NCBI GenBank assembly: GCA_030531085.1
Contig: JAUNOM010000024.1
Coordinates: 1-39,139, forward strand
DNA from: Prevotellaceae bacterium
Lineage (GTDB): Bacteria > Bacteroidota > Bacteroidia > Bacteroidales > Bacteroidaceae
Reading direction: 5' to 3'
DNA: 39,139 nucleotides
Shown: positions 1-39,139 of the stretch, in pieces
Layout: every line of letters starts with the position of its first letter
Position numbering within the stretch: the stretch's first letter is position 1
Position numbers and translations under genes: made by a program
Notes under the pieces: generated by a model
What the model saw: the letters and a program-made list of their open reading frames with translations, nothing else
Told to the model about the DNA's origin: nothing
The model's database searches: none

Positions 1-265
1 AAATAGTATTTTTATTGTACTACGATATCCACACACTTTTTCCAGTGGTCCGGAAAATGCCTCTTTTTCTGACACTTTGATTTTTCATGATTGCGGAGAA
101 TGCCTTTGCTCTGAAATTATTTTGCTACGGGCGCGTACAGCGCAGTTTTGAGGTGTTTGTTTAAGTTATTGATAGATTGTGAGTTATCGTGGTTTGTAGT
201 CGAAGGTACACGTGAAAGGTATATTAAAAACGCTGTTTTCGGCTGTTTTTTGATGTTTTTCCGGT

Positions 266-333
266 GCAATAAGATAGAGATTACCATGCAATCAGATAGT
301 TATTACACCGCAATCTCTATCTGATTGCATGGT
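266..333. repeat. interleaved inverted repeat in intergenic DNA
   Basis: A unit reading gcaatNagatag occurs at 266-277 and 288-299, and again inverted at 317-328. The longest arms are the 17-base stretches 283-299 and 317-333, which are perfect reverse complements. The segment can therefore fold in two mutually exclusive ways. No gene is seen in 1-674. The function is unknown; it could be a protein-binding site or an intergenic repeat family. The word attacaccgcaa (305-313 area) recurs in the terminator stem near 15613-15627, which hints at a dispersed element. Confidence 0.6.
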
Positions 334-434
334 GATAGCTATGTTATTGCAGTGCAGTCCATGTTTTTTAGTGTTGTTTTATGTGTAAAGAGGCCTGCAT
401 CTTCTCCAGAATGCGAGGTGAGGCCGGAAGTTGC

Positions 435-486
435 AAAAAAGCAAAACGTCACAAAAATGGCTGTTTTCGTGACGTTTTGCTTTTTG
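435..486. terminator. bidirectional rho-independent terminator
   Basis: A perfect 12-bp stem (gcaaaacgtcac at 441-452 with gtgacgttttgc at 469-480) is flanked by an A-run on the left (435-440) and a T-run on the right (481-485), so it can terminate in both directions. It may end the minus-strand AraC transcript, whose stop codon is at 675. Confidence 0.6.
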
Positions 487-673
487 GGTTGTTTAGTTTT
501 TTAGTGGTTTGGTTGTTTGGTTACTTGTGTTGTTGTTTGTCTTCTAACCCCCAACCTAAAACCTTTAACCCATAACCTACAACCAACAATCCCATAACCT
601 AAAACCTTTAACTTTCCAACCTACAACCAACAACCCCAAACCAACAACCAACAACCCCAACCATCAATCCCAA
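487..673. repeat. GT-rich then AC-rich low-complexity tract
   Basis: Bases about 487-540 are almost only G and T, and bases 541-673 almost only A and C on the same strand. The A/C part holds exact direct repeats: a 17-mer at 553-569 and 596-612 (aacctaaaacctttaac) and a 16-mer at 574-589 and 618-633 (aacctacaaccaacaa). The two halves are roughly complementary in composition, so a loose long hairpin is possible. No coding potential is seen. Confidence 0.65.
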
Positions 674-674
674 A

Positions 675-1577
675 CTATTCAGCTGTACGGTATTCATTCG
701 GTGTGCATCCCACATTCTTCTTGAAGGCCCGGCTGAAATATTGTGGGTATTGGTAGCCCAGTGCGTATGCAATCTCGCTGATAGACTTGCTGGAGTTAAT
801 CAGCATATCCTTTGCGGTGTCAATGATCTTCTGCTGAACATATTCCTGTGCGGACCTGCCCGTCTCCTTCTTAATCAGGTCTCCGAAGTAGTTTGCGGAC
901 AGATGCAGCTGGTCTGCGCAGTAGGCCACTGACGGTGTGCCGTGTGATGATGGCTTTCCGGAGGTGAAGTACCCGTCCAGCAGTTCCTCAAAGCGTGACA
1001 GTATGTCCTTATTGGCCCTCTTGCGTGTTATGAACTGGCGGTCGTAGAAGCGGCTGCAATAGTTCAGGAACAGCTCAATGGCAGATGCTATGATGGTGTT
1101 GCTGTGCCTGTCCATTCCGTTGTTTATCTCATCGTCAATCTTTCTCAGGCAGTCAATGATTGTCTCACGTTCCTGCAGCGACAGGTGCAGCGCCTCGCTG
1201 ACGTCGTATGAGAAGAAGGTGTAGTCCTTTATGTGCCTGCCGAGCTGCGTGCCGCGCAGCAGTTCTGGGCTGAAGTACAGGCACCAGCCCTTGGCATGGT
1301 ATGTGGAGCCGTCGGCAGGATATCCGAATACCTGTCCCGGGGAGATGAACAGCAGGGTGTTCTCCTGATAGTCATACTCCTTTCTGCCGTACTTCAGATA
1401 GTCCGCGCACATCACGTCCTTTAGGAATATGACGTACAGGCCGAAGTTCTTGCGGCAGTTGGGTATTGCTTTGGTAATCCTTGAGCCCTCTATGACATTG
1501 ACATACGGATGGCGGTCCTCAACGCCCCAAAGTTCGTTATAGTCCTTTACGGTCTCTATGTTTACTATTTTGTCCAT
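675..1577 (-). CDS. AraC-family transcriptional regulator
   Basis: A 300-residue protein with an N-terminal cupin-like sensing region (about 1-170) and a C-terminal AraC double helix-turn-helix (about 195-300). The diagnostic second HTH reads ISEIAYALGYQYPQYFSRAF, followed by KKNVGCTPNEYR. It diverges from the operon starting at 1801 and is the obvious candidate to control it, because the first ORF of that operon is a decayed copy of this same regulator. A -7 box lies at 1634-1641 on this strand. The ligand is unknown, but the neighbours suggest a signal linked to redox state or an oxidised small molecule. The family call is secure; the regulatory target is inferred from position. Confidence 0.93.
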   Translation of the reverse strand: MDKIVNIETVKDYNELWGVEDRHPYVNVIEGSRITKAIPNCRKNFGLYVIFLKDVMCADYLKYGRKEYDYQENTLLFISPGQVFGYPADGSTYHAKGWCLYFSPELLRGTQLGRHIKDYTFFSYDVSEALHLSLQERETIIDCLRKIDDEINNGMDRHSNTIIASAIELFLNYCSRFYDRQFITRKRANKDILSRFEELLDGYFTSGKPSSHGTPSVAYCADQLHLSANYFGDLIKKETGRSAQEYVQQKIIDTAKDMLINSSKSISEIAYALGYQYPQYFSRAFKKNVGCTPNEYRTAE

Positions 1578-1633
1578 AGGCTTGTCTGATGAAATGATGT
1601 GTTCTGTAATTCACGCTGTTTGTCCACAAGTGG

Positions 1634-1641
1634 CAAAGTTA
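1634..1641 (-). promoter_or_regulatory. -7 box for the AraC gene
   Basis: The minus strand reads TAACTTTG, matching the Bacteroides TAnnTTTG -7 consensus, 57 bp upstream of the AraC start. I see no clear -33 element. Confidence 0.35.
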
Positions 1642-1759
1642 CGGAATTTCTCTGTATTACAGGCTGTTTTTCGCATTTTTTTTGTTGTAATCCCGTTCAA
1701 TAAGTAAAAGTTGCACTTTAATCAGTAAGTTGGATATGTGTTATCCTGCAATATAGTGG

Positions 1760-1767
1760 TAATTTTG
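1760..1767 (+). promoter_or_regulatory. -7 box for the redox operon
   Basis: TAATTTTG, a match to the Bacteroides -7 consensus, 33 bp before the start at 1801. The -33 position (TGTG at 1737-1740, 19-bp spacer) is weak, which fits a promoter that needs an activator. Confidence 0.4.
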
Positions 1768-1800
1768 CACCGTGGTTTGAGAGTGATGTCTTTTTGAGAA

Positions 1801-2307
1801 ATGAAAAGGAATATGGACAATGTCATTACGATAGACAGGTTTAACAAGCTCACGGGACGGGAGACACTGCATCCTCTGGTAGGGATAGTGGACCTGTCGC
1901 CGGGCAGGCTGCATGAGGATTTGTGCCAGCCTTGTAATTTCTATGCCCTGATCTGCAATAGCGGCGGCGTAGAGCCTTTCACATCCTTCTGTCTGCTCTG
2001 TCCCGGAGAGATGTTCAGGGTGCCTTCCATGGCCCATGGTGGTGATGGCTGCTATTCAGGTGTGCTGTTTCATCCCGACCTTCTTTGCGACACTCCATTG
2101 GAACGGCATATAGGTGACTACCCGGCACGCTGCAGGTGTCACGGTGGACTGACGGAGCGTGAGCGCAGGATCATATCAACCAGCCTGCGGGAGATAGACC
2201 GTGAGCTGCATCATGCCATAGACCGTTACAGCAGTACAATCATCGTGTCGCACATAGAGCTGCTGCTGAACTATTGTACACGGTTCTGCAGCGAGGGCAG
2301 GGGATAG
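1801..2307 (+). pseudogene. truncated AraC paralogue lacking the DNA-binding domain
   Basis: This 168-residue product aligns along its length with residues 1-190 of the AraC protein encoded on the other side of the promoter region. Shared elements include the start MDN/KIV-I, LERHIGDY versus LGRHIKDY, and IDRYSSTIIVSHIELLLNYC versus MDRHSNTIIASAIELFLNYC. It stops where the paralogue continues into its two HTH motifs. About 15 residues of the cupin barrel are also missing (after residue 50). Either it is a relic, or it is a surviving sensing/dimerisation domain that could interfere with the full-length paralogue. It is the first ORF behind the operon promoter and ends 46 bp before the hydrolase. 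The homology is visible; function or decay is not settled. Confidence 0.7.
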
Positions 2308-2353
2308 CTTTCATGTAAGCAACAGAATATAATAAAACAAGAGAAATAGAACA

Positions 2354-3436
2354 ATGAGAAACTTATCAAAGAACATGGTCGGTCTGATGATGACCGCCTG
2401 CAGCGGTATGGCAAATGCACAGGCCGCCTTTACGGAAGTTAATGACTTCCACAGTCATAACTCTAACCCCTGGGGACTGGTGTATTCCGGCGCCATTACA
2501 GAGAATGTGAAGGGGCAGGTTAACATCCATCCCATCACGTATGACATGAACGGGCTGAAGATAGCGGCCAATGTGTACACGCCTGCAGACTATAATCCGG
2601 AGAAAGGCTATCCCGCCCTTGTCGTGGCCCATCCTAATGGCGGCGTTAAGGAGCAGGTGGCAGGGCTCTACAGCCAGCGTATGGCGGAGAAAGGGTATGT
2701 CTGCTTGGCCTTTGACGCAGCCTATCAGGGTGCGAGCGAGGGCGAGCCGCGCAGTACGGACAAGCCTGCCAACCGCATAGAGGACATACGCCGTGCCGCG
2801 GACATACTGTTGCAGTATCCCGGTGTGGACGCCTCGCGTGTCGGTATACTCGGCATCTGCGGCGGCGGTGGGTACACCCTGAAGGCGGCGCAGACCGACA
2901 AGCGGTTCAAGGCTGTAGCCACCCTCAGTATGTTCAACACGGGACTGGTGCGCCGCAATGGTTTTCTCGACTCGCAGATGGGCAGTGTACAGGAGCGTCT
3001 GGAGGATGCCTGCGCCGCGCGTCAGCGTGAGGCGCAGGGTGGAGCGCCCGAGTATGTGGGCGATATGAGCGGCGTTACTCCCGAGCAGGCTGCCGCATTG
3101 CCTTTTGACCTGTACCGAGACGGGTATGAATACTACCTGCAGAGCCATGCGCATCCTAACTCAACGTTCCGCTATACCAAGAGCAGCCTTGTGGACCTGA
3201 TGGCCTTTGACGCGGCGGCGGATATGTATCTGATAAACCGTCCGCTGCTGATGATGGCCGGCAGCATTGCCGATACCTTCTACATGACGGAGCAGTGCTT
3301 CAGCCGTGCTATGGGTACGCAGGACAAGGAGCTGTTCCTTATTCCCGGAGCCACGCACATCAAGACATATTACGTGCCCGAATATGTGGATATGGCTGTG
3401 AATAAGCTGACGGAATTTTTCAATGCGAAGATGTAA
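2354..3436 (+). CDS. exported alpha/beta hydrolase, dienelactone-hydrolase type
   Basis: A 360-residue protein with an N-terminal signal sequence (residues 1-24, likely cut after ANA; an alternative lipobox-like MTAC is at 13-16). The hydrolase core begins near residue 55. The nucleophile elbow is GICGGG near residue 167, so the nucleophile is Cys as in dienelactone hydrolases, not Ser. An acid is likely in AGSIADT near 305 and the catalytic His in GATHI near 334. It resembles the E. coli YcjY-like uncharacterised hydrolases. It is second in the operon, followed 37 bp later by a flavodoxin, which suggests it acts in the cell envelope on an ester or lactone linked to the redox proteins. The substrate is unknown. 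Confidence 0.85.
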
Positions 3437-3491
3437 TTCCGGACGGGTTGTAATGTAAATGTAATCACTGTAAATGAAAATATACACGATA

Positions 3492-4139
3492 ATGAAACAT
3501 TTGTTTTTAGTTCCGCTGCTGCTATTGTCACTGACTTGCATGGCGGCGTGCTCTGATGACGGCACGGAAACGAAGAAAACGGCACCGTCAATGGCCGGTG
3601 CGAGTAAGAAACTTGTGGTTTATTTCTCCGCAGAGGGGCATACGAAGGCCGTGGCGGAGCGTATAGTGGAGCTGACAGGGGCCGACATCTACCGCATAGA
3701 GGCTGCAGAGCCGTATGCAAAGAACCCGTATGACGACAGCGAGCGTGTGAAGAAGGAGGCATATAACGACCTGCGCCCTGCGGTGGCGGATATGCCTGCG
3801 GCGGAGATGGTGGCAAGGTATGACACCATTTTTGTGGGCTCTCCGCTGTGGTGGCATCAGCCTGCCATGGTGGTGTGCACATTCCTTGAGGCATACGACT
3901 TGAAGGACAAGGTGGTGGTGCCGTTCTTCACGTACGGCTCTATAAGCTATCTGAACGAGGCCATGCAAAAGATATACAGAATGACACCCCGTTCAAGGCA
4001 TATTCCCGCCACGCTGCCGGAGGACCTTGACCCCGATGACATCACGACTCCGGGCAGACCGGATGATGCGGACATAGATATGCCGGGCAATGCACGCGGC
4101 ACGGAGGCGTGGCTGCGCAGGATTGGTGTTATGAAGTAA
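3492..4139 (+). CDS. lipoprotein flavodoxin
   Basis: A flavodoxin-fold protein with a lipoprotein signal: hydrophobic MKHLFLVPLLLLSL followed by lipobox MAAC (Cys at residue 19). I prefer the ATG at 3492 to the in-frame ATG at 3474, because it begins the signal peptide directly. After a short linker comes the FMN phosphate loop YFSAEGHTKAVAE (S-x-x-G-x-T). The second flavin loop is in VGSPLWWHQPAM and the third near FFTYGS, as in the flavodoxin_4 group. The mature protein should be membrane-tethered outside the cytoplasm, unusual for a flavodoxin, which normally works in the cytosol. The next gene, 28 bp on, encodes a related flavodoxin. The electron partner is unknown; the EFR1 protein downstream is the natural candidate. 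Confidence 0.88.
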   Translation: MKHLFLVPLLLLSLTCMAACSDDGTETKKTAPSMAGASKKLVVYFSAEGHTKAVAERIVELTGADIYRIEAAEPYAKNPYDDSERVKKEAYNDLRPAVADMPAAEMVARYDTIFVGSPLWWHQPAMVVCTFLEAYDLKDKVVVPFFTYGSISYLNEAMQKIYRMTPRSRHIPATLPEDLDPDDITTPGRPDDADIDMPGNARGTEAWLRRIGVMK

Positions 4140-4167
4140 TCGTTATACAGAACAAATATAGAATGAT

Positions 4168-4869
4168 ATGATGAGGAAGAAAGGTATTATTGCGGCCGCC
4201 GTGCTGGTTGTTTCCGCTTGCATAGTGATAGTCTATTGCTGGGCTTCGGGTGGTGATGATGCGCCGGAGGAGGCCGGTGCCATGCGTGCCGTGTCAGAAC
4301 AGCGTGTGAGGACTGTAGCAGGCGGGGCGGAAGGCAAGTCACTGATAGTGTATTTCTCCGTTCCCGAGACCGATGGCGTGGACGCTTCTTCAGGAGCAAG
4401 CCGTGTGATTTCAAACGGAAAGGTTGTGGGCAACACCGAGTATGTGGCTTCTGTCATAGGAAAGGCCACAGGCGGAGACCTCTTTGAGATAAAGACGGTG
4501 CACGCATATCCAGCTTCTCACCAGGCTCTGATAGATGCGGCAAAGACAGAAATAGATGATAACGTACGTCCGGAACTGGCTACGCACATAGAGAACCTGA
4601 AGGACTATGATGTGGTGTTTGTCGGTTTCCCGAACTGGTGGTACGATATGCCTATGTCCCTGTATTCATTCTTTGACGAGTATGACTTCTGTGGCAAGAC
4701 CATTGTACCGTTCTGCACTCATGGCGGCAGCCGTTTCTCGGATGCGGTGAAGACGATACGCGAGATGGAGCAGCAGGCTACAGTCCTTGACGGATATGCC
4801 ATAGCCCGTGACCGTGTGCCAGATTCCGAGGAGGACATACTGAACTGGCTGAAGAGGATAGGGATGTGA
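4168..4869 (+). CDS. membrane-anchored flavodoxin-family protein
   Basis: A 233-residue protein with an N-terminal hydrophobic anchor (residues 5-25, IIAAAVLVVSACIVIVYCWA) and a flavodoxin_4 domain from about residue 58. The FMN phosphate loop is split by an insertion of about 25 residues between YFS (near 63) and VVGNTEYVA (near 90), an arrangement found in flavodoxins sold as 'family proteins' in gut anaerobes. Conserved FVGFPNWWYDMPM and FCTHGGSRF supply the isoalloxazine loops. It lies between another exported flavodoxin and a Tat-exported flavodoxin-ferredoxin. The Cys in SACIVIV could be read as a lipobox, so anchor versus lipoprotein is open. The role is presumed electron transfer or quinone/nitro reduction in the envelope. 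Confidence 0.85.
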   Translation: MMRKKGIIAAAVLVVSACIVIVYCWASGGDDAPEEAGAMRAVSEQRVRTVAGGAEGKSLIVYFSVPETDGVDASSGASRVISNGKVVGNTEYVASVIGKATGGDLFEIKTVHAYPASHQALIDAAKTEIDDNVRPELATHIENLKDYDVVFVGFPNWWYDMPMSLYSFFDEYDFCGKTIVPFCTHGGSRFSDAVKTIREMEQQATVLDGYAIARDRVPDSEEDILNWLKRIGM

Positions 4870-4890
4870 GACATGAAATAATGATGGAGT

Positions 4891-5832
4891 ATGGAAGAAG
4901 ATAGGAAGATAACGCGCAGGAGTGCGCTGAAACGGATGGGCTTGGCCATAACGGGTGCGGCGGTGGCGTCATCAGGTCTGCTGTCACTGACATCATGCGG
5001 CAAGGGGAAGGCACGGCGCATCATGCTCTATTTCACAGGAACAGGCAACTGTCTGTATGTGGCGCGGCAGCTGGGTGGCGCTGATGCCGAGCTGTTGAGC
5101 ATTCCGCAGCTGGTGAAAAAGGGCGGATCGGTGGAGATAGAGGCGGACGAGATAGGCATAGTGTACCCCATATACGGGCACATGCCGCCAAACATGGTGC
5201 GACAGTTTATCAGGAAGGCGCGGCTGAAGGCGGATTATCTGTTTGCCGTACTGACATACGGCAACAGGAAATGCAATGCGGTGGAGATATGGGATGACAT
5301 ATCCCGGAGTGCAGGAAAGCGTTTTGACTATATCAGTACGCTAATCATGGTGGATAACTGGCTGCCAAACTTCGACATGAACGAGCAGGTGCTGATAGAC
5401 AAGCACATTCCCGAGAACCTGCGGAAGATAACAGCAGACCTGGCGGAGAAGAAGCGCTGGCACGAGGCTGTGACAGAGGAGGAGCGGCAGCAGCATCAGG
5501 AATTTATGCAAAGGACAGGGATGGACGCGGAAAAAGGCTTCGCATTGAGGAGCGAGGACTATTTCACTGTCACGGAGGCCTGCATAGGCTGTGGAGTATG
5601 TGTGTCGGTATGTCCCCATGGTGACTATGAGCTTGCTCCGCAGGGGGTGAGGATGCAGGGGGACTGTGAGTTCTGCTTTGCCTGCATACAGAACTGTCCG
5701 CAGAAGGCCATACAGTTCTTGAAGAATGAGAAGGACCCGTTGTTGCGTAACGGGGAGAAGAACCCTAACGCCAGATACCGTAATGAGCACGTGTCACTGA
5801 TGGACATAAAGATGGCTAACAGCCAGTTTTGA
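4891..5832 (+). CDS. EFR1-type flavodoxin-ferredoxin with Tat signal
   Basis: A 313-residue fusion. Residues 8-14 (TRRSALK) form a twin-arginine motif, followed by a hydrophobic stretch and lipobox LTSC with Cys36, so the folded, cofactor-loaded protein is probably exported by Tat and lipidated. The flavodoxin domain starts with YFTGTGNCLYVA (FMN loop, near residue 48). Near the C-terminus are two 4Fe-4S motifs, CIGCGVCVSVCP and CEFCFACIQNCP. EFR1 family proteins are normally cytoplasmic. Here Tat export fits the two exported flavodoxins upstream and suggests an electron relay outside the membrane. The start at 4891 is the one that places the Tat signal at the N-terminus; the gene follows its neighbour by 21 bp. 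Confidence 0.88.
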   Translation: MEEDRKITRRSALKRMGLAITGAAVASSGLLSLTSCGKGKARRIMLYFTGTGNCLYVARQLGGADAELLSIPQLVKKGGSVEIEADEIGIVYPIYGHMPPNMVRQFIRKARLKADYLFAVLTYGNRKCNAVEIWDDISRSAGKRFDYISTLIMVDNWLPNFDMNEQVLIDKHIPENLRKITADLAEKKRWHEAVTEEERQQHQEFMQRTGMDAEKGFALRSEDYFTVTEACIGCGVCVSVCPHGDYELAPQGVRMQGDCEFCFACIQNCPQKAIQFLKNEKDPLLRNGEKNPNARYRNEHVSLMDIKMANSQF

Positions 5833-5873
5833 GCCTCTGCGGTGATTGGTGAACATGAGGTGAGTAATAAAAA

Positions 5874-6983
5874 ATGAACAGGAATATGAAGGATTTTATT
5901 TTCAGAAACGATACGAAGCTCCTCTTCCGTAATGACATCAGGAACACTGTTGCGGAGATATCAGGAGGGCATAAGGTAATGTTTGTATATGGAGGAGGCT
6001 CCGTGTACAGGAACGGTTGTCATGATGACATCGTGGAGGCATTGGGAAAGGCCGGTATCCCGTTCGTGGAGTACGGAGACTCATCAAGGGAGCTCTGTAA
6101 GATACAGGAGGGCATACGGCAGGCAAAGGCCAATGGGGTGACAATGATTATAGGTGCCGGGGGAGCGAGTGTCATGGACAGTGCGAAGCTCATGGCGTTC
6201 GGCTTCTATCACGAGGACACTCTGTGGGACTATGTCAAGGGAAGAGACCCGTATGGACTGCAACGCCTTCCGATTGCGCTGATACCCACATATCCTTCAA
6301 GTGGTTCAGAGAACGGACTGGGGGCTGTATCGGTGGACTCAAGGACGGGAGATTACGGAACGGCATACGGTATTGCGGCGGACTATGCGCTCCTTTGTCC
6401 GAAATACTCGCTGACACTGGACAGAAAGATGACCGCATACACGGGACTGGTGACACTTGTGCAGCTGTCGGCCTGCATTCTCGGGGACAGGAACAGGATG
6501 TCATACGATGCCGGCATATTATATATCCGGAATGTGCTTCAGGCTACAAGGACCCTGATGGAGAACCCCGACGACCTTGATGCGAGGGGAGTCATCATGC
6601 TGGGCGCCTCACTCTCCACTTCATCCAGAATGGGTATAGGAAAGGAGGAGACTTACGCATACGACATATATGAACTGGAGTTCCTGCCCGAGAAGCTGTT
6701 CGGGAGCTCATACCGTAGAAGTCTGACATCCGTATTTCCAAGGTTCCTGAAAGCGATGGGCAGACATCATGGGGAGGATATAAGGAAATACTACATGGAT
6801 GCCTTTGGATACGACAAGTCAATAGAGGAGTCCTCCAAGGAACTGACAACGCTGTTCGAGAGTTTTGGAGTGGATATGTATTTTGATGGTGATATAACCC
6901 GCAAGCAGGTTGACAGCGTCCCATGCCACACAGAACTCTCCGCCGATGAGGTATTCGATATGATGCAGTCTCTGGTTAGATGA
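5874..6983 (+). CDS. iron-alcohol-dehydrogenase homologue without metal ligands
   Basis: A 369-residue protein of the group III (iron-containing) alcohol dehydrogenase family, nearest in layout to butanol dehydrogenase/YqhD. The nucleotide loop GAGGASVMDSAK (94-105, family GGGSxxDxxK) and PTYPSSGSE are kept. In an ungapped comparison from memory with E. coli YqhD, the four metal ligands D194, H198, H267 and H281 correspond here to V193, Q197, Y266 and Y280. The protein therefore should not bind Fe or Zn in the usual way. It has no signal sequence, unlike the four preceding gene products. It may be a cofactor-binding pseudoenzyme or catalyse metal-free chemistry. It starts 41 bp after the EFR1 gene and is the last gene before a strong terminator. 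Confidence 0.8.
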   Translation: MNRNMKDFIFRNDTKLLFRNDIRNTVAEISGGHKVMFVYGGGSVYRNGCHDDIVEALGKAGIPFVEYGDSSRELCKIQEGIRQAKANGVTMIIGAGGASVMDSAKLMAFGFYHEDTLWDYVKGRDPYGLQRLPIALIPTYPSSGSENGLGAVSVDSRTGDYGTAYGIAADYALLCPKYSLTLDRKMTAYTGLVTLVQLSACILGDRNRMSYDAGILYIRNVLQATRTLMENPDDLDARGVIMLGASLSTSSRMGIGKEETYAYDIYELEFLPEKLFGSSYRRSLTSVFPRFLKAMGRHHGEDIRKYYMDAFGYDKSIEESSKELTTLFESFGVDMYFDGDITRKQVDSVPCHTELSADEVFDMMQSLVR

Positions 6984-7021
6984 TGATGTGAATGTTTTGT
7001 TTCCATATAGAACCGATTTTA

Positions 7022-7067
7022 CAACGTGTCAGAAAAGAAATCCTTTTCTGGCACGTTGATTTTTTTG
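7022..7067 (+). terminator. rho-independent terminator of the redox operon
   Basis: A 16-bp stem (7022-7037 with 7043-7058, one G-U pair) with a 5-base loop, followed by a run of seven T from 7061. It lies 39 bp after the dehydrogenase homologue and ends the operon. Confidence 0.8.
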
Positions 7068-7155
7068 CCTCATTATAATTGGAATGTAAAGTTTAGACAT
7101 CATATTCAAAAAAGGACATAAAAATGGTATATACCAGTCAAATGCTTGAAAAAGT

Positions 7156-7186
7156 TTTGTTTTCTCGGTTTATTTTTATAATTTTG
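7156..7186 (+). promoter_or_regulatory. Bacteroides-type promoter of the fusion helicase
   Basis: A -33 box TTTG at 7156-7159 and a -7 box TAATTTTG at 7179-7186, separated by 19 bp, the textbook Bacteroides spacing. Transcription should start near 7193, leaving an untranslated leader of about 118 bases before the ATG at 7311. Apart from this promoter and the terminator, I see nothing in 6984-7310. Confidence 0.65.
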
Positions 7187-7310
7187 TCGCGTACATAATA
7201 GTAAAACGGGAAGACAAGTAAAGGAAAGGCCGGAGAACTATTTTGTATCAGAGAACCTAAATGATAAGCCGTTCGAATAATTTATTTGTTGGATAAGTAT
7301 TGGTGTAAGT

Positions 7311-10300
7311 ATGTCTATTTGGAATAAAATTATAAAGTCTTTTGGCGTAGCTGATGTTGGCGACCGTGATGATGAGGTGTCCCGTGATGCCTCTCGTTAT
7401 GCATTGGTTGATGCAGAGGTTGGAATTAATGACCATAAGGTTCATGACATAGGATCATTACGTTGGGATGGGGCAGTGTATCATGAGTCGTCCAAGGTTA
7501 AGCTGATGGAGTTTTTGCATGATGTGGACTATGTGTGCGGTCATAACATCATTCATCATGATTCCCTTTATCTTTTTGGAGAGAATAATCAACATTGGGC
7601 ATTTGTAGATACGCTCTATATGTCACCTTTATTGTTTCCTGAACATCCTTATCATAAGCTTGTAAAGGATGACAAATTGATGAGTGAACAGATGAATAAT
7701 CCCGTTAACGATTGTATGAAGGCAAGAGACCTGCTGATGGATGAGATATCACGTTGGCAGTCATTGCCAAAGGAAAAACGTTCTATATTCGCTTCATTAT
7801 TGTCGGGGCAAAAAGAATTCTATGGCTTTCTTGAAATGGTCGGTGCGGAATGTTGTAAGGCTGCTCTGGTGGATTTGATTAAGGTGACATATAAAGGTCT
7901 GATATGCCAAAATGCGGATGTCGGGAGACTTGTGTCAGAGTGGCCTTGTGAACTTGCTTATGCATTAGCATTGATAGACACAACGGATTACCGTTCAATT
8001 ACACCTGCATGGGTTCTGTATAACTATCCCGCTGTTGAGAATGTTGTGAGGATACTTCGCCATTCACAATGTAGTGAGGGATGTGACTACTGCAATTCTG
8101 CATTTGATATCTTTAAAAATCTAAAGAGTTTCTTCGGATATGAACAATTTAGGACCTATGATGGTGAACCACTTCAGGAGAAAGCTGCAAAGGCAGCTGT
8201 AGACGGTAAGTCCTTATTGGCTATTTTCCCAACTGGAGGTGGAAAGTCACTGACGTTTCAGTTGCCGGCATTTATGGAAGGACGTTCTGTTCATGGATTA
8301 ACCGTGGTTATCTCTCCTTTGCAGTCTCTGATGAAGGATCAGGTGGACAACCTGTCCGATAAGGGAATTACTGAAGCTGTGACTATAAACGGATTGTTAG
8401 ATCCTATAACCAGAGCGGTTGCTATACAAAGAGTGCAGAGTGGTGATGCCTCATTGTTGTATATTGCACCGGAGATGCTTCGCTCAAAGACTATAGAACA
8501 GATATTACTGGCACGGCATATAGTACGTTTTGTTATAGATGAGGCACATTGTTTCTCGTCATGGGGACAGGATTTCAGAGTGGACTATCTTTATATTGGT
8601 AAATTTATTCATAATTATCAATTAAAAAAGAAATGTAAGGACGCTATTCCTGTGTCTTGCTTTACAGCTACAGCAAAGCAAAAAGTGGTGCAGGATATTT
8701 GTGATTATTTCAAGCGGACACTAAACCTCGACCTTGAACTGTTTGCCTCGTCCGCATCACGTACCAATTTACACTATTCTGTTATTCACGCAGATACGGA
8801 TGAGGAAAAGTATATAAGACTACGTTCGCTGATAGCGGAGTCATCATGTCCTGTAATAGTGTATGTGTCGCGTACTAAGCGTACTGTAGAATTGGCAAAC
8901 AGACTCTCACGTGATGGATACAAAGCTCTTCCGTTTAATGGACGTATGGACGCAGATAAGAAAATAGTTAACCAGGATGCCTTTATGTCTGATAATGTCC
9001 GGGTCATTATTGCAACTTCTGCCTTTGGTATGGGTGTGGACAAGAAGGATGTTGGACTGGTTGTGCATTATGACATTTCAAACTCTCTTGAGAATTATGT
9101 ACAGGAAGCTGGTAGGGCAGGGCGTGATCCTCATTTAGAGGCGCGTTGTTTCGTCTTGTATTGTGATAATGATTTGGATAAACACTTTATATTGCTGAAC
9201 CAAACAAAGTTGAGCATTAGTGAGATACAGCAGGTATGGAGTGCTGTGAAGCAACTTACAAAGATACGGACGAGGGTATGTTGTTCTGCGTTGGAGATAG
9301 CTCGGACAGCCGGTTGGGATGATACTGTTTATGATATAGAGACACGTGTGCGGACAGCCTTGGCTACTCTTGAGCAGGGAGGATATATAGAAAGAGGTAA
9401 TAATGTGCCTCATGTGTATGCGACAGGTATCACTGTGAAAAATATAGATGAAGCCAGAAAACGCATTACAGAATCTGTACTGTTCGCAAAAGATGATGTA
9501 GAGAACGCTGTAAGAATTATCAAATCATTGATTTCACAAAAACATATAGCCAAGGCTGTGGATTCAGAGGCAGAGTCGCGTGTGGATTATCTGGCAGACA
9601 TTTTGGGTATCACTAAAGCAGAGGTTGTGTCGGCTGTGGAAAGAATGCGGCAGGAAGGAATATTGGCTGACTCGAGGGATATATCAGCATATTTGCAGGA
9701 TGCTGGAGATTCAGAACGTAAGTCACGTTTGTTATTGGATCGCTTTGCCAGACTGGAACAATACATCTTAAAGAATATTCCCGATGAGGCTTTGCATATT
9801 TCGTATAAACAATTGAATGATAATGCGCAAAAGGATGGTGTTGCCACTTCAAAGGAGAAGGATATTCGTACTTTACTGTATTTCCTTACTATTAAAGGAT
9901 ATATGCGTAAGAAAGAAGATGCCAATCATAACATGGAAGTGGTGAGACTTGTGGATATGGAGGCTACTATTCGGAGGTTTCAGAAGCGATTGGAGATAAG
10001 TAGATTTACAGTAGAATGGCTTTATAGACAGGCTCATACGATGACGGAAAAGGATAATAATGCTATTCAATTTTCTGTTGTGGAGTTGTATAACGATATC
10101 AAAGCGAATGTACAGTCGTTATTTGGTTTTATGGACAATATACAACTGGAGGATGTAGAGGAGGCTCTTTTATATCTTTCAAAGATTGGAGCCTTAAAAC
10201 TGGAGGGTGGTTTCCTGGTTCTATATAATGCAATGAGCATTCGCCGTATAAAAGAAACCAAATCAAGGTTCAAACAAGACGATTATCGTATGCTCAATGA

Positions 10301-12194
10301 ATTTTATAAACAGAAGATTCAGCAGATTCATATAGTAGGTGAATATGCCAACCTGATGGTGAAGGATTATAATGCGGCCATACAATATGTGCAGGATTAT
10401 TTTCAGATGGATTATAAGCGCTTTATATCCAAATATTTTAAGGATGAACGTCTTTGTGAGATACAGCGTAATTTGACTCCGCAAAAGTATAGCCAACTAT
10501 TCGGGCAACTGTCAGAGAAACAGATGGAGATAATCTCGAATAAGGAAGCACGCTGTATTGTGGTGGCTGCAGGGCCAGGTAGTGGAAAAACGCGTGTTTT
10601 GGTGCATAAACTGGCGTCGTTATTACTGTTAGAGGATGTTAAGCATGAACAGCTACTTATGTTGACATTCTCGCGTGCGGCGGCAACAGAATTCAAACAG
10701 CGACTAATGGGGTTGATAGGCAATGCTGCACATTTTGTGGAAATAAAAACTTTTCATGCGTATTGTTTTGACTTGATAGGCAAAGTTGGTAATCTGGAAG
10801 ATGCGGATGATGTCGTGGCAAAGGCTGCGGAGATGATAAAAGAGGGGGAGGTTGAACCTAATAGAATAAGTAAGACTGTGTTAGTGATAGATGAGGCACA
10901 GGATATGAGTGCAAAGGAGTATGCGCTGGTAGTGGCTTTAATGGAGGCTAACGAGGAAATGCGCGTTATAGCAGTGGGGGATGACGATCAAAACATTTTT
11001 GAATTTCGTGGGGCTGACTCCTGCTATATGCATCAGTTGATAGAGAAGACGCATGGACAATTCGTGGAGATGACAGAGAATTACCGTAGCTCTCAGAATG
11101 TGGTGAACTTTTCCAATTCTTTTGTAAAGGGAATCACTGGTAGAATGAAAAGCACACCGATAATATCTAAAAGATATGATGCTGGTTGTGTTTGTGTAAC
11201 ATCTTACTCCTCACAATATATGTATAAATCACTTGTAGAGGATTTGTTGCGTAAAAAAGGAGAAGGGAGTATATGTGTGCTAACTCAAACAAATGAAGAG
11301 GCTGTTATACTTGTGGCATTATTACGCAAATATGGTTTAAAGAGTAAATTGATACAGAGTATGGATGGCATAAGATTTTATAATATGGTAGAGGTGAGGT
11401 ACTTCTTGAAATATATTAGTGCAAGGCTGAACTCGCCTCTAATAACGGACACATTGTGGGATGATGCAAAACAGGCGACATTCAGAATGTACCAACACAG
11501 TCATAGTTTATCTTATTTACAGAGGTGCCTGGAGATTTTTGAACGGATTAACCGTGCTAAATATCATAATGACTTTAAAGAGTATGTCTTTGAATCTGCT
11601 ATAGAGGATTTTAGTGATGTTACAGGTGCGGATGTGGTGGTATCTACAATTCATAAGGCTAAAGGACGGGAGTTTGATGATGTGTATATGTTGGTAGATG
11701 GGGGCTATCTATTGACGAATGCTCTTATGCGGAGACTGTATGTCGGCATGACACGAGCACGTAATAGACTGTTTATATATAGTAACAGTAAATATTTTTA
11801 TGGTTTGAAAACGGATTATTATCTTGTAGACAACAATGATTACGAAATGCCGGATGATGTGGTTCTGCAATTATCTCATAAGGATGTACATTTAGGTTTT
11901 TTCAAGGAAAGAAAAAGACAGATATTATCTTTGCGGTCTGGTGATAAGTTATATTTGTCTGGTGATATATTATATTCATGTGTAGATAATAATGCTATTG
12001 CGCGATTGTCTAAAAATATGCAAGGGAAATTGTCATTATGGGAGGAGAAGGGATATAATGTCAAGTTGGGAACTATACGTTTTATAGTGGCTTGGAAACC
12101 AAAAGATGCGCCAAAGGATGAACCTCAGACGGCTGTTGTATTGGCAGATTTGCTGTTGGTAAAGTCTGATTTGTTTAAGAAAGATATCAAATAA
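7311..12194 (+). CDS. exonuclease-like / RecQ / UvrD fusion helicase
   Basis: A 1627-residue multidomain protein. Residues about 25-140 look like a DEDD 3'-5' exonuclease: VDAEVG (near 33), GHNIIHHD (near 78) and NNPVND (near 129), where the usual His appears to be Asn. A RecQ helicase follows: FPTGGGKS (near 305), IDEAHCFSSWG (near 409), CFTATAKQ and YVQEAGRAGRD (near 598). After a long helical linker comes a UvrD/PcrA-like SF1 helicase: AGPGSGKT (near 1088), VIDEAQD (near 1194), GDDDQNIFEFRGA, ENYRSS and VGMTRARNR (near 1477). Fusing two 3'-5' helicases with a nuclease suggests processing of stalled or recombining DNA, or defence. The gene stands alone with its own promoter and is visibly more AT-rich than the redox operon before it, suggesting separate acquisition. 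The domain calls are secure; the biological role is not. Confidence 0.92.
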   Translation: MSIWNKIIKSFGVADVGDRDDEVSRDASRYALVDAEVGINDHKVHDIGSLRWDGAVYHESSKVKLMEFLHDVDYVCGHNIIHHDSLYLFGENNQHWAFVDTLYMSPLLFPEHPYHKLVKDDKLMSEQMNNPVNDCMKARDLLMDEISRWQSLPKEKRSIFASLLSGQKEFYGFLEMVGAECCKAALVDLIKVTYKGLICQNADVGRLVSEWPCELAYALALIDTTDYRSITPAWVLYNYPAVENVVRILRHSQCSEGCDYCNSAFDIFKNLKSFFGYEQFRTYDGEPLQEKAAKAAVDGKSLLAIFPTGGGKSLTFQLPAFMEGRSVHGLTVVISPLQSLMKDQVDNLSDKGITEAVTINGLLDPITRAVAIQRVQSGDASLLYIAPEMLRSKTIEQILLARHIVRFVIDEAHCFSSWGQDFRVDYLYIGKFIHNYQLKKKCKDAIPVSCFTATAKQKVVQDICDYFKRTLNLDLELFASSASRTNLHYSVIHADTDEEKYIRLRSLIAESSCPVIVYVSRTKRTVELANRLSRDGYKALPFNGRMDADKKIVNQDAFMSDNVRVIIATSAFGMGVDKKDVGLVVHYDISNSLENYVQEAGRAGRDPHLEARCFVLYCDNDLDKHFILLNQTKLSISEIQQVWSAVKQLTKIRTRVCCSALEIARTAGWDDTVYDIETRVRTALATLEQGGYIERGNNVPHVYATGITVKNIDEARKRITESVLFAKDDVENAVRIIKSLISQKHIAKAVDSEAESRVDYLADILGITKAEVVSAVERMRQEGILADSRDISAYLQDAGDSERKSRLLLDRFARLEQYILKNIPDEALHISYKQLNDNAQKDGVATSKEKDIRTLLYFLTIKGYMRKKEDANHNMEVVRLVDMEATIRRFQKRLEISRFTVEWLYRQAHTMTEKDNNAIQFSVVELYNDIKANVQSLFGFMDNIQLEDVEEALLYLSKIGALKLEGGFLVLYNAMSIRRIKETKSRFKQDDYRMLNEFYKQKIQQIHIVGEYANLMVKDYNAAIQYVQDYFQMDYKRFISKYFKDERLCEIQRNLTPQKYSQLFGQLSEKQMEIISNKEARCIVVAAGPGSGKTRVLVHKLASLLLLEDVKHEQLLMLTFSRAAATEFKQRLMGLIGNAAHFVEIKTFHAYCFDLIGKVGNLEDADDVVAKAAEMIKEGEVEPNRISKTVLVIDEAQDMSAKEYALVVALMEANEEMRVIAVGDDDQNIFEFRGADSCYMHQLIEKTHGQFVEMTENYRSSQNVVNFSNSFVKGITGRMKSTPIISKRYDAGCVCVTSYSSQYMYKSLVEDLLRKKGEGSICVLTQTNEEAVILVALLRKYGLKSKLIQSMDGIRFYNMVEVRYFLKYISARLNSPLITDTLWDDAKQATFRMYQHSHSLSYLQRCLEIFERINRAKYHNDFKEYVFESAIEDFSDVTGADVVVSTIHKAKGREFDDVYMLVDGGYLLTNALMRRLYVGMTRARNRLFIYSNSKYFYGLKTDYYLVDNNDYEMPDDVVLQLSHKDVHLGFFKERKRQILSLRSGDKLYLSGDILYSCVDNNAIARLSKNMQGKLSLWEEKGYNVKLGTIRFIVAWKPKDAPKDEPQTAVVLADLLLVKSDLFKKDIK

Positions 12195-12218
12195 GAATGA
12201 TTTATGATAGATTTTTAT

Positions 12219-12226
12219 TAATTTTG
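12219..12226 (+). promoter_or_regulatory. -7 box for the DUF3795 gene
   Basis: TAATTTTG, 24 bp before the start at 12251 and just after the helicase stop. No convincing -33 box. Confidence 0.35.
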
Positions 12227-12250
12227 CATCAGAAAGAATAATATAGAGTT

Positions 12251-12595
12251 ATGAGAAATGTAAAAGTGGACAGAGAGCTGATAGCGGCGTGTGGCCTGTA
12301 TTGTGGGGCGTGTAGGAAATACATCACCGGCAAATGTCCGGGGTGTAGTATGAATGAAAAGGCCTCATGGTGCAAAATAAGGAAATGTGTCAGGCGGCAT
12401 GACTTTCATACTTGTGCAGAATGTAGTATGGATGTTACAGGATGCAGGACATATTCTAATTTTATTGGAAAGATATTCGCATTCCTTTTTAGGTCTGACC
12501 GTCCTGCCTGCATACGCTATATCAGGGAGTATGGAGAACAGGCCTTTGCTGAGGAAATGGCTAAGCGTGAGTGTCAGACCATAAAAAGGAAATAA
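12251..12595 (+). CDS. DUF3795 cysteine-rich protein
   Basis: A 114-residue protein with a Cys pattern typical of DUF3795: CGLYCGACRKYITGKCPGC near residues 15-33, then CKIRKC, CAECSMDVTGC near 58-67. The N-terminal CGxYCGxC is the family hallmark. The clustered cysteines probably bind zinc or an iron-sulfur cluster. The function of the family is unknown. The gene converges with the radical SAM gene that ends at 12618. Confidence 0.85.
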   Translation: MRNVKVDRELIAACGLYCGACRKYITGKCPGCSMNEKASWCKIRKCVRRHDFHTCAECSMDVTGCRTYSNFIGKIFAFLFRSDRPACIRYIREYGEQAFAEEMAKRECQTIKRK

Positions 12596-12617
12596 GGTTA
12601 TACTGTAGTTATTGCAT

Positions 12618-13511
12618 TTACAGATGCCGTATACTGTCGCGGTATGCTTTAAGTTCCTTTTCAGGAAATGAGGCTATAGCCTTATCAAACTCAGCGAGGA
12701 TTGCGGCCTTGTCGTTTGGAAGTATTCCGGTTACGGGTATAGTGTTGGATATATGATGACCGAGAATGTTTGTCTTTATGTTTAGATGTGATATGAGTGT
12801 ACGTGTTTCCACAAGTCGTTCTATTTCCGGTTCCGTCTCATAAGTTCCGTCTATTATTTCCGAATACAGTCGTGCTTCTGGGAATATGGTAAGTGAAACG
12901 ATGTTTATTATGCATGGATTAAGCTGGTTCAGAACGTTTGCGGTTGCTGTCGCACTCGCAATTCCATAACCTTTACCGCCAAGACCGTTCAGATAGAATA
13001 CATTGTAATGTATGCCAGCTTCCTCAAGTTTTGACAGTTGTTTAAGTATATCAGAGGCATGGTAGCCTTTGTTCATACGCTCAAGGGTAGGATCGTGAGC
13101 CGTCTCGATACCAATGTTGATGTTGTCAAGTTTTAGATGGTGGAGATTTCGTAGTTCTTCAACAGACTTGGATGTGATGTCTGTTACGCGGGCAAACATT
13201 CCGAAAGATACCAGATGTGGAAGATATGTGCGGAGCAGTAGGGCCACGTCAATCAATTTGTTGTAGCTTAGAGCGAATGGATTAGCTCCAGTAAGATATA
13301 CTCTGCGGGCGCGTGGTTGCCATTGACGTATAACTTTCAGATCTTCCTCTATTTCGGATAGTGGAGATATTCTGAATGCTGTACCATGATACAGGCTGCA
13401 GAATTTGCACTTATGCCATGTGCATCCGGATGTCAGTTGCAGTAGTTGTGAATTGGCCTCGTATGGTGGACGCCATACCTGACCTGTGAAATGTAGTTTG
13501 GGATACTTCAT
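12618..13511 (-). CDS. radical SAM protein
   Basis: A 297-residue protein. The radical SAM cluster motif is CTWHKCKFC (CxxxCKxxxC-like spacing C-x4-C-x2-C) near residues 30-38, with the typical GANPFAL and IGIETAHD strands downstream (near 95 and 137), as in Elp3/HemN-like TIM-barrel members. No additional Cys-rich SPASM or TRAM domain is seen, so it is a minimal enzyme of unknown substrate. It starts at CAT 13509-13511 and diverges from the HxlR gene. A good -7 box lies at 13546-13553. Confidence 0.88.
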   Translation of the reverse strand: MKYPKLHFTGQVWRPPYEANSQLLQLTSGCTWHKCKFCSLYHGTAFRISPLSEIEEDLKVIRQWQPRARRVYLTGANPFALSYNKLIDVALLLRTYLPHLVSFGMFARVTDITSKSVEELRNLHHLKLDNINIGIETAHDPTLERMNKGYHASDILKQLSKLEEAGIHYNVFYLNGLGGKGYGIASATATANVLNQLNPCIINIVSLTIFPEARLYSEIIDGTYETEPEIERLVETRTLISHLNIKTNILGHHISNTIPVTGILPNDKAAILAEFDKAIASFPEKELKAYRDSIRHL

Positions 13512-13545
13512 TGCTTTGGTAGTTTATTATTTGAATTTCGTGTTG

Positions 13546-13577
13546 CAAAATTACATGATAAATTTTGAATATACAAT
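13546..13577 (-). promoter_or_regulatory. promoter of the radical SAM gene
   Basis: Minus-strand -7 box TAATTTTG (13546-13553) with ATTG at 13574-13577, a 20-bp spacer, 35 bp upstream of the start codon. Confidence 0.5.
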
Positions 13578-13650
13578 AACTTACCAAAGCGATAGTCCCT
13601 TACTGGAAAGTTTGTTTTGTTGATGGTAAATAAGTTGTAAATATAGAGAA

Positions 13651-14001
13651 ATGGCAAAAAAATTAGATTATGGATATTGCAAGGCCGCTCCTGTGCTTGA
13701 ATGGATGGGCAATAAGTGGGCCTTGGTGGTATTGTTGAAAGTAGAGGAGGGTGGTACTGTACGTTTCAATGAACTTTACAGGAATATCCCCTCTATATCC
13801 GAGAAGGTTTTATCGGAGGTATTGCGGCAGTTGTATACTGATGGCCTTCTTGACAGACAGCTTTATCCGGATGTGCCTCCGAGAGTGGAATATTCTGTTA
13901 CAGAATTAGGAAGGACCTTACTTCCTCATGTAAAGGGGCTGATAAACTGGGGAGGTGAGAATTTCAACACGATAATGGAATATCGTGCAAGTAGAAAATA
14001 G
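13651..14001 (+). CDS. HxlR-family winged-helix regulator
   Basis: A 116-residue single-domain protein that begins CKAAPVLEWMGNKWALVVLL, followed by FNELYRNIPSISEKVLSEVLRQL and the wing PRVEYSVTELG. This is the HxlR/MarR-like layout, often responding to redox-active or electrophilic compounds. An AraC-type gene follows after only 7 bp, so the two regulators are probably co-transcribed. Confidence 0.92.
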   Translation: MAKKLDYGYCKAAPVLEWMGNKWALVVLLKVEEGGTVRFNELYRNIPSISEKVLSEVLRQLYTDGLLDRQLYPDVPPRVEYSVTELGRTLLPHVKGLINWGGENFNTIMEYRASRK

Positions 14002-14008
14002 AAAGGAT

Positions 14009-14866
14009 ATGGCAGTGAGTGATTACATCCCAACTTTCAGTAGGAGCATTGGTGACAATAAGGGAAGGGTGGATTTTTACAGACCGGACAGACTGTTACG
14101 GCAGTATGTGCGCTATTATTATGTACTTAGAACCTATGAATGTTTCAGTGCATTAACCTTCCCTGTAGGTTGTACGCAGATGATATTCCATAAGCGTGTG
14201 CCGCTGTTTGTTTCGGAACTGAATAGTAGACAGAGCAGGTTTACCATCAGTGGGCAGGTTGATTTTCCTGCGCATTTACGCTCTGATGGTGATACGGAAA
14301 TGATAGTGGTGGTGTTCTATCCGTATACGATAGGGATGTTCATTGGCACTGCACCATTCTCATTCTATAATTTAGAGATTTCCGGATATGATATAGAAAA
14401 TAGGGAACTGAATGATCTGGCGGCATGGATATTGAATAGTGACAATGATGGTGAATGTGTGCGGATGATAGAACAGTGGCTACTCACAAAACTGCATAAT
14501 GGCTTTATACAGGACCTGTCACGTATCGGTACGGTGGTAAGAAGCCTGATGTCTGTTCCTTCATCTACGGTGACGGAACTTGCAGGGATAGCCTGCCTTG
14601 GGAAACGGCAGTTTGAACGTGTGTTCAGTCAGTGTGTAGGTATGAGGCCTAAGGATTATTCCCGTGTGGTACGTTTTCAAAAGGCGTTGTGGTTGATGCA
14701 GAACGGACGGGAGGATTATGCAGGTATAGCATATACGAGTGGTTATGCTGACCAGTCGCATTTTATCCGTGAATTCAGAAAGTTCTGTGGACATACTCCG
14801 GTGAGTCTTGGAGGGGAATGCTGTCCTTATTCAGATTTGTTTACCGATCCGTTTGGTATGATATAA
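14009..14866 (+). CDS. AraC-type regulator with DUF6597-like N-domain
   Basis: About 285 residues from the ATG at 14009; an in-frame GTG at 13985 overlaps the upstream gene and lacks the AGAAAGGAT spacer that precedes 14009. The N-terminal half (YRPDRLLRQYVRYYYVLRTY ... FPVGCTQMIFH ... FYPYTIGMFIGTAP) matches the DUF6597 type found on AraC proteins. The C-terminal half has the AraC HTH pair (CLGKRQFERVFSQCVGMRPK, IAYTSGYADQSHFIREF). Located between HxlR and a CatA-like acetyltransferase, it probably controls the latter. The ligand is unknown. Confidence 0.9.
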   Translation: MAVSDYIPTFSRSIGDNKGRVDFYRPDRLLRQYVRYYYVLRTYECFSALTFPVGCTQMIFHKRVPLFVSELNSRQSRFTISGQVDFPAHLRSDGDTEMIVVVFYPYTIGMFIGTAPFSFYNLEISGYDIENRELNDLAAWILNSDNDGECVRMIEQWLLTKLHNGFIQDLSRIGTVVRSLMSVPSSTVTELAGIACLGKRQFERVFSQCVGMRPKDYSRVVRFQKALWLMQNGREDYAGIAYTSGYADQSHFIREFRKFCGHTPVSLGGECCPYSDLFTDPFGMI

Positions 14867-14921
14867 ATGTGTTTTATTGCAGAATGTCGCTTTTCTTCTA
14901 TTCGGTATGAATACTTTTGCA

Positions 14922-14929
14922 TAATTTTG
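14922..14929 (+). promoter_or_regulatory. -7 box of the CatA-like gene
   Basis: TAATTTTG ends 11 bp before the ATG at 14941. A second match TACTTTTG lies at 14912-14919. Both cover the possible TTG start at 14917, which is why the later ATG is chosen for the coding sequence. Confidence 0.4.
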
Positions 14930-14940
14930 CACTAAAAAAG

Positions 14941-15558
14941 ATGATGAAGGAAGTGAATCCCACGGATACAACCCGTGCTTATGCGTTTGATATGTGGATG
15001 AAGGCTCCAATGCCAATGGTGACTTTTTTCAAGACACTCGATGTGTCACGCCTTGTGAAAATGAGCCGTAAGTGTGGTTTGAAGTTTAATATGCTGATGT
15101 GCTGGTGTATAGGTAGGGCGGCAAGTAGGGTGAAAGAGTTCTATCTTCTTCCTGTTAATGGCAGGATTGTTCAGTATGACAGCATTGCTGTGAATACGAT
15201 AGTGGCAAACAGGGTAGGGGATGTAAGTTCGTGTGACATACCTTTTTCTAAGGATATGTCTGCATTCAATGCGGACTATCAGCGTCTGACAAAGCAAGTG
15301 GCGAAGTCATGTAAGAATCATGACATCACCGACAGTATGGTAATAGGCACATCAGCTTTGGTAGGATTGGACATTGACGGTGCTGTTGGTATGTACAGTG
15401 GTATGTTCAATAACCCTTTCATGATATGGGGTAAGTACCGTAGAAAATGGTTCATGACAACGCTATGCGTGTCTTTTCAATTCCACCACACTCAGATGGA
15501 CGGAGCCCATGCCGCCCGTTTTCTGAATATGTTGCAATGTGAGATAAATGCACTGTAA
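14941..15558 (+). CDS. CatA-like O-acetyltransferase
   Basis: About 205 residues of the chloramphenicol acetyltransferase fold. Near the C-terminus FQFHHTQMDGAHAARFLNML carries the HHxxxDGxH signature with the catalytic His. The N-terminus has RAYAFDMWMKAPMPMVTF, typical of the chromosomal CatA-like branch. The length fits the trimeric CAT family (about 210). A TTG start eight codons upstream would overlap the -7 box. Family members acetylate chloramphenicol or unknown hydroxyl substrates, and resistance cannot be concluded from sequence alone. The upstream HxlR/AraC pair points to an inducible detoxification function. Confidence 0.85.
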   Translation: MMKEVNPTDTTRAYAFDMWMKAPMPMVTFFKTLDVSRLVKMSRKCGLKFNMLMCWCIGRAASRVKEFYLLPVNGRIVQYDSIAVNTIVANRVGDVSSCDIPFSKDMSAFNADYQRLTKQVAKSCKNHDITDSMVIGTSALVGLDIDGAVGMYSGMFNNPFMIWGKYRRKWFMTTLCVSFQFHHTQMDGAHAARFLNMLQCEINAL

Positions 15559-15586
15559 TCAATAAGGGGACGGTTGAAAAGGTTTT

Positions 15587-15627
15587 CAAATTACATCGCA
15601 ATCACAATGTTTTTGCGGTGTAATTTG
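15587..15627 (+). terminator. stem-loop terminator after the CatA-like gene
   Basis: A 15-bp stem (15587-15601 with 15613-15627, one wobble) around an 11-base loop, 29 bp after the stop. The T-run is poor, so it may act partly as an mRNA-stabilising hairpin. It could also serve the YjbQ gene reading toward it. Confidence 0.5.
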
Positions 15628-15703
15628 ATAGCCTTTGTTTTGGGATATGTCTAATATGACGGTAATGTCGTATAAATTATGTTGTTATAACGTTTGTCTC
15701 CTA

Positions 15704-16117
15704 TCAGTTGTAAATAGTTGCTACAATTCTACGTGGGCCGCCATAGTCGCGGAACTCGCAGAGATAGATGCCCTGCCATGTGCCGAGATTGAGATGGCTG
15801 TCGGTAATTGGGATGGTGATGCTGACCCCAAACAAGGAGCTTTTGGCATGGGCTGGCATATCGTCTGACCCTTCGAGTACATGGTCGTAGTAGGGTTCAT
15901 TCTCTCGCACGATATGGTTCATGATTTTCTCCATGTCCGATCGTACGTCAGGGTCTGCATTCTCGTTGATGCTAAGGGCGCATGATGTGTGTTTGACGAA
16001 CAGGTTCAGTAATCCAGCTTTGGGCAGTGGCAGTGGTAGGTTCGCCATTATCTTATGTGTAACAAGGTGGTAACCTCTGCTTTTTGCAGAGAGGGAAAAT
16101 TCTTTTTGCTGTATCAT
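15704..16117 (-). CDS. yjbQ: YjbQ/UPF0047 family protein
   Basis: About 137 residues. I start it at CAT 16115-16117 (MIQQKEFSLSAKSRGYHLVT), because all YjbQ homologues begin here; the 45 upstream in-frame residues are not family-like. The conserved core is LNLFVKHTSCALSINENADPDVRSDMEK, HVLEGSDDMPAHAKSSLFG and LGTWQGIYLCEFRD. The invariant His residues (KHTS, AHAK) and the Glu in LCEFRD form the presumed metal site. Family members are small homotrimers, and some complement thiamin phosphate synthase mutants weakly. The true function is not known. Confidence 0.9.
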   Translation of the reverse strand: MIQQKEFSLSAKSRGYHLVTHKIMANLPLPLPKAGLLNLFVKHTSCALSINENADPDVRSDMEKIMNHIVRENEPYYDHVLEGSDDMPAHAKSSLFGVSITIPITDSHLNLGTWQGIYLCEFRDYGGPRRIVATIYN

Positions 16118-16280
16118 TTCTGTTATAATAATTCTTATTTTTGTCCACACCCATCGTGGTGTCATTTGCCATAAAAACACTAAAAGCCAGTAAAATTCGT
16201 TGATGATAATCACAAACTTATGTCTTTCGAGGGTATCATAATTCATCCTCATGCTTTTATTCTATTGCCGTATGGGGATA

Positions 16281-16682
16281 CTATGCTATGCCCATAAGTT
16301 CTATTTCAAAGATGAGTGTTGAACCTCCAGGTATGCCGGGCTGCGAGAACTTTCCGTATCCCATCTCGGCAGGGATGTACACCTCCCATTTATCGCCTAC
16401 GCACATCTGTTGTATAGCGATAATCCACCCTTCAATAAGGTCGCAGAGGCGGATAGCCAACGGTACACTGTCACGACTGCTGTCAAATTGTTTTCCATTA
16501 ATGGTTCGCCCAGTGTAATGAGCAGTGATGATGTTACGTGGCGCAGGATGTTTCCCGTCGCCTTTACCTTCTGCCAATACCTTATAATATATCCCTTTTG
16601 GGAGCGGCTTCACTCCCTCTTCCTGTGCCTTAGCTGCTAACCATTCCCTATTAGCCTGTGCATATTCTTTCTTATTCATCAT
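16281..16682 (-). CDS. FKBP-type peptidyl-prolyl isomerase
   Basis: A 133-residue cytoplasmic protein with an N-terminal helix (residues 1-25) and one FKBP domain. ITAHYTGRTINGKQFDSSRD, the usually conserved Trp-like position in LIEGWIIAIQQM, and VYIPAEMGYGKFSQPGIPGGSTLIFEIELMGI are all typical of FKBP/FklB isomerases. It accelerates proline isomerisation during folding. No signal peptide is seen. Start at 16682 or at the next Met (16679). Its 5' region holds a hairpin and a possible -7 box far upstream. Confidence 0.93.
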   Translation of the reverse strand: MMNKKEYAQANREWLAAKAQEEGVKPLPKGIYYKVLAEGKGDGKHPAPRNIITAHYTGRTINGKQFDSSRDSVPLAIRLCDLIEGWIIAIQQMCVGDKWEVYIPAEMGYGKFSQPGIPGGSTLIFEIELMGIA

Positions 16683-16730
16683 GATTATGATATTTCTTTT
16701 TATCTATTATGCCGATTACAATATCGTTAA

Positions 16731-16799
16731 ACTTGTTTTCAAACGTGCTGGCGCACATTGTTAGAAAACAAGTTTCTTTTAAATTATTTTGCAAATATA
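16731..16799 (-). promoter_or_regulatory. hairpin and possible -7 box upstream of the FKBP gene
   Basis: An inverted repeat of 10 bp (acttgttttc at 16731-16740, gaaaacaagt at 16764-16773) lies in the leader. A minus-strand TATATTTG at 16792-16799 fits the -7 consensus but has no -33 partner. It is a weak call. Confidence 0.3.
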
Positions 16800-16821
16800 C
16801 AAAAAATAAATCGATAAATAA

Positions 16822-17238
16822 CGAAAACAACATCTGAAATTTGAGATAGCCAAGGCATACGCTGACGGCTACCGATGTTTCTATTGTGGCATGGCAATGG
16901 GATTTGACCTGTTGGCGGCAGAAGCCGCCCTCTCGTTGCAAAGCGAGTTGAAGGACTTGCAGGTAGTAGCTGTTGTGCCATCCCGTAATCAGTCATAGCG
17001 TTGGAGCATAGAGGTGCAAGCCAAATATAAAACCATCCTGGGCACGGTGGGTGATATTGTCGTGTTGAGCGAGCGGTACTACAACGGCTGCCTTCTAAAG
17101 CGTAACGACTATATGGTAAACCACAGTTCACGGCTCATTGCCAACCATGATGGCACTGACAAGGGCGGTACGTTCTACACTGTCAAGAAAGCCGGACAAA
17201 ACGGGCTGAAAGTGGTGAACCTATATAATAGTGTATAA
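16822..17238 (+). pseudogene. decayed DUF1273 / YpsA-like SLOG protein
   Basis: One reading frame translates into the C-terminal three quarters of a DUF1273 (YpsA, SLOG superfamily) protein: IAKAYADGYRCFYCGMAMGFDLLAAEAAL, then VVAVVPSRNQS, an in-frame TAG at 16996-16998, then RWSIEVQAKYKTILG, VLSERYYNGCLLKRNDYMV and GGTFYTVKKAGQNGLKVVNLY. The family has QxxRW at the point of the stop, so one codon has become amber. The N-terminal part with the first nucleotide-binding strand and the start codon are gone; a stop at 16819-16821 closes the frame upstream. SLOG proteins bind nucleotides, and this one is inactive as a full-length product. Confidence 0.82.
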
Positions 17239-17260
17239 TTCATTAAAATAAGAAACAGTT

Positions 17261-17374
17261 ATGGACGATATTATTGCAATCATCGTGTTCTTTTTCGTGT
17301 TCAGAGTCTTGGACTGTGTTTTCAAGGCTATGCTCGGAGGAGAGAGACGAAACGATTTCAGAAGAGACCGCTGA
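17261..17374 (+). CDS. small hydrophobic protein
   Basis: A 37-residue ORF beginning at an ATG 22 bp after the DUF1273 relic. It has a hydrophobic N-terminal helix (residues 4-25, IIAIIVFFFVFRVLDCVF) and a basic, charged tail (GERRNDFRRDR), so it would be a single-pass membrane peptide with a cytoplasmic tail. I do not recognise it. It may be the remaining partner of the decayed gene, or a chance ORF; the well-formed helix-tail design argues for the former. Confidence 0.4.
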   Translation: MDDIIAIIVFFFVFRVLDCVFKAMLGGERRNDFRRDR

Positions 17375-17440
17375 CAGTCAGTACCCGTATTAGCATCATT
17401 CTCTTTTGTCTGCACTTTCCTGTAAAAGCGCAGCAGACAG

Positions 17441-17719
17441 TCATGCCCTGACATGGAGGTATATCGCAAGAGCCACCTGAAGGACAAACACAAGAGGCAC
17501 ACCTATGGTGAACTTCTTGTGCATGGTCTTGTGATGCCATACTTTCATACCAGTCCAGGCCCCGACACTGCCGCCGATGACTGCCATCGTCAACAGCATA
17601 GCCTCTGATATACGCCATTTCCCTCTTTTAGCCTTGTATTTGTCTATGCCGTACAGGATGAAAGATACGATGTTGACAGCGAGAAGATATACACTGACTA
17701 TATGATGATAGTATGTCAT
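17441..17719 (-). CDS. DUF1294 membrane protein
   Basis: About 92 residues. I start it at 17719 (MTYYHHIVSVYLLAVNIVSF), where AGGAATAACC precedes the ATG; the in-frame extension upstream overlaps the neighbouring gene. The DUF1294 signature is visible: an N-terminal membrane helix, YGIDKYKAKRGKWRISEAML, then a second hydrophobic helix and HHKTMHKKFTIGVPL. The function of the family is unknown. It follows the RNase H-like gene with slight overlap and is probably in the same transcript. Confidence 0.88.
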   Translation of the reverse strand: MTYYHHIVSVYLLAVNIVSFILYGIDKYKAKRGKWRISEAMLLTMAVIGGSVGAWTGMKVWHHKTMHKKFTIGVPLVFVLQVALAIYLHVRA

Positions 17720-17732
17720 GGTTATTCCTGTT

Positions 17733-18290
17733 TTATCGGTTGTCTTTGTCGTTGGATTTAATGCAGTCATATTTGTTGTATGCCGCATATTTTGCACTTT
17801 CCACGGATTTATCCGGCTCCTTCCCTTTACTCCTCAACTCAATCATCGCTTCATGAGCCAGACTGTTTGCCTCTTGTAGCTGACGATATTTGTGGAAGGG
17901 AACAATTTTCACTGATACGCTTGCATGTCTTTCCCTGACCGAGATGCAATTCCCGATAAGGTCAGCGTTGGCAGATTTGCCTGTTGGCTCCTTATCCCAA
18001 TTTTGCAGAATGTAAGACACATTGGTCAGAAAAACAATATCAGAGCCGTTTGGAATTGCTTCCATGGCATGTATCATAACGGTCAGAATCATACGGAACT
18101 CTGTGGTGTGGTCTTCATGTGCGACATACGTTTCTATGACCTCGCCGTTCATAATCATGATGTAAGCACCTCCGCTGCAACGCTCCTCGTGACCGTAGTC
18201 GCAGGAACCGGCTACCCAGACATAATAAGTGCCTGGAGTCATTCGTAATTGTGGCGCTGCTGCTTTTCTTTTATCGGAAGGCGTCCTCAT
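17733..18290 (-). CDS. RNase H-like protein lacking the acidic active site
   Basis: A 185-residue protein whose first 150 residues follow the RNase HI fold: WVAGSC (YTDGSC in the enzyme), TTEFRMILTVMIHAMEAI (TTNNRMELMAAIVALEAL), VFLTNVSYI (ILSTDSQYV) and the basic, His-containing C-part. By this alignment the four catalytic acids D10, E48, D70 and D134 are A27, I68, N90 and roughly S143. Hydrolysis by the standard two-metal mechanism is therefore not expected, and it may only bind nucleic acid. It lies 3 bp from yaaA and overlaps the region upstream of DUF1294, so the three are probably co-transcribed. The call is by remote motif comparison. Confidence 0.65.
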   Translation of the reverse strand: MRTPSDKRKAAAPQLRMTPGTYYVWVAGSCDYGHEERCSGGAYIMIMNGEVIETYVAHEDHTTEFRMILTVMIHAMEAIPNGSDIVFLTNVSYILQNWDKEPTGKSANADLIGNCISVRERHASVSVKIVPFHKYRQLQEANSLAHEAMIELRSKGKEPDKSVESAKYAAYNKYDCIKSNDKDNR

Positions 18291-18293
18291 TGT

Positions 18294-19049
18294 TTATTCT
18301 CTGACAAAATGTGGAAACAGTTCTTCTCCATGATTGGGTGAATATTCAAACCCTTCGTATGAAAAAGCCTTTAGTTGTTCTGGCGATGAAATCCTGTTTT
18401 CAAGAATATACCTTACCATGGCTCCACGACAAGACTTTGCCCATACCGCCTGCATTTTAAGTGTTCCGTCAGGCCGGCGAACATAGAACAATGGATGGAT
18501 GACCTTGACCTCCTCCATCACCCGTTTCCAATCAAAAAGATGCTCATATTCCTCGGTGGACAGATGTACCAAGATACCATCGTCCGCCTTCACACTGTCA
18601 ATCAGCACACCGGTCAGTTTGTCTTTCCAATATTGGTGGACAGGCTTGTCGTTTGTCGCCTGCAAACAGACGCAATGCTCCATGCGATAAGGTACTATCG
18701 CGTCCATCGGTCTGAGCAATCCATACAGGAAGCAGGTAATCCACAGATGTTTCTGAGCGAACGACAAGGCTTCATCCGTGAGCGTGTTCGCTTTCAGATG
18801 CTTGTAGGCCTGACCGTTATAGGCAAGGATGGCGGGCATGGAGTTTGCACAATGGAAGTTCAGATAGCGTTTCCAATTCTCGGCAGCCAACTTCCTGCTG
18901 CAATCCAATTGCCTGGCAAGCTCTTCAATATCCATCATAGCCATCTCGGCAGCCAATTCGTTGGCTACAGACTGAAAGAGCGGAGTGGATAAAGCCGCTT
19001 TTCCCGCCCTGTTAAGCATTATCTTTGCGTTAGCGAGGAGTATCTGCAT
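18294..19049 (-). CDS. yaaA: peroxide stress protein YaaA
   Basis: A 251-residue protein of the YaaA/DUF328 family. Typical blocks are AMMDIEELARQL, AILAYNGQAYKHL, FLYGLLRPMDAIVPYRMEH, YWKDKLTGVL, HLSTEEYEHLF and AKSCRGAMVRYI. E. coli YaaA lowers intracellular iron damage during hydrogen peroxide stress and binds DNA. It is first in a probable three-gene minus-strand unit with the RNase H-like and DUF1294 genes. I see no clear promoter in the 50 bp before it. Confidence 0.94.
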   Translation of the reverse strand: MQILLANAKIMLNRAGKAALSTPLFQSVANELAAEMAMMDIEELARQLDCSRKLAAENWKRYLNFHCANSMPAILAYNGQAYKHLKANTLTDEALSFAQKHLWITCFLYGLLRPMDAIVPYRMEHCVCLQATNDKPVHQYWKDKLTGVLIDSVKADDGILVHLSTEEYEHLFDWKRVMEEVKVIHPLFYVRRPDGTLKMQAVWAKSCRGAMVRYILENRISSPEQLKAFSYEGFEYSPNHGEELFPHFVRE

Positions 19050-19102
19050 AGGATGAGTTTACGGCTTTTATATCATTAAACATTCTTTACCGATTATAAT
19101 TA

Positions 19103-20236
19103 TTACAGCAGTTCTTTCAGTCCTTCCAGTCCTTCCAGGGCCTGGCTGTATTCTTCCGGCAGTTCGTTGGCAGCCCTGTATGTGGCAACTCCCATTGGCT
19201 TGTTCGTGTCACGCAGCGCATATTCCACGGTTCTCTGCTTTTGACCACGACATAATATGATGCCTATGGACGGATTCTCATAAGGCAGACGCACCATGTC
19301 ATCGAGTGCGGAAAGGTAGAAATTCATCTTGCCGACATACTCAGGTCGGAAATCCGTCCATTTCAGTTCTATAGCCACAAGGCTCCTCAACCGTCTGCTG
19401 AAGAAAAGCAAATCAATGAAATATTCCTTTTCATCAACAATCAAGCGGTACTGGTTACCGATAAAAGAGAAGTCACGCCCCAATGCCATAATAAAATTTT
19501 TGATATTGAGGACAATGCTTTGCTCCACGCGTCTTTCATCCCATTCGTCCGGATCGTTGATTTCAATGAAGTCCAATTTATAGTTCTTGCGGAATGCTTT
19601 CCGTGCCTTGTCCTTCTGGTCTTTATCAGTCAACGTGCGAATAAAGTTGTTTGGCATAGATCCTTCCTTTTCATACAGATGTTCTGCCAGGTTGTATTTC
19701 AACTTGTCAACGCTCCAAAATTCCTTTGCTATTCTGCGTATGTAGTACAGACGTTCTTCGAGGGTGTCCGTATGGGTGAGTATTACGTAATGATGGGTGA
19801 ACTGTACCGTCAGAAAAGCCTCCAATGTATCCTTGTCAAATTGGTTCGTTGACAACGAACCAATTACAAAATGTTGATTATCCGATTTTTGCGGTTCAAT
19901 AACCCAGCCTCCTGTGTGCGCTATTTGGTTCGTTGACAGCGAACCAAATATGTCTTTCCACTTATCATAAAAAATTCTCATCTTTTTTATGTTAGCCTTC
20001 GAGAAGCCCCTTAATCCCGGCAATTCTTGCTGCAATTGCTCCGAGATTGCCTCGACAACCTTGTCGCCCCATTGTGCCTGTTCCACGCTTGACATCAGAT
20101 ATCCGCCAACGGAATAATACAAAGCCAACGCTTCTCTATTTGCATTGTGCATTACTCTGTAACGAGTTTGCATTATTGCTTCTTTGATATACTTTACTGC
20201 AGAATATATATCGTTTTGTTTTATTGTCTGTTCCAT
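19103..20236 (-). CDS. DUF1016 (YhcG-type) PD-(D/E)XK nuclease
   Basis: A 377-residue protein. The N-terminal DUF1016_N part (residues 1-85) contains ALYYSVGGYLMSSVEQAQWGDKVVEAI and LRGFSKANIKKMRIFY. The C-terminal nuclease domain holds the catalytic D...ExK in YFIDLLFFSRRLRSLVAIELK (near residue 270), followed by GKMNFYLSALDD. Between them two copies of GSLSTNQ (near 97 and 126) are encoded by palindromic DNA. Family members occur beside restriction-modification genes and phages; the physiological role is uncertain. The last residues (EGLEGLKELL) are a short Leu/Glu repeat. It stands alone. Confidence 0.9.
   Translation of the reverse strand: MEQTIKQNDIYSAVKYIKEAIMQTRYRVMHNANREALALYYSVGGYLMSSVEQAQWGDKVVEAISEQLQQELPGLRGFSKANIKKMRIFYDKWKDIFGSLSTNQIAHTGGWVIEPQKSDNQHFVIGSLSTNQFDKDTLEAFLTVQFTHHYVILTHTDTLEERLYYIRRIAKEFWSVDKLKYNLAEHLYEKEGSMPNNFIRTLTDKDQKDKARKAFRKNYKLDFIEINDPDEWDERRVEQSIVLNIKNFIMALGRDFSFIGNQYRLIVDEKEYFIDLLFFSRRLRSLVAIELKWTDFRPEYVGKMNFYLSALDDMVRLPYENPSIGIILCRGQKQRTVEYALRDTNKPMGVATYRAANELPEEYSQALEGLEGLKELL
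19841..19948. repeat. two palindromes inside the DUF1016 gene
   Basis: A perfect 23-base palindrome (19841-19863, arms ttggttcgttg) and an imperfect 25-base copy (19924-19948, 9-bp arms tttggttcg) lie 83 bases apart in the coding strand. Both are in the same frame and add GSLSTNQ to the protein. They sit in the linker between the two domains, where insertion is tolerated. Confidence 0.75.
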
Positions 20237-20264
20237 TTTATTTTTATGATGGCTAAATGTGTTA

Positions 20265-20891
20265 TCAAAGTTCTTTATTCTTTTTCTTCAGCGGTCCGCT
20301 ATGCGGTCCACGGTTCAGTGTAACACCATACTTGTTGAGTATGCGGAACACAGAGCTTCTGCTCGTAAATCCGCTGAGGGCGAAGATGTCATCGATGCTG
20401 TGACCATCGTTATACATGTTCACGATATTCTTCTCACGCTCCAGCTTTGACAGAGCCTTGTCCGTCTTCTTTGGCGGTCTGATATTCTGTTGCAGATGGA
20501 CAATGTGGGCCGATGCTTTGCGCAGCACGGCGCATTCCTCAGACAGCGAGCCAATCATCTGAATAACCTGTGATGGCTTGGTGTTGGGAAAAAGCTCGTC
20601 GAATGTGTCGATGCGGTCCTTGATTGATATGATACGCACCACCTTCACACGGCAGTATTCTATGAATGTCGCCAGTTCACGGGTGCCGCGCAGGGCATTG
20701 CTGAACTTTGACACCACCAGCTCGTCGCCACGCTCCAGGCTTGATATAAGCTGCTTCCACATCGGGCGCAGCCTCTCATGTTCGGACAACTCCTCGATGA
20801 CCTGCACACAGCCGTACTGCTGCATCCAAGCCTTTTCTTCTGAATAGTCTTCGCCATCAGCGGCGATAAAGATGTAACCTACTTTTGCCAT
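20265..20891 (-). CDS. resolvase-like protein without catalytic serine
   Basis: A 208-residue protein. Residues 1-130 follow the serine-recombinase (resolvase) N-domain, with GYIFIAADGED in place of GYARVSTxxQ, and GDELVVSKFSNALRGTRELATFIEYC. S10 is Ala, R8 is Phe and one of the later active-site arginines is Asn, so strand cleavage should be impossible. The C-terminal 60 residues form an HTH (IVNMYNDGHSIDDIFALSGF, SRSSVFRILNKYGV). It is more likely a DNA-binding regulator than a recombinase. It is divergent from the lipoprotein gene, with a minus-strand -7 box at 20998-21005. Confidence 0.82.
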   Translation of the reverse strand: MAKVGYIFIAADGEDYSEEKAWMQQYGCVQVIEELSEHERLRPMWKQLISSLERGDELVVSKFSNALRGTRELATFIEYCRVKVVRIISIKDRIDTFDELFPNTKPSQVIQMIGSLSEECAVLRKASAHIVHLQQNIRPPKKTDKALSKLEREKNIVNMYNDGHSIDDIFALSGFTSRSSVFRILNKYGVTLNRGPHSGPLKKKNKEL

Positions 20892-20997
20892 ACTGTTGTA
20901 CGCTATTAAACGAATTATTGTGCCAACGGGAGCAGAGTAAAGCTTGCTTTGGCTATGCCGAGCGCAGCCAACAATGCCCCGAAGGTGAAATCAAGTG

Positions 20998-21005
20998 CAA
21001 AGGTA
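20998..21005 (-). promoter_or_regulatory. -7 box of the resolvase-like gene
   Basis: Minus-strand TACCTTTG, about 107 bp before the start. The 329-bp divergent region 20892-21220 also contains atcatactt (about 21027-21035) and its inverse aagtatgat (about 21107-21115), plus two aaatcaaact words. These could be sites for the resolvase-like protein. Confidence 0.4.
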
Positions 21006-21172
21006 CATGATTTTTCTGAGAAATTATCATACTTGAAGGATAAATCAAACTTTGAGACGAAAATTTCCATGTTTTCTTTCAGTTGATTTCATTGTAAATC
21101 AAACTCGTAAGTATGATACACAAATAAGATTAAACTTGTAACAAATATTGCATCAATGCCATTGAAATACAT

Positions 21173-21180
21173 TAACTTTG
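21173..21180 (+). promoter_or_regulatory. -7 box of the lipoprotein gene
   Basis: TAACTTTG, 40 bp before the ATG at 21221; ATTG at 21147-21150 is a possible -33 box with a slightly long 22-bp spacer. Confidence 0.4.
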
Positions 21181-21220
21181 CATCGTCAAATTCAAAATCA
21201 GACTCAAAACAGTTAATAGT

Positions 21221-22364
21221 ATGACATACAAAAATCAACATTGCGAGGGATGTGTCATCCTTCATTGCAAGAAGCAGGATAATCGTTCTGCAAAATCAAA
21301 CTTAAATGACAGTATCAGACTTGCCGCATGTATTGCCACCGCGATTGCCGCATTCATGCTGACAGCGTGTTCAGACGGGAGCGGCATGACGTCGTTCCGT
21401 TCAAGTGATGAAGCCATCAGTGAATACCACGGTTATTCTGACCAATCTCCGAAAGGACGACAAGGTTTCCGTCCAGTCATTGGCCAAGGCCATCAGTGAA
21501 TGGCGTGTGTTGAACGACTCTGTTGCCTCATGCCTGGCACGTGACACTGCCGGTTTCTCTCACTCATATCCATTTGCGGCATATCGTGAGATTAAGGACT
21601 CCATCCACATAGAACTGTGCCGTATGGCGATGTCCAGACAGCGCAGTTACCGTGATCTGTTTTACCTCAGGGAACAGACTTCTCCATACGCACATGATGA
21701 GGAACTTCATCAGACCATGAAAGAGGTACAGCCGTTCTTTGCGTCCCTGGACAGCCTGCCTGTATATAATAAAAGTGGAAAACAGGCTGTGTTGAATCAC
21801 TATCGGCTGTTTCTCCAAAAGTCTGTCAAACGGGGTATCCACGGCAAGGAAGACCTGCGTGCTTTCATCATGGAGGAGCATCGTCACTTCAAGGCATTCC
21901 TGCAATACTTGCCGGATTTTGCCGACAGTAACATTGCCGACATAACAAGGAATACCGAACAGTGCTGCGTACAGATACTCCGTGCCGCCGACCACAAGGT
22001 AATCGGTTCTGCCGCTTCGCCCGTCGAAGAACTGTCCCATAAGGATGCGATGATTTACCTCGCCATGCGCACAAACCTCCGTCTGCTCCGCAATGCACAA
22101 GCGGCTGTCGAAGATTTGAAAAGCGGCAAAGTGAAGTCCGAGAAGGTCTTGCATGCCTACCTGCTGATGATGGTGCAGCCGTTCATGTCCATGGACGACC
22201 TCTCGGTAAGCGTCCTCTCGGAAAAGGACAAAAGCGACTACAACAAGTTAGCCGATGCCCTCCCGAAAGAGACGGACAATCTGGCCAGACAACTTCACAT
22301 GGATAAAAAGCGGACAGCAGATTTGCCCATGCTCATGATGAAAATTTACATTACACGATTATAA
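21221..22364 (+). pseudogene. frameshifted lipoprotein of unknown function
   Basis: Two overlapping frames form one protein. The first (from ATG 21221) gives a lipoprotein signal (IATAIAAFMLTAC, lipobox LTAC) and runs to ...SSDEAISEYHGY. The second continues LTNLRKDDKVSVQSLAKAISEW and goes on for about 300 largely helical residues to 22364. Joining them requires removing one base near 21437-21440 (TATTCTG read as TATCTG). The break is either a real single-base insertion, a sequencing slip or a site of phase variation. The C-terminal part is rich in charged helices and has no motif I recognise. It leads a block of four further genes on the same strand. Confidence 0.7.
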
Positions 22365-22387
22365 ACACCCCAACAAAGAATACGACT

Positions 22388-22834
22388 ATGTTAGAACAGT
22401 TTTGCGATGACTTCCTTGCCGTCATGCCGTTGCAGTTGCCGGAACTGCTGGACAAGCGCAGGATGGAGAAGCCGGTCAGGTATGACGACTATGTGCTCCT
22501 GACATTCACATTGAACAATCCCTGCCCAATAGAGGATGTGATGGACATCCTCGAAGACGAGATGGAGATGATAATCCTCTATCACCACATTCCAAGCCGT
22601 CAGACCGAGTTCGGGCACAGCTGCTGCGCCTATTCCAACCCTGCCTTCGGATGGATGTTCAAGGTCAATGCCGCCACTAATGAGCGGGGCGCAGTCTGCC
22701 AGATAAAAGTGACCGTCTATGAGTCGCTGGAATACATGTCGGCCGATGTCTGTCTTGATCTTGACCTGCACGGCAAAAACGGATTTTTCAAGTACATGAA
22801 ACCAAAGGAGGAAGTCCTGCTTGACTTTATATGA
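22388..22834 (+). CDS. hypothetical protein
   Basis: A 148-residue soluble, acidic protein starting 24 bp after the lipoprotein gene. Features seen: LPELLDKRRMEKPVRYDDYVLLTFTL, a His-rich YHHIPSR and a C-terminal acidic LDLDLHGKNGFFKYMKPKEE. It has no signal peptide or membrane segment. I do not recognise the family. Tight spacing makes it part of the same operon. Confidence 0.65.
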   Translation: MLEQFCDDFLAVMPLQLPELLDKRRMEKPVRYDDYVLLTFTLNNPCPIEDVMDILEDEMEMIILYHHIPSRQTEFGHSCCAYSNPAFGWMFKVNAATNERGAVCQIKVTVYESLEYMSADVCLDLDLHGKNGFFKYMKPKEEVLLDFI

Positions 22835-22945
22835 AAAGTTCATTCATCATAAGGCGTATAAGGCGTTTATATTATATCACTGCCATATTGTATTACGCTG
22901 TCCGTATCCGCCGTATCATTACCATCACATTCTCCTGACAAAACA

Positions 22946-23335
22946 ATGAAGGAAACACTGTACATGAAGATTATCCATCTTCTCGACCGTCATCGTACCT
23001 GGCTGGAGATTGTCAGCATAAACACTGTCCGGAAGCACACGGTCATCAAGAACGGCAGAATGACCGACATACTGTGCCGTGTGCTTGTGGTCAAGGCCGT
23101 GCACCACCACTTTCCTTATACGAGAGGGCAGGTGTGGCAGATAGCCGATTACGACATGGAACAGGCAATAAAGAGCCTTCGGCGGGCGGATGAAGCATTC
23201 TGTCAGAGAGTGACCAAGGGAGAACTGACATTGGAGGATGTGGAGCGTATCATATCAACCGCCACACACGGTGTCGTCACTCCCGACCTCAGCCCATTAC
23301 CGTTATATACATGCTATACATATTATGACAAGTAA
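22946..23335 (+). CDS. hypothetical protein, DUF-like, alpha-helical
   Basis: A 129-residue soluble protein: MKETLYMKIIHLLDRHRTWL, a basic centre and a C-terminal DYDMEQAIKSLRRADEAFCQRVTKGELTLEDVERII. No catalytic motif is visible. Its last 11 bases overlap the start of the next (membrane) gene, so the two are translationally coupled. The family is not recognised. Confidence 0.6.
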   Translation: MKETLYMKIIHLLDRHRTWLEIVSINTVRKHTVIKNGRMTDILCRVLVVKAVHHHFPYTRGQVWQIADYDMEQAIKSLRRADEAFCQRVTKGELTLEDVERIISTATHGVVTPDLSPLPLYTCYTYYDK

Positions 23336-23819
23336 AATACTGTTTATCATCATGATGTCGGCATTCTTTCTCGTGCCGCTGTTTCTGTACAGAAGTCACA
23401 AGAACTTCATGACAAAGTTCTGCCTGCGGATGACCGCGCTTGTGGCAGCAAGGAAGCTATACCGTCAGGTGCTCCTTATCCTTTTGTATGTATTCCACTT
23501 CCTCCATCTGTGTGTACACTATAATGATGCCGGGGTCGTAGGCTCCACCATAGCCTTTACCATATTCTATGTGTTCATGGATGTGGACAAGTGGCTTCAC
23601 CGCCTGCATGATGACCGCAGATGCTTCTTTACCGCCGCACTGTCGGCTGTGGTGTTTGCCTTCACTCCCTATCTGTTCACGCTGGCGGTTACCGTGTCCT
23701 TTGTCCTTTTGGCGGCATTGTTCTATCCCTCACGCTCCATCCTGTCACTGTGGGACAACAGGGATGACCGCAAGGTGCTTGTAGAGGACAAGGACATACT
23801 CGTCGGATATTACTATTAA
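23325..23819 (+). CDS. small integral membrane protein
   Basis: About 164 residues from the ATG at 23325 (MTSKILFIIMMSAFFLVPLF), chosen because it starts the first membrane helix and overlaps the preceding stop by 11 bases. About five hydrophobic segments are visible, separated by short basic loops, ending in a polar DNRDDRKVLVEDKDILVGYYY tail. No family is recognised. Its partner is probably the coupled upstream protein. Confidence 0.65.
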   Translation: MTSKILFIIMMSAFFLVPLFLYRSHKNFMTKFCLRMTALVAARKLYRQVLLILLYVFHFLHLCVHYNDAGVVGSTIAFTIFYVFMDVDKWLHRLHDDRRCFFTAALSAVVFAFTPYLFTLAVTVSFVLLAALFYPSRSILSLWDNRDDRKVLVEDKDILVGYYY

Positions 23820-23899
23820 GTATTACCTGTATCGTGCCGGTTCTGTTGTACAATGGACCTCGGCAATAGAAATAGTATTCACCAAACAGATTACCCAAA

Positions 23900-24808
23900 A
23901 TGAAGAAACAGAAAAATAGAACGTATTCCGGCAGGATGTCCGAACAGATGGCATTGTTGGAGTTCCTGAAGGAAAGGTCCGGGGTACGGCAGTCAAAACT
24001 TGAGGCCTATCTTGACCTTGTGGACAAGGCTTCCGTACAGTATATCCCAAAGGACCTGTGCAGACAGGAGTTCATCTTGTCGGACGGACAGTTCGTCATC
24101 ACCATTACCGAACTTGCTGACTGCTGGCATTGGCACCGCGCCACTGTACGCACCTTCATCGAGCAGTTGGAGGAGATGCACCTTATCGAGGTCAAGCGCC
24201 TTCCCAAGAGTCAGGTTATCACCTTTCCGGCATTGGCTGCCACATCCTTTACATCGCCCATCGATGAAGCATTGGTCGAGTTCCGTCAGAAGATGGAGTC
24301 CGCATTGTCCGAATGGCGAAGCGGCAAAATGTCTGCCACGGATTGTGCCGTCATTTGTGAACGACACTACTCACAGGCCGTCACTCATGCTGCCGATTTG
24401 CTGAAGGACTATATGAGTGGCAATCCCATCGGCAAAATACCCTTCGGCGGCGACATCCCTGAATCTGTCGAGCGTGCCTTCTGCAAGGAGGCTCTGTCTG
24501 TGATATGTGAAGCCACCCTCCAACGGGTGCTTGGCGATGATGAGTCAAAGGGCAACAGCCTTTCTCTTCTTCCCTTCTTTTACAAAGACCTGGGTGGAGA
24601 CTGGCTATCGTTCATCGAGGCAGCTGTTGCCATTGCTGAGTTGGCTATAGATGGCAGGTCTCCTGCCTTGCAGCACGAGAGCGCAGCCATCAAGTCGCAG
24701 TTCCAGTCGCTATGCCGACCGTTCCTCGTCGTTGCTTCCATGCGACTGAAGCCTGATTCTGCCGACTCAGAGACTCTTTCCCTCTCTGAAAATAAATCGG
24801 CCCTATAA
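23900..24808 (+). CDS. winged-helix-like accessory protein
   Basis: A 302-residue protein. Residues 45-110 look like a winged helix (FVITITELADCWHWHRATVRTFIEQLEEMHLIEVKRL), and the remaining 190 residues are helical with no enzyme motif. Proteins of this kind sit near the replication or excision genes of Bacteroidales mobile elements. It may belong to the element whose integrase begins at 25131. DNA-binding is inferred from the wHTH pattern only. Confidence 0.6.
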   Translation: MKKQKNRTYSGRMSEQMALLEFLKERSGVRQSKLEAYLDLVDKASVQYIPKDLCRQEFILSDGQFVITITELADCWHWHRATVRTFIEQLEEMHLIEVKRLPKSQVITFPALAATSFTSPIDEALVEFRQKMESALSEWRSGKMSATDCAVICERHYSQAVTHAADLLKDYMSGNPIGKIPFGGDIPESVERAFCKEALSVICEATLQRVLGDDESKGNSLSLLPFFYKDLGGDWLSFIEAAVAIAELAIDGRSPALQHESAAIKSQFQSLCRPFLVVASMRLKPDSADSETLSLSENKSAL

Positions 24809-24907
24809 TAGCAGTGTACACACGCATTACTTGCACACGGCATCGTGCTTCACACATCTGCCACTCCGTTTTTCACTTCGGGCTTGCCCGTTGTTCGGAA
24901 ATAAGGG

Positions 24908-24932
24908 AAGAGGGGTAGCCTAATACCCCTTA
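24908..24932 (+). terminator. hairpin between the accessory block and the integrase
   Basis: Stem aggggta (24911-24917) with tacccct (24924-24930), loop of six, 100 bp after the stop at 24808. It has no strong T-run. Apart from this hairpin and the integrase control region, nothing is seen in 24809-25130. Confidence 0.35.
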
Positions 24933-25052
24933 CGAGAGAAAATAAAATCACAACAAAGGAAAATATTGGAATATAAAAGATTAATATATAGTGTATTACA
25001 AGCGCACAGCAATTTTGGAAGGTTTTATTAATGTTTCATAAAATATCGATTA

Positions 25053-25088
25053 TGTGACATTATTTGTGACATTGTTTTTGTATCTTTG
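25053..25088 (+). promoter_or_regulatory. integrase promoter with TGTGACATT direct repeat
   Basis: TGTGACATT occurs at 25053-25061 and 25065-25073, 12 bp apart, just before the -7 box TATCTTTG at 25081-25088. The expected -33 position falls between the two repeats. The repeat probably binds a regulator that controls integrase transcription. The same word lies upstream of the gene at 30948. Confidence 0.5.
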
Positions 25089-25130
25089 CAGAGCAATTGA
25101 ACCATTAACGAACAGATAAAAACAGAAAAC

Positions 25131-26654
25131 ATGCCCAAAGCATCCCTCTCCCTCGCAAAGAAAAGCGACAGCCAAGGCGAGTGCCGCATACTCGTCAGGC
25201 TCGACATAACGCGCACCAACCGCCCTCAGTTCAAGTCTCCCGTTTCGGTAAGCCCGCCCCATTTCGTTGACGGCTCGATAAAGATACCGTCCCGAGGCAG
25301 ACTTAACATTGCCCTTCGCGAATCGCTCCTCCGAAAGAAAAAGGAAATAGAGGCTTTCGTTGCCTCAATCTCGGCCATAGCGATGGCTTTGCCGGAAGAA
25401 GCGCAGACAAGGAAGGACATTCTGGAGGTGTATGAGACGGTGAGGACGGTCAACCCGTCCGAAATCAGCCGCACCACCATCATAGCAAAGAAGAAGGAAC
25501 AGGCGGAAATCAATGCGGAACTCGTCAGGGAGTTGCAGGAAGCCCACAGACCGGATGTGCTGGAGTATATAAGGAAGCGTATAAGGGGCATGGAAAACGG
25601 TGACATCAAGCGCAAAGGCAACAACTACAAGAAAGGGACGCTGCACGCATACAAGGTGTCGCAGACGGTCCTCGAAGCGTTCGCCAAGACACACCCCTTC
25701 AACTGGGAAGACATAGACGAGCAGCTCATAGACAAGTATGTGCAGTATCAGGAGGAGCTCGGCTACATGAAGAAGTCCGTGAACAAGCATCTTGCCTCAC
25801 TTTCCGCCATGCTCAATGCCGCTTTCAAGGACGGCTGCCGCTTCAAGACTTCCGTACTGAGCCATTTCCCGAAGTTGAACGTGACAAGGGATGACAAGGT
25901 GGAGGAAATATATCTCACGGAAGCCGAACTGCAGGCATTGTATGAGCTCCCGTTGGAGGATAAGGGCGAGGATATTGCCCGTGACATATTCCTTGTGGGC
26001 TGCTATACCAGCCAGCGTTATTCCGACTACTCACGCATCAGGAAAAGCAATGTCAGTTTCCATGACGGAATAGGCATCGTCACGCTGACACAGCAGAAGA
26101 CGGACACGGAAGTCTCCATCCCGATACTCAACGACAACCTGATAAGTATATTTGAAAAGTACGGCTACGACCTTCCTGTTATAAACAACAGTACGCTGAA
26201 CAGGAAAATCAAGGATGTCATCAGGAGACTTTCGGAAAACGTGCCGAGCCTGAGAGAAGAAATACCGACAAGGCTGCGCCTTGACCAAATCAAGATGGAA
26301 GGTGAAGGACGCGTGTCCTTCAAACGCAACAGCCGTGGCGAGGTGCTGATTCCCAAGTATGACCTTGTGACCTCGCACACTGCAAGGCGCACGGGCATCA
26401 CCCTTATGTACCTCAGCCGCATACTGGACACGCACGAAATGATGTCGATAAGCGGGCACAAGACAGAGAGCGTATTCCATGACTACATCAAGCTCAGCGG
26501 TATAGAACTTGCCACCGGCATAGCGAAGAAGGTAGCCAAGGCAAAAAGCGAGGCGGAGGTGAAGTCCATGCTGCTTAAACAGTTCGAGAGCATGTCATCG
26601 GAACAGCTTGCACGGCTTCTTGAACTGGCGAACCGGCAATCACCCCATTTGTAA
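25131..26654 (+). CDS. tyrosine recombinase / integrase
   Basis: A 507-residue tyrosine recombinase. A long N-terminal part (residues 1-150) is followed by a SAM-like core-binding domain (about 155-250) and a catalytic domain. Catalytic residues: Arg in TSQRYSDYSRI (near 294), HTARRTG (near 416), GHKTES (near 442) and the nucleophile Tyr in FHDYIK (near 451). It likely inserts and excises the surrounding mobilizable element. Its promoter contains a repeat TGTGACATT that is shared with the excisionase-like gene 5.9 kb downstream. The following unknown gene starts 33 bp later, probably co-transcribed. Confidence 0.93.
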   Translation: MPKASLSLAKKSDSQGECRILVRLDITRTNRPQFKSPVSVSPPHFVDGSIKIPSRGRLNIALRESLLRKKKEIEAFVASISAIAMALPEEAQTRKDILEVYETVRTVNPSEISRTTIIAKKKEQAEINAELVRELQEAHRPDVLEYIRKRIRGMENGDIKRKGNNYKKGTLHAYKVSQTVLEAFAKTHPFNWEDIDEQLIDKYVQYQEELGYMKKSVNKHLASLSAMLNAAFKDGCRFKTSVLSHFPKLNVTRDDKVEEIYLTEAELQALYELPLEDKGEDIARDIFLVGCYTSQRYSDYSRIRKSNVSFHDGIGIVTLTQQKTDTEVSIPILNDNLISIFEKYGYDLPVINNSTLNRKIKDVIRRLSENVPSLREEIPTRLRLDQIKMEGEGRVSFKRNSRGEVLIPKYDLVTSHTARRTGITLMYLSRILDTHEMMSISGHKTESVFHDYIKLSGIELATGIAKKVAKAKSEAEVKSMLLKQFESMSSEQLARLLELANRQSPHL

Positions 26655-26687
26655 AATACAGTCAGGACAAAAATAGAGGACAGCATC

Positions 26688-27455
26688 ATGAAAGAAACAA
26701 TAGAAGACATAAGCGCAGACATCGAACTCCAATACGGCAAGAGGAACATGGACGGCAACATCGCCTATGTTCTCCGTCTGCTTGAAGCAAGAATGAAGGA
26801 CGGCGTGTTGGATGACAATATCCCCGTTCCTTCTCAGGAAGCTGCGGCAAAGACCATCCTCCTGCTGTTGGACAGGCCGGAGCTGTCATGGGAAACCATC
26901 TGCAGGGAGAACCGCGTAAGGAATGTGCTGGAATACCTTTTTATCCGCGCCCACAACCACTATGACGAGGTGCATGATTTTGTCAGCGGATTGCTGCGGA
27001 GCTATGTCAAGGGCATTTCTCCCCAAATAGTCCTCACGTTCATGAACGTTTGGAAATATGCCGTGTGCCAGGACAGACCGACACGCTTTATTGATGAAAT
27101 CCTCTATCCTGAATATGCGGACAGGATTCTTGACACCCTCCGTTTCCTGTTGGACGGAGAAGTCGGCAGGGGTGCCGCACTTGTCATGGTGTGCGCAAGG
27201 GATGAAGGACTTGTGCGGAATATCGCCCATGCCATAGTGAGTACAGAGTTCAGGCATATCTCAAAGACCGCCTACAACAATTACCTCCATGAACGCTTTA
27301 CCGACAAGGAGAAGAACCGCACTATCGCAACACTCCGCACGAAAATCGGCTACACAAAGGAGGGTGACGGACGGATAACATTCACCGACAAGCAACTATC
27401 CCGAAAAGGGCTGTTCCTCAAATTATGGAGAGGCATCAAGTCGTTCACTTCGTAA
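26688..27455 (+). CDS. hypothetical protein behind the integrase
   Basis: A 255-residue soluble helical protein, ISADIELQYGKRNMDGNIAYVLRLLEARMKDG at the start and KNRTIATLRTKIGYTKEGDGRITFTDKQL near the end. No motif is recognised. The spacing from the integrase (33 bp) implies an operon. The C-terminal Lys/Arg-rich part could contact DNA. Its function in the element is not visible. Confidence 0.65.
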   Translation: MKETIEDISADIELQYGKRNMDGNIAYVLRLLEARMKDGVLDDNIPVPSQEAAAKTILLLLDRPELSWETICRENRVRNVLEYLFIRAHNHYDEVHDFVSGLLRSYVKGISPQIVLTFMNVWKYAVCQDRPTRFIDEILYPEYADRILDTLRFLLDGEVGRGAALVMVCARDEGLVRNIAHAIVSTEFRHISKTAYNNYLHERFTDKEKNRTIATLRTKIGYTKEGDGRITFTDKQLSRKGLFLKLWRGIKSFTS

Positions 27456-27646
27456 ACCGCCCGAACACAATTTTCACCATAATATCAGACCTGCGCCATT
27501 ATATTTTTTCTTTTCACAAGCACTGAACCATATTCTTTTCTCACAATAAATCCCTGTTTCACTGTTAATTCCTTTAACGGAAATGTCTCCCGGTTGTCGG
27601 CGGGCAATGACAATCCAGAATATTTCAGAAACGTATCATCCTGTTG

Positions 27647-27654
27647 TAATTTTG
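27647..27654 (+). promoter_or_regulatory. -7 box for the small HTH gene
   Basis: TAATTTTG, 101 bp before the start at 27756, in an otherwise gene-free stretch (27456-27755). No clear -33 box. Confidence 0.35.
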
Positions 27655-27755
27655 CACCTGCGAATCCGTCTCAGGCCTCACTGGCACGGTGAAGCCCGGA
27701 CAGGCGCGAGGCAAATGTCTTGCCGTGAGGATCGCCAACAAGCCTGTCTCCGATA

Positions 27756-28052
27756 ATGATGAAATACAAGAATGAACTGAACGGCCTCCTGCCCGATACT
27801 GTTGTCATCACTTCCGTGGAGGTACTCAAGTCCGCTTTCAGGCAATGGGTGGCGGAGCAGATGGAAGAATGGACCGCGAAAGAAAAAGAAGTCATGCTGG
27901 ATGAAGCCTACGTATTGAAACGTCTCGGCAAGAGCCGCGCCACGCTGTGGAGATGGAACACTTCCGGCTATCTGCCGTGCTGCAAGGTCGGGGGCAAGAA
28001 CTGCTACAGGCAATCCGATATAGAACGGATTGAAAAAGGCATGAATATGTAG
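27756..28052 (+). CDS. helix-turn-helix (excisionase-like) protein
   Basis: A 98-residue protein with an HTH_17-type domain in its second half: VMLDEAYVLKRLGKSRATLWRWNTSGYLPCCKVGGKNCYRQSDIERI. The 'LWRW...G.LP..KVGGK..YR..DI' pattern is typical of Bacteroidales element-borne excisionase/regulator proteins. Start at 27756 or the adjacent ATG at 27759. It probably helps excision or regulates the element. Confidence 0.85.
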   Translation: MMKYKNELNGLLPDTVVITSVEVLKSAFRQWVAEQMEEWTAKEKEVMLDEAYVLKRLGKSRATLWRWNTSGYLPCCKVGGKNCYRQSDIERIEKGMNM

Positions 28053-28089
28053 TGTTCCCATACATGACCTCCAATATAGATTTTTTAGC

Positions 28090-28141
28090 CCGAAAAGTGA
28101 CCTAAAATAGTAGTAAATATCGTTTGTAGGTCACTTTTCGG
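28090..28141. repeat. 14-bp inverted repeat before the ATPase promoter
   Basis: Perfect arms ccgaaaagtgacct (28090-28103) and aggtcacttttcgg (28128-28141), 24 bases apart, 38 bp after the HTH gene and 8 bp before the -33 box of the ATPase gene. It has no T-run. It may be an operator, or mark the left edge of an inserted cargo gene. Confidence 0.6.
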
Positions 28142-28149
28142 CTCATTTA

Positions 28150-28181
28150 ATTGTCTCAATGAGAAAAAATGAGTACCTTTG
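28150..28181 (+). promoter_or_regulatory. promoter of the ATPase-nuclease gene
   Basis: ATTG at 28150-28153 and -7 box TACCTTTG at 28174-28181, spacer 20 bp, 18 bp upstream of the ATG at 28200, so the leader is very short. Confidence 0.6.
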
Positions 28182-28199
28182 CACACAAAATTATAAAGT

Positions 28200-29630
28200 A
28201 TGAAACCAGTTTTAATAGCCAGACAACGGGAATGTGAACAATTGGCGGAAAGTCTGAAATCCAGCCGTTCCGAATTTGTCATTGTATGTGGACGAAGAAG
28301 AATCGGGAAGACATTTCTCGTAGACCAGTTTTTCAACAATGAATATGATTTTACATTTGTAGGTGTACACAAGGCAAAGACCGTTGTCCAGCTACGTAAT
28401 TTTGCCAAGGCAATCAGGCAATATTCCGGGAAAAGGCCGACACGTTTCTCTGATTGGTATGATGCTTTTGATGCGTTGGAAGAATATCTTGAAACTTTGC
28501 CGGCAGAACGGAAAAAGGTCATATTCATAGACGAAATGCCTTGGATTGACACGAGCAGGTCAACTTTTGTGGAGGCGCTGGAGAACTTCTGGAACGGTTG
28601 GGCGAACCGCCGCTATGATATTGTGCTGATTGCATCCGGATCAGCCACATCATGGATGGCAGACAATCTGATAGAAAACCAGGGAGGACTTCACAACCGC
28701 ATCACACGGCGTATATATCTTGAACCGTTTACACTCGGAGAGACAGAAGAGTATTTCAAGAGTCAGGACTTTTACTGGACAAGGTATGACATCCTGCAAT
28801 GTTATATGCTGACAGGCGGAGTGCCTTATTATCTGAACCTGCTTAACCCGAAACTCAGCGTCGCCCAGAATATAGATGCGTTGTGCTTTGACGAGAACGG
28901 GCCGATGCGCAAAGAGTTCAACGAACTGTACCCGGCTCTGTTCTGCCATGCTGAAAACTATATTAATATTGTGACATTGCTATATCAGCATAAATCCGGA
29001 ATGACACGAAAAGAGATAGTCCGGAACACCAAAATAAACGGCACAGTCCTGAACACTGTTCTGGAGAATCTTGAGCAATGTGACTTTATCGACAAGATGG
29101 AAATTTTCGGGCGGGAAAGCAATATGGTTTACCGTCTCGTGGATTTTTACACTCTGTTCTATTTCAAGTTTATTGCCGATAAGCACAAGCTTGATGAACA
29201 ATGGTGGAGTCATCATCTTGACGATGCAGGCATCCGTTCATGGCAGGGCTTGTGTTTCGAGTTGATTTGCATGAGACATCACAGGCTGATAAAAAAGGCA
29301 TTGGGAATTTCCGGCATGGCGACATCCGTCTCCACCTGGCGGTGTTCTCCCGATGAAAAGGAAAACCTTCCCGGAGCACAAATAGATATGATAATCGAAA
29401 GAGCTGACAGGTTGATACATCTTTGTGAAATGAAGTTCTCACAAAAGGCGTATAATATTTCGGCGGATTATGAAAAGAAATTGCGTGACCGCATGTGGCT
29501 TTTTGACTTGAAGACAAAGAACAGGAAACCTCTTGTTCATACTTTTGTGACAACCTTCGGATTAGGCGAAGGAAAACACCACAGCATTGTCCACAGTGAG
29601 GTGACGATGGATGACCTTTTCAATTCCTGA
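28200..29630 (+). CDS. ATPase with C-terminal DUF234 nuclease-like domain
   Basis: A 476-residue STAND/ORC-like ATPase of the archaeal-type ATPase family. The P-loop is CGRRRIGKTFLVDQ (near 30-43), Walker B is VIFIDEMPW (near 107-114), and sensor-like IASGSATSWM follows. A winged helix (GMTRKEIVRNTKINGTVLNTVLENLEQ) lies near 265-300. The C-terminal DUF234 part carries QIDMII (near 394) and CEMKF (near 410), the D...ExK pattern of PD-(D/E)XK nucleases. It has its own promoter and sits among mobilisation genes, so it appears to be cargo. The role is unknown; defence or toxin-like functions are possible. Confidence 0.9.
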   Translation: MKPVLIARQRECEQLAESLKSSRSEFVIVCGRRRIGKTFLVDQFFNNEYDFTFVGVHKAKTVVQLRNFAKAIRQYSGKRPTRFSDWYDAFDALEEYLETLPAERKKVIFIDEMPWIDTSRSTFVEALENFWNGWANRRYDIVLIASGSATSWMADNLIENQGGLHNRITRRIYLEPFTLGETEEYFKSQDFYWTRYDILQCYMLTGGVPYYLNLLNPKLSVAQNIDALCFDENGPMRKEFNELYPALFCHAENYINIVTLLYQHKSGMTRKEIVRNTKINGTVLNTVLENLEQCDFIDKMEIFGRESNMVYRLVDFYTLFYFKFIADKHKLDEQWWSHHLDDAGIRSWQGLCFELICMRHHRLIKKALGISGMATSVSTWRCSPDEKENLPGAQIDMIIERADRLIHLCEMKFSQKAYNISADYEKKLRDRMWLFDLKTKNRKPLVHTFVTTFGLGEGKHHSIVHSEVTMDDLFNS

Positions 29631-29705
29631 CGGCTATGAGAATACAACTGGCAATACAACGGCTGCATGAGGCAAACTAATTACCCGTTTTTATAAACGC
29701 ATATT

Positions 29706-30638
29706 ATGAAACGAATCTCCGATAATTTCCTTACGATGCTTTTGCCGCTTACAGTCGTAGCCGCAACCGCATTCAGTCTGGTTGCCGCCGTCGCTTTCCG
29801 CATGGGAGCGACCACGGCAGGATTTGTTTTTTCTGCTTTGTCGATAGTCGGATGGATAGGACTGGTAGCGGAATTTTTCCTCTTGTACGACATCATCATA
29901 GACAAGTGGCTTTCCAAAGACCGTTCCGTCCTGACCGCCTCATGGTTCGTCATATCGCTGCTGCTTGCCTTTATTCTTACTCCCGACAAACATACGGACT
30001 GGAGCACGTGCATCGTCATGGTCTCACTCCTTGCCGTGGTTTTCCTTTTGCCCTGCATCATCGGGATGGCATACGGCAAACAGATAAAATCATGGCTGAT
30101 GCGACGGTGGAACAGACTTGTTCCAAAGAAGCGACAGTACACGGACGAAGCAGAAGAAAAGCAAATTGAAGCCTTGCTTTCAGCATCCACGCCACCTTCC
30201 ATAATGAAACAGGAGGATGAAATCAGGCACTATGACAACCTTGTCTCAAAGGTGCAGCCGGAACAGATAAGGAGACTGCCCGAATCATTGCAGACCAACG
30301 ATGCGCTGTTTTTGTTGGTACTGTTCCGTGAGGACGGCTATCTTGATACGGACTTCCGGCCGCTGATGAAAAAGGAGGATGACGAAATCAACCAGACACT
30401 CTACGCCTATATCGCCAGTGCCCTTTGCGCCGCCCTCAAAATCAGGAAAGGCAAATGGGTCATCTTCGAGAAGTTCTGGCCGCTCAACAACGGAGCACAG
30501 CTGGCAAGCAACTTCAAGACCGCCTACAGGGACAACCCGTCCGAACACCAGAGGCATATCGCCAAACTGCTGCGCAAGGCGACCCGCCTGCGTCCGAAGC
30601 TCGACACCTACGACCTCGAAGAGTTCAAGAAGGTCTGA
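29706..30638 (+). CDS. membrane protein with C-terminal cytoplasmic domain
   Basis: A 310-residue protein. Four hydrophobic segments lie at about residues 9-30, 39-62, 77-94 and 103-123, followed by a basic region (MRRWNRLVPKKRQ) and a soluble helical domain from about 140 to the end. No signal peptidase site is seen. The domain after 170 (QPEQIRRLPESLQTNDALFLLVLFREDGYLDTDFRPL) is not recognised. Similar accessory membrane proteins occur on Bacteroidales mobile elements. It precedes a rho-independent terminator. Confidence 0.7.
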   Translation: MKRISDNFLTMLLPLTVVAATAFSLVAAVAFRMGATTAGFVFSALSIVGWIGLVAEFFLLYDIIIDKWLSKDRSVLTASWFVISLLLAFILTPDKHTDWSTCIVMVSLLAVVFLLPCIIGMAYGKQIKSWLMRRWNRLVPKKRQYTDEAEEKQIEALLSASTPPSIMKQEDEIRHYDNLVSKVQPEQIRRLPESLQTNDALFLLVLFREDGYLDTDFRPLMKKEDDEINQTLYAYIASALCAALKIRKGKWVIFEKFWPLNNGAQLASNFKTAYRDNPSEHQRHIAKLLRKATRLRPKLDTYDLEEFKKV

Positions 30639-30670
30639 CCTGCATTATCCGTACAATCCTCTTCCTTGTT

Positions 30671-30702
30671 CCCGTCACCGTAACCCGATGGCGGGATTTT
30701 TT
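30671..30702 (+). terminator. rho-independent terminator after the membrane protein
   Basis: Stem cccgtca (30671-30677) with tggcggg (30689-30695, one wobble) followed by a T-run at 30697-30702, 33 bp after the stop at 30638. It isolates the following excisionase-like gene with its own promoter. Apart from this terminator and that promoter nothing is seen in 30639-30947. Confidence 0.65.
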
Positions 30703-30849
30703 ATGCCCGTCCGTGAACAGGCCTGTTTCTTTCTGCACTTATAAGTTACCATGTACGGATTATCCGGGATTATGGATGGTTTATAGTTCCCTTATACTTC
30801 GTTTCTGCCCTGTTTATAGTTGCATTTATAATCCACAAAATTCTCTGTT

Positions 30850-30896
30850 TGTGACATTTATATTAATTGCCTCAGGAAAAATTCGCCATACCTTTG
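30850..30896 (+). promoter_or_regulatory. promoter of the small HTH gene with TGTGACATT motif
   Basis: ATTG at 30866-30869 and -7 box TACCTTTG at 30889-30896 with a 19-bp spacer. TGTGACATT at 30850-30858 lies just upstream, identical to the repeat in front of the integrase. Transcription from here starts near 30903, so the coding sequence starts at 30948 and not at the in-frame codon at 30867. Confidence 0.65.
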
Positions 30897-30947
30897 CACT
30901 GTCGCCACGACAAAGGCGAAGCAGATTATTCACTAAAATATACGCAC

Positions 30948-31181
30948 ATGACAGAGCAAAGAAAACTTTTAAGTACCAGGGAGGCGGCCGAGTATTGCGG
31001 CTTCAAGCTCTCCTATTTCCGCAAGCTGATGATGCGCCGGGCTATCCCGATGTACAAGCCGACGGGCAAACTGTGCTTCTTCAAGAAAGAGGATCTGGAC
31101 GCTTTCCTCACGGGTGTCCGTATCTCCTCACAGGAAGAAATCGCGGAGGAAGCCAACCGCTACATCGCAGAACGGAAGTAA
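30948..31181 (+). CDS. excisionase-like HTH protein
   Basis: A 77-residue protein: LLSTREAAEYCGFKLSYFRKLMMRRAIPMYKPTGKLCFFKKEDLDAFL. This is the HTH_17/excisionase pattern (helix-turn-helix, then a wing ending in DL..FL). The start at ATG 30948 lies within the mRNA, while an upstream in-frame start overlaps the -7 box. The protein probably governs excision or mobilisation. It leads a run of mobilisation genes. Confidence 0.88.
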   Translation: MTEQRKLLSTREAAEYCGFKLSYFRKLMMRRAIPMYKPTGKLCFFKKEDLDAFLTGVRISSQEEIAEEANRYIAERK

Positions 31182-31217
31182 ACAACCTTTTTATTCACAT
31201 CAAAAAACAAATGTAGT

Positions 31218-31709
31218 ATGGAACAGAACAGGAACATGGAACAGGGCGGCACAGCCGCAGCCGTTCCGGCAGAGAAGAAGAACGAGAACCGTAAACGCGA
31301 GGTGAGCGGCAAGGACGCACAAATCATCCGCACGTTCTTGGAGAACGTAGGCATCTACGAGGCGGACGCCTTGCGCGTGAGTATCGCCATCGCCGACGGA
31401 AAGGTGACGGCAGACAACATTTCATCGGATGACCGCCTCGCGCTCAACCGCTATCTCAACAGCAGTACGGACAACGACCGCATGACAACGGACAACGCGC
31501 AGGGACATCGGCTGAACCGTGCATTCGGGTTGCTGGAACGTGTATCGGAGTTTTGCGACAAGCAGCAGTTAGTGACAGTAAACAGGGCATTGCTTTCCAT
31601 TGCGGTAAACGCGGAGGACATCAACCGTGCCGTGTCAAGCCTTGCCAAACGTCCCGCATCCGTCCAACCGACACAGGCAAACACCGGAAATAGCGGATCC
31701 GGCAAGTAA
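31218..31709 (+). CDS. hypothetical mobilisation-region protein
   Basis: A 163-residue soluble, basic protein: KREVSGKDAQIIRTFLENVGIYEADALRVSIAIADGKVTADNISSDDRLALNRYL near residues 27-85, and a low-complexity tail (QPTQANTGNSGSGK). It begins 36 bp after the excisionase-like gene. I recognise the arrangement from Bacteroidales mobilizable elements but not a function. No catalytic motif is seen. Confidence 0.65.
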   Translation: MEQNRNMEQGGTAAAVPAEKKNENRKREVSGKDAQIIRTFLENVGIYEADALRVSIAIADGKVTADNISSDDRLALNRYLNSSTDNDRMTTDNAQGHRLNRAFGLLERVSEFCDKQQLVTVNRALLSIAVNAEDINRAVSSLAKRPASVQPTQANTGNSGSGK

Positions 31710-31853
31710 CCGTATGCAAAAGTGGAGAAGGCATTTGACCTGCGTTCATACAACCTCTTTTTTCTTCCCTTCTTTCAAGATTGGAACAATTCAGAGTATC
31801 GCACGAGCAGCCGTTGCCCTTTTTCATCTGACACACGATTATGGGAAAATGAA

Positions 31854-31911
31854 GCCGTGCAGGGTACAACAAGAAAGCAGTTTGGTATTTCCATACCGAT
31901 TCCTGCACGGC
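31854..31911. repeat. nested stem-loop before the DNA-binding gene
   Basis: An outer 10-bp GC-rich stem (gccgtgcagg at 31854-31863 with cctgcacggc at 31902-31911) encloses an inner 5-bp stem (31884-31888 with 31893-31897). It sits between the genes ending at 31709 and starting at 31961. It could be an attenuator or a relaxase recognition site. Confidence 0.55.
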
Positions 31912-31960
31912 TCCATCCCTTTCAAAAAACAGAAATATCACTTTTATAAAGACAAGTTTT

Positions 31961-32395
31961 ATGGACGAGGAAACATACAGATTCATGTACCCGACAGGTA
32001 TCGCATCCCTGTCATTAGTTTTTTCTCAGAAGGCATTGCAATGGCTGTGCGGGACAACGACAGATGATGACGGCAGGGAAACAGTAAACTTCATATTGTT
32101 TGGCGACCTGTTGGCGAGAATGGCACTTACAGCCGGAGAGGGCAAGGGATTCAGAAGACCGCTCACGCTTTCCGCAGGTCAGGCGCAGTATTCCGAAGAA
32201 CAGCTTTCCACGCAATGGAACATGGGCAGGAAGCGCATACGCAACCTGCTGGACGCACTCACGGACATGGGGCTTATCGACACTTGCCGTTCAAGGGTGG
32301 CATCCGTGATGACCTTCCCGTGCATCCGTGGATGGAGAACGGCAGACGGATGTTGCATAACCAACCCATTTGCCAATGAACAGAGGGAAGAATAA
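31961..32395 (+). CDS. winged-helix-like DNA-binding protein
   Basis: A 144-residue protein. The central part YSEEQLSTQWNMGRKRIRNLLDALTDMGLIDTCRSRVASVMTFPCIRGW resembles a winged helix with a beta hairpin wing. It lies between a stem-loop and the probable origin region, typical of the small DNA-binding proteins on mobilizable elements. The start at ATG 31961 has a nearby AAAGACAAG. The function is otherwise unknown. Confidence 0.6.
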   Translation: MDEETYRFMYPTGIASLSLVFSQKALQWLCGTTTDDDGRETVNFILFGDLLARMALTAGEGKGFRRPLTLSAGQAQYSEEQLSTQWNMGRKRIRNLLDALTDMGLIDTCRSRVASVMTFPCIRGWRTADGCCITNPFANEQREE

Positions 32396-32677
32396 GAGCC
32401 GTGCCAGACAATGACAGGGCAAAGAACGCCTTTCCTGTTGTTCCGCAGTCCGGCATCAACCGGCATCCGTCCCGTGCAGGAAATGGCAGACGGACGGGAG
32501 GAGTGGCATGGAGCGATAGCGTTGAGTTGCGAGATATGCCGAGGTATTACCGCCTTCGGACGGTACTGCCACGACGCTCTCGCAACGCCCCGAAAGGTCG
32601 TTGTCCCAGCCGCTCGCAGGCTCGCACCTTCCCTTTTTTAGATACCGTTTCACGATTATTCCAAAGACACCAGTTAT
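32396..32677. other. probable oriT region (inferred)
   Basis: A 282-bp non-coding, GC-rich stretch directly before the MobC-like/relaxase pair, the usual position of the origin of transfer. It contains accgccttcggacggt at 32549-32564 (a short hairpin) and a second small inverted repeat, acgac/gtcgt, at about 32571-32603. No nick site was recognised, so the call rests on position and hairpins. Confidence 0.35.
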
Positions 32678-33124
32678 ATGAAACACGAAGATACTTCCAA
32701 TCAGGAATCCGGGCAGGAAAAGCCCGTTATAAGGCGTGACAAGGTGGTGGTCACCAAAGTCACTGAACAGGAGTTTTCTCAGATTAAAAGCACCGCCGGG
32801 CAGTGCGGCATGACACGCAGCGACTTCATACGGGCAAGGGCACTCAATTACAGACCGAGACAGCGGCTTTCGGTTGCAGAGGTGGACGGTCTGAGGCTGC
32901 TTGCGGCGTGCAGGACGGACATGGTGAACTTCGCCAACGCCCTGCACGGATTGAATGATGACGAGAAGGTGCGCCTTTTCCGCCATCAGCCCATCATGCT
33001 CGAATGGTACGAGAAGGTGGCGCGGGTGACAGACCACGTTACCGACTTCCTGCAGTCCGCACAGAAGGCGAACAGCTATCCGGCAGGGACAACGGATGAA
33101 GAAGCAGAGGAGAATGCCGTATGA
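32678..33124 (+). CDS. MobC-like relaxosome accessory protein
   Basis: A 148-residue protein. Residues 20-55 (RRDKVVVTKVTEQEFSQIKSTAGQCGMTRSDFIRARAL) match the ribbon-helix-helix of MobC/TraY-like accessory proteins, followed by a helical part (LLAACRTDMVNFANALHG) that may contact the relaxase. Its stop overlaps the relaxase start (ATGA at 33121-33124), so the two are translationally coupled. It probably binds the origin of transfer and helps open it. Confidence 0.85.
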   Translation: MKHEDTSNQESGQEKPVIRRDKVVVTKVTEQEFSQIKSTAGQCGMTRSDFIRARALNYRPRQRLSVAEVDGLRLLAACRTDMVNFANALHGLNDDEKVRLFRHQPIMLEWYEKVARVTDHVTDFLQSAQKANSYPAGTTDEEAEENAV

Positions 33125-34380
33125 TAGCCAAGGCAAAATCCATCAGTCACGGCATTAGGGCGGTACTGTACGTGTCAGGCGAATCGAGGAACAAGAAACA
33201 CCCCGAAAAGATAACGCGCATCTGCGACAACTTCATGCCGCAGGGCATGGACGCTTCGGGCATCTGGACGGAAATGAAGTTCGTCACCATGGACCGCCCC
33301 GACATCAAGAACAATGTCATACGCTTGGAGATAAGCCCGGCGATGGAGCATACCGAAGATTTCACGGTCGAGGACTGGCAGCAACTGTGGAACGACTTCG
33401 CGGCGGCTTTCGACAATCAGGAAATTCTGAATGAGGACGGCGAGGTCATTTCCGTGCCGACCAACATATCGGGCAGCAAGTCTTCCGTATGGCTGCACAG
33501 GGAATCCGACAGCGGCATACCTCACCTCCATGCCGTCGTATGCCGGATAGACGAGAACGGGAACATCAACAACGACCACGCCATCCACATCCGCGCACAT
33601 CGGGCGGCTGAACAGGTTGCCCGGCAAAGGGGATGGATAACAGCCAAACACATACATGAAAGCCGTATTCCGCAAGTCAGCGAGGACTGCATGGAGGCTT
33701 TGCGTGAACTGGACGAATGGTCTTGGGAGGGCTATGCGGAGAAACTTGCCGCCAAAGGCTACGAACTGCATCTGCGCAAGGACAAGAAAGACGTGATACG
33801 CGGCTATGTGCTTCACAAAGGCAGTTCAAGGTTCAAGGGCTCGGAACTTGGAAAGGGGCGCAACCTGACCGCATCCCGTATCGAGCGGACGTGGGATAAA
33901 CTGCATCCCGGACAGGCCGAACAGGAAAGCCCGACACCGAAGCGACCTGTTGTAATGGCTCCGAATCCGTCTGTTCACACCGAATCCGAACAGAAGCCAC
34001 AGGCCAATACCGGGCAGAACAATCCGGTTTACGAGGACTACACCGCATGGCAACCCGACCGCCTGCGCACGGAGTTCGAGCATGACGGAAAGAACTACGA
34101 CCGCTATATCCCCGAAAAGGTGCTTGACTGCCTGAACGACGAGTTCGACTACCGGGAAGTGGCCAACTGGCAGGCTTTGCAAAATCTGGCGATGGCCTTT
34201 TTTACGCTTGTTGCTTCTCCTTACGGGGAGGTTTCCGGCGGCGGTGGAGGCGGTTCGCAGCCCGAACTCAAATGGGGACGCGATCCGGAGGAGGACGAGA
34301 TTGAGTTCATGCGTCGTTGTGCGCGGGAGGCTTTGCACAGGCTCGGCATACAGAAGAAATCAGGAATGAAACGCAAATGA
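33121..34380 (+). CDS. relaxase (mobilisation nuclease)
   Basis: A 419-residue MobA/BmgA-like relaxase of the Bacteroides mobilizable-element type. The N-terminal domain has YVSGESRNKKH, and the metal-binding H-x-H is seen in GIPHLHAVVCRIDENG (near residues 134-136), with IHIRAHRAAEQVARQRGW after it. The C-terminal part holds a proline-rich linker (about 270-300) and a glycine run (SGGGGGGSQ, about 377). It nicks the origin of transfer and leads the strand into a recipient using a helper conjugative element; none of the helper genes are seen here. Start overlaps the MobC gene by 4 bases. Confidence 0.9.
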   Translation: MIAKAKSISHGIRAVLYVSGESRNKKHPEKITRICDNFMPQGMDASGIWTEMKFVTMDRPDIKNNVIRLEISPAMEHTEDFTVEDWQQLWNDFAAAFDNQEILNEDGEVISVPTNISGSKSSVWLHRESDSGIPHLHAVVCRIDENGNINNDHAIHIRAHRAAEQVARQRGWITAKHIHESRIPQVSEDCMEALRELDEWSWEGYAEKLAAKGYELHLRKDKKDVIRGYVLHKGSSRFKGSELGKGRNLTASRIERTWDKLHPGQAEQESPTPKRPVVMAPNPSVHTESEQKPQANTGQNNPVYEDYTAWQPDRLRTEFEHDGKNYDRYIPEKVLDCLNDEFDYREVANWQALQNLAMAFFTLVASPYGEVSGGGGGGSQPELKWGRDPEEDEIEFMRRCAREALHRLGIQKKSGMKRK

Positions 34381-34403
34381 CAACCCCATAAACACCAAAG
34401 ACA

Positions 34404-34940
34404 ATGAAACAACCCGATACGTCCGCTCTACGTGAGCGGCTTGCCAATTATACACCCGGACAGGAACTGGAGAAGGACAAGCAGGAGCTTGAAGGACTGC
34501 TTCAAGAAGTAAGCAACCAAATCCTTGCCATACGCAATTTGCTTAAGGAAATCAATGAACTCAAGGAAGAACTGCACGGCATACACGGAAGCCTGATGCA
34601 CACGGCCAAACGGGAGCGGGCGGCCTTCAATGCCCTGCTTGCGGCCAAGGACAGTGCAAACAATATTGTGGACGGCATCTGCAACGCCATTGTAAAAGCG
34701 GAACGGCATACCGTTATACAAGCCACAGTCAGCACGGACGAACTGGAAAAGGTAAACCAATGTTCCGCAGCTCACATCAAGGCGGAGGAAGGACTTTTGG
34801 AGAGGCATAGAAATAAATTGGCCAAATACCTCCATAGTGGTGAAGGCATTTGGCTCTCTGACCGCTGGCTCAAAATTCTGTTCGCCGTGCAGTTCCTATG
34901 TTATCTTGCGGTGGCATTATGGGTATTGTGTAAAAGGTAA
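34404..34940 (+). CDS. coiled-coil membrane-anchored protein
   Basis: A 178-residue protein with a coiled coil near 20-65 (DKQELEGLLQEVSNQILAIRNLLKEINELKEEL) and a single C-terminal membrane helix (KILFAVQFLCYLAVALWVL, about 157-175). It follows the relaxase by 23 bp. A tail-anchored coiled coil could tether the relaxosome to the membrane or to a coupling protein. This is inferred from architecture. It is the last gene of the apparent mobilizable element. Confidence 0.75.
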   Translation: MKQPDTSALRERLANYTPGQELEKDKQELEGLLQEVSNQILAIRNLLKEINELKEELHGIHGSLMHTAKRERAAFNALLAAKDSANNIVDGICNAIVKAERHTVIQATVSTDELEKVNQCSAAHIKAEEGLLERHRNKLAKYLHSGEGIWLSDRWLKILFAVQFLCYLAVALWVLCKR

Positions 34941-34949
34941 GATGTACTC

Positions 34950-35885
34950 CTATTTTCCCAATGATTTGAACATTTTACTAATGCAACGCTTCTTTTGTTC
35001 CATATTGGGATGGACATAGAGGTTGAGCGTGGTTGAAATGTCGGAGTGTCCTAACAGAACACTCACTGTTTTATAGTCACATCCGGCTTCAATGCAGCGT
35101 GTGGCAAAACTGTGGCGCAGCCCGTGGTACTTCAATTTGGGAATGCCGAGTTTGGCCATCAATTTGTTGTAGTAGTTGCGGTATGTACGTGGTTCTGTAG
35201 GGTGCTCGTCATTGGTAAGCACATAGAAATCATCATTGACAACCTTTTTTAAAGGTTTAATCATTGTGAGTAATTCTTTGCTCATAGGTATTGCACGGCA
35301 AGAGTTTTGGGTCTTGGGTGTGTTGATGACAAGTTCTGTGTGCTTCTTCTCTCCATCAATGATATAGATGCGTTCAATGGTACGACTGACGGTTATAGCG
35401 CCGTCAGCCACATTGACATCACTCCATTTCAAAGCACATATTTCCCCGATGCGTAGCCCTGTGCTAAGGCTGATATAAATGCCAAGCCCTGTAAAGGTGA
35501 AATGACTCTGGATATAGTTCAGAATTGCCCTATGATGGGCTACAGACAGCACTTCCAGTTCCTTATTTGCAGAGGCCGTTGGGTACTTTATATCCCATTC
35601 GTAATAATTCATCCATTCATTTTTGACCCCGTACTTCATCACCATTTTTAGGACTATCAGAATGTCCTTGACGGATTTGATGCTCAATCCTTTTTCTAAC
35701 TTTTGCAGGACGAAAGCCTGCACTTCCTTTTCATGGAGCGAATCACTATCCCCGAAACAAGGAATAATGTGGTTCTCCAAGATTAACACATAAGCCGCCA
35801 TTGTGGACTGCTTCACATAGGGTCGCTTGTACTCTTTCCAAGCTACCGAAATTTCTCTAATTGTCTTGTTACTCATGTTGTTCAT
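34950..35885 (-). CDS. tyrosine recombinase
   Basis: A 311-residue tyrosine recombinase. A SAM-like core-binding domain (residues 1-105) precedes the catalytic domain, which has STGLRIGEICAL (Arg I), HGLRHSFATRC (H-x-x-R) and LGHSDISTTLNLYVH (final His and Tyr). Its 3' end nearly meets the mobilisation gene at 34940. It may belong to a second, degenerate element with the lysozyme, or act as an invertase on nearby DNA. The 40-bp gap to the lysozyme gene has a small palindrome (tctct/agaga, about 35896-35911). Confidence 0.92.
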   Translation of the reverse strand: MNNMSNKTIREISVAWKEYKRPYVKQSTMAAYVLILENHIIPCFGDSDSLHEKEVQAFVLQKLEKGLSIKSVKDILIVLKMVMKYGVKNEWMNYYEWDIKYPTASANKELEVLSVAHHRAILNYIQSHFTFTGLGIYISLSTGLRIGEICALKWSDVNVADGAITVSRTIERIYIIDGEKKHTELVINTPKTQNSCRAIPMSKELLTMIKPLKKVVNDDFYVLTNDEHPTEPRTYRNYYNKLMAKLGIPKLKYHGLRHSFATRCIEAGCDYKTVSVLLGHSDISTTLNLYVHPNMEQKKRCISKMFKSLGK

Positions 35886-35925
35886 TTAATGATAAGTCTC
35901 TATAATTAGAGAAATATAATGAGCG

Positions 35926-36408
35926 ATGTTCATTTTTGTATGTTTTATATATGTATATGGCATACCTTGTCAAGGACAGGAGCTTGACAAGGAGCTGTTC
36001 CGCCGACTCCTTTTTTGCACAAGGTACTTTGAAGGATGGCACACCCAATCGACAACGCCCGGATATATAGGCTATGGTCATCAGATACAGACAGGTGAAA
36101 CATTTCCAATCGAGTTGACACGAAAACAGGCAGAAAACTTACTGGTGAACGATTTGCGCAAAATATACAGGATGTTCAAAAGCTACGGCAAGGATGCCTA
36201 TCTGCTCACGGCATTGGCCTATCAGATTGGACCATCCAAGCTTCTCGGAACAAATGGCTACCCCAAAAGTCTTTTGTTGAGGAAACTGGAAAATGGAGAC
36301 CGGGATATAAAGACATTATATCTCCGCTTCTGCAAATGGAATGGTCGTGCTGTAAAGTCTATCCGTGTCCGTAGAACTGTTGAGATGAAGTTATTGTACC
36401 AGCCATGA
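35926..36408 (+). CDS. CTn-type lysozyme (GH24-like)
   Basis: A 160-residue protein with a hydrophobic N-terminus (about residues 1-18, possible signal) and a T4-lysozyme-like domain: YFEGWHTQSTTPGYIGYGHQ (catalytic Glu), LTRKQAENLLVNDLRK, LTALAYQIGPSKLL and LRKLENGDRDIKTLYLRFCKWNG. This matches the lysozyme that ends the transfer region of Bacteroidales conjugative transposons. Here no tra gene is nearby, so it is a stray or remnant. The usual second acidic residue after the Glu is not obvious. Confidence 0.85.
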   Translation: MFIFVCFIYVYGIPCQGQELDKELFRRLLFCTRYFEGWHTQSTTPGYIGYGHQIQTGETFPIELTRKQAENLLVNDLRKIYRMFKSYGKDAYLLTALAYQIGPSKLLGTNGYPKSLLLRKLENGDRDIKTLYLRFCKWNGRAVKSIRVRRTVEMKLLYQP

Positions 36409-36461
36409 TTCACGTTGTCTCTGCCTTTATTATATATAAATAGGTATTAAAAAATAAAATC

Positions 36462-37676
36462 ATGACTTCTGTAAGGTTAAAATTCAATGGGGCTGCCGAG
36501 TCTAATAAAGGCGGCAGACTGTATTTTCAGGTCATTCACGACCGTGTGGTAAGGCAATTGGGTACAGGATACAATATTTATGAGGAAGAATGGGACGAAT
36601 GGGAAGGCGAAATTATCGTCCCACCGGGCATTTCAGATAAAAGAAGAAAAGAGCTGGACCATATCCGTGAGGAGATACGCTGGCAAAATAAAAGATTAGA
36701 CGGTATCATCTGTACGTTGAGTAACAGAGAAGAAGAATACACGGCTAACGATATTGTCAGCTTATTCCAAACTGAGAATAATGCACAACAGCCGACTGTA
36801 TTCAGTTTTTTCCGCAATCAAATCACACAGTTACGACAGATTGGAAAGGTAGGCACTGCCGCCACCTATCAGCAGACACTCAACAGCATCATGAGGTTCC
36901 TGCAAAACCGTGAACTGTCATTCGATGATATAACATCGGAGTTCATGCTTGCATACGAGGCATGGCTGCACTCCTCGCACCTCTGCCGCAACACCACCTC
37001 TTTTTATATGCGCATACTGCGCACCGTTTACAACAAGGCTATAGAACAACAGTTGACCGTTGACCAGCAACCGTTCAAGCACGTTTATACAGGCATTGAT
37101 AAAACCGCCAAGCGTGCTGTCTTTCTTGCCGACATCAGACGCATCAAGAATGCCAACCTGTCATATAGCCCTACCCTCGAATTCGCCCGTGACATTTTTC
37201 TGCTCTCTTTCTATCTCCGCGGCATAGCACCCATCGACCTTGCATTCCTGCGCAAGTCCGACCTGAGCAATGGCCATCTCACCTATTGCCGCCGCAAGAC
37301 AGGACAGCAGATAAATATTCAGTGGGAAAAGCACATGCAACAGATAATCGACAAATACCCCAATACAGGCACTCAATACATGTTGCCGTTCATACAGCAT
37401 GAAGACTGCACAGAGATGCAGCAATACCGTGTCATGGCACGCAAAATAAACCGCAAGTTGAAAAAACTTTCCTCACTGCTACGCATATCCACTCCATTGA
37501 CCTTGTATGTGGCACGTCACAGTTGGGCAAGCATTGCCTATGCTGAAAATGTGCCGGTCAGCGTCATCAGCGGAGCTATAGGGCACGATTCCGAAGCTAC
37601 CACACAAATTTATTTGGCTTCCATCCAAATCTCACGGATAGATCAAGCCAACCACAACATTTTAAGCAAGTTATAA
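36462..37676 (+). CDS. tyrosine recombinase, candidate promoter invertase
   Basis: A 404-residue tyrosine recombinase with an N-terminal arm-binding domain (1-90), a SAM-like domain (about 110-200) and a catalytic domain: FYLRGIAPIDLAFL (Arg I), LYVARHSWASIAYAE (usual HxxR has Tyr first), IGHDSEATTQIYLAS (final His and Tyr). The gene ends 26 bp before an inverted repeat that flanks a promoter pointing away from upxY. In Bacteroides, recombinases next to such segments invert them. I infer that this protein flips the segment, but the protein-site pairing is not shown by sequence alone. Confidence 0.9.
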   Translation: MTSVRLKFNGAAESNKGGRLYFQVIHDRVVRQLGTGYNIYEEEWDEWEGEIIVPPGISDKRRKELDHIREEIRWQNKRLDGIICTLSNREEEYTANDIVSLFQTENNAQQPTVFSFFRNQITQLRQIGKVGTAATYQQTLNSIMRFLQNRELSFDDITSEFMLAYEAWLHSSHLCRNTTSFYMRILRTVYNKAIEQQLTVDQQPFKHVYTGIDKTAKRAVFLADIRRIKNANLSYSPTLEFARDIFLLSFYLRGIAPIDLAFLRKSDLSNGHLTYCRRKTGQQINIQWEKHMQQIIDKYPNTGTQYMLPFIQHEDCTEMQQYRVMARKINRKLKKLSSLLRISTPLTLYVARHSWASIAYAENVPVSVISGAIGHDSEATTQIYLASIQISRIDQANHNILSKL

Positions 37677-37701
37677 GGCAATAACATGTTTAGCAAAATT
37701 T

Positions 37702-37910
37702 ACCCACTCTTAGAAAGAGTGAGTCAATTCGCTGCAAAGGTACGATTTTATTTGCACTTATTGGCATTTTAATCAAGAAAAGTACTGCTTGTTTAGCAAA
37801 ATTAACAATTTTACAGGCGCTATGTTTTGCTATTTTGAGCCATATATTTTCATAAAGTATTAAAAATCAACACAATTACATAAATTTACCCACTCTTTCT
37901 AAGAGTGGGT
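37702..37910. repeat. invertible promoter segment with 23-bp inverted sites
   Basis: The left site is 37702-37724 and the right site 37888-37910. Each has 10-bp arms, acccactctt and aagagtgggt (one base differs in the left site), around a 3-base centre, aga on the left and tct on the right. Only the centre gives polarity: reversing one site makes it match the other. The segment between them is 163 bp. The only Bacteroides -7 box I see inside is on the minus strand (37735-37742). Confidence 0.8.
37735..37742 (-). promoter_or_regulatory. -7 box in the invertible segment, OFF orientation
   Basis: Minus-strand TACCTTTG, 10 bp inside the left site, so RNA would run leftward toward the recombinase 3' end. 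After inversion it would lie 10 bp inside the right site and read into upxY. No good -33 box is seen at the expected place (GCCA). Confidence 0.55.
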
Positions 37911-38046
37911 CATAAATTGAGAGTAGAGTGATAAAAAATTATAAATCCTCCCCAAAGCCTGCGGTAAGGCTCAAAAATACCGATTTTATAGCGACAAGTT
38001 GCTCAAAACTTGCCGATGCCGTAGGCGTTTAATTAGTCCAAATCTT
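37911..38046 (+). promoter_or_regulatory. upxY leader with two small hairpins
   Basis: 136 bases between the right inverted site and the upxY start. They include agcct/aggct (37956-37960, 37967-37971) and caagtt/aacttg (37995-38000, 38007-38012). UpxY-type proteins act on the 5' leader of their own operon, so these are candidate pause or antitermination elements. Inference. Confidence 0.4.
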
Positions 38047-38601
38047 ATGGAAGAAAACAGCTGGTTTATAGCTGTAGTTACCCCCAACACGGAAACAGCA
38101 TGTAAGGACAAGCTCGAAAAGCTGTTCGCAAACAACAAGGATATAAAACTTGAATCCTATGTCCCTGTACAACGGGAATTGCATGAATGGCCCAGTACAG
38201 GTAAACGACATTGGGTTGACAGAAAAATATGTCCCTGTTACCTCTTTATCCATTGTAGCAGGGATGTCCGCTACGCCATAGCATGTCAGGCAAAGTTCAT
38301 CCTGCATTTTGTGATGGACAGAACCCGGCGCGATGAATCTGGTAAGGCAGACTTCGCCATGATTCCACACAGTCAGATGCTTGACTTCCAGCGCATGGTT
38401 GGCGATGCCGAGACACCTGTCTCCATTGATGTCTCCCGCCTAAAGGTTGGCAGCAAGGTGCGTGTAAAGAGCGGTCGTCTTGCAGGCATGGAAGGCTATC
38501 TCGTACAAGAGCCCAAGGGGAAGACCAAGCTCGCCATCCGCATCAATATGCTCGGATATGCTTCCACGGAAATCCCCATTGAGCTTCTCGAAGAGATTTA
38601 A
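38047..38601 (+). CDS. upxY: UpxY-family transcription antiterminator
   Basis: A 184-residue NusG paralogue. Residues 1-110 form the NGN domain (WFIAVVTPNTETACKDKLEKLF, ESYVPVQRELHEW, KICPCYLFIHC), and residues 135-184 hold the KOW domain (LKVGSKVRVKSGRLAGMEGYL, then IRINMLGYASTEIPIELL). I start at ATG 38047; earlier in-frame codons run into the leader. In Bacteroides, UpxY proteins prevent premature termination across capsular polysaccharide operons. The gene lies 136 bp after the invertible segment. The rest of the operon is outside the window. Confidence 0.93.
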   Translation: MEENSWFIAVVTPNTETACKDKLEKLFANNKDIKLESYVPVQRELHEWPSTGKRHWVDRKICPCYLFIHCSRDVRYAIACQAKFILHFVMDRTRRDESGKADFAMIPHSQMLDFQRMVGDAETPVSIDVSRLKVGSKVRVKSGRLAGMEGYLVQEPKGKTKLAIRINMLGYASTEIPIELLEEI

Positions 38602-38801
38602 TTGAACATATATTCACTTGCAACATCAAAACAAGGGCACATTTTCATCGGATCCAAATTATGATGACTGACAATCAACGCTTTCGGGTAACGCTCATGC
38701 AGTTCCTCCAGCAACCGTCTCAGCGCACGCTTCTGTGTATCAGTGTGCGTGTTCTTAGGAGTCTTGCCAAGACACAGCTGCGGCAATACAATCCAGATGT
38801 G
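38598..38801 (-). pseudogene. 3' remnant of an N-acetylmuramoyl-L-alanine amidase
   Basis: The minus strand encodes TDTQKRALRRLLEELHERYP, KALIVSHHNLDP and MCPCFDVASEY. This is the conserved end of the Bacteroidales element-associated amidase (GHRDL...CPCFD, the His and Cys that bind zinc). Upstream of residue IWIV the sequence no longer matches, so the first two thirds are lost. Its stop overlaps the upxY stop by 3-4 bases. This amidase is commonly found beside capsule loci, next to smalltalk and HU-like genes; here only the tail remains. Confidence 0.7.
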
Positions 38802-39011
38802 CACAGACTCATAGACCACCAATATCTCGAACTGCACAAGGGGCTTGAAGCCATATTCCGCACAACCACCCTCGGCATCTACAAGTACCAGGAAAATTTC
38901 GCCCGTCTCTATATACTCCACCAAGAACGGACAGCTAATCCCATCCTCCCCGACATACGAAAACTACGCCAGTTGGAAGCTGAGATGGAAGAGGCTGCAC
39001 ACGCATTATGA
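38661..39011 (+). CDS. hypothetical ORF after upxY, uncertain
   Basis: A 116-residue ORF. Its first half lies opposite the amidase remnant and may be only a shadow. Its second half (ENFARLYILHQERTANPILPDIRKLRQLEAEMEEAAHAL) looks protein-like. The position fits a second regulator such as UpxZ, but I do not see sequence resemblance to the UpxZ proteins I know. It ends in ATGA overlapping a 28-residue lysine-rich ORF (39008-39094). Confidence 0.35.
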   Translation: MMTDNQRFRVTLMQFLQQPSQRTLLCISVRVLRSLAKTQLRQYNPDVHRLIDHQYLELHKGLEAIFRTTTLGIYKYQENFARLYILHQERTANPILPDIRKLRQLEAEMEEAAHAL

Positions 39012-39094
39012 AAAGCAAAAAAAAGAAAGCGGCTTCATTAGGTGCCGAAGCCTATTGCGTGAAAAAAGTGTCTTTCTGGATATATAGTAATTAG
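39008..39094 (+). CDS. very short basic ORF
   Basis: A 28-residue lysine-rich ORF whose ATG overlaps the previous stop (ATGA). It begins MKSKKKKAASLGAEAYC and ends at TAG 39092-39094. The coupling is suggestive, but the ORF is too short to judge and lies on an uncertain gene. Confidence 0.2.
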   Translation: MKSKKKKAASLGAEAYCVKKVSFWIYSN

Positions 39095-39139
39095 TGTTCG
39101 CTGAATAATTCATATCACTCTGATATTTAGGTTTTTATA

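Follow-up and report, generated by a model that had tools for sequence, protein, structure and literature searches.

What would exported versions of usually cytoplasmic electron carriers do together in one operon of a gut Bacteroidales bacterium? The question is raised by 39,139 nt of a Prevotellaceae bacterium (GCA_030531085.1, contig JAUNOM010000024.1, forward strand), a stretch that we call the window as a whole. A sequence-only reading had pointed to an exported hydrolase (DLH), a lipoprotein flavodoxin (FlvA), a membrane-anchored flavodoxin (FlvB) and a Tat-exported lipoprotein of the EFR1 type with TRRSALK and LTSC, separated by gaps of 21-37 bp, and had taken them for an undescribed extracytoplasmic relay. 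These open reading frames and signals were confirmed, with the same coordinates (Table 1) and with intergenic gaps of 37, 28 and 21 bp. The interval 2354..6983 also contains the gene of an Fe-ADH-like protein that was absent from that reading.

Table 1. Features of the operon and its putative regulator, with positions in the window.
Feature	Position	Strand	Description
AraC1	675..1577	-	AraC-family regulator of full length, transcribed away from the operon; HTH_18 80.4 bits, AraC_binding 25.8 bits
AraC2	1801..2307	+	AraC1-like sensor half without helix-turn-helix; clusters with AraC1
DLH	2354..3436	+	Sec-exported alpha/beta hydrolase (YcjY / PA2218-like); PF01738
FlvA	3474..4139	+	Flavodoxin_4 lipoprotein of the non-covalent type; may start at 3492
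FlvB	4168..4869	+	Membrane-anchored Flavodoxin_4 (PRK06934), predicted covalently flavinylated
ApbE flavinylation motif DASSGAS, predicted	4381..4401	+	FlvB residues 72-78, acceptor Ser78, beta1-alpha1 insertion
EFR1	4891..5832	+	Tat-exported lipoprotein; flavodoxin domain and 2x[4Fe-4S]
EFR1 Tat signal and lipobox	4912..4998	+	TRRSALK 4912-4932; LTSC 4987-4998; kept in relatives
Fe-ADH-like protein	5874..6983	+	PF00465 86.4 bits; no signal peptide; metal ligands lost

AraC2, for which a Pfam search gave no match, is the probable first gene of the operon; a truncated counterpart, 65% identical, occurs in related loci (L037/L081), with a pN of 0.23 vs a pS of 0.80. In 30 of the 51 non-redundant loci with a Tat-exported EFR1, an AraC-like ORF (at least 50 bits) occurs no more than 9 kb away. 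Every operon gene in the window is intact, and the substitutions that separate loci show strong purifying selection (pN 0.10-0.34 vs pS 0.67-0.91, dS being mostly saturated). Mobile-element genes are present in the right part of the window.

Export signals were called by eye and with a home-made script for hydropathy, lipobox and twin arginine. DLH begins with a cleavable Sec signal (ANAQA), and FlvA has the lipobox MAAC at residues 23-26 (positions 3540-3551), followed by C-SDDGTE, which resembles the surface-lipoprotein signal SDDDD of Bacteroides fragilis (consensus as given in part of PMC5080379); from this SDDG, FlvA may be located on the cell surface. A single N-terminal hydrophobic segment anchors FlvB, in which VSAC is alternatively readable as a lipobox. 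In EFR1, TRRSALK occupies residues 8-14 and the LTSC lipobox residues 33-36, whereas no signal peptide was seen in the Fe-ADH-like protein.

EFR1 belongs to the EFR1 family ferredoxins (NF038196, 177.9 bits for a curated cut-off of 75), with which it shares the flavodoxin domain and 2x[4Fe-4S], and its cluster and P-loop residues are intact. In an alignment of 45 rows, the eight cluster cysteines and T51, G52 and N53 are invariant, and R9 and R10 are kept in at least 90%. A twin arginine is found in 50/51 non-redundant loci, 47 by script and the remainder by eye; the script missed it in L044, where the gene is split and the signal is on the first piece, and in L073 and L074, which have a longer linker. 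The EFR1 of L075 has no N-terminal extension, and a second EFR1 of L072 has QR instead of RR. In contrast, the other 20 EFR1s of genomes of the same family, which are cytosolic, have no Tat signal ahead of the flavodoxin core when inspected by eye, and the Tat-EFR1 rows group together, to one side of a branch supported at 91/84. Tat-exported EFR1 is sporadic, with 21/301 genomes at E <1e-60, and a plasmid search for EFR1 yielded six records, in which the alignment of the Paraclostridium and Ilyobacter proteins starts only at residue 45. The neighbouring flavodoxins agree: export signals are present in 26 of the 26 that are readable among 28. The script could not read those of L073, which looks cytosolic and has no visible signal, and of L082, whose N-terminal part is missing in the frame read; the looped flavodoxin of L034 is not counted, its locus having been dropped as a near-copy of L033. 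The signals are thus present in nearly all homologues and, judging by these comparisons, are ancestral. Annotation artefact or chance is ruled out because they recur in homologues, are unseen in the 20 cytosolic controls and are accompanied by purifying substitution between loci.

The gene neighbourhood is likewise conserved elsewhere, so neither of the two findings named in the sequence-only reading as counting against it was obtained. A recurring partner lies within 9 kb of EFR1 in 46/51 non-redundant loci (38/51 without counting AraC) vs 1/20 loci of cytosolic EFR1 controls (0/20 without AraC). These partners include a NapH-NapG-like polyferredoxin (polyFd), a Tat-exported 4Fe-4S aldo/keto reductase (AKR), an exported AKR, a CMD-cupin and hydrolases; near EFR1, polyFd is found in 11 of the 51 loci, the Tat-exported 4Fe-4S AKR in 14 and a flavodoxin in 17. 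Some flanks of the loci are short, and five of the 51 loci have no recognised partner. Since the recurring partners are encoded at other sites of this genome or, in relatives, close to EFR1, the operon is probably incomplete by itself; a stand-alone four-gene system is thought unlikely, the partner set being larger and scattered.

How FMN reaches a Sec-exported flavodoxin had been left as a puzzle, for which FlvB and FlvA give different outcomes. Both are Flavodoxin_4 proteins (PF12682, 92.3 bits for FlvA and 91.6 for FlvB, cut-off 24), and FlvB also matches PRK06934 (224.1 bits, cut-off 172). As read from the amino acids, the beta1-alpha1 insertion of FlvB comprises 23 residues between YFS and GNTEYVA, whereas FlvA has two between YFS and GHT. 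The flavinylation motif is present in 7/7 long-looped flavodoxins vs 0/19 others, for a background rate of 1 in 207,535 residues; two further proteins carry DTSSGAS and DAKTGAS. A flavodoxin of L073 and one of L034 have a shorter insertion and no motif, and a relative from Enterococcus gilvus has the long loop and no motif, in a set whose loop reading leaves out the flavodoxins of L168, L169 and L171. Two of the usual types of ApbE target in this genome read DAITGAT and DAETGAT; its RnfG-like protein, with a likely site DAITAST, agrees with the pattern in the tail alone, which shows that the motif tolerates variation. An ApbE gene is present, with its sole match on contig C57, while the window is on C37.

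Flavodoxin_4 proteins of this looped design, mainly from Firmicutes, were shown in 2024 to be covalently flavinylated (Huang et al., PMC11334425). FlvB has in common with them the PF12682 domain, the insertion with its motif, an export signal (by eye and by script), hence an extracytosolic place, and an ApbE encoded in the genome. However, their genes are located beside apbE, by which the group was discovered, whereas in this Bacteroidales genome apbE is not near the operon; the neighbours of FlvB are an AraC gene, a Tat-exported EFR1 and another flavodoxin that lacks the motif. Covalent flavinylation of FlvB at Ser78 is predicted on this basis, and the ApbE motif is the likely answer to the FMN puzzle for FlvB, but not for FlvA. 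The iron-starvation study PMC10434189, judging from part of its text, concerns another flavodoxin, FldA. We found no report of an exported EFR1 or of this gene cluster among titles and starts of abstracts, in which subscription journals are little covered; the term "undescribed" applies to the combination only, because flavinylated Flavodoxin_4 is already in print.

The likely electron source of the relay is polyFd, which is encoded outside the window and aligns first to NapH and further on to NapG. It resembles NapGH-type quinol-dehydrogenase modules, a type that also includes PceMN, and by gene order it would feed a Tat-exported Fe-S enzyme: in this genome polyFd lies next to the Tat-exported 4Fe-4S AKR, TatA (by eye) and TatC. 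Unlike NapGH, it is one fused protein, its scores are below the cut-offs for membership (NapH 77.9 vs 213.05, NapG 69.9 vs 269), its partner is an aldo/keto reductase and its function is predicted. PolyFd is encoded by 20/21 genomes with Tat-EFR1 vs 189/280 others; its presence in 209/301 genomes overall means that it serves more than EFR1.

On the enzymatic side, DLH has solved relatives (5xb6 and 2hdw) and counterparts that carry a signal peptide (by eye), one in L081 (84%) and one on a Klebsiella plasmid (64%). It does not qualify as a UilS-type lactonase (NF047920, 60.2 vs a cut-off of 400), and a YqhD-type assignment of the Fe-ADH-like protein was also rejected (PRK15138, 70.3 vs 645). 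The metal ligands of iron alcohol dehydrogenases are D/H/H/H; in an alignment with YqhD-like relatives, V, Q, F and Y stand at these sites. The aldehyde response YqhC-YqhD-DkgA of E. coli reportedly places Fe-ADH and AKR genes together with a regulator of the AraC family, and the present set is alike in this combination. However, YqhC, YqhD and DkgA are all cytosolic, the Fe-ADH-like protein of the window lacks the metal ligands and AraC1 is not identified as YqhC.

Taken together, we consider, with a probability of about 60%, that the operon is an inducible envelope electron relay reducing exogenous compounds. AraC1 would sense such a compound and turn the operon on. The electron flow between the parts, which we infer from gene order only, would start from menaquinol or a cytosolic donor and cross the inner membrane through polyFd. 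It would continue with EFR1, a lipoprotein whose Tat signal is visible and which would be exported folded and loaded with its cofactors, then with FlvB, Sec-exported unfolded and presumably loaded outside by ApbE with FMN on Ser78, and then with FlvA, perhaps on the cell surface. The weakest step is the acceptor. It would be a reducible compound of exogenous origin (probably a carbonyl, something quinone-like or a small oxidised molecule), in whose handling the exported hydrolase and the exported AKRs would take part. The most likely use would be reductive detoxification or modification of compounds outside the cytoplasm. The signals and the neighbourhood thus favour the flavin/4Fe-4S relay of the earlier proposal, but its idea of an oxidised substrate released by the hydrolase is unsupported. 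That the relay accounts neither for the non-covalent FMN of FlvA nor for the NADPH of the exported AKRs was counted against it. If the proposal is true, gut bacteria have relocated flavodoxin and ferredoxin, low-potential soluble carriers of the cytoplasm, to the outside as a working relay. It would also explain the retention of flavin after Sec export, add Bacteroidota to the groups in which ApbE flavinylates flavodoxins, and give the gut microbiota an unrecognised route for reducing dietary, drug and host-derived compounds outside the cell.

The same relay could re-reduce periplasmic proteins or lipids instead of a free compound, as an envelope repair of oxidative damage or a defence against electrophiles comparable to RclABC or MsrPQ. 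AraC-type regulation is known from YqhC. Such regulation, which part of the published account of RclR also describes, and the surroundings of the plasmid cassettes treated below are in line with this role; it is unlikely nonetheless, for no Msr or thiol-disulfide family occurs among the labelled neighbours in clusters common to at least four loci, and the export of hydrolases and AKRs points to small molecules. A respiratory branch would dump electrons on an abundant gut acceptor, such as a dietary or host metabolite, and conserve energy rather than detoxify. Passages of PMC8865925 propose, by comparison with nitrate reduction, NapGH-like quinol oxidation towards an exported reductase in organohalide respiration, and passages of PMC8238504 assign flavinylated proteins to extracytosolic respiration. 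However, the operon contains no recognised terminal reductase, Tat-EFR1 is sporadic, and the regulator with its reductase, hydrolase and CMD companions resembles a stress or xenobiotic set, which makes us doubt this role too.

That the exported flavodoxins serve the uptake of iron or flavin, by storage or reduction, is improbable: a surface-exposed FlvA and the iron-related neighbours of some plasmid relatives would fit, but neither a TonB receptor nor an iron transporter is found among the labelled neighbours in clusters common to at least four Tat-EFR1 loci. Still less credible is a horizontally acquired leftover, an incomplete cassette that has no role in this genome. The rarity in the genus is in its favour, as one relative at 41% (G281) was found among the 21 same-genus genomes beside G000, five further ones having only distant EFR1 matches (~30%), and so are the mobile-element genes of the window and the location of polyFd and AKRs in other loci; the intact genes, the purifying selection and the partners elsewhere in the genome speak against it.

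In favour of the main reading, an envelope relay for exogenous compounds, two cassettes on plasmids of Klebsiella and Citrobacter combine DUF4405 with a looped flavodoxin that carries DGFSGAS. These relatives of FlvB thus repeat the pairing of DUF4405 with flavinylated Flavodoxin_4 reported earlier (PMC11334425). The cassettes share with our set the exported DLH (63-64%), the looped flavodoxin, CMD, cupin and an alpha/beta-fold hydrolase, whereas a DUF4405 cytochrome and a two-component system replace EFR1, polyFd and AraC. We tentatively suggest, as a possibility that we do not favour, that gut Bacteroidales have an undescribed, cytochrome-free route for electrons across the membrane, from polyFd through Tat-exported EFR1 to covalently flavinylated and surface-displayed flavodoxins. 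It would power reductases that are usually cytosolic but here exported, and would be interchangeable with the DUF4405 cytochromes of Proteobacteria. The plasmid cassettes adjoin a "heavy metal" two-component system, and their DUF4405 resembles MsrQ. Ferritins are encoded near one plasmid relative; near another there are a ferritin-family gene and an iron ABC transporter.

The exported hydrolase/flavodoxin/EFR1 operon proposed in the sequence-only reading is real and conserved, and is better founded than that reading could know. Its five ORFs and the two AraC-family genes upstream (AraC1 and AraC2) are all open and tightly spaced, and the solved flavoproteins 3klb, 4ici and 4j8p are relatives of FlvA and FlvB.

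Coordinates of the operon genes and of a large neighbouring ORF
Feature	Position	Strand	Description
AraC2	1801-2307		AraC-like sensor half lacking a DNA-binding domain
DLH	2354-3436	+	Alpha/beta hydrolase; closest solved relatives YcjY and PA2218
FlvA	3474-4139	+	Flavodoxin_4
FlvB	4168-4869	+	Flavodoxin_4
EFR1	4891-5832	+	Flavodoxin domain and two 4Fe-4S clusters
Fe-ADH-like (last gene)	5874-6983	+	No visible signal peptide
Helicase-like	7311-12194		1627 residues; RecQ-like and UvrD-like helicase motifs combined, by eye

An EFR1 of the window type was detected at E < 1e-60 in 21 of 301 surveyed genomes. We compared 70 loci carrying such a gene, i.e., the window, 20 stretches from surveyed genomes and 49 named genome contigs (partly the same contigs); the 20 stretches represent 19 of the 20 genomes besides that of the window, G106 and second copies of G001, G031 and G054 being omitted and the second copy of G182 included. 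Removal of 19 loci whose EFR1 was at least 95% identical to a retained one left 51 non-redundant loci. Twin arginines are present in 50 of these, 47 recognized by script as RRxx[LI] before the EFR1 core (42 with a lipobox as well) and three by eye; L075 is the exception without RR, and the second EFR1 of L072 has QR instead. As controls served 20 loci around more distant EFR1 matches of the same survey, none of which shows a Tat signal by eye, a Met sitting at the flavodoxin core in most. When 48 Tat rows and 20 cytosolic ones were placed in one tree (three short Tat rows left out), the Tat rows all fell on one side of a branch with support 91/84, below the tool's star; for some of the cytosolic rows, the tool warned of long branches.

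The gene neighborhood also recurs in other genomes. At least one recurring partner lies within 9 kb of EFR1 in 46/51 loci (a non-AraC partner in 38, AraC alone in eight), vs. an AraC gene in 1/20 and other partners in 0/20 controls, a contrast that is partly by construction because the partner list was derived from Tat loci, flank lengths were unequal, AraC matches were counted from 50 bits and rows are related. Flavodoxins neighbor EFR1 in 8/20 Tat stretches vs. 0/20 controls, both from one survey and mostly of similar length. The partners are AraC (30 of 51 loci), aldo/keto reductases (AKR, 20), Flavodoxin_4 (17), exported AKR (14), Tat-exported 4Fe-4S AKR (14) and polyFd, a NapH-NapG-like membrane polyferredoxin (11), more rarely ABH3 (8), Fe-ADH (7), CMD (7), flavin reductase (7), ABH6 (5), SBF transporter (5), DLH (4) and FMN_red (3). 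The closest full relative, L037 from a Phocaeicola MAG (L081 being the same stretch), carries FlvB-FlvA-CMD-DLH-AraC2 divergent from AraC1-EFR1-polyFd-Tat 4Fe-4S AKR-Sec-exported AKR. Its truncated AraC2 counterpart is kept, with purifying selection, and AraC2 is perhaps a modulator of AraC1. At L085:17830-18309, an open frame begins DLH-like and goes on as an exported AKR, either a recombination hybrid or an assembly joint.

The polyFd (about 500 residues) matches NapH in its first part and NapG in its second, both below curated cut-offs, and exhibits by eye two CxxxCP motifs and a tail rich in cysteines, with a hydrophobic segment of RRSF type in the middle. A NapGH-like module has been proposed to carry quinol electrons to the Sulfurospirillum organohalide reductase (PMC8865925). 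In the window genome, polyFd stands first in a row on contig C22 (L130:8649-13419). Next to it come a Tat-lipoprotein AKR of the 4Fe-4S type, a DUF1893 protein and a small membrane protein, which by eye resembles a transporter S component and has no Pfam match; then TatA (by eye) and TatC. Among 18 polyFd neighborhoods (window genome and 17 of 208 other matching genomes, mostly high scorers), a Tat AKR adjoins in 17 and TatC lies inside the stretch in nine. PolyFd occurs in 209/301 family genomes and in 20 of the 21 with Tat-EFR1, the remaining one (G199) being 69% complete (Fisher p 0.006, kinship uncorrected). Given this neighborhood and distribution, polyFd appears to supply electrons to the envelope in general, a source that EFR1 islands would tap.

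How FMN reaches a Sec-exported flavodoxin, previously called unclear, now has a candidate answer for FlvB. The first strand (YFS) and first helix (GNTEYVA) are separated by 23 residues in FlvB vs. 2 in FlvA, and the FlvB insertion contains DASSGAS (residues 72-78), with the spacing of the NqrC flavinylation motif Asp223-Thr229 (structure excerpt, PMC4348036). Two Flavodoxin_4 proteins with a motif-bearing insertion at the same place were flavinylated on co-expression with ApbE, depending on the Ser/Thr of the motif, and ApbE-associated members come chiefly from Firmicutes (Huang et al., 2024; PMC11334425, in excerpt). The window genome has one ApbE gene, unlinked to the operon; with the long motif-bearing loop, FlvB could thus be exported unfolded via Sec and receive FMN outside, an explanation that does not extend to FlvA with its ordinary loop. 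The FlvA lipobox is directly followed by SDDGTE, close to the Bacteroides fragilis surface signal SDDDD (PMC5080379, in part), so FlvA may be located on the cell surface.

The flavinylation pattern searched for was D..[ST][SG]A[ST]. The 51 loci contain 28 distinct flavodoxin ORFs above 60 bits, 26 with a script-readable first strand; all 26 have an export signal, and the motif is found in 7/7 long-loop flavodoxins vs. 0/19 of the others. Of the two unreadable ones, that of L082 is truncated and L073:4893 appears cytosolic. The insertion of L073:4893 differs and is shorter, and it lacks the motif, as does that of a flavodoxin in L034, a locus removed for being a near-copy. Background was one occurrence in 648 other ORFs of the same loci (207,535 aa). 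Two additional looped relatives carry DTSSGAS and DAKTGAS; the pattern was not matched in four more distant matches, and the motif is absent from the long loop of an Enterococcus gilvus relative. In the window genome, NqrC-like (DAITGAT) and RnfD-like (DAETGAT) proteins, labeled by eye, match. The RnfG-like protein matches only in its C-terminal tail (DATTGAT) and has DAITAST at its likely site, so exceptions to the pattern exist. By eye, the first stretch of an NqrC-like FMN_bind frame (L155:946-1824) is rubredoxin-like.

In the window genome, each of the three Flavodoxin_4 matches is predicted to be exported. A second exported unit, on contig C57 (L133:1393-1971), has a lipoprotein flavodoxin downstream of a Sec-exported CMD-cupin-like gene (by eye), and contig C7 holds three AKR genes and an ABH3-like gene whose start resembles a lipobox; one of the AKRs is exported and also carries a fused DUF4440/SnoaL-like domain (L131:8158-9474). 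FlvB relatives also occur on plasmids (85 records, all < 60% identity; nine examined). Klebsiella and Citrobacter cassettes combine DUF4405, cupin and CMD with a looped flavodoxin bearing DGFSGAS and with an exported DLH that shares 63-64% identity with the window DLH. The Klebsiella cassette adds ABH6 (58%) and another flavodoxin, which has an RR signal; a Pseudosulfitobacter plasmid groups flavodoxin, AKR and DUF4405. DUF4405 is a heme protein frequently accompanying flavinylated Flavodoxin_4 (PMC11334425, in excerpt). In Pusillibacter, annotated flavodoxin, AKR, cupin and CMD genes lie next to a LysR gene. We infer a single cassette with inside and outside forms, the outside form accompanied by a transmembrane electron donor, which would be DUF4405 in Proteobacteria and polyFd/EFR1 in Bacteroidales. 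The claim of an undescribed system holds in part: the flavinylated flavodoxin is of a known kind and its setting is new; the new variation is the Tat-EFR1 group together with its NapHG-like partner, no account of it being found in titles and abstract openings.

The E. coli aldehyde response involves YqhC, YqhD and DkgA, and is brought to mind by AraC-type regulation combined with AKR and Fe-ADH relatives. Given the exported hydrolases, AKRs and CMD proteins, the favored role of the relay would be to reduce exogenous carbonyl-, quinone- or otherwise oxidized compounds, more as detoxification than as respiration. In the Fe-ADH-like protein, V, Q, F and Y replace D, H, H and H at four expected metal-ligand positions, as in relatives from Butyricimonas (L032) and Parabacteroides (L072); it is therefore no ordinary alcohol dehydrogenase and, judging from these residues, may be a conserved pseudo-enzyme or an enzyme with new chemistry.

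Two MAGs labeled Proteobacteria (L073, L074) encode Tat-EFR1, flavodoxins and flavin reductases, with best segments 53-60% identical, and reflect either phylum-to-phylum transfer or mislabeled bins. Right of the operon (25131-37676), three integrase genes (25131, 34950, 36462) and a PHROG family member of unknown function (33121) are present, so a mobile element probably lies there.
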